Source: an uncultured Sphingobacteriaceae bacterium
Lineage (GTDB): Bacteria > Bacteroidota > Bacteroidia > Sphingobacteriales > Sphingobacteriaceae
Reading direction: 5' to 3'
Length of the DNA stretch: 51,638 nucleotides
Assembly (NCBI GenBank): GCA_946887045.1
Contig: CAMPKC010000028.1
Span: 1 to 51,638, forward strand
Both the position numbers and the translations under genes were made by a program. The notes below the pieces were generated by a model that did not search any database, was not told the DNA's origin, and was given only the letters and a program-made list of their open reading frames with translations. The number at the start of each line of letters is the position of its first letter. Position 1 is the stretch's first letter. Below are positions 1 through 51,638 of the stretch, in pieces.

Positions 1-84
1 TTCGTTTTATATTGTTTTGTTTTTCATTCTGATTAAGAACCAAGTTTTCAAAACCCCACCGTCACAAATACGTCACAACGAAAT

Positions 85-201
85 TTGCCAATCTCCCAAA
101 TCTTCGTTAAAAAAGGCTTGTCTAAAGAAGTAACCAGGAAGCTGGCTGAGTACTTCAAAGTGAGACAGGAGGCTTTTAACCGTCCTTATAAACTAGTATA
201 A
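85..201 (+). pseudogene. C-terminal remnant of a HigA-like HTH antitoxin
   Basis: An open frame ends at the TAA at 199-201 and reads LSKEVTRKLAEYF followed by KVRQEAFNRPYKLV. This resembles the C-terminal end of XRE/HigA-type antitoxins of Bacteroidota, where a helix-turn-helix is followed by a short helix and a 'FNRPYxL' tail. The preceding part, with the first HTH helices and a start codon, is not recognisable in the 84 bases before it, so the gene is broken or diverged here. No toxin gene is visible, though it could lie left of the window. From 202 to 379 I see no gene, hairpin or repeat. The family assignment rests on a short match and is tentative. Confidence 0.35.
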
Positions 202-379
202 AAGAAGAATTGTAAACGTCGGTTGAATTGCTACAGTTGGTCTTAAATGCAGAAGGCGCTTGATCGGATTTGTCTGCCTTTAAGGATTTAACGAAATAAT
301 TCCCCCTACACATTCTAAAACTATAAGCCTTCTAATTTACAAGCAAGGATGAAAGCTCTTACATGCTTCAAAATTTCCC

Positions 380-1561
380 TCAAAAACTCCACTTAAACCG
401 CAAAAATGCCGTATGATTCAAATCATGCAATTCACCTTGCATTCCTGCCATCATCGATTGCCACACCATATCTACATCCAGATTAGTGGCAAGGTTATAC
501 CGAAGAGAAGGGTAAAGAATTATCAGATCGGCTCCGGGCGAATACGTTCCGGTTAAACCTGCCTGCAGAAGCTCTGTAACCGGTTTACTTGTGGTGATAG
601 CAAGTGTCCATTTCAACGGAAGCAAGTTTTTGGGGGATAAGCGAAAATCCAGACTTTCAAAGTTGCTGAGTTGCTGGTTTAATCCCTGCATGTTATAGAG
701 CCCGGCGAGGTTCAAATACCATTCATTTTCAAACATATAGTCGAATTCTAGGCTCGCATTAAACTGGTCTGTCGCTTTCGCGGATTCGAAAAAGTACATC
801 AGTTCGCCTTTGAAGCCTGCGTCGCCAATACTTCCAGCGAAACCAGAACCTGTAGCCCATTGTTGCAGGTACCAGGCAGCCATGAACTGGAAGTCGTAAC
901 CCCACTTATTGGTAAATAGCTTCAGGGCTGCAATCTGCTCCCTCTGGCGGCTAACAGATACTGCCAGTTCCAGATTCGTATTATCACTAAAATTATACTG
1001 CCCTTTAACTGCGTCAGAACCCGGCCGCTCTTCATAGTCGAAATCCAGAAAATTATAGGTATTAAACAGGTCGTTGGGGTTCCACAGGGTATTAACCCCC
1101 CAGTTGATACGTTGCCGCCCCAGACGAAAACTTAATTTATCAGTGTGATATTCGGCCCATAGCCTTTCTATATTGGTATGAAATACAGCCGACCGGCTGC
1201 CGAACCAAAGTTTCGAAAGGCCAATTGCTTCGGTGGGGTTCTCCAGAAGTTCTTCAAAAGCCTGATTACTCTTTACTTCTTCGCCCCAAAATAGCCGGGT
1301 CCGAAGTTCAATTGCCCCTGTGAAATTTCGGACGGGTTTCCATTTGATATTTATTCTGTTGTGAATAAGGTTATTGCTTAATGAATTCCTGAAACCATCG
1401 TTGAAACTGATGTACTCCATATTTTTCACATAGCCTTGAAGCTCAAACCTTTTTTTGTCCTCAGTACTATCCACAACTGAAAGGCTATCCTGTCCATAAA
1501 TATCTGAAGCTTTCGAAATCAGAACAAACAGCACGAACAGAAAATGAAAGATTCGGGTCAT
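380..1561 (-). CDS. Outer-membrane beta-barrel protein, last gene of the LolA/FtsX-ABC operon
   Basis: This 393-residue protein starts with a signal peptide (hydrophobic run in residues 3-22, likely cut after IYGQ). The rest alternates short beta strands rich in Tyr, Trp and Phe and ends in Phe (KWSF), as outer-membrane barrels do. A segment around residues 146-170 with GRQRINWG and NPNDLF resembles porin-like barrels of the DUF1302 kind, but I cannot assign the family firmly. It starts 6 bases after the ATPase gene, so it is very likely co-transcribed with the LolA-like carrier, the two permeases and the ATPase. The context suggests it is the outer-membrane end point or client of that transport system. 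No clear terminator is seen after its stop. Confidence 0.75.
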   Translation of the reverse strand: MTRIFHFLFVLFVLISKASDIYGQDSLSVVDSTEDKKRFELQGYVKNMEYISFNDGFRNSLSNNLIHNRINIKWKPVRNFTGAIELRTRLFWGEEVKSNQAFEELLENPTEAIGLSKLWFGSRSAVFHTNIERLWAEYHTDKLSFRLGRQRINWGVNTLWNPNDLFNTYNFLDFDYEERPGSDAVKGQYNFSDNTNLELAVSVSRQREQIAALKLFTNKWGYDFQFMAAWYLQQWATGSGFAGSIGDAGFKGELMYFFESAKATDQFNASLEFDYMFENEWYLNLAGLYNMQGLNQQLSNFESLDFRLSPKNLLPLKWTLAITTSKPVTELLQAGLTGTYSPGADLIILYPSLRYNLATNLDVDMVWQSMMAGMQGELHDLNHTAFLRFKWSF

Positions 1562-1567
1562 ATACGT

Positions 1568-2290
1568 TCACGATTTCGCTTTCTCAGCCTGATGCGAAGT
1601 GTCTACCGTAGCAGTATCAGAAAGTATCCTCCCGTCGGTCAGCGTAATTACTCTTCTGGCCCGTTCAATGACCCGCTGGTCGTGGGTCGAAAAGAGGAAG
1701 GTGATATTTTCCTGGCTGTTCAGCAGAGCCATAATATCCAGCAGGGTAGCGGCCGATTTACTGTCGAGGTTGGCAGTCGGCTCATCAGCCAGCACAAACT
1801 GAGGTTTAGAAGCCAATGCACGCGCAACAGCCACTCGCTGTTGCTGCCCGCCAGATAGCTGTGAAGGTCGGACGTACATTTTATCCTCCAGTCCGATTTG
1901 TTTAAATAACGCAAGCACGCGTTCATCCCGTTGCTTTTTTGGGAGCCCCTGCAACTGCATAATAAATTCTACGTTTTCTCTTGCCGTTAAGACCGGAACC
2001 AGGTTGAACGACTGAAATACAAAACCGATATTATGAAGCCGGAAATCGATTAGCTGATTGGGACCCAATTCTGTAATATCTACGCCGTTGATTTCAATTC
2101 TCCCTTCATCCGGCTTGTCCAGTCCTCCAATCATATTCAGAAGAGTAGTCTTTCCTGATCCCGAAGGGCCGACAAGGGCAGAGAATTCTCCCCGCTCTAC
2201 ATGCAAGTGCACATTGCTAATAGCGTAAACCGGAATGGTTTTCTTATTATAAATCTTGCTGATATTATGTGCATCTATTACTGTATTCAT
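1568..2290 (-). CDS. ABC transporter ATP-binding protein (LolD/MacB-like)
   Basis: A 240-residue ATPase with all nucleotide-binding motifs: Walker A GPSGSGKTT (41-49), Q-loop VFQSFN (about 91-96), signature LSGGQQQR (145-152), Walker B VLADEPTANLD (166-176) and switch His203 in STHD. Length and sequence fit the LolD/MacB/FtsE subgroup, which drives FtsX-type permeases that do mechanical work on envelope lipoproteins or lipids rather than carry solutes across the membrane. It lies 2 bases downstream of one FtsX permease and 6 bases upstream of the beta-barrel gene, so it powers the two permeases encoded before it. ATP hydrolysis would take place on the cytoplasmic face of the inner membrane. 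Confidence 0.93.
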   Translation of the reverse strand: MNTVIDAHNISKIYNKKTIPVYAISNVHLHVERGEFSALVGPSGSGKTTLLNMIGGLDKPDEGRIEINGVDITELGPNQLIDFRLHNIGFVFQSFNLVPVLTARENVEFIMQLQGLPKKQRDERVLALFKQIGLEDKMYVRPSQLSGGQQQRVAVARALASKPQFVLADEPTANLDSKSAATLLDIMALLNSQENITFLFSTHDQRVIERARRVITLTDGRILSDTATVDTSHQAEKAKS

Positions 2291-2292
2291 AT

Positions 2293-3510
2293 CTATTTTT
2301 TTAGAGCCTCTACAGGAGGCATACTCAACGCTTTTATGGCTGGGAAAATCGCAGAAAGTAAAGCAGTAACAATCACAATCAGCAGCACCTCTGATACATG
2401 CTGTAATGGAAATTCCGGATAAATAATACTTCCGTAGCCGAAAGATGACATCGCCTCTTTAGCAAATGAACTGATATTTATACCGTATGAGCCTGTGTAA
2501 AGGCTCAGTCCCCAGGCAAGAAGCAATCCGACTGGCAACCCTGCAAAGGTCAGGAAAACGGTTTCTAAAAGTATCACAGAGAAGACCTTAAACTGATTCA
2601 TTCCAAGAGCCATCATCATACCTGTTTCACGCCGGCGTTCAAGAATTGCCATCAACATCGTGTTAACGATGCCGAATGCCAGAGCAAGCATGATAATAAT
2701 GATGATGATGAGGGAAAACTGATTTACCGTAGCTACACTCATTTCGGTTTCGGGAGACAGTTGCTTCCAGTTTTGAACCGAAAGCTGCGGATACATTTTT
2801 TGCAGCTGTATTTGAACCGCATCCAGGCTGTCATCGGTTTTTAGCAGTATGGCGATTTCATGCGCTCCACGACCAATAGCTAGCAGGGGATTTAACTCCT
2901 GCCGCTTTACGTAAACAATTCGTTCATCTAGGGGAGTATTGGTCGACTGGTAAAACCCTTTAATACGGAAAGCTCCAGAAATAACATTGTTATCCTTATC
3001 AGTAAAAGAGAGCACCACCTTGTTGTTCAACTCCAGTTTCATCTTATTGGCCAGCTTTCCGCCTATAAGAATCTGATTCTTTAAACCCTTATCGAAATAA
3101 TCGCCTTCAAATACCTTTTCATTCAGGCTCGAAACCTGGGCTTCTTTTACCGGGTCTACTCCGCGTATCTCTATTCCATTGCTTCCTGTTCCGGTAGCCA
3201 GCATCCCTTCGGCTATGCTTCTGGACGAACTCTGCTCAATTTCGGTGATGGTTCTCAGCCGCTCCTCAAGCTTTTCAATCCCGGGCAACGTATAGATGGC
3301 TTCGTAATCGTTCCTGAAAAGTGGATGGTGGATTTGAAGATGCGACACTTCGTCTCTGATGACTGTCCTTACCCGCACCTTTAGCAATCCCTGGTAAATA
3401 GCGAGCACAAACACTCCTGCAAATAGCCCCACGGCAACCGAGCTTATCAGCGTCAGGCTTCTCGCTCTGTTTCTCCATACGTTTCGCCAGGCCATTCTTA
3501 AAAGCATCAT
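2293..3510 (-). CDS. FtsX-like ABC permease (LolC/E-like), second of two
   Basis: This 405-residue permease has one N-terminal membrane segment (about 18-40), a large periplasmic domain (about 45-265) and three C-terminal membrane segments (about 267-290, 310-340 and 372-395). That is the topology of FtsX/LolCE/MacB permeases. The run NQFSLIIIIIIMLALAFGIVNTMLM and the cytoplasmic ERRRETGMMMALGM coupling motif after it are typical of the family. It starts 10 bases after the other permease and is followed 2 bases later by the ATPase. It is equal in length to the upstream permease but clearly divergent, so the pair probably forms a heterodimer like LolC/LolE. Confidence 0.9.
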   Translation of the reverse strand: MMLLRMAWRNVWRNRARSLTLISSVAVGLFAGVFVLAIYQGLLKVRVRTVIRDEVSHLQIHHPLFRNDYEAIYTLPGIEKLEERLRTITEIEQSSSRSIAEGMLATGTGSNGIEIRGVDPVKEAQVSSLNEKVFEGDYFDKGLKNQILIGGKLANKMKLELNNKVVLSFTDKDNNVISGAFRIKGFYQSTNTPLDERIVYVKRQELNPLLAIGRGAHEIAILLKTDDSLDAVQIQLQKMYPQLSVQNWKQLSPETEMSVATVNQFSLIIIIIIMLALAFGIVNTMLMAILERRRETGMMMALGMNQFKVFSVILLETVFLTFAGLPVGLLLAWGLSLYTGSYGINISSFAKEAMSSFGYGSIIYPEFPLQHVSEVLLIVIVTALLSAIFPAIKALSMPPVEALKK

Positions 3511-3520
3511 CGCAGAAAAT

Positions 3521-4738
3521 TTATTGTTTCATAGCTTGCACAGGGTCAAGCTGCAGAACCTTGACTACCGGATATAGTGATAAAAGCAGGGCAAGCAACA
3601 AAATTATCAATGCCTGATTCAGAAAGATTTCCGGATCTGTTGATGCAGGAAAGATCGGTTCAAAACCAAAACGTTCGTAAATCTCGGCCATCTTACCACT
3701 AAATGTAATAGGATTTACTTTCAGATAAATTACAAGGGGGACGCTGGCCAGTATGCCCAGCACGCAGCCGCTAAGTACTGTAAATACCGATTCTGCCAAC
3801 ATCAACAAACAAAGCCATATCTTTTTCATCCCCACCGCAACCAGCATTCCTAATTCGAAGCGACGTTCTACCATCATCATCAGAAAGGTTCCGAAGATGC
3901 CGAAGCAGACTAAAATATAAAGTACACCGGCTATGATAGACATACTAGCTGTATCGGTTCGTATATGCTGTTTAATATCGGGCATCATTTCTTCCCATTT
4001 CATTACTTCGTATTGGTCCCCAATGAGATATCGAACGCGTTCCGTGATCTTATCCAGATTATCGGGATTGCTGACCGACAATACATAAGAGCTGAGTTGA
4101 TTCTCAGCAGAATAAAGCGTTTGGGTGGCCCGAAGCGGTAAAAAGACCGTTTTATTGTTAAGCTCGGGAGAACCGAACCTGAGAATGCCTTTGACAGGGA
4201 ATTTTCCCGCTGCGGTAGCGCCGTGATATCCCTGTCCTATTAACACCAGCGTGTCGCCCAGACGTAGTTTTAGTCTTCGCGAAAGCCCTTCAGAGATTAA
4301 CACAGACTCATCTTCTGGCTGGAGATAATTGCCATTTACGAGTTTCTCTCTCAGACGTGTAACTTTATTTTCTTCCTCCGGAACCATCCCAACCACTAAA
4401 CATCCTTTGGTTAGTTCGATGGAGGCAGCAAGCGCAAAGGATTCGAGACGCGGAGCAATGCCCGTTATCAATGGGTCTGTGCGTATTTTCCGTTCGGTTT
4501 CGGCGTCCTGACGGAAGGTATTCTCCAGGGTCTGCTCATTCCAGTATCCTTTTTTATGTACCTGAATGTATCCGGAATAAAAGCTCACAAGGTTTTGAAT
4601 GAGATTTTGGAATACACCTTTCTGCAAACTGCTGACAACGGTTGTGAGGATGACGGCAAAAAAAACAGCCGCCATGGTAATTAACGTGCGTTGTTTATTT
4701 CGCCAGAGGTTTTTCCATGCCAGATTTAGCAGCCACAT
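3521..4738 (-). CDS. FtsX-like ABC permease (LolC/E-like), first of two
   Basis: A 405-residue permease with the same four-helix plan as its neighbour: N-terminal helix (about 18-40, after WRNKQRTLITMAAV), periplasmic domain to about residue 265, then three helices, with the coupling motif ERRFELGMLVAVGM near residue 290. The start codon sits 1 base after the stop of the LolA-like gene, so translation is probably coupled. With the second permease and the ATPase it should form an inner-membrane complex that extracts an acyl or lipid-linked substrate and passes it to the periplasmic LolA-like protein. The real substrate is unknown. The order carrier-permease-permease-ATPase-barrel differs from the classical scattered Lol genes. 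Confidence 0.9.
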   Translation of the reverse strand: MWLLNLAWKNLWRNKQRTLITMAAVFFAVILTTVVSSLQKGVFQNLIQNLVSFYSGYIQVHKKGYWNEQTLENTFRQDAETERKIRTDPLITGIAPRLESFALAASIELTKGCLVVGMVPEEENKVTRLREKLVNGNYLQPEDESVLISEGLSRRLKLRLGDTLVLIGQGYHGATAAGKFPVKGILRFGSPELNNKTVFLPLRATQTLYSAENQLSSYVLSVSNPDNLDKITERVRYLIGDQYEVMKWEEMMPDIKQHIRTDTASMSIIAGVLYILVCFGIFGTFLMMMVERRFELGMLVAVGMKKIWLCLLMLAESVFTVLSGCVLGILASVPLVIYLKVNPITFSGKMAEIYERFGFEPIFPASTDPEIFLNQALIILLLALLLSLYPVVKVLQLDPVQAMKQ

Positions 4739-4739
4739 A

Positions 4740-5477
4740 TCAGTTGAGTTGTTTCATGTTTTCCACGGTGAAAAAATTATCGCTGATTGGCTGATTGAAC
4801 ACGATAGACTTGTACACGATTACCGTTTTCTGATTCTTTTTATTCACCGGAATCATCTCCAGCCGCGTGGGTATCAACCTGCCGCCCATCATTTTAATAT
4901 CATAAGCATTCATGATGTTTAGCAAACTCCCGTCTTCGTCAAAGAAAAGGGTATGCAGTTCAAGGAAATCCTTTTTGTCGATACTCACCAGCAGTTTACC
5001 CCAAACCACGGCAGCATCGGGCTTGGGGGTAAACTTGATGATATAACAGCTTCTGCCATTTATGGTGGTGTCTCCGGACAGAGTATGAGTATAATCTTCG
5101 AGTGCCGAAGACTCTTTCACCAAGTCGTCGTTGGTAAAATCAGTACCCATCCAAGACTGGGTCATCATGGAAGGGGGAAGTTTGATGGTACGCTCCAGCG
5201 AGGGCAGCCAGTTCCATACCTCCTTTTTCTTCTTCAGAAAGCTGGTACCCCGGTCTTTTGGCGGAGCAAGAATCTTTATCAGAGCAAAGTTGGAACCCTT
5301 CATCCATGTTCTCATTTCCATTTCGCGTGTCCATGTAGGCCTGACAGTACGGATTAACAGCATCGATTGAGATGTTTTTCCTCGCATTTTGTCGTCAGCT
5401 TTTTTTACAATTTCATAGGCTGATTGAGCCTGAACGCCGAAGCCGATAAAAGAACACAGCAGGATAAGATAATGCAT
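4740..5477 (-). CDS. LolA-like outer-membrane lipoprotein-sorting protein
   Basis: I place the start at the ATG at 5477, giving 245 residues, because a good signal peptide follows at once (MHYLILLCSFIGFGVQAQ, cut before SAYEIV). An in-frame ATG further up (5549) would add 24 residues with no signal character. The mature part is a LolA/LolB-like half-barrel: early KKADDKMRGKTSQ, then strands with RTVRPTWTREMEMRTW, the loop KKKKEVWNWLPS and a basic C-terminus. Proteins of this COG2834-type group carry hydrophobic molecules in a periplasmic cavity. As first gene of the operon it probably accepts the substrate released by the two FtsX permeases. The substrate may be a lipoprotein or another lipid. 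Confidence 0.85.
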   Translation of the reverse strand: MHYLILLCSFIGFGVQAQSAYEIVKKADDKMRGKTSQSMLLIRTVRPTWTREMEMRTWMKGSNFALIKILAPPKDRGTSFLKKKKEVWNWLPSLERTIKLPPSMMTQSWMGTDFTNDDLVKESSALEDYTHTLSGDTTINGRSCYIIKFTPKPDAAVVWGKLLVSIDKKDFLELHTLFFDEDGSLLNIMNAYDIKMMGGRLIPTRLEMIPVNKKNQKTVIVYKSIVFNQPISDNFFTVENMKQLN

Positions 5478-5509
5478 AGTCGAAATTAGTTGGTCAGGAA
5501 TACATGGAT

Positions 5510-5525
5510 GCTGACAACGGTCAGC
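5510..5525. promoter_or_regulatory. 16-bp perfect palindrome upstream of the LolA-like operon
   Basis: GCTGAC and GTCAGC flank AACG, 33-48 bases before the start codon at 5477. It could be a repressor site or a leader hairpin. It has no T tract on the minus-strand side, so it does not look like a terminator. Confidence 0.35.
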
Positions 5526-5612
5526 TTGTATAATGATTGTTTTCAACAAGACGAGTTACCCGAGGATACTATATACTGCTCGAAGACATTTAAGCGACTT
5601 ATATCAGATTGC

Positions 5613-5648
5613 TATTTAAAAAGAAAGGACTCTTTATTAGGGAGTCCT
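5613..5648 (-). terminator. Rho-independent terminator on the minus strand
   Basis: A perfect 7-bp stem (AGGACTC 5626-5632, GAGTCCT 5642-5648) with a 9-base loop is followed on the minus strand by a T-rich run (5613-5625). It lies just after the small broken ORF that ends at 5653, which suggests that ORF was once a gene. Confidence 0.65.
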
Positions 5649-5652
5649 CCAA

Positions 5653-5784
5653 TTAGCTAATATTTTCAGCTTTAAAACCAACGTTAATAATCGTTGCTAA
5701 GACCTCATTTTCTAATTTTTCGTTTTGAACAATAAGCGTTCTGTCAGATGCTTCTAAGTGCAGGATGAGATTGACTTGCTTACG
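5653..5784 (-). pseudogene. Possible broken heavy-metal-associated (HMA-like) small protein
   Basis: A minus-strand frame of 43 codons, open after an in-frame TAG at 5785-5787, reads ASDRTLIVQNEKLENEV and then ATIINVGFKAENIS before TAA. This pattern (a 'VDL..SD..L.V' strand, then a helix ending in 'GFKAE') resembles the second half of small HMA copper-chaperone-like proteins of Bacteroidota. The expected N-terminal half with its metal-binding CxxC is missing. Instead another frame starting near 5863 (MNLIVELHEMISG) runs to a stop at about 5781. A terminator follows directly. I read it as a decayed gene, with low certainty. The rest of 5550-5904 holds nothing else I can name. Confidence 0.25.
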
Positions 5785-5904
5785 CTATTGCATTTTCTAG
5801 ATTTTCCATAGAAATCCGTTTCATTCCACTAATCATCTCATGAAGTTCAACGATTAAATTCATCATCTAGTTTTAGAATTACTTTAGCCTAACTAATCTG
5901 CCCT

Positions 5905-7884
5905 TTAAACCCAATGTATAACTAACGTTTCTTCAGGTGATATAGCGACTGTATTTTCTGAAACACCTCCCTCTTTATTCCTACATAATATTGTTGGCTT
6001 TAATTTTAAATCTTTAGCAAACTCCAGTTCTACTTCTCTTTTATCTTTAGATTTATTAATGATAATGGTTATATAAGAATTCTGTGATCGTAAAGTCTTC
6101 ATTAACATTCCGCTCTGCAAGGCTTTGAATATGAAAGGGATGACTTTAATACTCGCTTTAAGTTCCTCAGATAATAAAGATGAAAGTGCCTGATAATCTT
6201 TTTTTATTCTGCTTCCCAAACCAATAAGTGAAGGAAGCCATAAAACTTCTCCATTACCATATTTATTCCGGCTTGCAAGAACTTCGTTATTCAATAAACT
6301 TAAAGGTTTAGCTGTTGTAGTTTTAATGGAACCTTGCCATAAATGCGCAGGAAAACAGTTAAGGTGACCTGTAAATTGCAATTCGAATAAATTATTTACC
6401 AACTTAAACTCAGCAATATTTCCCCCGAAAAGCTTTTGAAGCGGAAAGCCTGTTTTCATAATACTCAAGGCATTTTCATCATAATACGCCGTCAAACCTT
6501 CAGCTATTAATTTTCCCCCTTCATTTACAAAATGTTCAAGCTGATGCCAGTAGTTCGAGGGGATTGAAATTTGGTGAGCTAAAATAATAGTGACACCGGC
6601 ATAATTACCTTTGGTAAAGTCAAACTCACCAATTGCCTTAAAATTAGACTGAATACCCATTTCACTTAATGCCTCAAAATACGCCAGGGCCGACTTCATT
6701 ACACCTCCAACATTGCGCCCTTCATAATTCGACCCACCCACCTGCATTTTCTTTTCTATCCATAAAGATTCGCGGGTATATAAAATATTGATGCCCGATT
6801 CAGCTACGTAAGAATCAGCAAATAAAGTTTCATTATCCCTGATTATACCAGCAATAGCAGATGCTGCATTCATCCGGTCTGATGGTTCGTTTTGAAAGTT
6901 CAGCAATGCCCATTCGCCTGCTTCAAAACCTGATGACCGTGGATTAAGGCTCCAGAAAATTGCACCTTTCCCTCCTGTTCCAATTGTTATCCATAACCAC
7001 TGACTTATTTCTTCTTTTGTAGGACACATAGGATCATAACTGCTATAGGTATTATTGCCTCCTTGCAATTCAGTCATAAGCCATGGAATATTACCTGCAC
7101 CTGAACGAATAATCTCGCTGTTAGCAGAAACTGCTAAAGCATATTGTTCTCTGCGAAAATATCCAAAATGCCAGCTGGCATGAGCCGAAGCGCCCAAACT
7201 CGTAAGGAATTTCCGCCATTCAGGAAAATTGTATTCGGCAATATTTTGGAAAACAGCATGATTATTTACATGTATCAGAGCGGCGGGAGCATATTTTCGA
7301 ATTTTATCCGTCAACCATTTTAAGAACCATGTATTATAATCTAACAGGAAGCGTTCGTCGGCAAAATCAAAATGCTCATATCCTTTGCTCATATATTCTT
7401 TAACCGGTTGACGTACTTTCCATTCCTGAAATTTATTTCTTGTGAATTCTTCATCGGGACAACCGCCGGCGCCAGGCTCATTAATTGGCACCCAACCATA
7501 ACATGATTTAAAGTTCTGGAAATGAGTTACTAAGTTTTTAATATAATCAGCTATAGAATATAAATGAGCATCATCTCTGGGGAATTTGAACCCGCCCACA
7601 TCAGTAAAAGAAGTTAAAGGAAATAAATTACAATATATCTTTATGCCATATTTTTCAGCCGATTTAAACGCATAGTCAAACAACGTGTAATCCCATGTGC
7701 CATCTGGCTTATGCATATAACTTTCAAACATCCGGATTCTCGTCACGGTCATTCCCCCCTCCTTCATCCTCCGAAACCATACATCGATCTCTTCTTGGCA
7801 TTGCCCTGGCTCAATAAACACCTCCGCTCCTATCTCGGGGGCAGCTTTCTGTGCAACAACAGTTTGCCAAGGGCTAGAGAACAT
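5905..7884 (-). CDS. GH42-like (clan GH-A) beta-galactosidase-type glycoside hydrolase
   Basis: A 659-residue enzyme with a TIM-barrel (about 17-370) carrying the two clan GH-A glutamates: acid/base Glu136 in PINEPGAGG and nucleophile Glu272 in LMTELQGG. Residues about 385-560 look like the GATase-like trimerisation domain of GH42, followed by a small beta domain. It probably removes galactosyl or related units, perhaps from pectin side chains, given the pectinolytic genes upstream. The first Met (7884) leaves only a short, poor signal sequence (MFSSPWQTVVAQ). An upstream ATG at 7922 (MRTM then a stop) lies in another frame, and one extra base would join it to TRIVVPFIMFSS and give a full signal peptide. 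A frameshift or sequencing error at the N-terminus is therefore possible. Confidence 0.8.
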   Translation of the reverse strand: MFSSPWQTVVAQKAAPEIGAEVFIEPGQCQEEIDVWFRRMKEGGMTVTRIRMFESYMHKPDGTWDYTLFDYAFKSAEKYGIKIYCNLFPLTSFTDVGGFKFPRDDAHLYSIADYIKNLVTHFQNFKSCYGWVPINEPGAGGCPDEEFTRNKFQEWKVRQPVKEYMSKGYEHFDFADERFLLDYNTWFLKWLTDKIRKYAPAALIHVNNHAVFQNIAEYNFPEWRKFLTSLGASAHASWHFGYFRREQYALAVSANSEIIRSGAGNIPWLMTELQGGNNTYSSYDPMCPTKEEISQWLWITIGTGGKGAIFWSLNPRSSGFEAGEWALLNFQNEPSDRMNAASAIAGIIRDNETLFADSYVAESGINILYTRESLWIEKKMQVGGSNYEGRNVGGVMKSALAYFEALSEMGIQSNFKAIGEFDFTKGNYAGVTIILAHQISIPSNYWHQLEHFVNEGGKLIAEGLTAYYDENALSIMKTGFPLQKLFGGNIAEFKLVNNLFELQFTGHLNCFPAHLWQGSIKTTTAKPLSLLNNEVLASRNKYGNGEVLWLPSLIGLGSRIKKDYQALSSLLSEELKASIKVIPFIFKALQSGMLMKTLRSQNSYITIIINKSKDKREVELEFAKDLKLKPTILCRNKEGGVSENTVAISPEETLVIHWV

Positions 7885-7988
7885 AATAAATGGAACTACT
7901 ATTCTGGTTACATTGTTCTCATTAAATTACAGATGTCGTGGGTGGAACTGCGCTGTATTCCGTTGTCGCAATAAAATTAAAAACAGAA

Positions 7989-8015
7989 AAGCTCCGACTA
8001 AAATAGCCAGAGCTT
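7989..8015 (-). terminator. Terminator after the 1435-residue pectinesterase gene
   Basis: An 11-bp stem with two wobble pairs (7989-7999 with 8005-8015) and a 5-base loop is followed on the minus strand by a T-rich stretch. It separates the pectinesterase gene from the GH42-like gene, which then needs its own promoter or read-through. Confidence 0.7.
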
Positions 8016-8034
8016 CTCAATGATTATACTAAAT

Positions 8035-11000
8035 TTAATGTATGATAATTTTTTCCGTAGAAACAACTTTGTCTACAACAACTCTTAAAAGATATAGGCC
8101 GCTTTTCAGGCCACTTATATCAAACTGACGTAAATACTCATCCTCCTTGCTTGATTTCCCCTTATCCAATCTATTGACAAGAGATCCCTTTAAGTCAATT
8201 AAATCAATACTATAATTTGCATTTTTATTTAGCGAAAACTGAACTGATAAAGAGTTTGACGTAGGATTTGGATAAACTTTTATACTTTTTCTATTATCTA
8301 CTGTAAATGAATCATCGATTACTGTTTCAGAATTAATATTGGCTATAGAAGAACTACTACTAAAGCTATTGCACCTGGCAATACTACAGCCATGTGATAA
8401 ATGGGTTTTTACATTAGCCCGACCAATACAAATTAACTGGCCATGATGACAAACAATTATTTTATCATCGCCACATCTTGCATCAATAACTTCAATGCTT
8501 ATAGTACTTGAACCAGAACAACCATATTCGTTTGTAGCTGTAACAGTAAAGGTATAGATTCCTGCAGCTGTAGGTGTAAATACAGGATTAGCCACATCTG
8601 CAGAAGACAGATTACTTGCTGGCGACCAGTGATAAACGATATTGCTGGCAAAAGTATTGTCAAATGCATTAAGGGTGAGGCTTTGAGCTCCATATCCTAA
8701 AAATATAGTTTCAGCGCCAGCTCCCGTATACGTTGAATCAGATTTTATAGCAACTATAGATGGGCTTGGGACGCTGCCTTCAATTTTAATTACTGCGATA
8801 CCCGTAGCAGAGTTGCCACTTTTATCTGTAACTGTAAGCGTTACAGGCTGTTCTCCTATATCTGAGCAATCAAAAGTAGAGCGGCTTATAGTAATCAAAT
8901 CTATACCGCAAACATCTGTAGAACCATTATCAATGTCTGAAGGCTTTAACTTTGCTGTTCCGTTCTGAAGTGTAAGTACAATATTTTTAGTACTTACTAT
9001 CGGAGCAATGGAATCCTTGACTGTTACCACTGCTGTTCCTGAAGCGGTATTTCCCTTCTTATCCGTTACGGTTAGTGTAACCTGGTTATCACCAATATTT
9101 GCACAATCAAAATTACTTTTATCGATAGTAAGCGTATCAATTCCACTTTCATCGTAAGAACCATTGTCAACCATATCAGCGGTGATGGAAACCTTTCCTG
9201 ATGAATTAAGTGCTACAGCAATATTTTTAACTTTCACCACAGGAGGAATGGTGTCGTCAACCGCATTGGTCATTGCGCTAAGTGCGCCATACTCACTTAC
9301 AGCCTGAACTGCATAGGTGTGTGTATTCCCACTTATAGCACTGGCGTCAGTGTATGTACTGTTTGTTGTGAAACCCAGCACCTTTTTATCGCGGAAAACA
9401 ATGTACAGCCGCGAGTAAGGTATGTCTTTCCAGCTTATCGTTGATCCTTTCAAAAGAACCTTTCCTGGTTTTTCAGGAGCTTCCGTCAACATTCTCGGAT
9501 CCCAATTGCTGCCATTTCTTATCACTACGTTGTCATACGTATAAGTGGCCGCTTCTGCATCCGTAAGACTGCTCTTTGCCTTTCCTTTAATCGTTACTAT
9601 ATTGCCCGAAGAATCGGTTTTATTGTACTCATAATCTTCAATGCGATACGATAAATCCACCATATTGCCACTGGCATCCATTGTACCATAATCTGCAAAC
9701 ACAGCTGGTATAGCGCCCATCTTATAATACCAGCCTTTCGGATAAATATTTGCTTTTAAAGTGGTATAAAGAAAAACTGTTTTCGGAGATTGAGTCCATG
9801 GACGGCCATAATAAGTTGTTACGCCTGAAGCATGTGCTTCGTCAATGGTACAATGGCTAAATACGTAGCCCCATAATGTTCCCGTCTGATGACTTGGAGC
9901 AACAATAAAACCACCATCTTTACGGGTAACGGTAATGGTACTTTTATCAAAAAACACATCACCACCACCATAAATAAAATCTACGGCTCCCTCAATTTTG
10001 CTGTTCTTCACATAATGCCGGTTATTTACACGTCCATAGGTAGTTAACCAGGTATCCTGGTAACTACGCAACCAAACATTGTTTGTTGTAAAACGGTCGC
10101 AGTCACTGAACAGAGCAAGTGCTTGCGGGCCAGACTGCTTTTCGAAGCCGAAACTATTTTCAATTGTTAGGTTTTCAAAGTAGCAATCGGGCGCATTGAC
10201 ATACACTGTTGCCCCTTGCTGAACAGGAAAAGTGGGAGTAGTCTGATTACCATCTTCTCCAGCTAAACGGTTGTCGGAAATAATAACGCTATCCCTGCTT
10301 TGCCCTATGAGGTGAATGAATGGTTTGTTCGAAAGTATATCAATATGCCCCGTATACTTTCCATTCTTAATGTAAATCAACCATGGTGCCGTTCTATTGA
10401 TTGGTGCAGCGGCAATAGCAAGAAGAACGGAAGGATAATCACCGGATCCATCCTGGGCTACTACCGCATCAAACAATTTTTTTGCAGGCTGTGGCCGCAC
10501 ACTTGTATTGAACGTGACTGTAATACCCGGGAAAGGATTACCGGCAAGATCGGTGAGTGCACCGGCTGGGACAGTTAAAGTGTATTGCGAATTGTAATTA
10601 AGTTTTTCGTAATTAAAACTGACTGTTCTTGACCCGAATGTTCCGGATAAAACAGTAGAACCAAGCGTAATGCTTCCGTTACCGGCTTTCATGGTTTCAT
10701 CAAAATTAAGAACAATGGTTCCATTGATAGCAGCTGTTTTAGAGCCATTAACCGGTTCGGCTGCAATCAACACCGGTGCTACTGTATCAACCGGTGTGTA
10801 TTTATCAGCATGCACAAAAACATTAGCGAAGGAAGTACCATCGGCTGAAGCCGGATCGCCAAGGACAGGGCTTGTTGCATCGGCTACCCAACGGATATAA
10901 ACCCTCTTTTTGCCTTCCGCATCCGCGGGAAGTATTCCACTCAATGTTTTCCAGCCCGTATTGTATACACTTGTAATATCTACACGTGCCAGTTCTGTAA

Positions 11001-12342
11001 AGTTTACATTGTCCAGTGAATATTGCAAGGTCTGCACGGTGTAAGCCTGTGAAGCTGCACCAACCATCGATGTTAGCTGAATGTTTTTATAATTCAAGGT
11101 AGAAAAATCGGCTTGCAGGTAACGACGTTTATTTTTAAAGTCGACCGCCGGTGTGCCCAGGCGAACATTGGGATAGGATGGTGTAAAGGCTCCGGCATTC
11201 GCCGTCCATGCTATCGGGCTTCCATTGGGATCATAGGCCGATACCATGCCAATGTTGGTTGTTTCTGAGTAAAAATCACCTGTTCTGCTAACCAACGGTG
11301 ATGGTGCTTTAAAATTCCAACCAACAATAAAAGGCTGCTCGATAAATGTTGCTGTAAAAGATTGGTTCCCGTTTACCGTAATTGTTCTTTGAAGTGCTGT
11401 TGTATTGTCCTCCCACCTGCTGAAGTTAGCAACGGCATTCGGAACTGCTTTCATACTAACCACGGTTCCGGCTTCGTATTTGCCCCCAAACGGTTGTGGC
11501 ATTAGCTGTACTTCGGCCCATTTGGTACCTTCAATATTTACATTAAATGCATATGTTGTTACTGTATCAAAAACGGCAATTACTTTTTTATTCGCATCCA
11601 TCGTCACATTGCATGGATTCGTTGTTGACAGCACTTGTCCGAGCGAATCAGCCCACTTTACAAACCGGTAGCCGAAGTTGCGGTTTGCCTGCAGTTTAAC
11701 CGTCATTCCTTCATCGTAGGTCTCGTAACTGGGTGTTTTTACGATCGTTCCCGCCTCCGGTATATTAGGGGCGACATCAAGCGTGTACTGGGGCTTTGTT
11801 GATATATAATTGCCATATATTTTCAGTTCAAACATATAGGCATTCTGCGTTTCATCAATGTTAGTGAACTTGATCGCTACGTTGGGCTCATTAATAAGCA
11901 CGCTAACAACTTCTCCTGAGGGATTGGCACAAGGTGTTGTGTAAATCGGAATCCAAAGAACATCCAAAAGACCTTTTTTCCACAACTTAAAGCCCCGGTT
12001 AGTACCAGTTGCTCCCTGAATAAATTGAACTTTTGTTATCGACTTTAATGGGGAAAGCTCAATATATGAACCTGGAATTTTTTGTGCCTGTGCCCAACCT
12101 TTGGATACGAGTGAATAGTTAAAGCGACTTAAATTTTCTCCCGCGGGATCGACATTCACCTGATAAAATTTAAAATTTAGATTTTCATCTGAAAAATCTG
12201 TTTTCTTGTTTACAACTGTTTCAGTTGTTGACGTAAGACTTGCCCAATCTTGAAAGTCTGTTGAGTATAACAATTTCTCTTGTGCCCGGGATATTTGCGC
12301 ACAAAGAAATGATACCATGAAAAAGAGTAAAGTTGTCCTCAT
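8035..12342 (-). CDS. Secreted multidomain pectinesterase (CE8) with T9SS sorting domain
   Basis: A 1435-residue secreted protein. The signal peptide is residues 1-20. Residues 186-334 form two InlB B-repeat-like units, and 335-515 look like a carbohydrate-binding beta-sandwich. Residues 517-613 form a Big_5-like domain, and 624-905 the CE8 pectin methylesterase helix. The CE8 residues are intact: Gln740 (GPQALAL), Asp763 (YQDTW), Asp788 (VDFIYG) and Arg847 (GRPW). Then come a fibronectin-III-like unit (955-1030), two HYR-like repeats (1031-1190), a PKD-like unit (1195-1285), a Cys/His motif (1290-1325) and a type A T9SS sorting domain (1353-1435, starting KVYPNPTSNS). It should demethylate pectin at the cell surface or outside. 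Its promoter region resembles that of the pectate lyase fusion gene. Confidence 0.93.
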   Translation of the reverse strand: MRTTLLFFMVSFLCAQISRAQEKLLYSTDFQDWASLTSTTETVVNKKTDFSDENLNFKFYQVNVDPAGENLSRFNYSLVSKGWAQAQKIPGSYIELSPLKSITKVQFIQGATGTNRGFKLWKKGLLDVLWIPIYTTPCANPSGEVVSVLINEPNVAIKFTNIDETQNAYMFELKIYGNYISTKPQYTLDVAPNIPEAGTIVKTPSYETYDEGMTVKLQANRNFGYRFVKWADSLGQVLSTTNPCNVTMDANKKVIAVFDTVTTYAFNVNIEGTKWAEVQLMPQPFGGKYEAGTVVSMKAVPNAVANFSRWEDNTTALQRTITVNGNQSFTATFIEQPFIVGWNFKAPSPLVSRTGDFYSETTNIGMVSAYDPNGSPIAWTANAGAFTPSYPNVRLGTPAVDFKNKRRYLQADFSTLNYKNIQLTSMVGAASQAYTVQTLQYSLDNVNFTELARVDITSVYNTGWKTLSGILPADAEGKKRVYIRWVADATSPVLGDPASADGTSFANVFVHADKYTPVDTVAPVLIAAEPVNGSKTAAINGTIVLNFDETMKAGNGSITLGSTVLSGTFGSRTVSFNYEKLNYNSQYTLTVPAGALTDLAGNPFPGITVTFNTSVRPQPAKKLFDAVVAQDGSGDYPSVLLAIAAAPINRTAPWLIYIKNGKYTGHIDILSNKPFIHLIGQSRDSVIISDNRLAGEDGNQTTPTFPVQQGATVYVNAPDCYFENLTIENSFGFEKQSGPQALALFSDCDRFTTNNVWLRSYQDTWLTTYGRVNNRHYVKNSKIEGAVDFIYGGGDVFFDKSTITVTRKDGGFIVAPSHQTGTLWGYVFSHCTIDEAHASGVTTYYGRPWTQSPKTVFLYTTLKANIYPKGWYYKMGAIPAVFADYGTMDASGNMVDLSYRIEDYEYNKTDSSGNIVTIKGKAKSSLTDAEAATYTYDNVVIRNGSNWDPRMLTEAPEKPGKVLLKGSTISWKDIPYSRLYIVFRDKKVLGFTTNSTYTDASAISGNTHTYAVQAVSEYGALSAMTNAVDDTIPPVVKVKNIAVALNSSGKVSITADMVDNGSYDESGIDTLTIDKSNFDCANIGDNQVTLTVTDKKGNTASGTAVVTVKDSIAPIVSTKNIVLTLQNGTAKLKPSDIDNGSTDVCGIDLITISRSTFDCSDIGEQPVTLTVTDKSGNSATGIAVIKIEGSVPSPSIVAIKSDSTYTGAGAETIFLGYGAQSLTLNAFDNTFASNIVYHWSPASNLSSADVANPVFTPTAAGIYTFTVTATNEYGCSGSSTISIEVIDARCGDDKIIVCHHGQLICIGRANVKTHLSHGCSIARCNSFSSSSSIANINSETVIDDSFTVDNRKSIKVYPNPTSNSLSVQFSLNKNANYSIDLIDLKGSLVNRLDKGKSSKEDEYLRQFDISGLKSGLYLLRVVVDKVVSTEKIIIH

Positions 12343-12408
12343 AATTCTAGTTTATAATGGTTAATTGATAATTGGTGTTGAACGAGTAGGATTCTATCCA
12401 ACTCAATT

Positions 12409-12480
12409 CAAAGATTAGTATACAAACTTAGTGGCGGGACGAAAAAAAGAGGTTCAAATTTTGGTAAAATTGGTCCAATT
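12409..12480 (-). promoter_or_regulatory. Promoter and direct-repeat operator of the pectinesterase gene
   Basis: On the plus strand this holds GGGAC-G-A7 (12436-12448), then GGTTCAA...TTGGTA (12451-12466) and a further GGTCCAATT (12472-12480). The minus strand shows a -7-like TAATCTTTG at 12417-12409. The same parts in the same order precede the gene starting at 20076. GGGAC is 94 bases from this start codon and 104 from the other. The GGTnnAAnT copies look like direct repeats for an activator such as the AraC-type output domain of a hybrid two-component system. The other sequence of 12343-12954 holds no gene I can support, only the terminator at 12821-12850. Confidence 0.55.
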
Positions 12481-12820
12481 TGATCATCAATCGATCTAAT
12501 AATTTTTCCTTAAATGATGCGGCTGCAAATGCAAATGAACCGACGGTATTTGGCATATAATACTCTCTAAAAAACATCGTCGAAACAACACCACTGTTGC
12601 AGGTAGTGTCTGACATAGTTTTCCCAATGATATATATAAATATTGGCCCTATAAATTGTAGCGGAAAGCATAAATAGTTTGTGACACGCAAATAATTGAG
12701 TATTTAGTTTGCTGTACCATGCTATAAGATCTTCGAGCAGATAAGAAACTGCTACCTCAGAAGCGCCAAAGACCTAAAGAAATCAAAATAAAGCAAAATA
12801 AGGGAATCTGTGCTACTCTA

Positions 12821-12850
12821 ATAAAAAATCCCAGGTGCTAACCTGGGATT
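12821..12850 (-). terminator. Terminator after the pectate lyase/pectinesterase fusion gene
   Basis: A perfect 10-bp stem (12827-12836 with 12841-12850, AATCCCAGGT and its complement) with loop GCTA is followed on the minus strand by six T residues. It lies about 105 bases after the stop at 12955. Confidence 0.85.
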
Positions 12851-12954
12851 CTTTATGAAATCTAATTTGTTAATAGTGAATTTCTACCTATAACTTTCCT
12901 TATAACAAGCAATAAAAGAAACATCTCTTCCGCTTTACTGCTTATTATTTGAAA

Positions 12955-15900
12955 CTATTGTTTCAGGACTTTTTTGGTAGTCACTTCATTACCATTTTTT
13001 ATAACCAATAAATACAGGCCAGGAATAAATCCCTGCATTGATACACTCTCCGTTGATTTATTCATTGGCAAGGAGCGCATCAGTATTCCGGTACCATTAT
13101 AAAAATGCAAGGTAGCACCAGGTTGCAGCGAGCTTACCGAAACCTGAACTACCAGTTCAACCGGATTAGGATACACATTAACCCAACTGGAATTGGCAGT
13201 TTCAACCTCTTTTAACTTTGCTGTTTCAACCTCTTTCGAATTTGATGCGAGCTCTGGATTACATGAGCCTAAACGATCACCGTGATTTAAGTGATCTTGT
13301 ACGTCGCCGCTGGAAATACAGATTTCTTTACCATTGTGACAAACTTTTACTTTGTCGTTGTTATTGCCGCAGCGTACATCTTCTACGTTAATTGTTATAG
13401 AAGCTGAGCTGGAACAACCGAGAGCGTCAATTACATTGACAGTATACACTCCTGCTGAATTTACTGAAAGAGATGAAGCACCTTCCACATTATTCCACAA
13501 AAAGGTATAAGGCCCCGTGCCACCTGATGGCAATGCATTAATGGTTAATGACGAAGGACCATAGCCTAAATACAGGGTATTCTTCGCATCCACGTTAGAA
13601 TCTACTGCATAAACATCTGGAATACTTACAGACAGAGGGTTGTTAATTACGACACTTGTCTCAGTCGTTGCCTGATTACCATTGCCATCATTTACCACCC
13701 AATGAATGGTGCTTGTACCAATATTAAAGCTACCGCTGGCATTGGCGCCATTTCCGCTTCTGTTTGTAGAGCCGCTAATAGAATAACTAACATTTACACT
13801 TCCGCAACCATCAGTTGCACTTAGTGCTGGTATGGTGTAAGTTCCGCTGTTACTATAACACAGGGCAGGCACTTCAGGACGAGAGGTGATTACCGGTGCG
13901 TTTACATCGCTTACTTCTAAGCTACCATTTAAATAACTGATAAGGTAATTTGAAAGTCCAGAACCCTGTGCGTTGGCAGCAACAATAGCGTAAGTTCCTT
14001 TACTCCCGCTTTCAGCCGCGCCTTCACTTGTCAGCAAAACACTATGCACAGTATCTGCGGCAAGCAAACCACTTACTGTAAAAGCTGTTGTGCCCAGATT
14101 AAGCGCCGTACCGCATTCCTTCACCTGGTTACTCGCTGTAATAGTTAATGCTTTTGGAGTAATAGTAATTAATGCCGTGTCTGAGGCAGGCTTGTAATAA
14201 GCATTACCCGCATATGTAGCCCCGACCACATAAGTGCCTGCTTTTGCAGGAGCACTGTTTAAAATATTACCAACCGTATCCTTATAAACAAAGCTTAAAG
14301 CCGGACTTAACTTATCCTCTTCTCCCCCGGTACCATAAGCAAAGCCTGACACCGCATGTGGATTGCCATCATAGCTGTAGTTGTATGCATCTAGTTTGAT
14401 CGTTGGTGTTGCTTTAGTGTAATTGGTTACACCAAACGCAGACAAGGAATTAATTCCTGAAGCAGAAACGGTATACGGATCAGTTACAGTTCCATTTCCG
14501 GCAATAGCTGCAGGAGTGTTCGACCAGGTACTTTCCTTATACTGCATTACCGCCGTAGGTTGTGCCGGATCAAATCCACTAGCCTGGTCAGCAACAACCC
14601 ATCCGAACTTTGCAGTAAGATTGCTTCCACCAGAAACATCTTCAATGATATCCCATTGCTTATTCACGACTTTACTACTATCTGCAACCTGATAATCAAA
14701 TGTATTTTTAAGGCTTACAGAGAAATTATCGGCCGTACCTGTATTGGTTAACGTTACGGGATTGTAGCTGGTTACAGAAGTTCCGATAGGGAAACTTACT
14801 GAAGTACTACCTACAGAACGTTTCAAAGCCCCGGTTCCGGAAGTGATGAAATAATTATTTCCGAAATTAAGGTTGGTTGTTTTTGTAGCATCTACCAAAC
14901 CACCATCGGCAATGGTCATAACCAGCTTGCCATTATTACCTGTTGTGGATGGCGAACTATTTACCGTGTTAAAACCTTTGCCCAATTTTAATACTCCTTC
15001 CGAACCTATATTCAGCGAAACAATCGAAGAAGCATTGTTAGAATAAGGCACAAGATTAGAAGTGGATGTAGTCACACTCATATCAAGGGTTCCTTCTATA
15101 TTGTAGGTATAGCGGCCACCGGGGTTGGTGGTAGTGCTTCCGGTTGGGCTAAATGAAGCGCTGGGATTCGTAAGTTTTATAGTTTTTCCTTTATTAATCG
15201 TGTAGGTTACATTTTCAGCCGTTGCATTAGTGGCAGTATTGTAGTACGCCGTAAAGCCCGAAAGATTATAAGACAAGCTTACATCCTGATCGAATACTAC
15301 ACTCAATGCATTGGTATTGGCAGGTAAGGGACGCAGTCTGGTGATTTTTGAAACGCCCGAACCGGTCCACAGTACAGAGGCACATGCCGGATTAAATTCA
15401 AGAATAATTAAATCCTGCGGGTTAGTATCGCCCCCAAAAATTCCATCGTTTTGAAAGGTAACACTGGCTGCTTGTCCAACACCTATGCGTAAGGTTTGTG
15501 CACCCGGCGTTGCGCCATATCCGCCATTGCCGTTCAGGACAGCACCTTCCTCAATTGTTAGGTTGTTCACACTCTTTAAGCCGTCCATCTTTACTATATG
15601 TCCAGAGCGGACCGTAACATTGGCATTAGATGGCTGAACCCCTGCAGGTTGCAGCACCCAACTGTTAGAAGCAGCAACATATTTTTCCCATATAGAAGCG
15701 GGATTGGAACCATTACCGCTGGATGCGTTGGTCCAGAAGCCGGAACCTGCAGAACGGAAATCACCGTTGAGCGGAACAGAACGATCAACCTTTATTACTG
15801 TATCCGTTGTAAACGTTTCATAGCCACCTTTACTAGCTACTATTTTATAAAAATAGCTAATACCAGATGGCGGCAAAACATCAGTGAACATATATGCTGC

Positions 15901-18900
15901 AGTGGTATCGGTTAAAGTAACCAACTCCTTGACCTTTGAAAAGCTTACGCTGTCGGTGCTTCTGTGCAGCTCGAAGGTTACACCATTTATTGGCCAGCAG
16001 ACATTGAATAGAATATTTGATTGCGAAGATGAACGGTTCACCCTGAAATTGCTCAGGCTGATAGGCGCAGAAAAAGGCGCGCAAGTTTCCGGTAACACAG
16101 AACAAGGGTCCCAGGTTCCAAATATATTGCTGTTTACGAAATAAGGGGCCGCCTGCTCATCAGTAAACTCTTTTGACCAGCTCACCCTTTTACTTAAATC
16201 AACCAGGGCACCACTGAAATATCTTGTTTTATATTCTGCGTAGGTAATTAAAGAAGTATTTGTTTCGGAAGTCCATACCTGCCAACGCTCAGGCTTCACA
16301 GTTGTACCCATTCTGCAATTCAGAAAGACCACTTTGGTTTCTGAGGTATGTGGTGGCGCCGCATTTCCCCAAGGACGGCCTAAGGTATAAGTGGTTTGCC
16401 CATTGTTATTGGGTAGCAGACAATCCCGGAACACATATCCATACGTTTGACCAGCAGGTGTACTGGCAGCAGTAAATACACTACTGGTTGAACCATCTAG
16501 CCGATCCCTGTTATAAAGCACACAAGAGTCGAAAACAGCTATGGCAGAACCATATATATAATCAGTATTGCCATCGATATAACAGTTGCTGTAATATTGT
16601 CTTTTACCATTGCCATGCGCCATCAGGGTATCCTGCCCGCTCACCATTTTGCAGCTTTTAAATATCACCCTGTCGCCGGTTACTTTTACAGCCAGCGCCT
16701 GTGGCCCGTCGTTTTTACGTCCCCATGAATTTTCAATGGTCATATTCATGAAAACGCAATCGTTGGAATTAATGGTGATCGTAGCGATCTCGGTAACACC
16801 CGGTTTCCCTGCGTAATCATCCCATGAAAATACTACTTCATTAATGCCTTCACCCACCACATGTAAGAAGGGTTTGTTGGAAGGAATAGTTACTTTCTCT
16901 ATATACTTACCTTTCTTTACAAGAATCCTGTAAGGCGTTGTCCTGTTAGACGGCGCAGCATTAATGGCCGCCTGCAAGCTTGTATAATTACCGCTGCCAT
17001 CTGCTGCTACCACTACATCGTAGCCTTCCGGAACAGGATTACTGGTATTACCACTTATGGCTAACTGAGCATTAGTTGCACCCGCACTTGCTACTGTGAT
17101 ATTGCCGCTATGCGAGCCCGGCGTACTTGCATTTAACCGCACAAATGCCGTTTCATTAAGGCTTTTGTTTTCTGGTTGAAAACTTAAACTTGCTTTCCAT
17201 GTACTTTCATCATCCGACAGCTCAAAGCCTGCAGGTGCAGTAACATTTGTAATGGCGGTCAAATTATTTCCCTGTACGGTAAATGATTGTGAAGGTGAAG
17301 GCGTACCGACAGTTTGCGAAAATGGATTCAAAATGCCAGAAACTGAAACCACAGGAGATGTGTCTGTAGTTGCTCCTGAAGTAGTAACAGCAGGCGAATA
17401 GTTGAATGCTTTATCAGCTGTAAAAATATGATAGTAATAAGTGATACCCTGAGTTAATGCAGCTACGCTTCCATTATCGGTAAAACCGGTATTTCTGCCA
17501 ATGTAAACTACCGTGTTGCCTGTACCTATATTGTTACCAAGAGAATATAGGCCATTGGCATTTAATGCCGGTACTGCTGACGAACTGGTTCTCAGCACAA
17601 TGTAACCACCTCCATCTAAACCGGTTGCCGGAGCAGACCAGCTAATATCTATAGTATTATTATTACCTGTTGTAGTAGCTGCCAGAACAGGATCGGGTGC
17701 TAAAATATCTGCGGACGGTAATAACTGGTTATCTGCTGGATATACTACAAAATCATCAATATCAAAAGGCTTAGCAATAGCAGTGCCGCCCCCGTTAAAC
17801 CGAAATCCTGCAAACACAGTTGTTGGCGCAAACGAATTATTGAGCGAATACGGTAAAGCTGCTTTTTGCCATGCCCCGTTTGTTCCGACCCATGCGATAG
17901 TAGAATATGCCGTAGTGAAATTGGTAGTGCCGGTATTATCCGTTGCTGCCAATAAACCACTTACGGTATTACCCAAAGATGGCGCAGGTGCCCGGTAATA
18001 ATACTGAACAATGTACTTTGTTCCTTTTACAAACAAAGGCGTTGTAACAGCAGGTGAATAATTGTTTTTCGTGCTGGTGCTGGTGCTGGTATACGTAAAA
18101 TAATTACTGCCGGTTCTTGCATTTCCATCATTCATTATACTAGCATTACCATTGGTTGTCCACACAGTTGGTGATGGATTTAATGCTCCCGTTGGCGCCG
18201 CTGAAGAGACTGTACCAGCAGGTTGGTTTTCAAAGCCGCCCTCCATCGCCGGGTAGATGCCAATAATTTGTTTCTGGTTTATCACTGGAGGCACCGGGTT
18301 AGAAGTACTTCCGTTAACTGCGCTGTTGATGGTAGTAGCACCATCGCTTGCAGCAGAGATAACTCCGCTGTAGGTGCCAGTTGCACTGGCATTCAAACGA
18401 ACACTAATAGTAGCAGAAACATTGCCAGAATTAGGCGTTAAATTAATGCTGCTGCTCCAGTTAGTGCCATTGGTTGATAACTGATAATTGGCTGGAGCTG
18501 TAACGACAATATCATTTGTAAGGTTAGCACCTGAAATTTGAAATGTTTGCGCTGTTGAAGGAGAACCCAGAGTTTGCGCAAAACTGCTAAAAGCAGCATT
18601 GGCATAGATAACCGGATTGGTGTTGACAACAGGATTAGTAAGACTGTTTAAATAGTTTTCAAGATTAGTGTAGCCATTGGACGCTATGATATTTCTATCG
18701 TTGGCATCGTTTGGATTCAACCCATTGTTGGTTTCCCAGGTGTCTGACATTCCATCATGGTCACTGTCGGCAGGCGGAGCTATTGAATTAAGAGCAGGCC
18801 ATGCATTAACAGTCTGTGCATATGGAGTACCGTGCGGATAACCACCCTGCACATCAATAATGCGTCCTGTACGGTTGCGAACATCATTGACAATTCTTTC

Positions 18901-20076
18901 ATCAAGGGTATCTCTATTGGGTAAGGAACAACCTGCTCCATTTAATACAGCTTCGTAAGCATCAACGGCAGATTGCGGTGTTAGCGGATAACCTATATCA
19001 AAAGGTGACGTTGCTTTTGCCAGGGGCACATCAGCGCTGCCTCCCTGTGCCACTACACCCGCCCAATTATTTGAAGTGTTGGTTGGCGACCCGTCTACAT
19101 AGTTTCCATCCACATACCATTTTCCATAGCCGTCGGTTGTATTAAAGCTCGGGTTGCAAATCCGGTATCTTACCCCGCTTCCCGTATTCGGTCCATATTT
19201 GTAATAGTTGTTTACCACATTGTAGTTGCCACCTTCTCCGCCATACACATTATTGATTCCCCAGTTGTAAAGAACGTTATTGCGTAAGTCCACGTTTTCA
19301 ACCCCCACCGTATTAGGCGTGTAGCTGGAAACACCCGCAAAGCGGGGGGTACGGTTTCGGCAATGAGCAAATAAATTGTGGTGCATGCTGCCGCGCTTGG
19401 CTCCCCAGATTCCACCATAACCATGTTGCTCATAGTCGGTATCTCCTGTTTCCCAATGGTAAGAATAGTTAAGTGGTTCAGATATAATAGACCATTGAAT
19501 GGTGAGATTGTCGCCCCTGTAAACCGTTAGCGCTTCGTCGTTACTCCAACTCGCGGTTACGTGATCAATTATAATATTGCTGGGCCCGGTACCGCTTAAA
19601 GCATCCGCTCCACCACTGCCATCAACCGGGTTACCATTGGAATCTACTACCTTTTGGTACCGGTCGCCCACGCGAAAACGCATATAGCGGATAATAACAT
19701 TATCACCACTGATAGATACCTGATGGTCGGCCACGCAAATGCCATCACCCGGGGCCGTTTGGCCTGCAATGGTGGTATTTGCCTTAATGCTTAATCTTGA
19801 ATTAAGATGAATCGTGCCCGATACGCGGAATACAACCGTCCGATAAGTTGCCGGAGCTGTTAACGCATAGCGAAGCGACCCTGGCTGGCCATCGTCACTT
19901 AAGTTTGTTACTTCAAAAACCGTGGTGAACGCAGAAGGTGTCCCCCTCCCACCTGTGGTGTACATACCGGCGCCTTCCGCTCCGGGAAATGCAGGCAGCT
20001 GCGCTTGGACATCAATAGTGCTGCACAAGCACCAGAAGGTTAAAAAATTACCTACTAAGAGTAAAAATTTACGCAT
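12955..20076 (-). CDS. Giant secreted pectate lyase (PL1) - pectinesterase (CE8) fusion with T9SS sorting domain
   Basis: I start at the ATG at 20076 (2373 residues), where a signal peptide begins (MRKFLLLVGNF, cut after VQAQ). A longer frame adds 26 residues with no signal character. Residues 26-480 form a PL1 pectate lyase, with Asp171-His172 (IIIDHVTASW), the Arg-rich NRTPRFAG (241-248) and a Ca-binding DSDHDGMSD repeat near 438. Two homologous Ig-like units (about 488-592 and 908-1012) flank a carbohydrate-binding-like and an Fn3-like region. CE8 spans 1019-1330, with Gln1126, Asp1149, Asp1172 and Arg1234 present. Long beta-rich parts, MBG-like, HYR-like and SprB-like units, a Cys/His motif and a type A T9SS domain (VNVYPNPVE) follow. 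One chain can thus demethylate and cut homogalacturonan. Confidence 0.93.
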   Translation of the reverse strand: MRKFLLLVGNFLTFWCLCSTIDVQAQLPAFPGAEGAGMYTTGGRGTPSAFTTVFEVTNLSDDGQPGSLRYALTAPATYRTVVFRVSGTIHLNSRLSIKANTTIAGQTAPGDGICVADHQVSISGDNVIIRYMRFRVGDRYQKVVDSNGNPVDGSGGADALSGTGPSNIIIDHVTASWSNDEALTVYRGDNLTIQWSIISEPLNYSYHWETGDTDYEQHGYGGIWGAKRGSMHHNLFAHCRNRTPRFAGVSSYTPNTVGVENVDLRNNVLYNWGINNVYGGEGGNYNVVNNYYKYGPNTGSGVRYRICNPSFNTTDGYGKWYVDGNYVDGSPTNTSNNWAGVVAQGGSADVPLAKATSPFDIGYPLTPQSAVDAYEAVLNGAGCSLPNRDTLDERIVNDVRNRTGRIIDVQGGYPHGTPYAQTVNAWPALNSIAPPADSDHDGMSDTWETNNGLNPNDANDRNIIASNGYTNLENYLNSLTNPVVNTNPVIYANAAFSSFAQTLGSPSTAQTFQISGANLTNDIVVTAPANYQLSTNGTNWSSSINLTPNSGNVSATISVRLNASATGTYSGVISAASDGATTINSAVNGSTSNPVPPVINQKQIIGIYPAMEGGFENQPAGTVSSAAPTGALNPSPTVWTTNGNASIMNDGNARTGSNYFTYTSTSTSTKNNYSPAVTTPLFVKGTKYIVQYYYRAPAPSLGNTVSGLLAATDNTGTTNFTTAYSTIAWVGTNGAWQKAALPYSLNNSFAPTTVFAGFRFNGGGTAIAKPFDIDDFVVYPADNQLLPSADILAPDPVLAATTTGNNNTIDISWSAPATGLDGGGYIVLRTSSSAVPALNANGLYSLGNNIGTGNTVVYIGRNTGFTDNGSVAALTQGITYYYHIFTADKAFNYSPAVTTSGATTDTSPVVSVSGILNPFSQTVGTPSPSQSFTVQGNNLTAITNVTAPAGFELSDDESTWKASLSFQPENKSLNETAFVRLNASTPGSHSGNITVASAGATNAQLAISGNTSNPVPEGYDVVVAADGSGNYTSLQAAINAAPSNRTTPYRILVKKGKYIEKVTIPSNKPFLHVVGEGINEVVFSWDDYAGKPGVTEIATITINSNDCVFMNMTIENSWGRKNDGPQALAVKVTGDRVIFKSCKMVSGQDTLMAHGNGKRQYYSNCYIDGNTDYIYGSAIAVFDSCVLYNRDRLDGSTSSVFTAASTPAGQTYGYVFRDCLLPNNNGQTTYTLGRPWGNAAPPHTSETKVVFLNCRMGTTVKPERWQVWTSETNTSLITYAEYKTRYFSGALVDLSKRVSWSKEFTDEQAAPYFVNSNIFGTWDPCSVLPETCAPFSAPISLSNFRVNRSSSQSNILFNVCWPINGVTFELHRSTDSVSFSKVKELVTLTDTTAAYMFTDVLPPSGISYFYKIVASKGGYETFTTDTVIKVDRSVPLNGDFRSAGSGFWTNASSGNGSNPASIWEKYVAASNSWVLQPAGVQPSNANVTVRSGHIVKMDGLKSVNNLTIEEGAVLNGNGGYGATPGAQTLRIGVGQAASVTFQNDGIFGGDTNPQDLIILEFNPACASVLWTGSGVSKITRLRPLPANTNALSVVFDQDVSLSYNLSGFTAYYNTATNATAENVTYTINKGKTIKLTNPSASFSPTGSTTTNPGGRYTYNIEGTLDMSVTTSTSNLVPYSNNASSIVSLNIGSEGVLKLGKGFNTVNSSPSTTGNNGKLVMTIADGGLVDATKTTNLNFGNNYFITSGTGALKRSVGSTSVSFPIGTSVTSYNPVTLTNTGTADNFSVSLKNTFDYQVADSSKVVNKQWDIIEDVSGGSNLTAKFGWVVADQASGFDPAQPTAVMQYKESTWSNTPAAIAGNGTVTDPYTVSASGINSLSAFGVTNYTKATPTIKLDAYNYSYDGNPHAVSGFAYGTGGEEDKLSPALSFVYKDTVGNILNSAPAKAGTYVVGATYAGNAYYKPASDTALITITPKALTITASNQVKECGTALNLGTTAFTVSGLLAADTVHSVLLTSEGAAESGSKGTYAIVAANAQGSGLSNYLISYLNGSLEVSDVNAPVITSRPEVPALCYSNSGTYTIPALSATDGCGSVNVSYSISGSTNRSGNGANASGSFNIGTSTIHWVVNDGNGNQATTETSVVINNPLSVSIPDVYAVDSNVDAKNTLYLGYGPSSLTINALPSGGTGPYTFLWNNVEGASSLSVNSAGVYTVNVIDALGCSSSASITINVEDVRCGNNNDKVKVCHNGKEICISSGDVQDHLNHGDRLGSCNPELASNSKEVETAKLKEVETANSSWVNVYPNPVELVVQVSVSSLQPGATLHFYNGTGILMRSLPMNKSTESVSMQGFIPGLYLLVIKNGNEVTTKKVLKQ

Positions 20077-20151
20077 ACAATTTGAATTAGGTTTATAATC
20101 GGGTTTAATAATTAGCTTATAAATTATGTGTTTTACAACGATAATTCCTTT

Positions 20152-20221
20152 CAAAACTAGCTAAAGTACTTTGAGACGAGGGACAAAAAACGGTCGAAAT
20201 GGTTCAATAATTGGTATTTTT
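20152..20221 (-). promoter_or_regulatory. Promoter and direct-repeat operator of the pectate lyase fusion gene
   Basis: The minus strand has TAGTTTTG (20159-20152), a full match to the Bacteroidota -7 box TAnnTTTG. Plus-strand GGGAC-A6 (20180-20190) covers the -33 area. Further upstream lie GGTCGAAAT (20192) and GGTTCAA...TTGGTA (20201-20216), 13 of 16 bases equal to 12451-12466 before the other pectin gene. This points to one shared activator. The remaining gap up to 20552 shows no supportable gene. Confidence 0.6.
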
Positions 20222-20552
20222 ATGAGATTTACACTACCAATTTAATCTTTGCAAATCGAGGAGAAATGCACCAGTTTAAAAACGAATTGATCTTGAAAAA
20301 CGCTAACCAATTCTTCCCTGGAATCAGTTTTCGATGTTGCCCTTAAAATGAACAGTAAGTTATGATCCTGTTTTTTAATGGTGCGAATATGCAGTCCAAA
20401 TATTCATCATGTGCCGCACCGGACTTCATCTACCCTATTTCAGATAAAATCAATACCTACTGCTTTTCGCTCCAATGTATTGAACATCACAGAAACTGCA
20501 TTTAATAATCAGTGCGTACGAATATGTAATGAGAATTTGATTTGTGAAGATC

Positions 20553-20586
20553 TTTATTTGTAATTAGTCTAAATAAACTATATTTG
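20553..20586 (+). promoter_or_regulatory. Promoter with 25-bp iron-type palindrome, TonB receptor 1
   Basis: The 25-bp site (20553-20577) has arms TTTATTT and AAATAAA. It matches the site before the second TonB receptor (29957-29981) at 22 of 25 positions. The -7 box TATATTTG (20579-20586) follows after 1 base, and TTTG at 20557-20560 inside the site can serve as the -33 element with an 18-base spacer. A repressor bound here would block the polymerase. By context it is probably a Fur- or DtxR-like iron regulator. Confidence 0.65.
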
Positions 20587-20618
20587 GCGAAAATATTACT
20601 TTACACAAAACAATAATA

Positions 20619-23006
20619 ATGAGCTTTTCTTCAGTCCAAGCTAGTCAGGGATTATTCAATAGATTCAGGCTTAGCTTCTCTTTCATTTTCCATATCTTAT
20701 TTTTAGTACTTTCTCCATCTGTGTCTTGGGGGCAAAGCCCTGCTAATGCAGCAGTTACAGGCACGATCAATAATTCCTATGGACAGCCTCTGCCGAATGC
20801 CAGCATTAGCCTGGGGGAAGAAAAAAGCGGTCGAACTGATGAAAAAGGCAGATATATAATCCAGGGGCTATCTGCCGGAGCCAAGATAATTCGCATAAGT
20901 TTGGTAGGATATCAGACGACTATTGCGAATGTAGAACTGTATGCCGATAGCACTATTGAGGCTTCCTTTGTTCTGCAACCAGGTAGTACACTTTCTGAAA
21001 TTGTTGTCACCGCAGGAAGAAAGGCGGAAAGCATAAATGAAGTTCCATCCTCCGTGAGTATACTTACTGCAAGGGATGTGAAAGAACAGTTAAGTGTCAA
21101 TCCTTCAGTTGCTGCAATCCTTGGTAACACAATCCCCGGGCTGGGTACTGCAACTAATAAGGCAACTAATTCTGGCCAGACACTACGTGGTCGCCAAGTA
21201 CTTGTTTTGATCGATGGTATTCCCCAATCAACTCCACTAATGAATGGAAGCCGGGATATCCGTACCCTCGATCCTTCTGCTATTGAAAGAGTTGAAGTAA
21301 TCAAGGGTGCAACCTCCATTTACGGCAACGGATCAGCCGGAGGAATTATAAACTTCATCACCAAGAAACCGTCCTCCAACAAAACATTTGCCGGAACAAC
21401 TAATCTTGGTATTAATGGCAATCTGGCTCACCCTTCTAATACAGGAGGTTACAGACTTTCACAAAACTTTTCAGGAACGCTTAATAAGTTTTCTTACCTG
21501 ATAAACGGGACGTTTAATTATACGGGAGTTCTGAAAGATGCCAATGGAAAAGTAAATGCGCAGCCAGATGGGCTGGGAGAAAATTCCCTTTACAATACCT
21601 TTATAAAACTGGGCTACCAGCCGAACGATAATAGCCAGATTACGGCTTCCTATAACCTGTTTCGAAGTGTCCAGAGCAGCGACTATATTAATGTGACAGG
21701 TAAATACGGCGAAACTCCTTCAATTGGAGCAACCGGAGAATCTTTGGGCGACCCAGCAGGAACTCCCTACAATCATAACGTCTTTGTTTCTTATCAGCAT
21801 AAAGCACTTCCCCTGGCTACCACTGTTGATGCATCGGTCTATTACAACGGATTTATATCAATGAACCGATATGTTGAAAAAGCATCGGCATGGTATGGCC
21901 CCGGGCAAACTAAAATTCAATCGTTCAAAAAAGGTCTTCGCCTTACCCTTAATACACCATGGAAGTTAGGCGCATTTGCAGATGGCGAAGTAACTTACGG
22001 TCTGGATCTTTTGAATGATCGCACAAACCAGGTGCTCACTGACGGGCGAGTATATATTCCGGACATGAATATGCTTAACCTTGCTCCTTATGCACAGATG
22101 AAAGTCGATTTATTCACTGACGTTGTGTTGAAAGCGGGTATCCGCTACGAAAATGCCACTGTAAAAGTAAAAGACTTTAATACTATTGCTAAAGGCCCGA
22201 ATGGGGAGGGCAGCATTGCAATCACCGGTGGTAAAATTCCATTCAACGCAACCACTTTAAATGCTGGCTTGCGTTATAAAAAATTCCAGATTTTCAACCC
22301 GTTTATTAGCTTCTCTCAGGGCTTTGCCATCAACGAGCTTGGCCGCATTCTGCGTAGTGCTACCAGCAATACGCTCGAAAACATTGCTACTGACCCGATC
22401 ATTACTAACAACTATGAAGCGGGGTTCAGCAGCAGAATAGGGATTATGAATTTCACAGCAGCATATTATATCAGCACATCAAAACTGGGCGCTAATCTGG
22501 TGGATGTGGGTGGTTATCTGGTGCCGCAACGAGAGCCGGAAAAGGTATATGGGTACGAAATAACTGTCGATGCCTATTTAAATCCCAAATGGGCCTTAGG
22601 CGCCAGCTACTCTTTTGTAGAAGGGAAAGCCGAAAACGCGGATGGCACCAAAGTTTATATGAACGGCTTACGCATCGCTCCCCCAAAAGCAACGGCATAT
22701 TTGGACTGGCGCCCCACCAAAGCATTAGGCATGAAGTTATTCTGGGTATACACCGGAAGCCGGGACCGCTTCGACGCTCGGTCAAACGGTTTGTATGCAA
22801 ACAGTGAGGGTCCTGTCAAATCGGTTAGTTTATTCAATTTATCAACAAATTACAAGGTAAACAGCCGGATATCGACAGGACTTGGAGTGGAAAACCTGCT
22901 AAACAGTTCATACTATCCCGTGGTAAGTCAGTATCGTGCTATGGATGCAGAGTATGTTCAAGGCAATGGAGCAACAGTGAGTCTAAACTTGTTTTACAAC
23001 TTCTAG
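20619..23006 (+). CDS. TonB-dependent (siderophore-type) receptor 1
   Basis: A 795-residue outer-membrane receptor. The signal peptide ends near residue 39. A carboxypeptidase-regulatory-like domain (about 46-125, GTINNSYGQPLPNASISL) and a plug domain (about 128-245, with LRGRQVLVLIDGIPQ and IERVEVIKGATSIYGNGSAG) follow, then a 22-strand-type barrel ending in aromatic FYNF. The plug motifs are of the FhuA/FecA class that takes up ferric siderophores. The next gene, 4 bases on, is a PepSY membrane protein of the type paired with siderophore receptors. The iron-type operator in front supports iron control. It is a clear paralogue of the receptor at 30005. Substrate unknown. Confidence 0.92.
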   Translation: MSFSSVQASQGLFNRFRLSFSFIFHILFLVLSPSVSWGQSPANAAVTGTINNSYGQPLPNASISLGEEKSGRTDEKGRYIIQGLSAGAKIIRISLVGYQTTIANVELYADSTIEASFVLQPGSTLSEIVVTAGRKAESINEVPSSVSILTARDVKEQLSVNPSVAAILGNTIPGLGTATNKATNSGQTLRGRQVLVLIDGIPQSTPLMNGSRDIRTLDPSAIERVEVIKGATSIYGNGSAGGIINFITKKPSSNKTFAGTTNLGINGNLAHPSNTGGYRLSQNFSGTLNKFSYLINGTFNYTGVLKDANGKVNAQPDGLGENSLYNTFIKLGYQPNDNSQITASYNLFRSVQSSDYINVTGKYGETPSIGATGESLGDPAGTPYNHNVFVSYQHKALPLATTVDASVYYNGFISMNRYVEKASAWYGPGQTKIQSFKKGLRLTLNTPWKLGAFADGEVTYGLDLLNDRTNQVLTDGRVYIPDMNMLNLAPYAQMKVDLFTDVVLKAGIRYENATVKVKDFNTIAKGPNGEGSIAITGGKIPFNATTLNAGLRYKKFQIFNPFISFSQGFAINELGRILRSATSNTLENIATDPIITNNYEAGFSSRIGIMNFTAAYYISTSKLGANLVDVGGYLVPQREPEKVYGYEITVDAYLNPKWALGASYSFVEGKAENADGTKVYMNGLRIAPPKATAYLDWRPTKALGMKLFWVYTGSRDRFDARSNGLYANSEGPVKSVSLFNLSTNYKVNSRISTGLGVENLLNSSYYPVVSQYRAMDAEYVQGNGATVSLNLFYNF

Positions 23007-23010
23007 CAGC

Positions 23011-24195
23011 ATGCTTCGAAAACTTTTCTTCTGGCTGCACAAATGGCTGGGACTGGTGACAGGCCTGATAGTTCTTATTATCAGCATCACTGGTTGTATT
23101 AACGTGTTTGCCGATGAACTGAAAGAACTTTTTTACCCCGGCAGGTTCTATACAGGCCAGGTTGAAAAGCTGCCTGTGATGAACTTTAGCGATCTTCGCA
23201 ACAGCGCTCAGAAGGCCATTGGCCCCGAGTATAAAATCTCACGCTGCGAAGTATATCCCGAACCGGGCCGGAATTGGATTTTCAGAGCTACTTCAACCGA
23301 CCCAAAGGGCATCGGTCATTGGAACTACTATAAATATTATTACCGCGCTTACATAAATCCTTATAACGGCAAGGTCGCGTATGTTGAGGATACCCGCAAT
23401 GAGTTCTTTCAACTTGTGCTTAATTTACACATGAACCTGCTTCTTGGAAAGCCTATAGGTAGCGTAATTACCGGTACCTCCACCCTATTTTTCCTGGTTC
23501 TGTTATTAAGTGGCCTCTTTCTATGGTGGCCAAAAAAATGGAAGTTTAAAAGCTTCAAAAAGGGCCTGTTGATTAAGGGGAATGCGGGCTTAAAACGTCG
23601 GAACTATGATCTCCACAATGTCCTGGGGTTTTATGTCCTTGTTCCTGCCATTCTGATTTGTATTACAGGTTTGGTATTTGCCTTTCCCTGGGTTGATAAT
23701 TCTATAAAATACGCTGTTGACGGAGGTAAATCAGCCGAAAATCGTGCTATACCTTCATCCACACCTAATCAGGATTACCAACCCACAGCATTAGACGGCG
23801 CAGTTGCCGCTCTGCTTCGATCGCACCCGCAGGCAGACGTTTTTTCTATACGTTTCCGGGATAAAAGTACAGATCCGCTGGATGTGCAGGTAAGGTTGGC
23901 CAAAAAACGCACTCACCTGTTTAAGTGGTATTTTTTTGACCGAAACAGTGGGAAACTTCTTTTATCGTATGGTGACAGCGATGTAAAGGGCGGCGAAAAG
24001 TTCAGAAGCATGAATTACGACCTGCACACAGGCGCATTTTCCGGATTACCAACCAAATTACTGGCCTTTTTTGTTTCGCTCATCTGTGCCTCTTTGCCGG
24101 TCACCGGATTTATAATCTGGTATAACCGAACCAAAAGAAAGAGTAGAGAACCGAAACGACGAGCCACTGCAAATCCCCAGCCAACTCAGATATAG
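23011..24195 (+). CDS. PepSY-associated membrane protein (PiuB-like, siderophore-iron reductase type)
   Basis: A 394-residue inner-membrane protein. It has one helix at the N-terminus (about 13-34, after LHKWLGLVTGL), a periplasmic PepSY-like domain, a helix pair around 145-172 and 205-230, a second PepSY-like stretch, and a last helix (about 350-372) followed by a basic tail. Histidines sit at helix edges in the typical way: HKWLG, NLHMNLLLG, YDLHNVLG and YDLHTGAFSG. Members of this family lie beside TonB receptors and are thought to reduce ferric iron in siderophores through bound haem. It starts 4 bases after the receptor stop, so the two form one operon. Confidence 0.9.
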   Translation: MLRKLFFWLHKWLGLVTGLIVLIISITGCINVFADELKELFYPGRFYTGQVEKLPVMNFSDLRNSAQKAIGPEYKISRCEVYPEPGRNWIFRATSTDPKGIGHWNYYKYYYRAYINPYNGKVAYVEDTRNEFFQLVLNLHMNLLLGKPIGSVITGTSTLFFLVLLLSGLFLWWPKKWKFKSFKKGLLIKGNAGLKRRNYDLHNVLGFYVLVPAILICITGLVFAFPWVDNSIKYAVDGGKSAENRAIPSSTPNQDYQPTALDGAVAALLRSHPQADVFSIRFRDKSTDPLDVQVRLAKKRTHLFKWYFFDRNSGKLLLSYGDSDVKGGEKFRSMNYDLHTGAFSGLPTKLLAFFVSLICASLPVTGFIIWYNRTKRKSREPKRRATANPQPTQI

Positions 24196-24309
24196 CACGT
24201 TCAGTAATTAACAACTCTCAAGCCATTTTTCTCTAATTGTCCTAAAGACACGAATGAGGGTGACGGATATGCCAGTAGGGAATAATATGTTGCGTTCGTT
24301 TAATTCCTT

Positions 24310-25431
24310 CTACTTCTGACCAGGCAGGTTTACAGCCCAACCAATTTCAGGTTTAACATTGAAAGTAAGCTTATCTTGTTTCACTCCCATAAAGCCAGCC
24401 CAGAACTCCATTTTGTGAGTTGCTATAACCATCTTAAAGACATCCTGAATTTCGAACGTAAAAGGCACACTTGCAATTTCCTTAGGCAGAACGCCAACAT
24501 GTTTAATCTCCTTAAATTCAGACCTTGTCAGGCCGTTCCCCTCCCCATTTAGCTCAAGATATGGATAGAACTTCAACAACCAGCCATCAATACCATCATA
24601 CGACCCATATAGCCCGGTTTTGTGATACTTCACCATGTTCATCCAAAAGCTTTTTTGAAACTTTCCTCTCTTGCTGTCCACAATCTTCTGGATAACGGGC
24701 TTCAATTCAGATGTCCACCATTTAAGGTCGTATTTGGAAAGATAATCTAAACGCCTGTTTATTTTCTCCCAATCTTCAACACTCCCCTCGATAGTAACTT
24801 CCGGAATACCACAGCCCACCATGATAACTTTGTAATTGAAAAATTCTTTCATAGACTCCATAATGGTTATCTGCCCTGCTATAAGGGATGTGGGAGTTGT
24901 GGTACTAAAGGCTGGCGACAAATTATCGGAAAGTTCCTTCCCTGTATATGCAGATATTTGCTGCACAAATTCTGGGAAAACACTCGGCCATGGAAAATCG
25001 CGAAGGCCGGCAGTTCCGGTCATATTACGTGCTACTACCAATTCTTTCTTTCCCTTAAAATCCACAAACATCGACCTCAAGGCTTCGGGGTTATTATTCA
25101 CATGATGAGAAAAACCCTGGCATATAAGCAGCCACACAATGTCTGGGCTAATCGTAATGGGATAATGATTTTGATAGGCCCGCAAATATCCTGTAATCAC
25201 CGGACGGGTTCCCAAATCAACCAGCTTGTCTGATACCGATAATTTGAGGAAGTTCTTATCTACATTCTTAAATAAATTTTCAGGACTAACGGTTGGTAAT
25301 AACTTATTGGGCTTACTTAACTTTTCTATGTGGTAGGTATTCGATTGGGCGTACGCCCATCCGGAACACAATAGAAAGAACAAGAACAAGCTATTAAGCC
25401 TTTTTATCTGCGGTATTTTCAAACTTATCAT
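24310..25431 (-). CDS. DUF4419 domain protein, exported
   Basis: A 373-residue protein with a signal peptide (hydrophobic LFLFFLLCSGWAYAQ, cut near residue 29) and a body that matches the DUF4419 family. Recognisable stretches are the early PITISPDIVWLLICQGFS, then NNNPEALRSMF and, in the middle, a long Trp-rich helix region (YDLKWWTSEL). The family is known from fungi and bacteria with no firm biochemical role. It is transcribed toward the PepSY gene and divergently from katG. The 114 bases between it and the PepSY gene show no clear terminator. I see no link to iron uptake beyond position. Confidence 0.8.
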   Translation of the reverse strand: MISLKIPQIKRLNSLFLFFLLCSGWAYAQSNTYHIEKLSKPNKLLPTVSPENLFKNVDKNFLKLSVSDKLVDLGTRPVITGYLRAYQNHYPITISPDIVWLLICQGFSHHVNNNPEALRSMFVDFKGKKELVVARNMTGTAGLRDFPWPSVFPEFVQQISAYTGKELSDNLSPAFSTTTPTSLIAGQITIMESMKEFFNYKVIMVGCGIPEVTIEGSVEDWEKINRRLDYLSKYDLKWWTSELKPVIQKIVDSKRGKFQKSFWMNMVKYHKTGLYGSYDGIDGWLLKFYPYLELNGEGNGLTRSEFKEIKHVGVLPKEIASVPFTFEIQDVFKMVIATHKMEFWAGFMGVKQDKLTFNVKPEIGWAVNLPGQK

Positions 25432-28094
<2,663 letters not shown>

Positions 28095-28109
28095 GCTTTC
28101 CTATAGAAT

Positions 28110-28154
28110 AAAGAAACCACCTCATATTCTATCATTATGAGGCGGTTTCTTTTA
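28110..28154 (+). terminator. Terminator after katG
   Basis: A 17-bp stem with one mismatch (28110-28126 against 28136-28152) is followed by TT. The stem itself ends in a TTTCTTTT run. On the minus strand the mismatch becomes a G-U pair, so it may act in both directions. From here to 28474 I see no gene. Confidence 0.8.
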
Positions 28155-28474
28155 ATGAAGTTTAAGAGAGTATTATACTTTGGGTTTGTACGCCCCCTGC
28201 TCTCAAAGGCTAAAGAGGCGGTTCCGGTCAGTTCAAAACTAGCTTCATTCAAACACCAAATCGCTATTTTTTTTCTGTACTCTTTTTCTAGCGGCATTTC
28301 AACCCTAAACCACTCCCCTCAGTTCATTTCCCTCAAATTTCCAATTTCTATTTTCATAACCCGACTGCAACAGCCATTTTGAAACTCGCAATCGCTCTCG
28401 AACACTCTTAACAGATTCATAAAGCCTGTTCGGGAGCCTTTTACAATTTCCTAAAATTGCCTGAGGGTGTTGAC

Positions 28475-28500
28475 TTTGCCTCGTACCCGCCTTAACTTTA
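28475..28500 (+). promoter_or_regulatory. Promoter of the 66-residue protein gene
   Basis: TTTGCC (28475) and CGCCTTAACTTT (28488-28499) form a -7-like TAACTTTA ending 18 bases before the start codon. A close copy precedes the gene at 29308, with TTTGCC at 29218 and CGCCTTACCTTT at 29230-29241. Confidence 0.45.
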
Positions 28501-28517
28501 AAGAAAAAAAACACCTT

Positions 28518-28718
28518 ATGAAACAAACACCACGACTGTTTATTTACACCGCCGACATGGTACGGATCAGCGGAAAATGCGAGCGCAGCTGTCAGCGGCT
28601 AATGCAAAAAATGAGAGAACATTTCGGCTTACAGAAAGGCCAGGTAATAACGCTACACCAGGCAAGCAAATACCTTAATGTTCCGACAGACCAGCTGGCT
28701 CCCTACCTGATGAGCTAG
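28518..28718 (+). CDS. Small conserved protein, putative HTH/DNA-binding type
   Basis: A 66-residue protein starting MKQTPRLFIYTADMV. I chose the ATG at 28518 because an ACACCTT leader and a promoter lie just before it. A longer frame from 28467 runs through that promoter. It reads as short helices (RISGKCERSCQRLMQKMREHFG, written here in parts: ERSCQRLMQKM, then KGQVITLHQASKYLNV). The second half looks like an 'ITxxQAxxYLxV' excisionase or helix-turn-helix motif. I recall similar small proteins in Sphingobacteriaceae but know no function for them. A strong terminator follows, so it is a one-gene unit. Confidence 0.6.
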   Translation: MKQTPRLFIYTADMVRISGKCERSCQRLMQKMREHFGLQKGQVITLHQASKYLNVPTDQLAPYLMS

Positions 28719-28758
28719 GCTTAACATCACAAAACGGTTCTTTCCCATAAGCTCCAAC

Positions 28759-28784
28759 GCCCGCACGGTGTGGGGGCTTTTTTT
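28759..28784 (+). terminator. Terminator after the 66-residue protein gene
   Basis: An 8-bp stem with one mismatch (GCCCGCAC 28759-28766, GTGGGGGC 28770-28777) and a GGT loop is followed by seven T residues. Confidence 0.85.
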
Positions 28785-29061
28785 ATTCCAGAGGGTTTGC
28801 CAGAATATATAAAACGAGCTCGATAGAGGTCGTCGACCCTCCCTCCTTGATCCTCTCTTGAAAGAAGAGGGGAAGATAACGCCTGGAAGCCATATTGAAA
28901 TTTCAGTTTAATTATTTTTGGATTAAGATGTCGGCCACCGCACGACGATGGGCCACAAATTGCAATGATTACCGCCTTCAAATCAAACCGTCATTTCCCT
29001 AAATAGCCCACAAATACACAATTCCCGGTCGCAATCCGACAACATTTCCCCGGGTATTTCC

Positions 29062-29114
29062 TGAGCAGTACTTGAGCAGTCCTTAAGCGGTCCTATAGCG
29101 GTTCTAAGAGCAGC
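29062..29114. repeat. Tandem degenerate 11-bp repeats
   Basis: Four units with exact 11-base spacing (TGAGCAGTACT, TGAGCAGTCCT, TAAGCGGTCCT, ATAGCGGTTCT), then a fifth partial unit 12 bases on. The common core is AGC(A/G)GT. An 11-base period is not a coding period and is close to one DNA turn. The region 28785-29217 holds no gene I can support. A 64-codon minus-strand frame (28983-29177) crosses the repeats but looks like chance. Confidence 0.65.
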
Positions 29115-29217
29115 GTCAAAATCAGACTTTGTGGCATAAAAGCGCCATTTCCGTTTATAGCCGACAACTTGGTACAAAACTGTAAAAAACCGTCTTTACG
29201 GCACCATCCATGAGGTA

Positions 29218-29242
29218 TTTGCCCGATCTCGCCTTACCTTTG
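29218..29242 (+). promoter_or_regulatory. Promoter of the 189-residue protein gene
   Basis: TACCTTTG (29235-29242) matches TAnnTTTG exactly, and TTTGCCCG lies at 29218. The segment CGCCTTAnCTTT is shared with the promoter at 28475-28500. The leader to the start codon is about 60 bases. Confidence 0.5.
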
Positions 29243-29307
29243 ACTCAAGCATTTCGTTACCGGTAATTTCAAATGTGAAACAGATTGATTAACATAAAAA
29301 CAAAAAC

Positions 29308-29877
29308 ATGGAATTAATAAATAATGATTTAGTAAAAGGATCAAGCGGGCGCATCGGCGACCAGTTAGTTTACAGGCAGCGTGGGGGTAAAACAATTATC
29401 GCCAAAAGGCCGAGGCCAAAAACCAAGCCCGACACAACTGGTCAGATAGCAACACGGGAGTTGTTTTACAACGCTGTGCTGTATGCTAAAACAGTTATTG
29501 CTAACGAAGCAACAAAAGCCATCTATCAAGCCAAAACCCAGGGAAACCAAACGGCTTATAATCTTGCAGTCTCTGATTTCTGCAAGGCACCGGAGATCAA
29601 ATTATGTAATTCTTCTGATTATACCGGTCTGGTCGGACAGGTTATAAGTATCCGGGCAACCGACGATTTTAAAGTAGAATCGGTACGGCTGGAGATTAAC
29701 GACGGCAGCAATGCTGCAATCGAGGAAGGCGCAGCAGTATTGGGAACTAACGGTGTCGACTGGATCTACACCACTACGGCTGCAAACGCTCTTCTGGAAG
29801 GCACAAAGCTGATTGTTAGTGCTGCCGATATACCGGGCAACATTACCCAAAAAGAGTTTATCCTTTCAATTGCATAA
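29308..29877 (+). CDS. Conserved hypothetical protein with SGRIGD N-terminal motif
   Basis: A 189-residue protein with no signal peptide or membrane segment. The N-terminal part (GSSGRIGDQLVYRQRGG, then RPRPKTKPDTTGQ) resembles a Bacteroidota family in which a short 'SGKxGxxVxxxxxGxxxxRxxP' motif is followed by a helical stretch (here residues 45-75, ATRELFYNAVLYAKTVI). The C-terminal half (about 105-189) looks like a small Ig-like beta-sandwich (ISIRATDDFKVESVRLEI). The function is unknown to me. It has its own promoter and a strong terminator. The promoter resembles that of the 66-residue gene, so the two may respond together. Confidence 0.65.
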   Translation: MELINNDLVKGSSGRIGDQLVYRQRGGKTIIAKRPRPKTKPDTTGQIATRELFYNAVLYAKTVIANEATKAIYQAKTQGNQTAYNLAVSDFCKAPEIKLCNSSDYTGLVGQVISIRATDDFKVESVRLEINDGSNAAIEEGAAVLGTNGVDWIYTTTAANALLEGTKLIVSAADIPGNITQKEFILSIA

Positions 29878-29881
29878 TTCC

Positions 29882-29913
29882 GGGGCCGGTTTTAATAGTA
29901 CCGGCCTCTTTTT
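29882..29913 (+). terminator. Terminator after the 189-residue protein gene
   Basis: A 9-bp stem with one wobble (GGGGCCGGT 29882-29890, ACCGGCCTC 29900-29908) and a 9-base loop is followed by five T residues. Confidence 0.85.
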
Positions 29914-29956
29914 ATGTATTCCCGTCCGAATCGACATGGGACGAAAGCGCATTATA

Positions 29957-29991
29957 TTTATTTGGATTTAATCTAAATAAACATAGTTTTG
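29957..29991 (+). promoter_or_regulatory. Promoter with 25-bp iron-type palindrome, TonB receptor 2
   Basis: This is a 12-1-12 palindrome (29957-29981, 11 of 12 pairs matching) with outer arms TTTATTT and AAATAAA. It is 22 of 25 bases identical to 20553-20577. The -7 box TAGTTTTG (29984-29991) starts 2 bases later. TTTG inside the site (29961-29964) sits 19 bases before it. Same layout and likely same repressor as receptor 1. Confidence 0.7.
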
Positions 29992-30004
29992 CAGAAAAAA
30001 AATA

Positions 30005-32374
30005 ATGAAAGCACAAATACTACTCCTCTTCACCCTATGCGGGATGCAATTAACTATCGCACAAACAAATAGCAATCTGACCGGCTCTGTTACCGATTCA
30101 ACCGGCGCTCCGGTGAAATATGCGACCATCCGTTTAAATCCGATCAACAAGTCGGCAAATGCAGATGGAAATGGAAAATTTTCTTTCATAAATGTCCCGA
30201 AAGGAAACTATACCTTGAAGATCTCAGCTGTAGGATTCGAAAGCATTCAACAGCAGGTACAGGTAAATGAAGGGGCCACAAATGATGTGGCGGTATCCCT
30301 TATATCAAACACCCCTTCATTTTTAAATGAAGTTGTTGTTACTTCCAGAAAAAGAGAGCAACTGAAAGAAAATTTCACTTCAGCGGTAACCATTGTGAAT
30401 ACCCAGAGCATTCAAGAACTGCAAACAGTTAACAATAATGTAAGCGACATTCTAGCGGTTACCGTTCCCGGATTGGGACTTTCATCGGGCACAAGCAGTA
30501 ACTGGGGACAATCGTTACGAGGGAGACAAGTTTTAATTCTGGTTGACGGTGTTCCTCAATCAACGCCTTTACGCAACGGATCGGTTGATATGCGAACGAT
30601 CGACCCTAATGTTATAGAAAGAATTGAAGTGATTAAAGGAGCAACCTCAATTTATGGAAATGGTGCTGCCGGCGGAATGATAAATTACATCACAAAAAAT
30701 AATCTCAAGAATAATAGAAGCATTGCGTCTAAAACTGATCTGGCTTCAACGGGGTCTGTATTAAACCCAAACAATACTCTCGGAGGTAGAATTTACCAGT
30801 CGTTCTACGGTAAATCAGGAAAATTCGACTATACCACAAGTGGCAGTTACGAGCAAACAGGTCAGGTTAAAGATGCTGAGGGAGATATTGTGGGTCCAAC
30901 TTACGGCTTAAGCAACAACAGAGTTTATAATGCATTTACAAAAATAGGCTATCAGATAAATAGCAGTCAAAGAATGCAGCTGAGCTATAATTTTTTCAGA
31001 AGTCTGGAAAAAAATAACATGTTAGAAGTTATGGGCAGTATGAAAGATGGCCAAAAAACGCTTGCGATCGAAGGAAATACTCCCGGGAGTGATCCGGGTA
31101 CGCGATGGAACCATAATGCGCAACTTAAATATACGAACGATAATCTGATCAGAAGAACTGGCTTAAATGTTAGCGGGTATCTGCAAGATGTTAGCACAGT
31201 GTTTTTTTATAGTACCAATTTTGAAGGCGGAGGGCAGTCAACTATTCGATCATCAAAAAAAGGGCTTAGAGCAGACCTCCACACGCCATTTAATGTCGGA
31301 AGCAAAGTGTCAGCTGATTTAACTTATGGCGTCGATCTACTAAATGATGTAACTTCTCAACCCTTGCTGGATGGAAGATCTTGGGTGCCTGAAATGGACA
31401 TGGTTAATGCTGGCCCGTTTGTACAATTACAAGCAACACTAGCCGATGACTTTGTATTTAACGGAGGTTTGCGATACGAGAGCATTAATATTGGTGTTGT
31501 AGACTATACAACTCTCAAGCCATATAATGCCAGCAATCAAACTTTTGGAACAAGTATGAATGTTAACGGCGGAGATTTAAATTATAACAATCTGGTGTTT
31601 AACAGCGGTTTGAGATATAAAAAATATGATTTCTTCAAGCCATACATCAACTTCTCGCAAGGCTTCTCGGTGGCCGATGTCGGATTAGTTTTAAGAGGCG
31701 CTAAGGTTGACGATATATCAAAAATCCAAACCGAGGCAGTTATTGTAGATAATTATGAGGCTGGTTTTGCCAGTGAGTTTAAGGTCTTTAGAGTCGAAGG
31801 TTCTGCTTATATCAGTAAATCGAAATTAGGTTCAAGTTTTGTGGAAGAGAATGGCTTCTACGTAATAACCAGGCAACCGGAAAGAGTTTATGGATATGAA
31901 CTTTCTGCAGATGCTTATGCAACGAAAAACATAATGCTTGGAGCAACTTATACTTTTGTAGAGGGCAAAAGAGACGGTAACGGCAATGATAAATACAACG
32001 ATACAGAAGACACTTACCTTGGGGGCGAAAGAATAAGTCCGCCAAAGTACACTGCATATTTCAAGTATTCTGCATTTTCGAACAAACTTAACTTACGCAC
32101 AGATTTCATAGCTTCGGGAACGCGAAACAGGTTCAGTCCTAATCCAACTACCGGAGTTTATAAAACTTACGAAGGAAAAGTTAATGCTTACGAACTTATT
32201 AATATTTCGTCTTCATATAAACTTTCGAACATGACCACTGTTCGATTCGGTGTAGAAAACTTATTGAATAAAGACTACTTCCCTGCTCGCTCGTTATGGC
32301 CTAGTATAAACCAATACTACATAAAAGGCAGAGGTACCAACTTTACTCTCGGTTTGTCTATTGATATTAAATAA
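30005..32374 (+). CDS. TonB-dependent (siderophore-type) receptor 2
   Basis: A 789-residue receptor. The signal peptide is MKAQILLLFTLCGMQLTIAQ. A carboxypeptidase-like domain (about 24-105) and a plug (about 108-228, with LRGRQVLILVDGVPQ and ATSIYGNGAAG) lead into a barrel to the end. It is strongly similar to receptor 1 through plug and barrel (for example KKYDFFKPYINFSQGF against KKFQIFNPFISFSQGF), yet many loops differ, so the ligand may differ. It stands alone, with its own iron-type operator and a hairpin after the stop. No PepSY partner follows, so it may share the one at 23011. Confidence 0.92.
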   Translation: MKAQILLLFTLCGMQLTIAQTNSNLTGSVTDSTGAPVKYATIRLNPINKSANADGNGKFSFINVPKGNYTLKISAVGFESIQQQVQVNEGATNDVAVSLISNTPSFLNEVVVTSRKREQLKENFTSAVTIVNTQSIQELQTVNNNVSDILAVTVPGLGLSSGTSSNWGQSLRGRQVLILVDGVPQSTPLRNGSVDMRTIDPNVIERIEVIKGATSIYGNGAAGGMINYITKNNLKNNRSIASKTDLASTGSVLNPNNTLGGRIYQSFYGKSGKFDYTTSGSYEQTGQVKDAEGDIVGPTYGLSNNRVYNAFTKIGYQINSSQRMQLSYNFFRSLEKNNMLEVMGSMKDGQKTLAIEGNTPGSDPGTRWNHNAQLKYTNDNLIRRTGLNVSGYLQDVSTVFFYSTNFEGGGQSTIRSSKKGLRADLHTPFNVGSKVSADLTYGVDLLNDVTSQPLLDGRSWVPEMDMVNAGPFVQLQATLADDFVFNGGLRYESINIGVVDYTTLKPYNASNQTFGTSMNVNGGDLNYNNLVFNSGLRYKKYDFFKPYINFSQGFSVADVGLVLRGAKVDDISKIQTEAVIVDNYEAGFASEFKVFRVEGSAYISKSKLGSSFVEENGFYVITRQPERVYGYELSADAYATKNIMLGATYTFVEGKRDGNGNDKYNDTEDTYLGGERISPPKYTAYFKYSAFSNKLNLRTDFIASGTRNRFSPNPTTGVYKTYEGKVNAYELINISSSYKLSNMTTVRFGVENLLNKDYFPARSLWPSINQYYIKGRGTNFTLGLSIDIK

Positions 32375-32388
32375 AATAATGTATAATG

Positions 32389-32415
32389 GCATCCGCAATA
32401 GCGGATGCTACTTTA
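32389..32415. terminator. Hairpin between TonB receptor 2 and the histidine kinase gene
   Basis: A perfect 8-bp stem GCATCCGC / GCGGATGC (32389-32396, 32401-32408) with loop AATA. A weak T-rich run follows on each strand. It lies between convergent genes and may serve both. Confidence 0.6.
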
Positions 32416-32517
32416 TTAAATGAGCAATAACCAGGAAAAAAGAATTTATTCAAGGAATGGCATACGAAGAATACCTTGCCGGTTTTAAAGAGATTTCAGG
32501 GTAAAAATACTCCCATC

Positions 32518-35500
32518 TTAATTTTTGAAGAAAATATTAAAAGTACTCCCCAGACCGGGACAACTTTCAACTTCTATCTTTCCGCCGGAAGCATCTACAA
32601 TTTTCCTGATAAGAAAAAGTCCAATTCCCTGGCCTTCAGTATCATTATTAATTCGATGATACATTTGAAAGATAAAATCAATCCTATCTCTACTTATACC
32701 AATACCATTATCCTTAACCGATAACAAAATAAAATCGTTGACTCTTGAGGTACAAACCATAATCTCGGGATGTTTATCAGGGGAGGCGAATTTAAGCGCA
32801 TTTGTAAGAAGGTTTAAAATAATACTTCTCAAATTCTTTTTCGGAAATCTGACATTTTTTTCCTGCAAATCAAAGGATACAGAAGCCCGGGAAAAGGCAA
32901 TCCGTTCAGACAAAATTTCCGTTATCTCGCTACACATATCTTCAAAACTTTCTACATTTCCTTCGCTAAGCATTTCCGCATCCAGTTTCCCAACTTTGAT
33001 CATATCGGATATAACTTCTTTATGATTTTTAAGCGCCTTAGTTATAATTGCGGATAATCTGAGAACTTCAGGGTCGCGCATGTCGACTTTTTTCTTCAAT
33101 AAATCCAATACCGATTTTATATTGTTTACAGGAGCATTCAAATCGTGCGAAACGCTATAAACAAAGTTATTTAAGTCGCTATTGATTCTAAGAAGGGCTT
33201 TATTACTAATATCAAGCTCAAGTAATAGCTTTTTCAGTTCTGTAATATCATGGAAGCTGATGATGGCACCATCAGATTCGTTACTTTCTTTACGGACATA
33301 AGGCATCGTCATCACCTGATAAACCTTTCCATCCGAAGATTCAGCCTCCCTAATAATAGTTTCATGGGTAAGCAGAACTTTAACAATATCATCGGTTAAT
33401 GTTTCGAATTTGATATTTGTAGTGATGTTACTTAATGGGCGACCAATGTCACTCTCCCTGATATTAATATGTTTAACCGCTCCGGGAGAATATTTTTTAA
33501 GAAGCATTTCACGGTCAACAAACAATTGTCCGTTTACATTGCTCCTGAAGTAATTGTTAAGATCGTCATTTAATTCTGTTAATTCCTGGTTTGTTGCCTG
33601 ATGCTCTTTATTAATTGACTGCAACTCCTCGTTAACAGACTGGAGTTCCTCGTTCGCACTTTGCATTTCTTCGTTTGCCGACAACTGCTCCTCATTGAAA
33701 GACTGCATATTTTCATTCGATGACTCTATACGCTCATAAGCCACTTCCAGTTTATGGTTAGCTTCTGATAATTCTTTTTCAAGTGTTTGAATATGTTCGC
33801 GGGTAAGTTGAGCTATCTCGGAAGTTTTAATAATACTTCCATTTTTAGCATTGTTTTTTTTGTCTATAAAAAGAATGAGTAATAACTTTTCTGAAGAATT
33901 AGGAGCTAAAATAGGTTTAAACACAACCTTCACAATCTGAACAGAAGTAGTGCCTTCATTAAATCGTAAATCGTCCAGTACAACTTTTTCGCCAAGCTTA
34001 AGTGCTTTATGCGCTGCCGCTTTAAACGAAATAGAAATATTATCAGGCAAGAGGTCGTTTAAATCGAAGTTAAAGATCTCGTTTTTGAGATACCTTGCTA
34101 CATCCCCAAACGAACGGATTACAGTCAGCTTTTCATCAGTACAAATACCGCTCAAATCAGACTCTTCCAGTAGAGCCCGGTTAATTTCATCGGCAACAGC
34201 CATCTTATTTTTAGGAGTTTCCGCTTTCTTATCAACCTCCATTGTTGTCGTCTTTACCCCTTCTATAACAGGAGATGAAAAAGTATTGAATCGTACCGTA
34301 TGGCCATTTCTTGTGCTCTTCAAAATGTTCCACTTGTTGCTTAATTCGGTAAAATCGGACTTAAGCGAGGCCGCGCTTTCACTTGGTCCAAGAAAAAGGA
34401 ATCCATCTTTTTTAAGGCCGAAGTGCATCATTGAAAACACTTTTTTCTGAAGCACTGCATTCATATAAATGAGAACGTTTCTGCAACTTATCAAATCGAT
34501 ATTACAATATGGAGGATTTTTCACAAGGTCATGCTGCGCAAAAATCAGCATTTTTCTAATTTCGTGTTTTATCTTATAGCCGGATCCTTCCCGGGTGAAA
34601 AAGTTTTGCATCCTTTCTTTCGAAACAGTTTTTTCCAGGGTATCGGCAAATACTCCTTTGGATGCCTTGTCGAGCGAAGCTTTATTGATATCGGTTGCAA
34701 ATATTTTTACTTCAATAGTTTTTTGAGCTTTGATTAAATATTCTTTTACCAGGATAGCCAATGAGTATGCCTCTTCGCCACTGGCGCACCCGGCTACCCA
34801 TATTTTTAAAACATCACCGTGCTCCTTATGATCTATAATTTCAGGAATCACCTTCTTTTCGATAATTTTAAATGCTTCGGGATCTCTGAAAAAAGACGTA
34901 ACTCCTATTAAAAAATCATTAGAAAGTGCTTCAATTTCTTTCGGATTCGTACTCAGAAACGTATGGTATTTGTCAACCCGACTAAAGTTGTGCTGAACCA
35001 TTCGTCTTTTAATCCTCCGAATTATTGTAGGGCGTTTATAATCGGTAAAATCCAGAGGCAAGTTGCCTTTGATTAAATTAATGATGAGTCCAAGCTCTGC
35101 CTCACTTATTTCATCTTCCCTCTGATCTGTCGGTTCAAGCGTACCATCTTTTACATAATCTTCAATTACCTGGGGCATGGCCTGAGGCGAAAGAATGTTG
35201 TCTGCACAGCCCGTAGCGATGGCAGCCAAAGGCATTGCATCAAAATCGGCGGTGTCCGGGTCCTGCACTAATATCAGTCCCCCCGAACTTTTAATAGCCT
35301 CTGCTCCTCTCGAACCATCATTTCCGGTACCGGATAAAATAACGCCAATAGCTTTACTTCCGCGCTCCCGGGCTAACGAAGTGAAAAAATGGTCAATCGT
35401 CATGTGTGGTACTTTCTTATCCTTTTTATCGGTTAAAACCAACTGACCATTTTTAATAGTCATAAACTTAGAACTCGGAGTGAGGTAGACGGTATTGGCC

Positions 35501-35718
35501 TGAATTTTTACATTGTTAGTTGCTTCAACTACCTCCAGTTTGCTGTGTCTGGAAAGTATTTGGGTCATCTCACTTTTGAAATCGGCAGAAAGATGTTGAA
35601 TAATTATATAAGATACTGCGTCCAGGGGTGTATAATCAAAAAATGCAGATATGGCCTGCAAGCCTCCCGCCGAAGCGCCAATGGCTATGATATATTGATT
35701 ACTGGTGATCTTAGCCAT
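32518..35718 (-). CDS. CheB-CheR-PAS-histidine kinase hybrid sensor
   Basis: A 1066-residue fusion. Residues 1-190 form a CheB methylesterase with Ser16, His42 and Asp134 (SGTGNDGSRG) intact and no receiver domain. Residues 205-470 form a CheR methyltransferase with the SAM loop GCASGEEAYS (310-319). A long coiled coil follows (635-725, repeats of SANEELQSVNEELQS), then a PAS-like domain (725-830). A HisKA domain with His858 (SVSHDLNAP) and an HATPase domain (about 960-1066, with DNGIGI and GQGIGLFL) end the chain. Such CheB/CheR kinases occur without chemotaxis operons and probably act as stand-alone sensors. No response regulator gene is adjacent, so its partner must be encoded elsewhere. 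Confidence 0.93.
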   Translation of the reverse strand: MAKITSNQYIIAIGASAGGLQAISAFFDYTPLDAVSYIIIQHLSADFKSEMTQILSRHSKLEVVEATNNVKIQANTVYLTPSSKFMTIKNGQLVLTDKKDKKVPHMTIDHFFTSLARERGSKAIGVILSGTGNDGSRGAEAIKSSGGLILVQDPDTADFDAMPLAAIATGCADNILSPQAMPQVIEDYVKDGTLEPTDQREDEISEAELGLIINLIKGNLPLDFTDYKRPTIIRRIKRRMVQHNFSRVDKYHTFLSTNPKEIEALSNDFLIGVTSFFRDPEAFKIIEKKVIPEIIDHKEHGDVLKIWVAGCASGEEAYSLAILVKEYLIKAQKTIEVKIFATDINKASLDKASKGVFADTLEKTVSKERMQNFFTREGSGYKIKHEIRKMLIFAQHDLVKNPPYCNIDLISCRNVLIYMNAVLQKKVFSMMHFGLKKDGFLFLGPSESAASLKSDFTELSNKWNILKSTRNGHTVRFNTFSSPVIEGVKTTTMEVDKKAETPKNKMAVADEINRALLEESDLSGICTDEKLTVIRSFGDVARYLKNEIFNFDLNDLLPDNISISFKAAAHKALKLGEKVVLDDLRFNEGTTSVQIVKVVFKPILAPNSSEKLLLILFIDKKNNAKNGSIIKTSEIAQLTREHIQTLEKELSEANHKLEVAYERIESSNENMQSFNEEQLSANEEMQSANEELQSVNEELQSINKEHQATNQELTELNDDLNNYFRSNVNGQLFVDREMLLKKYSPGAVKHINIRESDIGRPLSNITTNIKFETLTDDIVKVLLTHETIIREAESSDGKVYQVMTMPYVRKESNESDGAIISFHDITELKKLLLELDISNKALLRINSDLNNFVYSVSHDLNAPVNNIKSVLDLLKKKVDMRDPEVLRLSAIITKALKNHKEVISDMIKVGKLDAEMLSEGNVESFEDMCSEITEILSERIAFSRASVSFDLQEKNVRFPKKNLRSIILNLLTNALKFASPDKHPEIMVCTSRVNDFILLSVKDNGIGISRDRIDFIFQMYHRINNDTEGQGIGLFLIRKIVDASGGKIEVESCPGLGSTFNIFFKN

Positions 35719-35735
35719 AATAAGTAGAATTTAGA

Positions 35736-35764
35736 TAGGTATCAAATATACTATTATATACCTA
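35736..35764 (-). promoter_or_regulatory. Inverted repeat and -7 box before the CheB/CheR kinase gene
   Basis: TAGGTAT (35736-35742) and ATACCTA (35758-35764) are a perfect inverted repeat with a 15-base spacer. The spacer holds a minus-strand TATATTTG (35750-35743), a full TAnnTTTG match, 25 bases before the start codon. A protein bound to the repeat would cover the promoter. Confidence 0.5.
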
Positions 35765-36082
35765 CTGATTTTTTTTATTAATTTATTATCGAAACAATTG
35801 ATATTCAGATTTGTAACAAAATCGAAAAAACCTCTTAACGACGCCTCGTTTTCCTCTGTTTAGAGCTATTTGATTTGGTTATTGCCTGTAACGATACTTT
35901 ATCGAATAAATTCGATGACGTTGTTAATTTATTCCTATTAAGCAACCCCTTTGTGGTAAATCTTAAACCAGTTTCCAAAAGAATTAAAACTCTGACTTTT
36001 TCTACGGATCATCAATTCGATAATTTGCACATATCTGCTATAGCTTTGAACAAATGTATATTAATGGCACATTGATGGCATT

Positions 36083-36090
36083 TATCTTTG
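36083..36090 (+). promoter_or_regulatory. -7 promoter box before the DUF1593 gene pair
   Basis: TATCTTTG matches TAnnTTTG and lies 40 bases before the start codon at 36130. I see no good -33 TTTG at normal spacing. The rest of 35765-36129 shows no supportable gene. Confidence 0.45.
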
Positions 36091-36129
36091 TAGTTTCGTC
36101 AGGTAAAAGTGCAAGTTTAAATCAGCTAA

Positions 36130-37518
36130 ATGATGTGGAAAAAATCTGTTTTTGTCATATTCTTTTTTTTCTTCATAAAGCTTTCTGTTGCCTCTCAAAC
36201 GAATTCTCTTAAGCCTCGCATCATTGTGCTTACAGATGTTTCCACCTGGGAAACTGACGATAGTGAATCGCTGGTCAGACTTCTCGCTTATGCAGATATG
36301 TTTGAAATAGAAGGTTTGGTTTTTACAACCGGCTGGAGTTTAGACAGTACGCGAAAAGATTTCTTTGATCTGATTCACAAAGCAATTGAGGCCTACGACA
36401 AAGATCTACCCAACCTGCGTAAACGATCAGGACAAACAGACTTTTCGCAAGATGATAACCGGCAAAAGATAGGATATTGGCCGAGCGCAAACTACCTGAG
36501 GACCCGTACCGTTTTTGGAAGTAAAAAACGAGGCATTACATTTATTGGAAGTGACAATGATTCGGAAGGCAGCGAACTCATCATAAAGTTAGCAGGTGAA
36601 AATGATGATCGGCCAATATGGGTACTGGGTTGGGGCGGAGGAAATACACTTGCCCAGGCAATCTGGCGAGTTCAACATGATAAAAACAACCTTGAAAAAT
36701 TTCTTAATAAAATCCGCTTCTATGCGATAACAGATCAAGATAGAGATCAAAATACCCCCTATGCAATAAGTTCCCACCAGTGGCTTCGTAAGGAGTTTGA
36801 AAAAAGCCTTCTCTTTCTTTGGGACGAATCTGCATGGAGTTATCAGAACGGCACGGGAAAGCGGGAATGGAGTCAGTACCAAACCCATATTCAGGATCAT
36901 GGTAACTTAGGAAGTGTATACCCTAAGTACAAATATGGGGTGGAAGGTGATACCCCTTCATTTCTTTATGTGTTGCCTAATGGACTAAACGTTCCTGAAA
37001 ATCCTGAATATGGAGGATGGGGAGGCTATTTTACACGAGATATTACTCCGGATGATGTAACGTATGCTTATACAAATCACAGCAAACTACCGGCAAGCAA
37101 GATTTCATCAAAATATGAATCGTATTTTTATCCTGCCATATTTAATGATTTCGCCGCACGTATGGACTGGGCAAAAGACGGCATGGGTAATCGAAACCCT
37201 GTTATTGCCATAAATCGGAAAAAAGATATCAATATTATCCGGCTTACGCCAAAGCAGGGATCATCAATAATTATTGATGCTTCGGCAAGCTCTGATCCTG
37301 ACGGTAACAAATTAAGTTATAAATGGTGGGTTTTGTCTGAAGCAGGTACTTATAGGCAAGCAATTAATTTAGACAATCCTGATTCAGATAAAGTCACGGT
37401 AAAGATACCGACCGACTCAGTCGGTCGTAGCTTTCATCTAATTTGTGAAGTAAAGGATAATGGGATCCCGAATCTCACTGCTTATCGCAGGATCATTGTA
37501 GAACCAAGTCAACGATAG
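36130..37518 (+). CDS. DUF1593 / Sde182-type nucleoside-hydrolase-like protein with C-terminal Ig-like domain
   Basis: A 462-residue exported protein with a signal peptide ending near SVASQ. Residues about 28-330 match DUF1593, a nucleoside-hydrolase-like fold seen in the cellulose-binding protein Sde182: LTDVSTWETDDSESLVRLL, IGSDNDSEGSELI, then WVLGWGGGNTLAQAIW. The aspartates near the N-terminus correspond in place to the metal-binding loop of nucleoside hydrolases, but the exact DxDxxxDD is not kept. Residues about 345-460 form an Ig/cadherin-like domain (DASASSDPDGNKLSYKWW). Family members are linked to polysaccharide use. The substrate is unknown. It is the first of two tandem family members, with 31 bases between them. 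Confidence 0.85.
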   Translation: MMWKKSVFVIFFFFFIKLSVASQTNSLKPRIIVLTDVSTWETDDSESLVRLLAYADMFEIEGLVFTTGWSLDSTRKDFFDLIHKAIEAYDKDLPNLRKRSGQTDFSQDDNRQKIGYWPSANYLRTRTVFGSKKRGITFIGSDNDSEGSELIIKLAGENDDRPIWVLGWGGGNTLAQAIWRVQHDKNNLEKFLNKIRFYAITDQDRDQNTPYAISSHQWLRKEFEKSLLFLWDESAWSYQNGTGKREWSQYQTHIQDHGNLGSVYPKYKYGVEGDTPSFLYVLPNGLNVPENPEYGGWGGYFTRDITPDDVTYAYTNHSKLPASKISSKYESYFYPAIFNDFAARMDWAKDGMGNRNPVIAINRKKDINIIRLTPKQGSSIIIDASASSDPDGNKLSYKWWVLSEAGTYRQAINLDNPDSDKVTVKIPTDSVGRSFHLICEVKDNGIPNLTAYRRIIVEPSQR

Positions 37519-37549
37519 TTATGATCTTCATATATATATAAGAATAGAC

Positions 37550-38590
37550 ATGCGTAAAATAAAATTACTGTTGTGTTGCATGGCATTAATAGTAACTGGA
37601 GTTCAGGGTTTTTCACAAACCCGAGTGGTAATCCTGACAGATTTCCCTCCTGTTGATGTAATTCCAGGTGGCGCGGGTTACGGTCCTGCTGAGAAGAGAA
37701 GTGATTCAGACGATGTGCAATCTCTAATCCGTTTTTTACTTTACACAAATGAATTTGATGTCGCCGGTTTGATAGCTTCTTCAGGAACATTCGCGAATGT
37801 GTCCAATAAACAGAATATTTTGGATATGCTGTATCTCTATGATCATGTCGATGAAAATTTGCAAAAACATGATGAGCGATTTCCGACCGCCGAACGATTA
37901 CGGTCGGTTACGTGGCAAGGTCGTTCTGGAACATATGGTCGACCTGCTTCAGAAATAATCGGAGTAAATAAAGATAGTGAGGCATCAGAGAAAATCATTT
38001 CTCTATTAAACCAATCAGACGAAAGACCTGTTTGGTTTTGTGTTTGGGGAGGATCCTGCGATTTGGCTCAAGCCTTGTGGAAAATAAAGGAAACGCGAAC
38101 ACCCGCTGAAGCAAAACGTCTTTTGAATAAAGTTCGCGTTTATTTAATTGGTCTTCAGGATGGTTCCGGGCAGTGGCTGCTTGATACGTTTCCCGACATA
38201 TTTTTGATTCTTTCCAAAGGAAATTATATGGGAATGTTTAATAATGCTAAGGGGGCTGATATTAAATTATCTGACCTAAATTGGATAAATCAGAATATTC
38301 GCAAAGCACATGGCCTTTTAGGCGCTATGTATCCTGAAAGTGGCTTCTATCCCGAAACACCAGGTGTTTGGGAAGGAGACTCCCCTTCATTTTTGCACTT
38401 GGTTAGTGCCATGCGTGGACTTAATAATGCGGAAAAGCCAGACCAGGAAAGCTGGGGCGGAAAATTTGTTCGACCTGATAAAAAAAAGAATCACTGGTTT
38501 GATGATCCTGCGGGAGCGGAAGCGGTTTTTAAATGGAGAAAACAGGTACAGGAAGATTTTGCAATGCGATCAGACTGGATGCATCCATAA
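37550..38590 (+). CDS. DUF1593-type nucleoside-hydrolase-like protein, short form
   Basis: A 346-residue exported protein (signal peptide ending GVQGFSQ) of the same family as the gene before it: LTDFPPVDVIPG, then SDSDDVQSLIRFLLYTNEFDV, NKDSEASEKI and WGGSCDLAQALWK. It lacks the C-terminal Ig-like domain and ends soon after the catalytic-like fold (RSDWMHP). The SDSDD stretch offers a better match to an aspartate metal site than its neighbour has. The two are divergent paralogues and very likely one operon. They may act on different substrates or form a complex. Confidence 0.83.
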   Translation: MRKIKLLLCCMALIVTGVQGFSQTRVVILTDFPPVDVIPGGAGYGPAEKRSDSDDVQSLIRFLLYTNEFDVAGLIASSGTFANVSNKQNILDMLYLYDHVDENLQKHDERFPTAERLRSVTWQGRSGTYGRPASEIIGVNKDSEASEKIISLLNQSDERPVWFCVWGGSCDLAQALWKIKETRTPAEAKRLLNKVRVYLIGLQDGSGQWLLDTFPDIFLILSKGNYMGMFNNAKGADIKLSDLNWINQNIRKAHGLLGAMYPESGFYPETPGVWEGDSPSFLHLVSAMRGLNNAEKPDQESWGGKFVRPDKKKNHWFDDPAGAEAVFKWRKQVQEDFAMRSDWMHP

Positions 38591-38769
38591 AGAATTGCAA
38601 TTGAACCGTCGCACTATTGATTTGACTGAGAACTAACAGTACGAGTTGAACAAAAAGATTTCCCACAAAACATCCCTTAACATATTTGCAGTTTCAAAAA
38701 AATGAATTTAACACGACGATGCATCTTCATAATCGTGGGGAATAATCATTAATGTTCCTATTTTTGAAC

Positions 38770-39414
38770 ATGGATCAGCAAGCAGTCATCTCTCACTATA
38801 TCAATACTTTTTTTCCACAGTTTGAGCCATCTTTGAAGGAAAAACTACTATTGAGCTGTACTCTTAAAAAATTTAAAGTGGGCGAGATTTTAATGCAGCC
38901 AGGTCAGTATTTCCGTTCGACTATGCTAATAGTTGAAGGACGTGTTAAGCTATATCGCCAGGGCGATGAAGGGGATGAATTTTTCATGTATTATATCGAG
39001 CCCGGTGGTGCCTGCGCCCTTTCAATGATTTGTGCGGCTAAACAGGAAACTAGTGAAATAATGGCCAAAGCTGTTGATGACACTGTTGCATTACTCGTTC
39101 CTATAGCTCTCATGGACGAATTAATGAAAGACTATAAATCCTGGTATTATTTTGTAATCGAAACGTATCGATCGCGCTACGAAGAATTGCTCACTGTAAT
39201 TGACAACATTGCGTTTAAGAGCATGGATGAGCGTCTGGAATTTTATCTAAAAAACCAGCATGAGAAACTGAAAAGCCGTCAGCTCAATATTACTCACCAG
39301 GAAATTGCTAACGATTTAAATTCTTCCAGAGAGGTCATCTCACGTTTGCTAAAGAAGATGGAACAAAGAGGCGACCTGATACTCCACAGAAATTATATCG
39401 AGTGGTTAAAGTAA
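38770..39414 (+). CDS. Crp/Fnr-family regulator of the sulfur cluster
   Basis: I start at MDQQAVISHY (38770, 214 residues). An ATG at 38752 adds six hydrophobic residues. Residues about 20-120 are a cyclic-nucleotide-type beta barrel with GEILMQPGQYF and VEGRVKLY. Cys82 and Cys88 in GACALSMICAA could sense thiols or persulfide, but this is inference. A long helix (about 128-150) leads to the winged HTH (about 172-214). Its recognition helix SSREVISRLLKKME has Arg187, Glu188 and Arg192, equal to CRP Arg180, Glu181 and Arg185, which read TGTGA. Four TGTGAC-N4-GTCAC-like sites lie in front of the sulfur genes, so it is very likely their regulator. No such site precedes its own gene. Confidence 0.9.
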   Translation: MDQQAVISHYINTFFPQFEPSLKEKLLLSCTLKKFKVGEILMQPGQYFRSTMLIVEGRVKLYRQGDEGDEFFMYYIEPGGACALSMICAAKQETSEIMAKAVDDTVALLVPIALMDELMKDYKSWYYFVIETYRSRYEELLTVIDNIAFKSMDERLEFYLKNQHEKLKSRQLNITHQEIANDLNSSREVISRLLKKMEQRGDLILHRNYIEWLK

Positions 39415-39441
39415 GTTAACATCTATTTTCATCGCTATCTA

Positions 39442-39486
39442 TGTGACAATTATCACCGACTATATGCCGGGTGTGTCCGATTTTTG
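39442..39486 (+). promoter_or_regulatory. Crp/Fnr operator 1 and promoter
   Basis: TGTGAC-AATT-ATCACC (39442-39457) has one mismatch in the palindrome. GATTTTTG (39479-39486) is an nAnnTTTG -7 box that starts 22 bases after the operator end. It serves the small membrane protein gene at 39507. Confidence 0.7.
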
Positions 39487-39506
39487 AGTTTCAATAGATA
39501 ATAATA

Positions 39507-39770
39507 ATGGAAACACTTAAGAGAACACTTTTCAGCCATTGGAATTTTATGAGGTGGTTTAGACTGGCGATAGGGCTATTTATTGCCTTTCAAGCTTTTC
39601 AACAACATAGTGAGTTAATGTGGCTGCTTTCTGCACTTTTTATTTTTCAGGCACTAAGCAATACCGGTTGCTGCGGCGCATCAGGATGCGCAATTCCCAC
39701 CCGGAAAACAAAATCTGAAAAAATTAAAGATGTAGAATTTGTAGAGGCAGAGACTCCGAAAAAAAGATAA
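39507..39770 (+). CDS. Small membrane protein with CCG..GC motif (DUF2892/YgaP-like tail)
   Basis: An 87-residue protein with two close membrane helices (about 17-30 and 35-52), then NTGCCGASGCAIP with three cysteines and a charged tail. It resembles the membrane part of YgaP-type rhodaneses (DUF2892) without a rhodanese domain. In this setting it may help move or bind sulfane sulfur at the membrane. The cysteine motif is the most telling feature. It follows operator 1 and is the first target of the Crp/Fnr protein. The function is unproven. Confidence 0.75.
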   Translation: METLKRTLFSHWNFMRWFRLAIGLFIAFQAFQQHSELMWLLSALFIFQALSNTGCCGASGCAIPTRKTKSEKIKDVEFVEAETPKKR

Positions 39771-39866
39771 TTTGATTTAGCATTCAGGAAACTAATTTCA
39801 TCATTCCATCCTATGGAATTGGTCAATTGCCTTTACTCCTATCTCTGATTTCGATTTCGTACCTGG

Positions 39867-39912
39867 TGTGACTTTTGTCACCGTTCAAACTCTCGGGCCT
39901 GTTGCACCTTTG
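39867..39912 (+). promoter_or_regulatory. Crp/Fnr operator 2 and promoter
   Basis: TGTGAC-TTTT-GTCACC (39867-39882) is a perfect GTGAC/GTCAC palindrome. CACCTTTG (39905-39912) starts 23 bases after its end. The operator centre would lie near -44 of the expected start, as for a class II activator. The ATG at 39928 follows. Confidence 0.75.
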
Positions 39913-39927
39913 TATCTTAAATCACTC

Positions 39928-40734
39928 ATGGAAATAGCAGGTTATATCGCATCAGCATTAATTGGTCTCTCTTTAGGGCTTATAGGCGGAGGAGGTTCAA
40001 TCCTTACCGTTCCTGTTATGGTGTACTTATTTGGCGTTAACCCGCTGCTGGCCACATCGTATTCGCTTTTTATTGTTGGCACAACAAGCTTTATCGGTGC
40101 TTTTAATAATTACAGAAAGCACCTTGTTAATCTGAAAGCCGCATTCTTTTTTGGCGCCACTTCGGTTGTCACAGTTTTTATCACACGGAAATTTATCATT
40201 CCTTTCATCCCTGAAAACATAATAACTTTTGGAGGTATAACGATTACGGAATCGTTTTTAACAATGGTGCTGTTCGGGTTACTGATGCTTGTTGCTTCAG
40301 TCAGCATGATTAGAGACAGAGATGAACCCGGAGATGCAAAAGAATGTTCTGACTGCATCAGGTTCTTTAAGCTATTCGGTTACGGAATCGGTATCGGACT
40401 GGTGACGGGATTTTTAGGCGCTGGAGGAGGCTTTTTGCTCATCCCGGCATTAGTATATCTGATTAAGCTCCCCATGAAAAAGGCCGTAGGTACTTCCCTG
40501 CTCATCATTGCACTTAATTCCGTTATTGGCTTTGCAGGCGACTTGGGTCACTTCCTGATTGACTGGCCGTTCCTTCTGACAATCACTCTTATCGCTATTG
40601 CGGGAGTTTTAGCCGGAGGCCTAATCAGCAAGAAAATCCCCGGTAACAGCCTAAAGAAATTTTTTGGATGGTTTGTCCTGCTAATGGGCATTTTCATTAT
40701 AATAAAAGAAGTTTTTGGAAACCCGGCTGGGTGA
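39928..40734 (+). CDS. Sulfite exporter TauE/SafE-family membrane protein
   Basis: A 268-residue permease of the TauE/SafE (DUF81) family, with about eight membrane helices and the two repeated glycine-rich motifs: GLSLGLIGGGGSILTVPV near the start and TGFLGAGGGFLLIPAL in the middle. I start at the ATG at 39928 (MEIAGYIASALIG). A longer frame from the GTG at 39868 would begin inside the Crp/Fnr operator and lacks sense. It probably exports sulfite or thiosulfate made by persulfide oxidation, or takes up a sulfur compound. It has its own operator and its stop codon overlaps the next operator. Confidence 0.9.
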   Translation: MEIAGYIASALIGLSLGLIGGGGSILTVPVMVYLFGVNPLLATSYSLFIVGTTSFIGAFNNYRKHLVNLKAAFFFGATSVVTVFITRKFIIPFIPENIITFGGITITESFLTMVLFGLLMLVASVSMIRDRDEPGDAKECSDCIRFFKLFGYGIGIGLVTGFLGAGGGFLLIPALVYLIKLPMKKAVGTSLLIIALNSVIGFAGDLGHFLIDWPFLLTITLIAIAGVLAGGLISKKIPGNSLKKFFGWFVLLMGIFIIIKEVFGNPAG

Positions 40735-40775
40735 CAAAAGTCACCGTTGAACATCGAGGCCAGCCACGACCTTTG
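40730..40775 (+). promoter_or_regulatory. Crp/Fnr operator 3 and promoter, main sulfur operon
   Basis: GGTGAC-AAAA-GTCACC (40730-40745) is a perfect 16-bp palindrome that overlaps the stop codon of the TauE gene. GACCTTTG (40768-40775) starts 23 bases after its end. ACCTTTGTATC is shared with operator 2. It likely drives all genes from 40800 to 44390. Confidence 0.78.
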
Positions 40776-40799
40776 TATCAATTAATTAAAACTTACGAA

Positions 40800-42218
40800 A
40801 TGATCATTGACCAAATTTACACCGGATGTTTAGCACAGGGTGCGTATTATATCCAATCAGGAAATGAGGCTGCAATAATTGACCCTTTGAGGGAGATAAA
40901 TCCCTATTTGGAAAAAGCTAAAGCTAACCAGGCAAGCATAAAGTATGTGTTCGAAACACATTTTCATGCAGACTTTGTATCGGGCCACATCGATCTATCG
41001 AGACAAACAGGCGCTCCGATAATCTACGGTCCGAATGCGAATCCAAGTTTCGATGCATATATAGCCAAAGACGGCGAAGAGTTTAAAATAGGAGAACTTA
41101 CCATCCGGGTACTGCATACTCCTGGTCATACAATGGAATCGACCTCCTATTTACTGCTAGATGCGCAGGGGAATCAAAAAGCGCTATTTTCCGGCGACAC
41201 TTTATTTATCGGAGATGTAGGACGTCCTGACCTTGCTCAAAAAGCAGCACATATGACGCAGGAAGAACTCGCAGGCGTTTTATTTGATTCGCTGCGAACT
41301 AAGATACTTCCGCTTAACGATGACATTATTGTTTATCCCGCACATGGAGCGGGTTCTGCCTGTGGCAAAAATATGAGTAAAGAAACAACGGACACGCTCG
41401 GCAATCAGAAAAAAACAAATTACGCTCTCCGGGCAGACATGACAAGAGAAGAGTTTATAAAGGAGGTAACGTACGGACTAGCGCCTCCCCCTGCATATTT
41501 TCCTTTAAATGTTAAGATGAACCGTGAGGGATATGAGAGCTTTGAAAAAGTGCTTGCCAAAGGAACTCAGGCGTTGGATCCTGAAGCTTTTGAGGCAGCG
41601 GCTAATGAAACCAACGCAGTTCTGCTCGACACACGCGATCCTGAAATTTTTGCAACCGGGTTTGTGCCAAACTCAATAAACATTGGTATCGATGGCAGCT
41701 TTGCTCCATGGGTGGGATCTTTAATTCCGGATATTCAGCAGGAAATTTTAATCATAGCTGATGAAGGCCGTGAAGAGGAAGTAGTAACCCGTCTCGCCCG
41801 GGTAGGATACGACCACGCGATCGGGTACCTTAAAGGAGGAATCAAAGCCTGGATAAACGCAGGAAAAGAAGTCGATAAAATTGAGTCGATCGATGCTGAT
41901 GAGTTAGCAAAGCGAATAGCAGATAACGAGAATGCTGGTATCCTTGATGTGCGTAAAAATACAGAACACTACTCCGAGCATCTGCTTGATTCGCAAAATG
42001 TGCCTTTAGACTACATTAACGATAGTATGAGCCAGCTCGATAAAAACCAAACGTATTACGTGCATTGTGCCGGTGGTTATCGTTCAATGATTTTCAATTC
42101 TATCCTGCGTGCACGAGGCTTTAATAAACTTATTAATATCAAGGGCGGCTTTAAAGCCTTAAAGGAATCCGGCAAGTTTAAAATTAGTCCTTACGTTTGT
42201 GCCAGTACGATGATTTAA
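40800..42218 (+). CDS. MBL-fold persulfide dioxygenase-like protein with two rhodanese domains
   Basis: I start at the ATG at 40800 (472 residues), after operator 3. A frame from 40668 would overlap TauE. Residues 1-245 form a metallo-beta-lactamase fold of the ETHE1/persulfide dioxygenase kind: THFHADFVSGH gives His54, His56 and Asp58, then His110 (TPGH), Asp133 (SGDTLF) and His182. Phe replaces the fourth His of classic THxHxDH, as usual in this subgroup. Two rhodanese domains follow (about 258-360 and 363-460). The first has no catalytic Cys (IIADEGREEE). The second has Cys423 in VHCAGGYRS. It should oxidise glutathione- or CoA-like persulfide to sulfite and may shuttle sulfur between domains. 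Confidence 0.93.
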   Translation: MIIDQIYTGCLAQGAYYIQSGNEAAIIDPLREINPYLEKAKANQASIKYVFETHFHADFVSGHIDLSRQTGAPIIYGPNANPSFDAYIAKDGEEFKIGELTIRVLHTPGHTMESTSYLLLDAQGNQKALFSGDTLFIGDVGRPDLAQKAAHMTQEELAGVLFDSLRTKILPLNDDIIVYPAHGAGSACGKNMSKETTDTLGNQKKTNYALRADMTREEFIKEVTYGLAPPPAYFPLNVKMNREGYESFEKVLAKGTQALDPEAFEAAANETNAVLLDTRDPEIFATGFVPNSINIGIDGSFAPWVGSLIPDIQQEILIIADEGREEEVVTRLARVGYDHAIGYLKGGIKAWINAGKEVDKIESIDADELAKRIADNENAGILDVRKNTEHYSEHLLDSQNVPLDYINDSMSQLDKNQTYYVHCAGGYRSMIFNSILRARGFNKLINIKGGFKALKESGKFKISPYVCASTMI

Positions 42219-42239
42219 TTCACTTAAAATTAATCACAA

Positions 42240-42566
42240 ATGAATATGTTTAGCAGTTTTTTTCCGAACAAAGAACACGACCTGGATGGAAGAACTTTCA
42301 AACAGAGGTTTGAAAACAGCAATAACGGCGTTCTGGTGGATGTTCGTACAGCTCCCGAGTTTAATAACGACACAATTCCCGGCGCAATAAATATGGATTT
42401 CATGTCGCCCGGATTTCAAAAAGAAGTTGAAAAACTAAATAAAGAAAAGACCTACTTCGTTTTCTGCCGCAGCGGCGGAAGAAGTAGCGCAGCAGCTTCA
42501 GTGCTAAGAAAGATTGGCTTAACAAGCTTCAACCTGATTGGCGGAATTGGAGCCTGGCCACACTAA
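42240..42566 (+). CDS. Single-domain rhodanese
   Basis: A 108-residue sulfurtransferase with no signal peptide. It has the usual VDVRTAPEFNNDTIPGAINMD strand-helix start (quoted in part: VDVRTAPEF, PGAINMD) and the active-site loop FCRSGGRSS with its Cys near residue 78. It would transfer sulfane sulfur between thiols, cyanide or CoA in the cytoplasm. It follows the dioxygenase gene by 21 bases and is likely in the same operon. It adds a free sulfur carrier to those fused in the neighbouring enzymes. Confidence 0.92.
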   Translation: MNMFSSFFPNKEHDLDGRTFKQRFENSNNGVLVDVRTAPEFNNDTIPGAINMDFMSPGFQKEVEKLNKEKTYFVFCRSGGRSSAAASVLRKIGLTSFNLIGGIGAWPH

Positions 42567-42588
42567 ATGTTCTCAATTATTAAAAAAG

Positions 42589-43422
42589 ATGAAACCTTTG
42601 ACCATTCTAATCCCTACTGATTTTTCGGAAGTTTGCCTTCTGGCACTTCCGATGGTTGATCTGCTGTCTCAAAAAATTCCGGTTCGGGTACATATGCTTC
42701 ATGTAATTGAAGTGAACGATTCAAGTTCGGATTATTCTGAAGGCCTTAATGATGTAAGCTCCATTTCTAAAAGAGAAAAAGAAGCATTGCACAATTTTGC
42801 TTTCTTGAGAAACACCTGGCGAGATTTCGAACTTCATATCGAAACAGGGTTATTGACCGACCAGATTAACCGTGCCGCATCAAAGTTAGAAGCCGATGTT
42901 GTTATAATGGGAACTAATGGCTCCGATGGTTTTATGGAGAAAATCTCCGGCTCAGAAGCACAACACGTAGTGAGGCATCTGCAGGTTCCGGTAATTAGCT
43001 TGAGACCCGGAACTATGGCTAGACAATTAAAGAACATTCTTCTTGTAGCCGACTTCGAACATTTTGAAAAAAGCATCCAGATAAATACCATAAAAACAAT
43101 TGCCAACGCGTTTAATGCAACCATACACTTATTACAGATACTGACCCTTGAAGAAGAGAAATATGCAGATGAAATAATAGAACAAATGAAGTTTTTTGCA
43201 AAAGAGCATGAGCTTTTAAAATTTGAAACCCATCTTTACAGAGACCATAAAGTTGTTAGCGGGGTACAAAATTTCAATAAGGAAGCCGATATGGATTTGG
43301 TTTGCATCCGTACTCATGGCCGAAAAGGTATAAATCATTTGCTCTTCGGAAGTATTGCCGAACGACTGGTGAACCACTGTATAAAACCATTGTTAACGTT
43401 TCAATTAAAAGAAAATGCTTGA
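42589..43422 (+). CDS. Tandem universal stress protein (UspA-like)
   Basis: A 277-residue protein with two UspA folds (about 1-145 and 146-277), starting MKPLTILIPTDFSE at 42589. An earlier frame start (42538) overlaps the rhodanese gene. The second fold keeps the ATP-binding pattern GRKGINHLLFGSIAERLV. The first has MGTNGSDGFMEKISGSEA, a related loop. Such tandem proteins are often induced with redox or sulfur stress, and here the gene lies inside the sulfur operon. Its stop overlaps the next start by 8 bases, so translation is coupled to the YeeE gene. Confidence 0.88.
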   Translation: MKPLTILIPTDFSEVCLLALPMVDLLSQKIPVRVHMLHVIEVNDSSSDYSEGLNDVSSISKREKEALHNFAFLRNTWRDFELHIETGLLTDQINRAASKLEADVVIMGTNGSDGFMEKISGSEAQHVVRHLQVPVISLRPGTMARQLKNILLVADFEHFEKSIQINTIKTIANAFNATIHLLQILTLEEEKYADEIIEQMKFFAKEHELLKFETHLYRDHKVVSGVQNFNKEADMDLVCIRTHGRKGINHLLFGSIAERLVNHCIKPLLTFQLKENA

Positions 43423-43972
43423 ATTTATTAGTCAACCCTGGCCATGGTACGTTTCGGGTACGGCCATCGCTTTTATTATGGTTTTATTGCTGATTTACGG
43501 AAAATCTTTTGGATTTTCTTCCAACTTAAGGACAATGTGCACCATTATGGGTGCGGGTAAAAGAGTAAAATTTTTCGATTTCGACTGGAGAACACAGAAG
43601 TGGAACCTGTATTTTCTAATCGGTTCAATATTGGGTGGATTTATAGCATCCACATGGCTCAATAGCGATGCACCACTGCAACTTTCGTCGGCAACAACTG
43701 CGGAAATAGAAGCCCTGGGAATCCACTTCGACGGCGGACTAAACCCGGCTCAACTCTTCGGAATTGAAGCGGTCAGTTCTTTAAAAGGTATTCTGATTCT
43801 ACTCATCGGCGGAATACTGGTAGGTTTTGGCACCCGCTATGCCGGGGGTTGTACATCGGGCCATGCAATCAGTGGCTTATCTAATTTGCAGGTCCCTTCT
43901 CTTATAGCAGTTATCGGATTTTTCGTCGGGGGTTTAGTGATGACGCACTTCCTGCTCCCATTAATATTTTAA
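43415..43972 (+). CDS. YeeE/YedE-type sulfur transporter, half 1
   Basis: A 185-residue membrane protein with about four or five helices and the family motif GTRYAGGCTSGHAISG, whose Cys is thought to pass thiosulfate or sulfur along the pore in YeeE. Full-length YeeE has two such halves in one chain. Here the second half is a separate gene starting 5 bases later. It overlaps the Usp gene by 8 bases. The pair should bring thiosulfate or a related sulfur anion across the inner membrane. Confidence 0.9.
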   Translation: MLEFISQPWPWYVSGTAIAFIMVLLLIYGKSFGFSSNLRTMCTIMGAGKRVKFFDFDWRTQKWNLYFLIGSILGGFIASTWLNSDAPLQLSSATTAEIEALGIHFDGGLNPAQLFGIEAVSSLKGILILLIGGILVGFGTRYAGGCTSGHAISGLSNLQVPSLIAVIGFFVGGLVMTHFLLPLIF

Positions 43973-43976
43973 TAGC

Positions 43977-44390
43977 ATGAAAGGATTGAAATTTATAGCG
44001 GCCGGCACTTTCTTCGGCATTGTAATGGCAAAATCTGAAGCCATATCATGGTATCGCATTCAGGAAATGTTCCGTTTCCAGTCGTTCCATATGTATGGCA
44101 TAATCGGAACAGCGGTAATACTGGGTGTTATTGCTGTATATCTGATTAAGAAATTCAGAATCAGAGACACAGAAGGTAATCCTGTAGTATTTCAGGATAA
44201 AGAAAGGAGTTGGAAAAGATACTTGATTGGCGGATCTGTATTTGGTTTAGGCTGGGCGCTGACGGGTGCTTGCCCGGGGCCAATGTTCGTAAATGTTGGC
44301 TATGGGTATCTCGCCATGCTTATTGTAATACTGGGTGCATTACTCGGAACCTATCTTTACGGTTTACTTCAGAAAAAGCTTCCTCATTAA
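43977..44390 (+). CDS. YeeE/YedE-type sulfur transporter, half 2 (DUF6691-like)
   Basis: A 137-residue membrane protein with four helices and the motif GWALTGACPGPMFVNVG. Its Cys corresponds to the conserved cysteine of the second half of YeeE. It starts 4 bases after the stop of half 1 and ends the operon at a strong hairpin. Split YeeE pairs like this are common in Bacteroidota sulfur clusters. Both halves are needed for a full channel, so the two products probably form a complex. Confidence 0.88.
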   Translation: MKGLKFIAAGTFFGIVMAKSEAISWYRIQEMFRFQSFHMYGIIGTAVILGVIAVYLIKKFRIRDTEGNPVVFQDKERSWKRYLIGGSVFGLGWALTGACPGPMFVNVGYGYLAMLIVILGALLGTYLYGLLQKKLPH

Positions 44391-44418
44391 TATTCTCATC
44401 TCAGAATACAGATATCAA

Positions 44419-44464
44419 AATATTAATTCCTGAGGTCGCAATACCAACCTCAGGAATTAATATT
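44419..44464. terminator. Bidirectional terminator between convergent sulfur genes
   Basis: A perfect 18-bp stem (44419-44436 with 44447-44464) and a 10-base loop. The stem ends in A/T-rich sequence on both sides, so it can stop both the YeeE operon and the reductase gene. It overlaps the stop codon of the latter. Confidence 0.88.
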
Positions 44465-46145
44465 ATACACATACCGGTTCTACCTGTCCCCTATTTATTT
44501 CTTCGCAATAGGTTTCCCATAAAAGATATCCACCGGAAAGATTGGCAACATTCTTAAAGCCGCGTTGTATCAATATTCTTTGAGCCAGATAGCCGCGCAT
44601 CCCTTGCTGACAAAAAATATAGACATCCTTATCATCCGGAATTTCTTCAAGTCTGTTGCGGATCTCATCCAAAGGAATATTGACGGCACCACGGATACTT
44701 CCAGAGATAAATTCGGCCTCTGTCCTGACGTCCAGTAAAAAGCTGTTCGCTTTCAGGGATTTTAGCTCTGAGCATTGAATTACTCTCAACCGTCCGAGCA
44801 ATATATTTTCAGCAACGAAGCCGACCATATTAACCGGATCTTTAGCTGAAGAAAAAGGTGGTGCATAGGCATGCTCAATCTCGGTAAGGTCGTAAACGGT
44901 ACCTTCATTCTTTATTACTGCGGCAAGTAAATCAACACGCTTGTCAGCCCCTTCTTTTCCAATTATCTGGGCACTTAATACCCTGCCGCTGTCTGGCGAA
45001 AATGCTATCTGGATAGTCATCAGTTGCGCATCAGGATAATACCCAGCATGAGAATTGCCGTGAATAGTGGATACAACATGCTCAATCCCGCTTTTTTTGA
45101 GCTGTTTAGCAGACATTCCCGCTGCTCCCACAGTAAGATCAAAAAGTTTAACTATTGAAGTGTTGATTGAGCCTTTGTAGGTTCGAACATTGCCAAACAC
45201 CAGATTATTGGCACAGATGCGTCCTTGTTTATTGGCGGGACCTGCCAGAAAGGTTACTGTTGATTGGCCCGATATCGGACTCGCAAATTCAATGGCATCA
45301 CCTACCGCATAAATATCAGGATCGGAGGTTTGAAGGTATTCATTAACATAAATGCCCTTTGCTGTCCCCAGTGCAAGGCCCGCCTTTTCTGCCAGCTGTG
45401 TATCAGGCTTAACGCCGATGGATAAGATTACGATATCTGCTTCAATCTCCTGATCTGTGCTTAGCTGACCCCCTATCGCTGCACCATTTTTCACGAATCC
45501 AGTTACCGAAGTGTTCAGATGAAGATCAATTCCTTTTTCACGCAAATGTTTTTGTGCGATAGCTGCTACCGGAAAATCCACAGGGGCCAGAATCTGATTG
45601 CCCATTTCAACAACACTTACATCTAAGCCGAGTTCATGAAAGTTCTCGGCCATTTCAAGGCCAATAAAACCGGCGCCAACTATCAGCGCTTTTTTCACTT
45701 CACGCGCATTAATAAATTCCTTTATATAGTCAGTATCCGAAACATTCCGGACAGTGAAAATGCCGTCGATTCCAATGCCGGGAAGTTGCGGCCGAATAGG
45801 ATTGGCGCCAGGCGACAACACTAGTTTGTCATAGCTTTCAGTATACTCTTCGCCTGATTGTAAATTTACAGCAGTAACAGTCTTCTGTGCAGGGCTGATT
45901 GAGGTAACTTCAGTTCCGATTCGGACATCGATGTTAAAGCGTGTAGAAAATGAGATTGCCGTTTGAACAAACAGCTTATTCCTGTCCTTAATTACATTTC
46001 CAATATAATAAGGCAAACCACAGTTCGCATAAGAAATGTACTGCCCTTTTTCAAAGATTACAATTTCAGCTTGTTCGTCAAGCCTTCTTAACCTTGCCGC
46101 TGTACTGGCTCCGCCTGCTACAGCCCCGATAATTAAATATTTCAC
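44463..46145 (-). CDS. CoA-disulfide / persulfide reductase with C-terminal rhodanese domain
   Basis: A flavoprotein of the CoADR-rhodanese (Npsr) type. I start at the GTG at 46145 (560 residues) because AAAGGAC lies just before it and the FAD motif KYLIIGAVAGG follows at once. The longer frame to 46199 would run through the promoter. FAD fold 1-150 has active-site Cys42 in SYANCGLPYYIG. NAD fold has GAGFIGLEMAENF (157-169), and the FAD-binding YAVGDAIEF is at 279-287. The dimer domain has YAPPFSSAKDP (427-437). The rhodanese (about 460-550) has Cys512 (FCQQGMRG). It should reduce CoA disulfide, CoA persulfide or polysulfide with NAD(P)H. It has its own Crp/Fnr operator. Confidence 0.93.
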   Translation of the reverse strand: MKYLIIGAVAGGASTAARLRRLDEQAEIVIFEKGQYISYANCGLPYYIGNVIKDRNKLFVQTAISFSTRFNIDVRIGTEVTSISPAQKTVTAVNLQSGEEYTESYDKLVLSPGANPIRPQLPGIGIDGIFTVRNVSDTDYIKEFINAREVKKALIVGAGFIGLEMAENFHELGLDVSVVEMGNQILAPVDFPVAAIAQKHLREKGIDLHLNTSVTGFVKNGAAIGGQLSTDQEIEADIVILSIGVKPDTQLAEKAGLALGTAKGIYVNEYLQTSDPDIYAVGDAIEFASPISGQSTVTFLAGPANKQGRICANNLVFGNVRTYKGSINTSIVKLFDLTVGAAGMSAKQLKKSGIEHVVSTIHGNSHAGYYPDAQLMTIQIAFSPDSGRVLSAQIIGKEGADKRVDLLAAVIKNEGTVYDLTEIEHAYAPPFSSAKDPVNMVGFVAENILLGRLRVIQCSELKSLKANSFLLDVRTEAEFISGSIRGAVNIPLDEIRNRLEEIPDDKDVYIFCQQGMRGYLAQRILIQRGFKNVANLSGGYLLWETYCEEINRGQVEPVCV

Positions 46146-46162
46146 GTCCTTTATGTTTTCTT

Positions 46163-46207
46163 CAAATTTTGAAGAAAACGTGCGCATCCTCGGTGACAAT
46201 TGTCACA
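46163..46207 (-). promoter_or_regulatory. Crp/Fnr operator 4 and promoter
   Basis: On the minus strand TGTGAC-AATT-GTCACC (46207-46192) is a perfect palindrome. AAAATTTG (46170-46163, nAnnTTTG) starts 22 bases after its end. AAAGGAC (46152-46146) and the GTG start follow. Confidence 0.75.
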
Positions 46208-46254
46208 AAAGATAAATAAATTCTCAAATAAGTTAAATGCTGTGCTGTCTTAAT

Positions 46255-46297
46255 AAAAAAAGCGCTGACTTTGAAATCAAGAACAGCGCTTTTTTTA
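46255..46297 (-). terminator. Terminator after the OmpA/PD40 gene
   Basis: A perfect 13-bp stem AAAAAAAGCGCTG / CAGCGCTTTTTTT (46255-46267, 46284-46296) with a 16-base loop. It works in either direction but lies after the stop of the minus-strand gene. Confidence 0.9.
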
Positions 46298-46314
46298 TAA
46301 TATACTTAAAATGG

Positions 46315-48258
46315 TTATTTACAATCTAGAACGAACGGCGTTCCATTGTATAATAAACGAAATTCTGTCCGGCGATTAAGCGGCTGATTAGCAACGCAAT
46401 GGCCATCTGAACATGAAACTAAAAGACGCCTTTCCCCGAAAAATTCTACTCTGATTCTTTCTTCTGCGATACCATGCCTCATCAAGTGGCCTTTAACCAT
46501 CATTGAACGATATTTAGAAAGTTGGTCATTATAGGAATAACTTGCTGTTGCATCAGTATGCGAAGACACCTTAACCTGCAGATAAGGAAATTCGTTCATC
46601 AGATCTATTAGCCTGGTCAGTGTCGGGATTTCAGACGATCGTAACGAAGATTGATCTGAATTATAGTAAACATTTCCAACCTGAACTTTTTTTCTAAGTT
46701 CCATACATTCCGCTTCTGTAAGTCCGGGATTTATAAATGGATTATTTAATCTGTCCGAAATTGTTTCAGATGAAGAAATCGTCTTCACTTTAACAGTAAC
46801 TCTTTTCACATCTGTAAAATCCGGGGCGCCCGGCTTAACAGCTATTAACTGCAACTTATCATTCGACGGACTTAATGGATTTTGTTCAAAGCCATATATA
46901 TCATCATTCCCCTTCCGGTTCGAGCTAAAAAATCCAGACGATAGTTTAGGTCTGTATATGATCCCGAAATCATCTTTTTGTGAATTAACAGGATATCCGA
47001 GGTTTAGGGGATCATTTGATGGAATATATTTTTCCAGCGCGACTTTGAAAATATCCAGTCCGCCAAGTCCGGGTAATCCCGTTGAAGAGAAATATAATTC
47101 ACGGTTATCTCTTAAATAAGGAAAAACTTCGTCTCCCTTTGTATTCACTCCCGGCCCCAGATTAACCGGTCTGCTCCAAGTATTATTTTGTTTTACACTG
47201 TAATATAGGTCCATACCGCCCATTCCACCCGGCATATCCGATGAAAAGTATAAGATATTTCCATCCGCTGATAATGCAGGATGGGCTGTAGAATATTCAT
47301 TACTATTATAGTCAAACTCCTGAACATCTTTCCATTCACCCTTAATAAATCGGGCAGAATACAATTTCAACTTATTCACACCTTCCCGACTTAATCGCTG
47401 GGTGCCTTTATAAAAGTTATTACGGGTAAACATGATTGACTTTTCATCAAGCGTAAGGCTCACCGGCCCGTCGTGAAACTTGGTTTTAAGCGCACCATGA
47501 ACACGTGTTACTTTGGCGGGTTTTTTATTGAATGAATAAACTCCTGAACCATTCAATCCTCTGACACCAAAATCGCCAACTGTACGATTATCCCTCACCT
47601 GAATAAAAATTTCTCCTTCATTTGAAGACATGATAGTATCCTCACCTAAGAGCTTAAACTCGAGATTGTCTACCGTGTAGAGATCTATAAAGGGCTTGAA
47701 ATCCCATCCTGAAATATATTTACTACGAATTGAAAATTCCCGGTTTGACGAGAACATGAGACCCTGCTTAAAAAACACGGGACTAAACTCATCAAAAGTT
47801 GTATTAAGAGTAGTGAAAGTGATATTCCACTGACTTGAGTCGGCATAAAATTCATTCATGCTTTCAGAATACTTTTTTGAAAATTTAGCTGCCCTGGCAT
47901 CTCCTGATTCTCCAAGCTTCTGGTACCAATAGGCAGAGCTCTTATAATTGCTGTTTGATGCCAACGCTTCGGCATAATTCAAATAGTTATTTATATTTCC
48001 TGAATTGAGATTTATCGCTTTGGAAAACCATTTCTCGGCATTCTTATAATCGCGAATATTTTCGTAGGATGTCGCTAATCTTTCAATCGCCCGGATATTC
48101 AAAGAATCTGACTTCAGTCCTTTTTCATAATACTGAATAGCACTTTTGTAGCGCATCTGGCTAAATTCAGTGTCCGCTTTGCGGAAATTCTTATCCTGAG
48201 CCATGACTGTATTTCCTCCCCAAAGAAGAAAAACACTGATCGAAATTAAAAACCTCAT
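46315..48258 (-). CDS. OmpA-family protein with TPR and PD40 repeats (PorE/SprE-like setting)
   Basis: A 647-residue envelope protein. I start at the ATG at 48258, where a signal peptide begins (MRFLISISVFLLWGG, cut after VMAQ), 1 base after the PorP/SprF stop. TPR units cover about 22-125. PD40/WD40-like blades cover about 145-450 (for example SADGNILYFSSDMPGGMGGMDLYYS, quoted in part: LYFSSDMPGGMGG). An OmpA peptidoglycan-binding domain covers about 530-640 (SSHTDATASYSYN and NRRTEF). Such proteins anchor T9SS or adhesin-related PorP/SprF complexes to peptidoglycan. It forms an operon with the PorP/SprF and giant adhesin genes. Confidence 0.92.
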   Translation of the reverse strand: MRFLISISVFLLWGGNTVMAQDKNFRKADTEFSQMRYKSAIQYYEKGLKSDSLNIRAIERLATSYENIRDYKNAEKWFSKAINLNSGNINNYLNYAEALASNSNYKSSAYWYQKLGESGDARAAKFSKKYSESMNEFYADSSQWNITFTTLNTTFDEFSPVFFKQGLMFSSNREFSIRSKYISGWDFKPFIDLYTVDNLEFKLLGEDTIMSSNEGEIFIQVRDNRTVGDFGVRGLNGSGVYSFNKKPAKVTRVHGALKTKFHDGPVSLTLDEKSIMFTRNNFYKGTQRLSREGVNKLKLYSARFIKGEWKDVQEFDYNSNEYSTAHPALSADGNILYFSSDMPGGMGGMDLYYSVKQNNTWSRPVNLGPGVNTKGDEVFPYLRDNRELYFSSTGLPGLGGLDIFKVALEKYIPSNDPLNLGYPVNSQKDDFGIIYRPKLSSGFFSSNRKGNDDIYGFEQNPLSPSNDKLQLIAVKPGAPDFTDVKRVTVKVKTISSSETISDRLNNPFINPGLTEAECMELRKKVQVGNVYYNSDQSSLRSSEIPTLTRLIDLMNEFPYLQVKVSSHTDATASYSYNDQLSKYRSMMVKGHLMRHGIAEERIRVEFFGERRLLVSCSDGHCVANQPLNRRTEFRLLYNGTPFVLDCK

Positions 48259-48259
48259 A

Positions 48260-49183
48260 TTAAAAATATCTTGGGGACAATACTTTATCTTTTTCAAAGC
48301 TAAATTCATAACGTAACATGATCTCGTGACTTCCGGAATTGAAGTTTGCCAATTTGGTTACGCTCCTGTCGTACGAATAGCCAAACCTGATCTGTGGAGT
48401 CACCTGAGCTTCGACTAAAGCGCCGATATCAGCATTGGTACGATATTGAACTCCGACCGAGAACACATTTTTTATCCAAAGATTAGTATTAAGGTCTAAC
48501 TGAAGCGGGGCCCCTTTTACTCCTTTAAATAAAAACGAAGGCTTAAGTTTAAAATCATCGTCCAGGTTTATAACGTAGCCTGATGCAATAAAAAGATGCA
48601 GGTACTGACGTGCAACCAAACCATTGGTTACAACTACTTTATTATTATTCAGCGTATTGTTTAGAAGATGCGGGGCAGACGCGCCAATATAAAATCTATC
48701 AGTATTATAATAAATTCCCGCTCCGAAATTGAGTAATACCTGGTCGATATTGCTCAGAAATGCATAGTCTATTCCGTTTTCCTGTAGTTGAACTGAATTA
48801 AAATCTGCCTTGAAGTGCGAAGCTCCTGCCTGCAGACCGAAAGCGAAAGTTGATTTTTCGCTGAATATCCGGTAAGCGTAACTAACAAAGCCGCCCGAAA
48901 GGCTTGTAATGCCCACTTCGTCATTAAACAACTGCACTCCCATCCCCACTTTTTTATTTCGTAAAGGTGTATCAAATGATAAAGTCTTAGTTTGCGGAGC
49001 ACCTTCTACCCCAACCCACTGGCTGCGCATAAGGGCGGTGGTACTTAAAATATCGCGGCTGCCGGCATAAGCTGGGTTGATAGCCAGCGTATTGAACATA
49101 TACTGCGAGTACATGGCATCTTGTTGTCCAAATAAATGAAGACTAACAAAAAAAAGAAGTGAAGTAATAAAGCTCTTTTTCAT
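48260..49183 (-). CDS. PorP/SprF-family type IX secretion membrane protein
   Basis: A 307-residue outer-membrane barrel with a signal peptide (ITSLLFFVSLHLFGQ) and the family start QQDAMYSQYMFNTLAINPAYAGSR (in part: QYMFNTLAINPAYAG). Strands fill the rest, and the C-terminus is charged (SPRYF). In Flavobacterium SprF is needed for export of the adhesin encoded next to it. Here the giant adhesin gene ends 2 bases upstream, so this protein likely serves that adhesin through its type B sorting domain. Confidence 0.95.
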   Translation of the reverse strand: MKKSFITSLLFFVSLHLFGQQDAMYSQYMFNTLAINPAYAGSRDILSTTALMRSQWVGVEGAPQTKTLSFDTPLRNKKVGMGVQLFNDEVGITSLSGGFVSYAYRIFSEKSTFAFGLQAGASHFKADFNSVQLQENGIDYAFLSNIDQVLLNFGAGIYYNTDRFYIGASAPHLLNNTLNNNKVVVTNGLVARQYLHLFIASGYVINLDDDFKLKPSFLFKGVKGAPLQLDLNTNLWIKNVFSVGVQYRTNADIGALVEAQVTPQIRFGYSYDRSVTKLANFNSGSHEIMLRYEFSFEKDKVLSPRYF

Positions 49184-49185
49184 AC

Positions 49186-51638
49186 TTATCTGTTGATGGT
49201 AAGGAAGCCGATATATCGATCCTTTCCATTTTTCTTGCTTACTATATAATAATAGGTACCGTCTGGAATATCTTTACCAGTATAAAGACCCTGGTTACAG
49301 ATACCATTCCACGTATTTTTGTAGTCGGCATCTTTATAGATGACATTTCCCCATCTGTTATAAATCTCAAGACTAATTCTTTCGCCATCCAGGTTTTCTA
49401 TATAAAAGCCGTCATTAATACCGTCTCCGTTAGGCGAAAAACCTTCGGGTGCACGTATGGTCGACTTTTCGAGCGTTATAGGCGTCTCAATTCTCTCATC
49501 CGGGTTCCCGTCATTGTCCGGGTCTGGATCTTTTCCGGAAGTAGATATATCTGTAATTTGACCTGAAGAGCCTTCAGCGGTTCCGGTTGCTATATTATTA
49601 AACGGCCCGTAGTTGTTAGGATCAGGAATTACTTTGACGGTAAAGTGAATAGTATCTACCTGTCCTGCTGCCAGAATATTATCTGCGGCAAGCAGATTAT
49701 CACTTCCCTTTCCGTTGAAAGAAAGATTAGGTTTTAACAATCCCGAGGACACTTTGGGAGCCCCTTCTACGGAAAATTGTAGCGGAATAGGGAAAGTTTT
49801 AGAGAGATTATCTGTTACCTGAACATTTTTCAAAGGCACGTTGCCCAGATTTTTGACTGTAATAGAATAGGTAATCAGGTTACTCTTGTCCAGTTGTTTT
49901 AGCGGAGTACCTACGGATTTTGCGATACCAAGCAGTGCGTTTCCTTGTAGTGAAACCGACGTGGCATCTCCTTCGGAAGGATCGGATGGGTTGCCATTAT
50001 TATTGGGATCCGGATCAGTACCGGGTGTGGATAAGTCCGTTACTGTAACACCCTGTCCGAGCCCGCTGGCTGTTGCTGAATTAGAATAAGTTCCGACAAG
50101 ACCAGCTAATTCAACATTGACTGTAAAGCTTATTGTGGCACTGCTGCCTTTTGAAAGTGTACCATTAACATTAAGCAGGTTTTTGTCGGTACTTCCGTTG
50201 AACAATATATTTCCGGATAGAGAACCTCCAGCAGCTACCGGCTGACTTATAACTTTGTACTTTAAAGGCGCCGGAAAAGCTTTCTCCAAGTCATCTATCA
50301 CCTGAACCTGGCTTAGTTCAGCATTCCCCATATTTTTCACAGTAAGGGTGTATGCTATATTATAGCTACCATCTTTTTGTAGTAAGGGTTGCGAATTTGT
50401 TTTTGCCAGACCAATTATCGGACGAGCGCTCACATGTAACGTAACCGTACCGGTCTGACATAGAGTAAGTGATTTATTATCACATGCCTGATAACTAAAG
50501 CTATCTGTACCTGTAAAATTCAGATTAGGTACATAGGTAAACCCACCATCCGAATTTACTGTTACCGCGCCATTACCAGGCTGAGACACCACAGATGCCG
50601 TTAAGTGATCATTATCCGGATCTGTATCGTTCGCAAGCACCCCTGCAGATGCGATTACGTTTAACACAGTTCCTGCGGTTACGGTGTAAGCATCTGCGAC
50701 AACTACCGGCGCTGTGTTTAACGGACTGGCGATAGTCAGCGATCCATTAACAAAAGTAATAGCATAGTTTTCAGAACTTAATCCGGATGGAATAATGGTG
50801 TAAGTCCCGGTAGCTTTTGCACCTGATGAAGTTCCGCCGTAGGATAGAACACCTGTAATGCTGTTTGTCTCGTTATCTCCGTTAATAAAGCCACTATAGA
50901 CAATGCCATTGCCTCCACTGTAGGCAACATTATCAAAGAACTTACTGTCATTATTTGCTTTTACTGTTAATGGAGACTTATTAATAGTTAATGTACCGCC
51001 AGTATAAGTAATGATATAATTTGGAGATGAGTATCCTGAAGGGACAATGGTGTAAGTTCCTGTTGCAATTGCCCCCTGCGAGGTACCCGAAAACGTTAAC
51101 GTTCCGCTTAAGCTGCTTTCTCCATCACCATTTACAAAACCAGAATAATTCACTCCGTTACTCCCCACATAGGAAATTTTATCATAGGTTTTACTATGAT
51201 CCTTTGCAGTAATTGACAATGGTGCTTTGTTTACTATCAGAGTGCCATTGATAAATGTTATGGAATAATTGCTTACGCTGATACCTTGTACATCGCTGCC
51301 GGTGATGGAATAACTGCCCGCCCCGGCTGCGGAAGCTGATCCGCTACTGGTAATAGTTAATCCTGTTAAGGCATCCCCGCTTACCAAACTGCCCGATGTT
51401 AAGCTAAACTCAGTGCCTGCAAACGCTTTCGCAACACCGTATAATTTTGAAGCATTGTCCAGGGTGATAGTAATTGCCCTTCCGGTGATATCCGCTGTAG
51501 TTGTTGCACTTGTTGAGGATAACGAGTAGTTGCCTGCATCCGCTCCTGTTAAACTTAAGCCTGTTGCAGTTACGGTTTTGCCAGTGCCAACTGAAGAACT
51601 CGAGAAGGTCGCTGTGCCGCCGGTTAAGGTTACAACTT
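49186..51638 (-). CDS. Giant T9SS-exported adhesin, C-terminal part (gene runs off the window)
   Basis: The frame stays open to the window end, so at least 817 residues are seen and the start lies outside. From the window end toward the C-terminus there is a YDG-like unit (TATGLSLTGADAGNYSL), then MBG-like repeats of about 81 residues (TAKDHSKTYDKISY, KANNDSKFFDNVAY). A cadherin-like Big_9 unit (VLANDTDPDNDHLTASV) and two DUF11-like repeats (VKNMGNAELSQVQVIDD, VKNLGNVPLKNVQVTDN) follow. A type B (CHU_C) sorting domain closes it, with SPNGDGINDGFYI and YNRWGNVIYK. It is a surface adhesin exported with the PorP/SprF protein that follows 2 bases later. Confidence 0.93.
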   Translation of the reverse strand, partial: VVTLTGGTATFSSSSVGTGKTVTATGLSLTGADAGNYSLSSTSATTTADITGRAITITLDNASKLYGVAKAFAGTEFSLTSGSLVSGDALTGLTITSSGSASAAGAGSYSITGSDVQGISVSNYSITFINGTLIVNKAPLSITAKDHSKTYDKISYVGSNGVNYSGFVNGDGESSLSGTLTFSGTSQGAIATGTYTIVPSGYSSPNYIITYTGGTLTINKSPLTVKANNDSKFFDNVAYSGGNGIVYSGFINGDNETNSITGVLSYGGTSSGAKATGTYTIIPSGLSSENYAITFVNGSLTIASPLNTAPVVVADAYTVTAGTVLNVIASAGVLANDTDPDNDHLTASVVSQPGNGAVTVNSDGGFTYVPNLNFTGTDSFSYQACDNKSLTLCQTGTVTLHVSARPIIGLAKTNSQPLLQKDGSYNIAYTLTVKNMGNAELSQVQVIDDLEKAFPAPLKYKVISQPVAAGGSLSGNILFNGSTDKNLLNVNGTLSKGSSATISFTVNVELAGLVGTYSNSATASGLGQGVTVTDLSTPGTDPDPNNNGNPSDPSEGDATSVSLQGNALLGIAKSVGTPLKQLDKSNLITYSITVKNLGNVPLKNVQVTDNLSKTFPIPLQFSVEGAPKVSSGLLKPNLSFNGKGSDNLLAADNILAAGQVDTIHFTVKVIPDPNNYGPFNNIATGTAEGSSGQITDISTSGKDPDPDNDGNPDERIETPITLEKSTIRAPEGFSPNGDGINDGFYIENLDGERISLEIYNRWGNVIYKDADYKNTWNGICNQGLYTGKDIPDGTYYYIVSKKNGKDRYIGFLTINR

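What the first reader, a model, noticed from the sequence alone, without database searches (positions are those of the whole stretch)
39442..46207. Four-site Crp/Fnr regulon around a sulfide/persulfide cluster
The sequence shows TGTGAC-N4-GTCAC palindromes (three perfect, one with a single mismatch) at 39442, 39867, 40730 and, on the minus strand, 46207. Each is followed 22-23 bases later by an nAnnTTTG -7 box. The regulator gene beside them has the Arg-Glu...Arg recognition helix that in E. coli CRP reads TGTGA, with Arg where FNR has Val. The sites control a small Cys membrane protein, TauE, the dioxygenase operon and the reductase. The signal (sulfide, persulfide, thiosulfate or other) is unknown. 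Cys82 and Cys88 in the sensor domain are candidates.
Basis: partly seen in the sequence, partly recalled or inferred. Interest (0 to 1): 0.75.

Follow-up and report, generated by a model that had tools for sequence, protein, structure and literature searches.

The report
Sulfide-detox genes under one switch
A two-cysteine relative of the E. coli CRP switch protein appears to turn on a bacterium's sulfide and persulfide clean-up genes, and the protein, its DNA sites and such genes recur together in many relatives.

Summary
All four sites exist; the core is GTGAC-N4-GTCAC, with nAnnTTTG 22-23 bases on. The window has 4 such composites against 0.007 expected. An unbiased palindrome search upstream of sulfur genes in 69 related loci plus the window ranked this motif first (47 copies in 6% of the bases, 4 in the rest). 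TTTG starts exactly 26 bases after the core in 90 of 114 sites, the geometry of a class II activator. Proteobacterial homologues (26-32% identical) keep both Cys, mostly the sulfur operon, and in 11 of 12 loci a GTGAC-N3-GTCAC box. Best reading: a Crp/Fnr-type activator answering to reactive sulfur through cysteine(s) where CRP holds cAMP. Pairing and geometry are shown by comparison; signal and chemistry are inferred. Ten searches of an open-licence library found no such sensor.

The parts
38752..39414 (+). Crp/Fnr-family regulator, 220-aa ORF (likely start ATG 38770, 214 aa); Cys88/Cys94 in ORF numbering, helix R193-E194...R198
39442..39457 (+). operator 1 TGTGACAATTATCACC (one core mismatch), before the Cys-rich membrane protein
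39479..39486 (+). -7-like box GATTTTTG, gap 22
39507..39770 (+). 87-aa Cys-rich small membrane protein, no Pfam or NCBIfam family
39867..39882 (+). operator 2 TGTGACTTTTGTCACC, before TauE
39905..39912 (+). -7-like box CACCTTTG, gap 23
39928..40734 (+). TauE/SafE-type exporter (PF01925); its stop codon lies inside operator 3
40730..40745 (+). operator 3 GGTGACAAAAGTCACC, before the dioxygenase operon
40768..40775 (+). -7-like box GACCTTTG, gap 23
40800..42218 (+). MBL-rhodanese-rhodanese protein, putative persulfide dioxygenase (by homology)
42240..42566 (+). single-domain rhodanese
42589..43422 (+). universal stress protein
43415..43972 (+). YeeE/YedE-type transporter half (PF04143)
43977..44390 (+). 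YeeE/YedE-type transporter half (PF04143, DUF6691)
44463..46145 (-). CoA-disulfide-reductase-like protein with rhodanese domain (likely GTG start at 46145)
46163..46170 (-). -7-like box AAAATTTG, gap 22
46192..46207 (-). operator 4 TGTGACAATTGTCACC (minus strand), before the reductase

Best explanation
The gene at 38752-39414 encodes a dedicated transcription activator of the Crp/Fnr superfamily. It binds GTGAC-N4-GTCAC centred about 41-42 bases upstream of transcription start, where a -33 element would otherwise lie, and recruits RNA polymerase to an nAnnTTTG -7 element (class II activation). It thereby turns on the local sulfide/persulfide defence genes: TauE exporter, persulfide dioxygenase-rhodanese, rhodanese, YeeE-type transporter, CoA-disulfide-reductase-rhodanese and a Cys-rich membrane protein. 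The signal is most likely reactive sulfur (persulfide/polysulfide built up from sulfide or thiosulfate), read by Cys88, helped in most members by Cys94, in the loop that in CRP holds cAMP. Shown by comparison: site, spacing, regulator-site pairing, gene set, cysteine conservation. Inferred: direction (activation), signal, thiol chemistry.
For: De novo palindrome search: GTGAC-N4-GTCAC ranks first of all 5- and 6-base half-sites with spacers 0-10; 47 copies in the 6% of bases upstream of sulfur genes, 4 in the rest, nominal P 2e-52, in 33 of 70 loci (69 relatives plus the window). TTTG begins exactly 26 bases after the core in 90 of 114 upstream sites and 27 in 9; columns between carry little information. 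Whole genomes, exact composite against reversed-pattern control: 40 v 2 in 20 genomes, 34 v 0 in 49, 50 v 1 in 149 class-wide; the sets share a few genomes. Covariation: with Glu194 the third half-site base is G in 232 of 288; with Val194 it is A in 29 of 40; at least 5 changes on a 153-leaf tree; per locus with a site, Val: 14 A, 2 tie, 0 G; Glu: 60 G, 26 tie, 3 A. Both Cys in 81 of 81 close members including the window, 53 of 60 class-wide, 14 of 14 plasmid-borne homologues including Proteobacteria and one Bacillota; Cys88 in all of these and in 14 of 14 deeper members. CRP's cAMP-phosphate Arg is missing (Arg in 1 and 3 of 81 at positions 99 and 100). Targets elsewhere: YgaP-like, SQR-like, peroxiredoxin, thioredoxin. 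In 10 of 12 Proteobacterial loci opened the regulator is directly followed by YeeE-DUF6691 and/or MBL sulfur genes, mostly with DUF2892 first.
Against: No experiment. Cys94 is lost in 7 of 60 class-wide and 7 of 14 deeper members, some still beside rhodanese-type genes, so an obligatory two-Cys crosslink cannot be general. The model is weakest just there (block 91-100, mean pLDDT 58), so no Cys-Cys distance can be read. Exceptions: 3 Glu loci carry mainly A-type sites; 5 of 19 PDO genes in regulator-positive genomes lack the composite, and 6 genomes with a diverged regulator lack it too. Some composites stand before genes with no plain sulfur role. Gene functions rest on homology; several NCBIfam cut-offs are not reached. 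P values are nominal because the loci are related.
Confidence: 0.72

Rival explanations
1. The regulator pairs with these sites but senses general thiol oxidation (peroxide, disulfide stress) through Cys88/Cys94; sulfur genes are a downstream need.
For: A cysteine pair is not specific to sulfur; peroxiredoxin and thioredoxin are among targets in relatives.
Against: Targets read are mainly sulfide/persulfide genes; Proteobacterial regulators sit on sulfur operons too.
Confidence: 0.12
2. A heme- or NO-sensing regulator of the HcpR/DNR kind that has taken over sulfur genes.
For: HcpR2 uses the sister motif GTAAC-N4-GTTAC (PMC1274295, passages).
Against: Position 181 is Glu or Val, not Pro; no hcp among the downstream genes read. 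Heme binding not testable here.
Confidence: 0.05
3. A metal sensor (Cu, Zn or similar bound by the cysteines).
For: Cys pair; one Proteobacterial locus lies beside a metal P-type ATPase and cueR.
Against: No metal gene among Bacteroidota downstream genes read.
Confidence: 0.05
4. The sites are read by another Crp/Fnr paralogue and the neighbouring regulator is a bystander.
For: Bacteroidota genomes hold other Crp/Fnr proteins.
Against: Helix-operator covariation; the family is discrete, next paralogues 20-25% identical; all 8 regulator-negative genomes with a site had a diverged member.
Confidence: 0.03
5. A cAMP- or other small-molecule-binding CRP-like regulator, the cysteines being structural.
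For: cNMP-binding fold and CRP-like half-site.
Against: Phosphate-cassette Arg absent.
Confidence: 0.03

Closest known systems
E. coli CRP and Crp/Fnr activators in general
   Same: Fold and domains; R-E...R helix; TGTGA-type half-site with the same overall spacing; class II position.
   Different: cAMP-phosphate Arg missing; Cys pair in that cassette; small local regulon; Bacteroidota -7 element.
HcpR2 (Rodionov et al. 2005, PMC1274295, passages seen)
   Same: Crp/Fnr family; sister motif GTAAC-N4-GTTAC, which Val194 members here also use.
   Different: Mostly Pro at helix position 181; controls hcp.
Persulfide sensors CstR, SqrR/BigR, FisR (PMC8148161 and PMC7315123, passages seen)
   Same: Same kind of targets (PDO, SQR, TauE, YeeE); SqrR and BigR are dithiol sensors.
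   Different: Other folds: CsoR-like, ArsR, sigma-54 activator; CstR, SqrR and BigR are repressors.
PDB 3dv8 (Eubacterium rectale EUBREC_1222)
   Same: Nearest solved relative by sequence and fold; also has C-x2-S-x2-C at the same place.
   Different: 26% identical; titles seen give no function; its target genes were not looked at.
A. baumannii Crp persulfidation (PMC7315123, passages seen)
   Same: A Crp protein modified by persulfide.
   Different: A global cAMP-type Crp whose conserved Cys lies opposite the pocket; function of the modification unknown there.

Membership tests
Crp/Fnr superfamily | cNMP-binding-fold domain plus Crp-type helix-turn-helix | tested here: met
   PF00027, PF13545 and PF00325 above cut-off; PDB matches
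CRP proper (cAMP receptor) | Arg/Ser phosphate-binding cassette for cAMP | tested here: not met
   Arg in 1 and 3 of 81 at positions 99 and 100; NF008732 49.9 bits against cut-off 266
FNR proper | N-terminal Fe-S cysteines | tested here: not met
   Window protein has only Cys36, 88, 94; Cys36 in 8 of 81
HcpR2 | Pro181-type helix with hcp as target | tested here: not met
   Glu or Val at that place; no hcp among downstream genes read
HcpR / DNR type NO sensors | Heme binding | not testable with these tools
   none
Class II Crp-type activator | Fixed site-to-core-promoter spacing, centre near -41.5, no -33 element | tested here: met
   TTTG at +26 in 90 of 114, no conserved -33; transcription start itself not mapped
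Reactive-sulfur regulators (functional group) | Control of sulfide/persulfide detoxification genes | tested here: met
   By site position only:
Reactive-sulfur regulators (functional group) | Thiol chemistry changing DNA binding or activation | not testable with these tools
   Only Cys conservation
CstR, SqrR/BigR, FisR families | CsoR, ArsR or sigma-54-activator fold | tested here: not met
   Crp/Fnr domains and fold

The most novel reading that the evidence does not exclude
A previously unnamed class of reactive-sulfur sensor built on the Crp/Fnr fold, with cysteine(s) replacing the cAMP cassette: common in Bacteroidota (a homologue at E 1e-40 in 60 of 149 class-wide genomes), present in Alpha- and Gammaproteobacteria with a one-base-shorter operator, and repeatedly switched in DNA specificity by the single Glu/Val change at CRP position 181.
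Probability: 0.6. Interest if true: 0.75.

Novelty: new variant of a known kind. Interest (0 to 1): 0.66.

Why it matters
The sulfide/persulfide regulators named in the papers seen here are CsoR-, ArsR- or sigma-54-type proteins. A Crp/Fnr-type activator would give Bacteroidota a sulfide response system of its own, and a compact operator-promoter (site, 22-23 bases, nAnnTTTG) usable as a sulfide reporter. The natural Glu/Val-G/A switch is a ready series for testing how Crp proteins change DNA specificity.

Tried and rejected
Considered and set aside: a cAMP receptor (cassette Arg missing); an FNR-type Fe-S sensor; an HcpR2 member; chance palindromes; a bystander regulator. The 16-mer TGTGACNNNNGTCACA with mismatches is too weak a statistic by itself.

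Led nowhere: the own-genome search, as no genome is held; the AlphaFold model for a Cys-Cys distance (low confidence at 91-100, coordinates not available). PgRsp of Porphyromonas (PMC6955866, passages), a 2025 Crp/Fnr helix paper (PMC12531629, passages) and a YeeE-like SoxT paper (PMC11582611, abstract and outline) gave nothing that names this family. Ten paper searches listed no Crp/Fnr persulfide sensor. One search was weakly posed ('crp fnr' does not match 'Crp/Fnr'). The library lacks most subscription papers, so absence from print is not shown.

Rows dropped before counts: of 63 regulator matches, 60 were fetched for (left out: G002, already held as L002; G145, stop inside; G166, over the 20-region limit). 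L152 is the same gene as L038, so 169 rows give 168 distinct homologues for the Cys totals; one search's site counts contain that locus twice. L234 has no helix and is not in the tree. together cover 68 distinct genomes (G009 in both); G002 and G069 are also's set; L039, L049, L055, L065, L072, L073, L075, L076, L078, L079 were searched in neither nor 68. One search used 50 PDO genes (the 30 best loci, with 400 bases upstream, plus 20 chosen regulator-negative ones, with 520) and a looser rule (up to 2 mismatches to GTGAC halves or 1 to GTAAC halves); L193 had only 3 upstream bases and G040 counts twice. One search examined 20 of the 30 distinct regulator-negative genomes. One search listed 25 of 51 plasmid records; 14 were opened. 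Searches read downstream genes only on fetched loci, not on every row. An earlier count gave 38 matches; the right sum is 40.
Full report
The place. The window is from a Bacteroidota organism close to Sphingobacteriaceae: named relatives of the regulator include Daejeonella, Pelobium and Pedobacter. No whole genome is held for it. Around 38.7-46.2 kb lie a Crp/Fnr regulator, a small Cys-rich membrane protein, TauE, an MBL-rhodanese-rhodanese protein (putative persulfide dioxygenase, PDO), a rhodanese, a universal stress protein, the two halves of a YeeE/YedE-type transporter and, on the other strand, a CoA-disulfide-reductase-rhodanese. Names rest on Pfam and homology; several NCBIfam cut-offs are not reached.

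The sites. The palindrome alone, scored loosely, is only modestly unusual. With the box it is 4 against 0.0067 expected. No such composite precedes the regulator itself.

De novo test in relatives. 80 loci carrying the regulator were fetched from named genome records. In 69 of them plus the window, all palindromes with 5- or 6-base half-sites and spacers 0-10 were counted near sulfur-gene starts (300 bases upstream to 40 inside) and elsewhere. GTGAC-N4-GTCAC came first: 47 against 4, with the upstream part only 6% of the bases. Over all 81 loci and allowing one mismatch, 114 sites lie before sulfur genes, 3 before the regulator and 36 elsewhere; 14 of those 36 also have TTTG at +26, some apparently before rhodanese genes that fell under my score cut-off. 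Among the 114, TTTG starts 26 bases after the core in 90 and 27 in 9; nAnnTTTG fits at 22 in 86 and at 23 in 9; intervening columns carry little information. The right half-site therefore takes the place of a -33 element: class II activation (inference; the Bacteroidota -33/-7 promoter and class II geometry are recalled knowledge).

Whole genomes. The exact composite gives 40 matches against 2 for the reversed pattern in 20 genomes (18 of 20 have one), 34 against 0 in 49 (23 of 49; one genome shared) and 50 against 1 in 149 genomes drawn class-wide (29 of 149). At most six per genome: a small regulon. Downstream genes read on fetched loci are mostly TauE and PDO, also the CoA-disulfide reductase, YeeE and the Cys-rich protein, and outside these YgaP-like membrane proteins (three tested, all PF11127), thioredoxin, a peroxiredoxin and, in two genomes, an SQR-like protein; the one tested matches the type III SQR selenoprotein-subtype model at 220 bits, below its cut-off of 525, and a YgaP-like 68-aa ORF lies between site and gene. 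Not all fit: RidA-like, glyoxalase-like, SnoaL-like, dehydrogenase-like and methyltransferase-like ORFs also follow composites (these five names are my reading of the sequences).

Regulator and site belong together. Before PDO genes of class-wide genomes a composite (looser rule) was found in 14 of 19 with a regulator at E 1e-40 and 8 of 31 without. All 8 of the latter have a more diverged regulator, as have 6 of the 12 site-less genomes searched. The recognition helix and the operator change together. With Glu at CRP position 181 (194 here) the third half-site base is G in 232 of 288 half-sites; with Val it is A in 29 of 40. The residue changed at least 5 times on a 153-leaf tree. Per locus, leaving ties out: Glu 60 G to 3 A, Val 0 G to 14 A, Fisher P 8e-13, nominal because loci are related. 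Rodionov et al. 2005 report the same kind of correlation for positions 180 and 181 in other Crp/Fnr regulators and cite mutagenesis there (PMC1274295, passages).

The sensor. Cys88 and Cys94 are in 81 of 81 close members, the window included. Class-wide, Cys88 is in 60 of 60 and Cys94 in 53 of 60; among 14 deeper members 14 and 7; among 14 plasmid-borne homologues 14 and 14. One gene is counted twice, so 168 of 168 and 154 of 168 distinct homologues. In the alignment to CRP they fall in the cAMP phosphate cassette region, whose Arg is absent. In three of four genomes searched other Crp/Fnr-like proteins were found, only 20-25% identical; of the three whose Cys region aligned, none has Cys88 and one has a Cys at the place of 94. 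The AlphaFold model (pLDDT 85, pTM 0.65) is poor at 91-100. Nearest by fold E-value and by sequence is 3dv8, for which no function was seen.

Beyond Bacteroidota. Tblastn on plasmids found 51 records; 14 were opened. Eleven Alphaproteobacterial loci and one Thiothrix locus carry the regulator. In 10 of these 12 it is directly followed by YeeE/DUF6691 and/or MBL sulfur genes, mostly with DUF2892 first; the exceptions are Thiothrix (DUF2892 only) and Azospirillum (DUF2892 further on). Both cysteines and the R-E helix are kept in all 12. A GTGAC-N3-GTCAC palindrome with at most one mismatch lies just after the regulator in 11 of 12 (7 perfect), none in Azospirillum. In the same stretches spacer 4 gave two one-mismatch hits further away and spacers 1, 2, 5, 6 and 7 none. 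The one Bacteroidota plasmid opened (Pontibacter) has spacer 4 and the standard gene set. The Bacillota homologue keeps the cysteines but is not beside sulfur genes in the stretch seen.

How it most likely works. Sulfide or thiosulfate raises persulfide/polysulfide in the cell; Cys88, with Cys94 where present, is modified; the changed effector domain sets the helices for GTGAC-N4-GTCAC; polymerase is recruited to the -7 element; exporter, dioxygenase, sulfurtransferases and reductase clear the sulfur. Site, spacing, pairing and gene set are shown by comparison; activation is a strong inference; signal and chemistry are inferences. Loss of Cys94 in some lineages means Cys88 alone may suffice there.

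Known or new. CstR, SqrR/BigR and FisR do the corresponding job with other folds (PMC8148161, PMC7315123, passages). Ten full-text searches of an open-licence library listed no Crp/Fnr protein in that role; subscription papers are mostly not held. I file it as a new variant of a known kind.

Noticed in passing
L236-L238, L267-L270, L273-L276, just after the regulator gene: Proteobacterial relatives have the same half-sites with a 3-base spacer instead of 4 (11 of 12 loci), an odd spacing change for a Crp-type dimer.
   Followed up: partly
window 40730-40745: The TauE stop codon TGA lies inside the operator of the next operon.
   Followed up: yes
L136, L139, L145, L148, L150, L222, L226, L229 (regulator gene): A subclade reads ESCIMSxLGG: first Cys kept, second lost, with R-V in the helix; L145 and L148 lie beside rhodanese and Cys-rich-membrane-protein hits.
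   Followed up: partly
L084, L092, L241 (also L240), position 1501: Composite matches sharing GTGACGATCGTCACAGGAT (L240 similar) stand before glyoxalase-like, short and SnoaL-like ORFs; they may belong to another regulator.
   Followed up: no
L086 and L102: In two genomes a composite match precedes a RidA-like gene.
   Followed up: no
G070 and G134: Two genomes with no regulator at E 1e-40 hold 6 and 5 exact composites; cause unknown.
   Followed up: no
L087, L103, L280, L281, L284, L287, L289 (one genome, G012): This genome holds several regulator copies, some with stops inside, and composites before a YgaP-like/SQR-like pair and a peroxiredoxin.
   Followed up: partly
window 12955-20154 (-): 2399-aa protein with a pectinesterase domain and a secretion-system C-terminal sorting domain.
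   Followed up: no
window 36130-38590 (+): Two tandem Sde182 nucleoside-hydrolase-like proteins just before the regulator.
   Followed up: no
window 39507-39770 (+): Cys-rich 87-aa membrane protein (NTGCCGASGC) matches no Pfam or NCBIfam family; a small protein with a similar TGCCGPAGC motif precedes the regulator in Pontibacter.
   Followed up: partly
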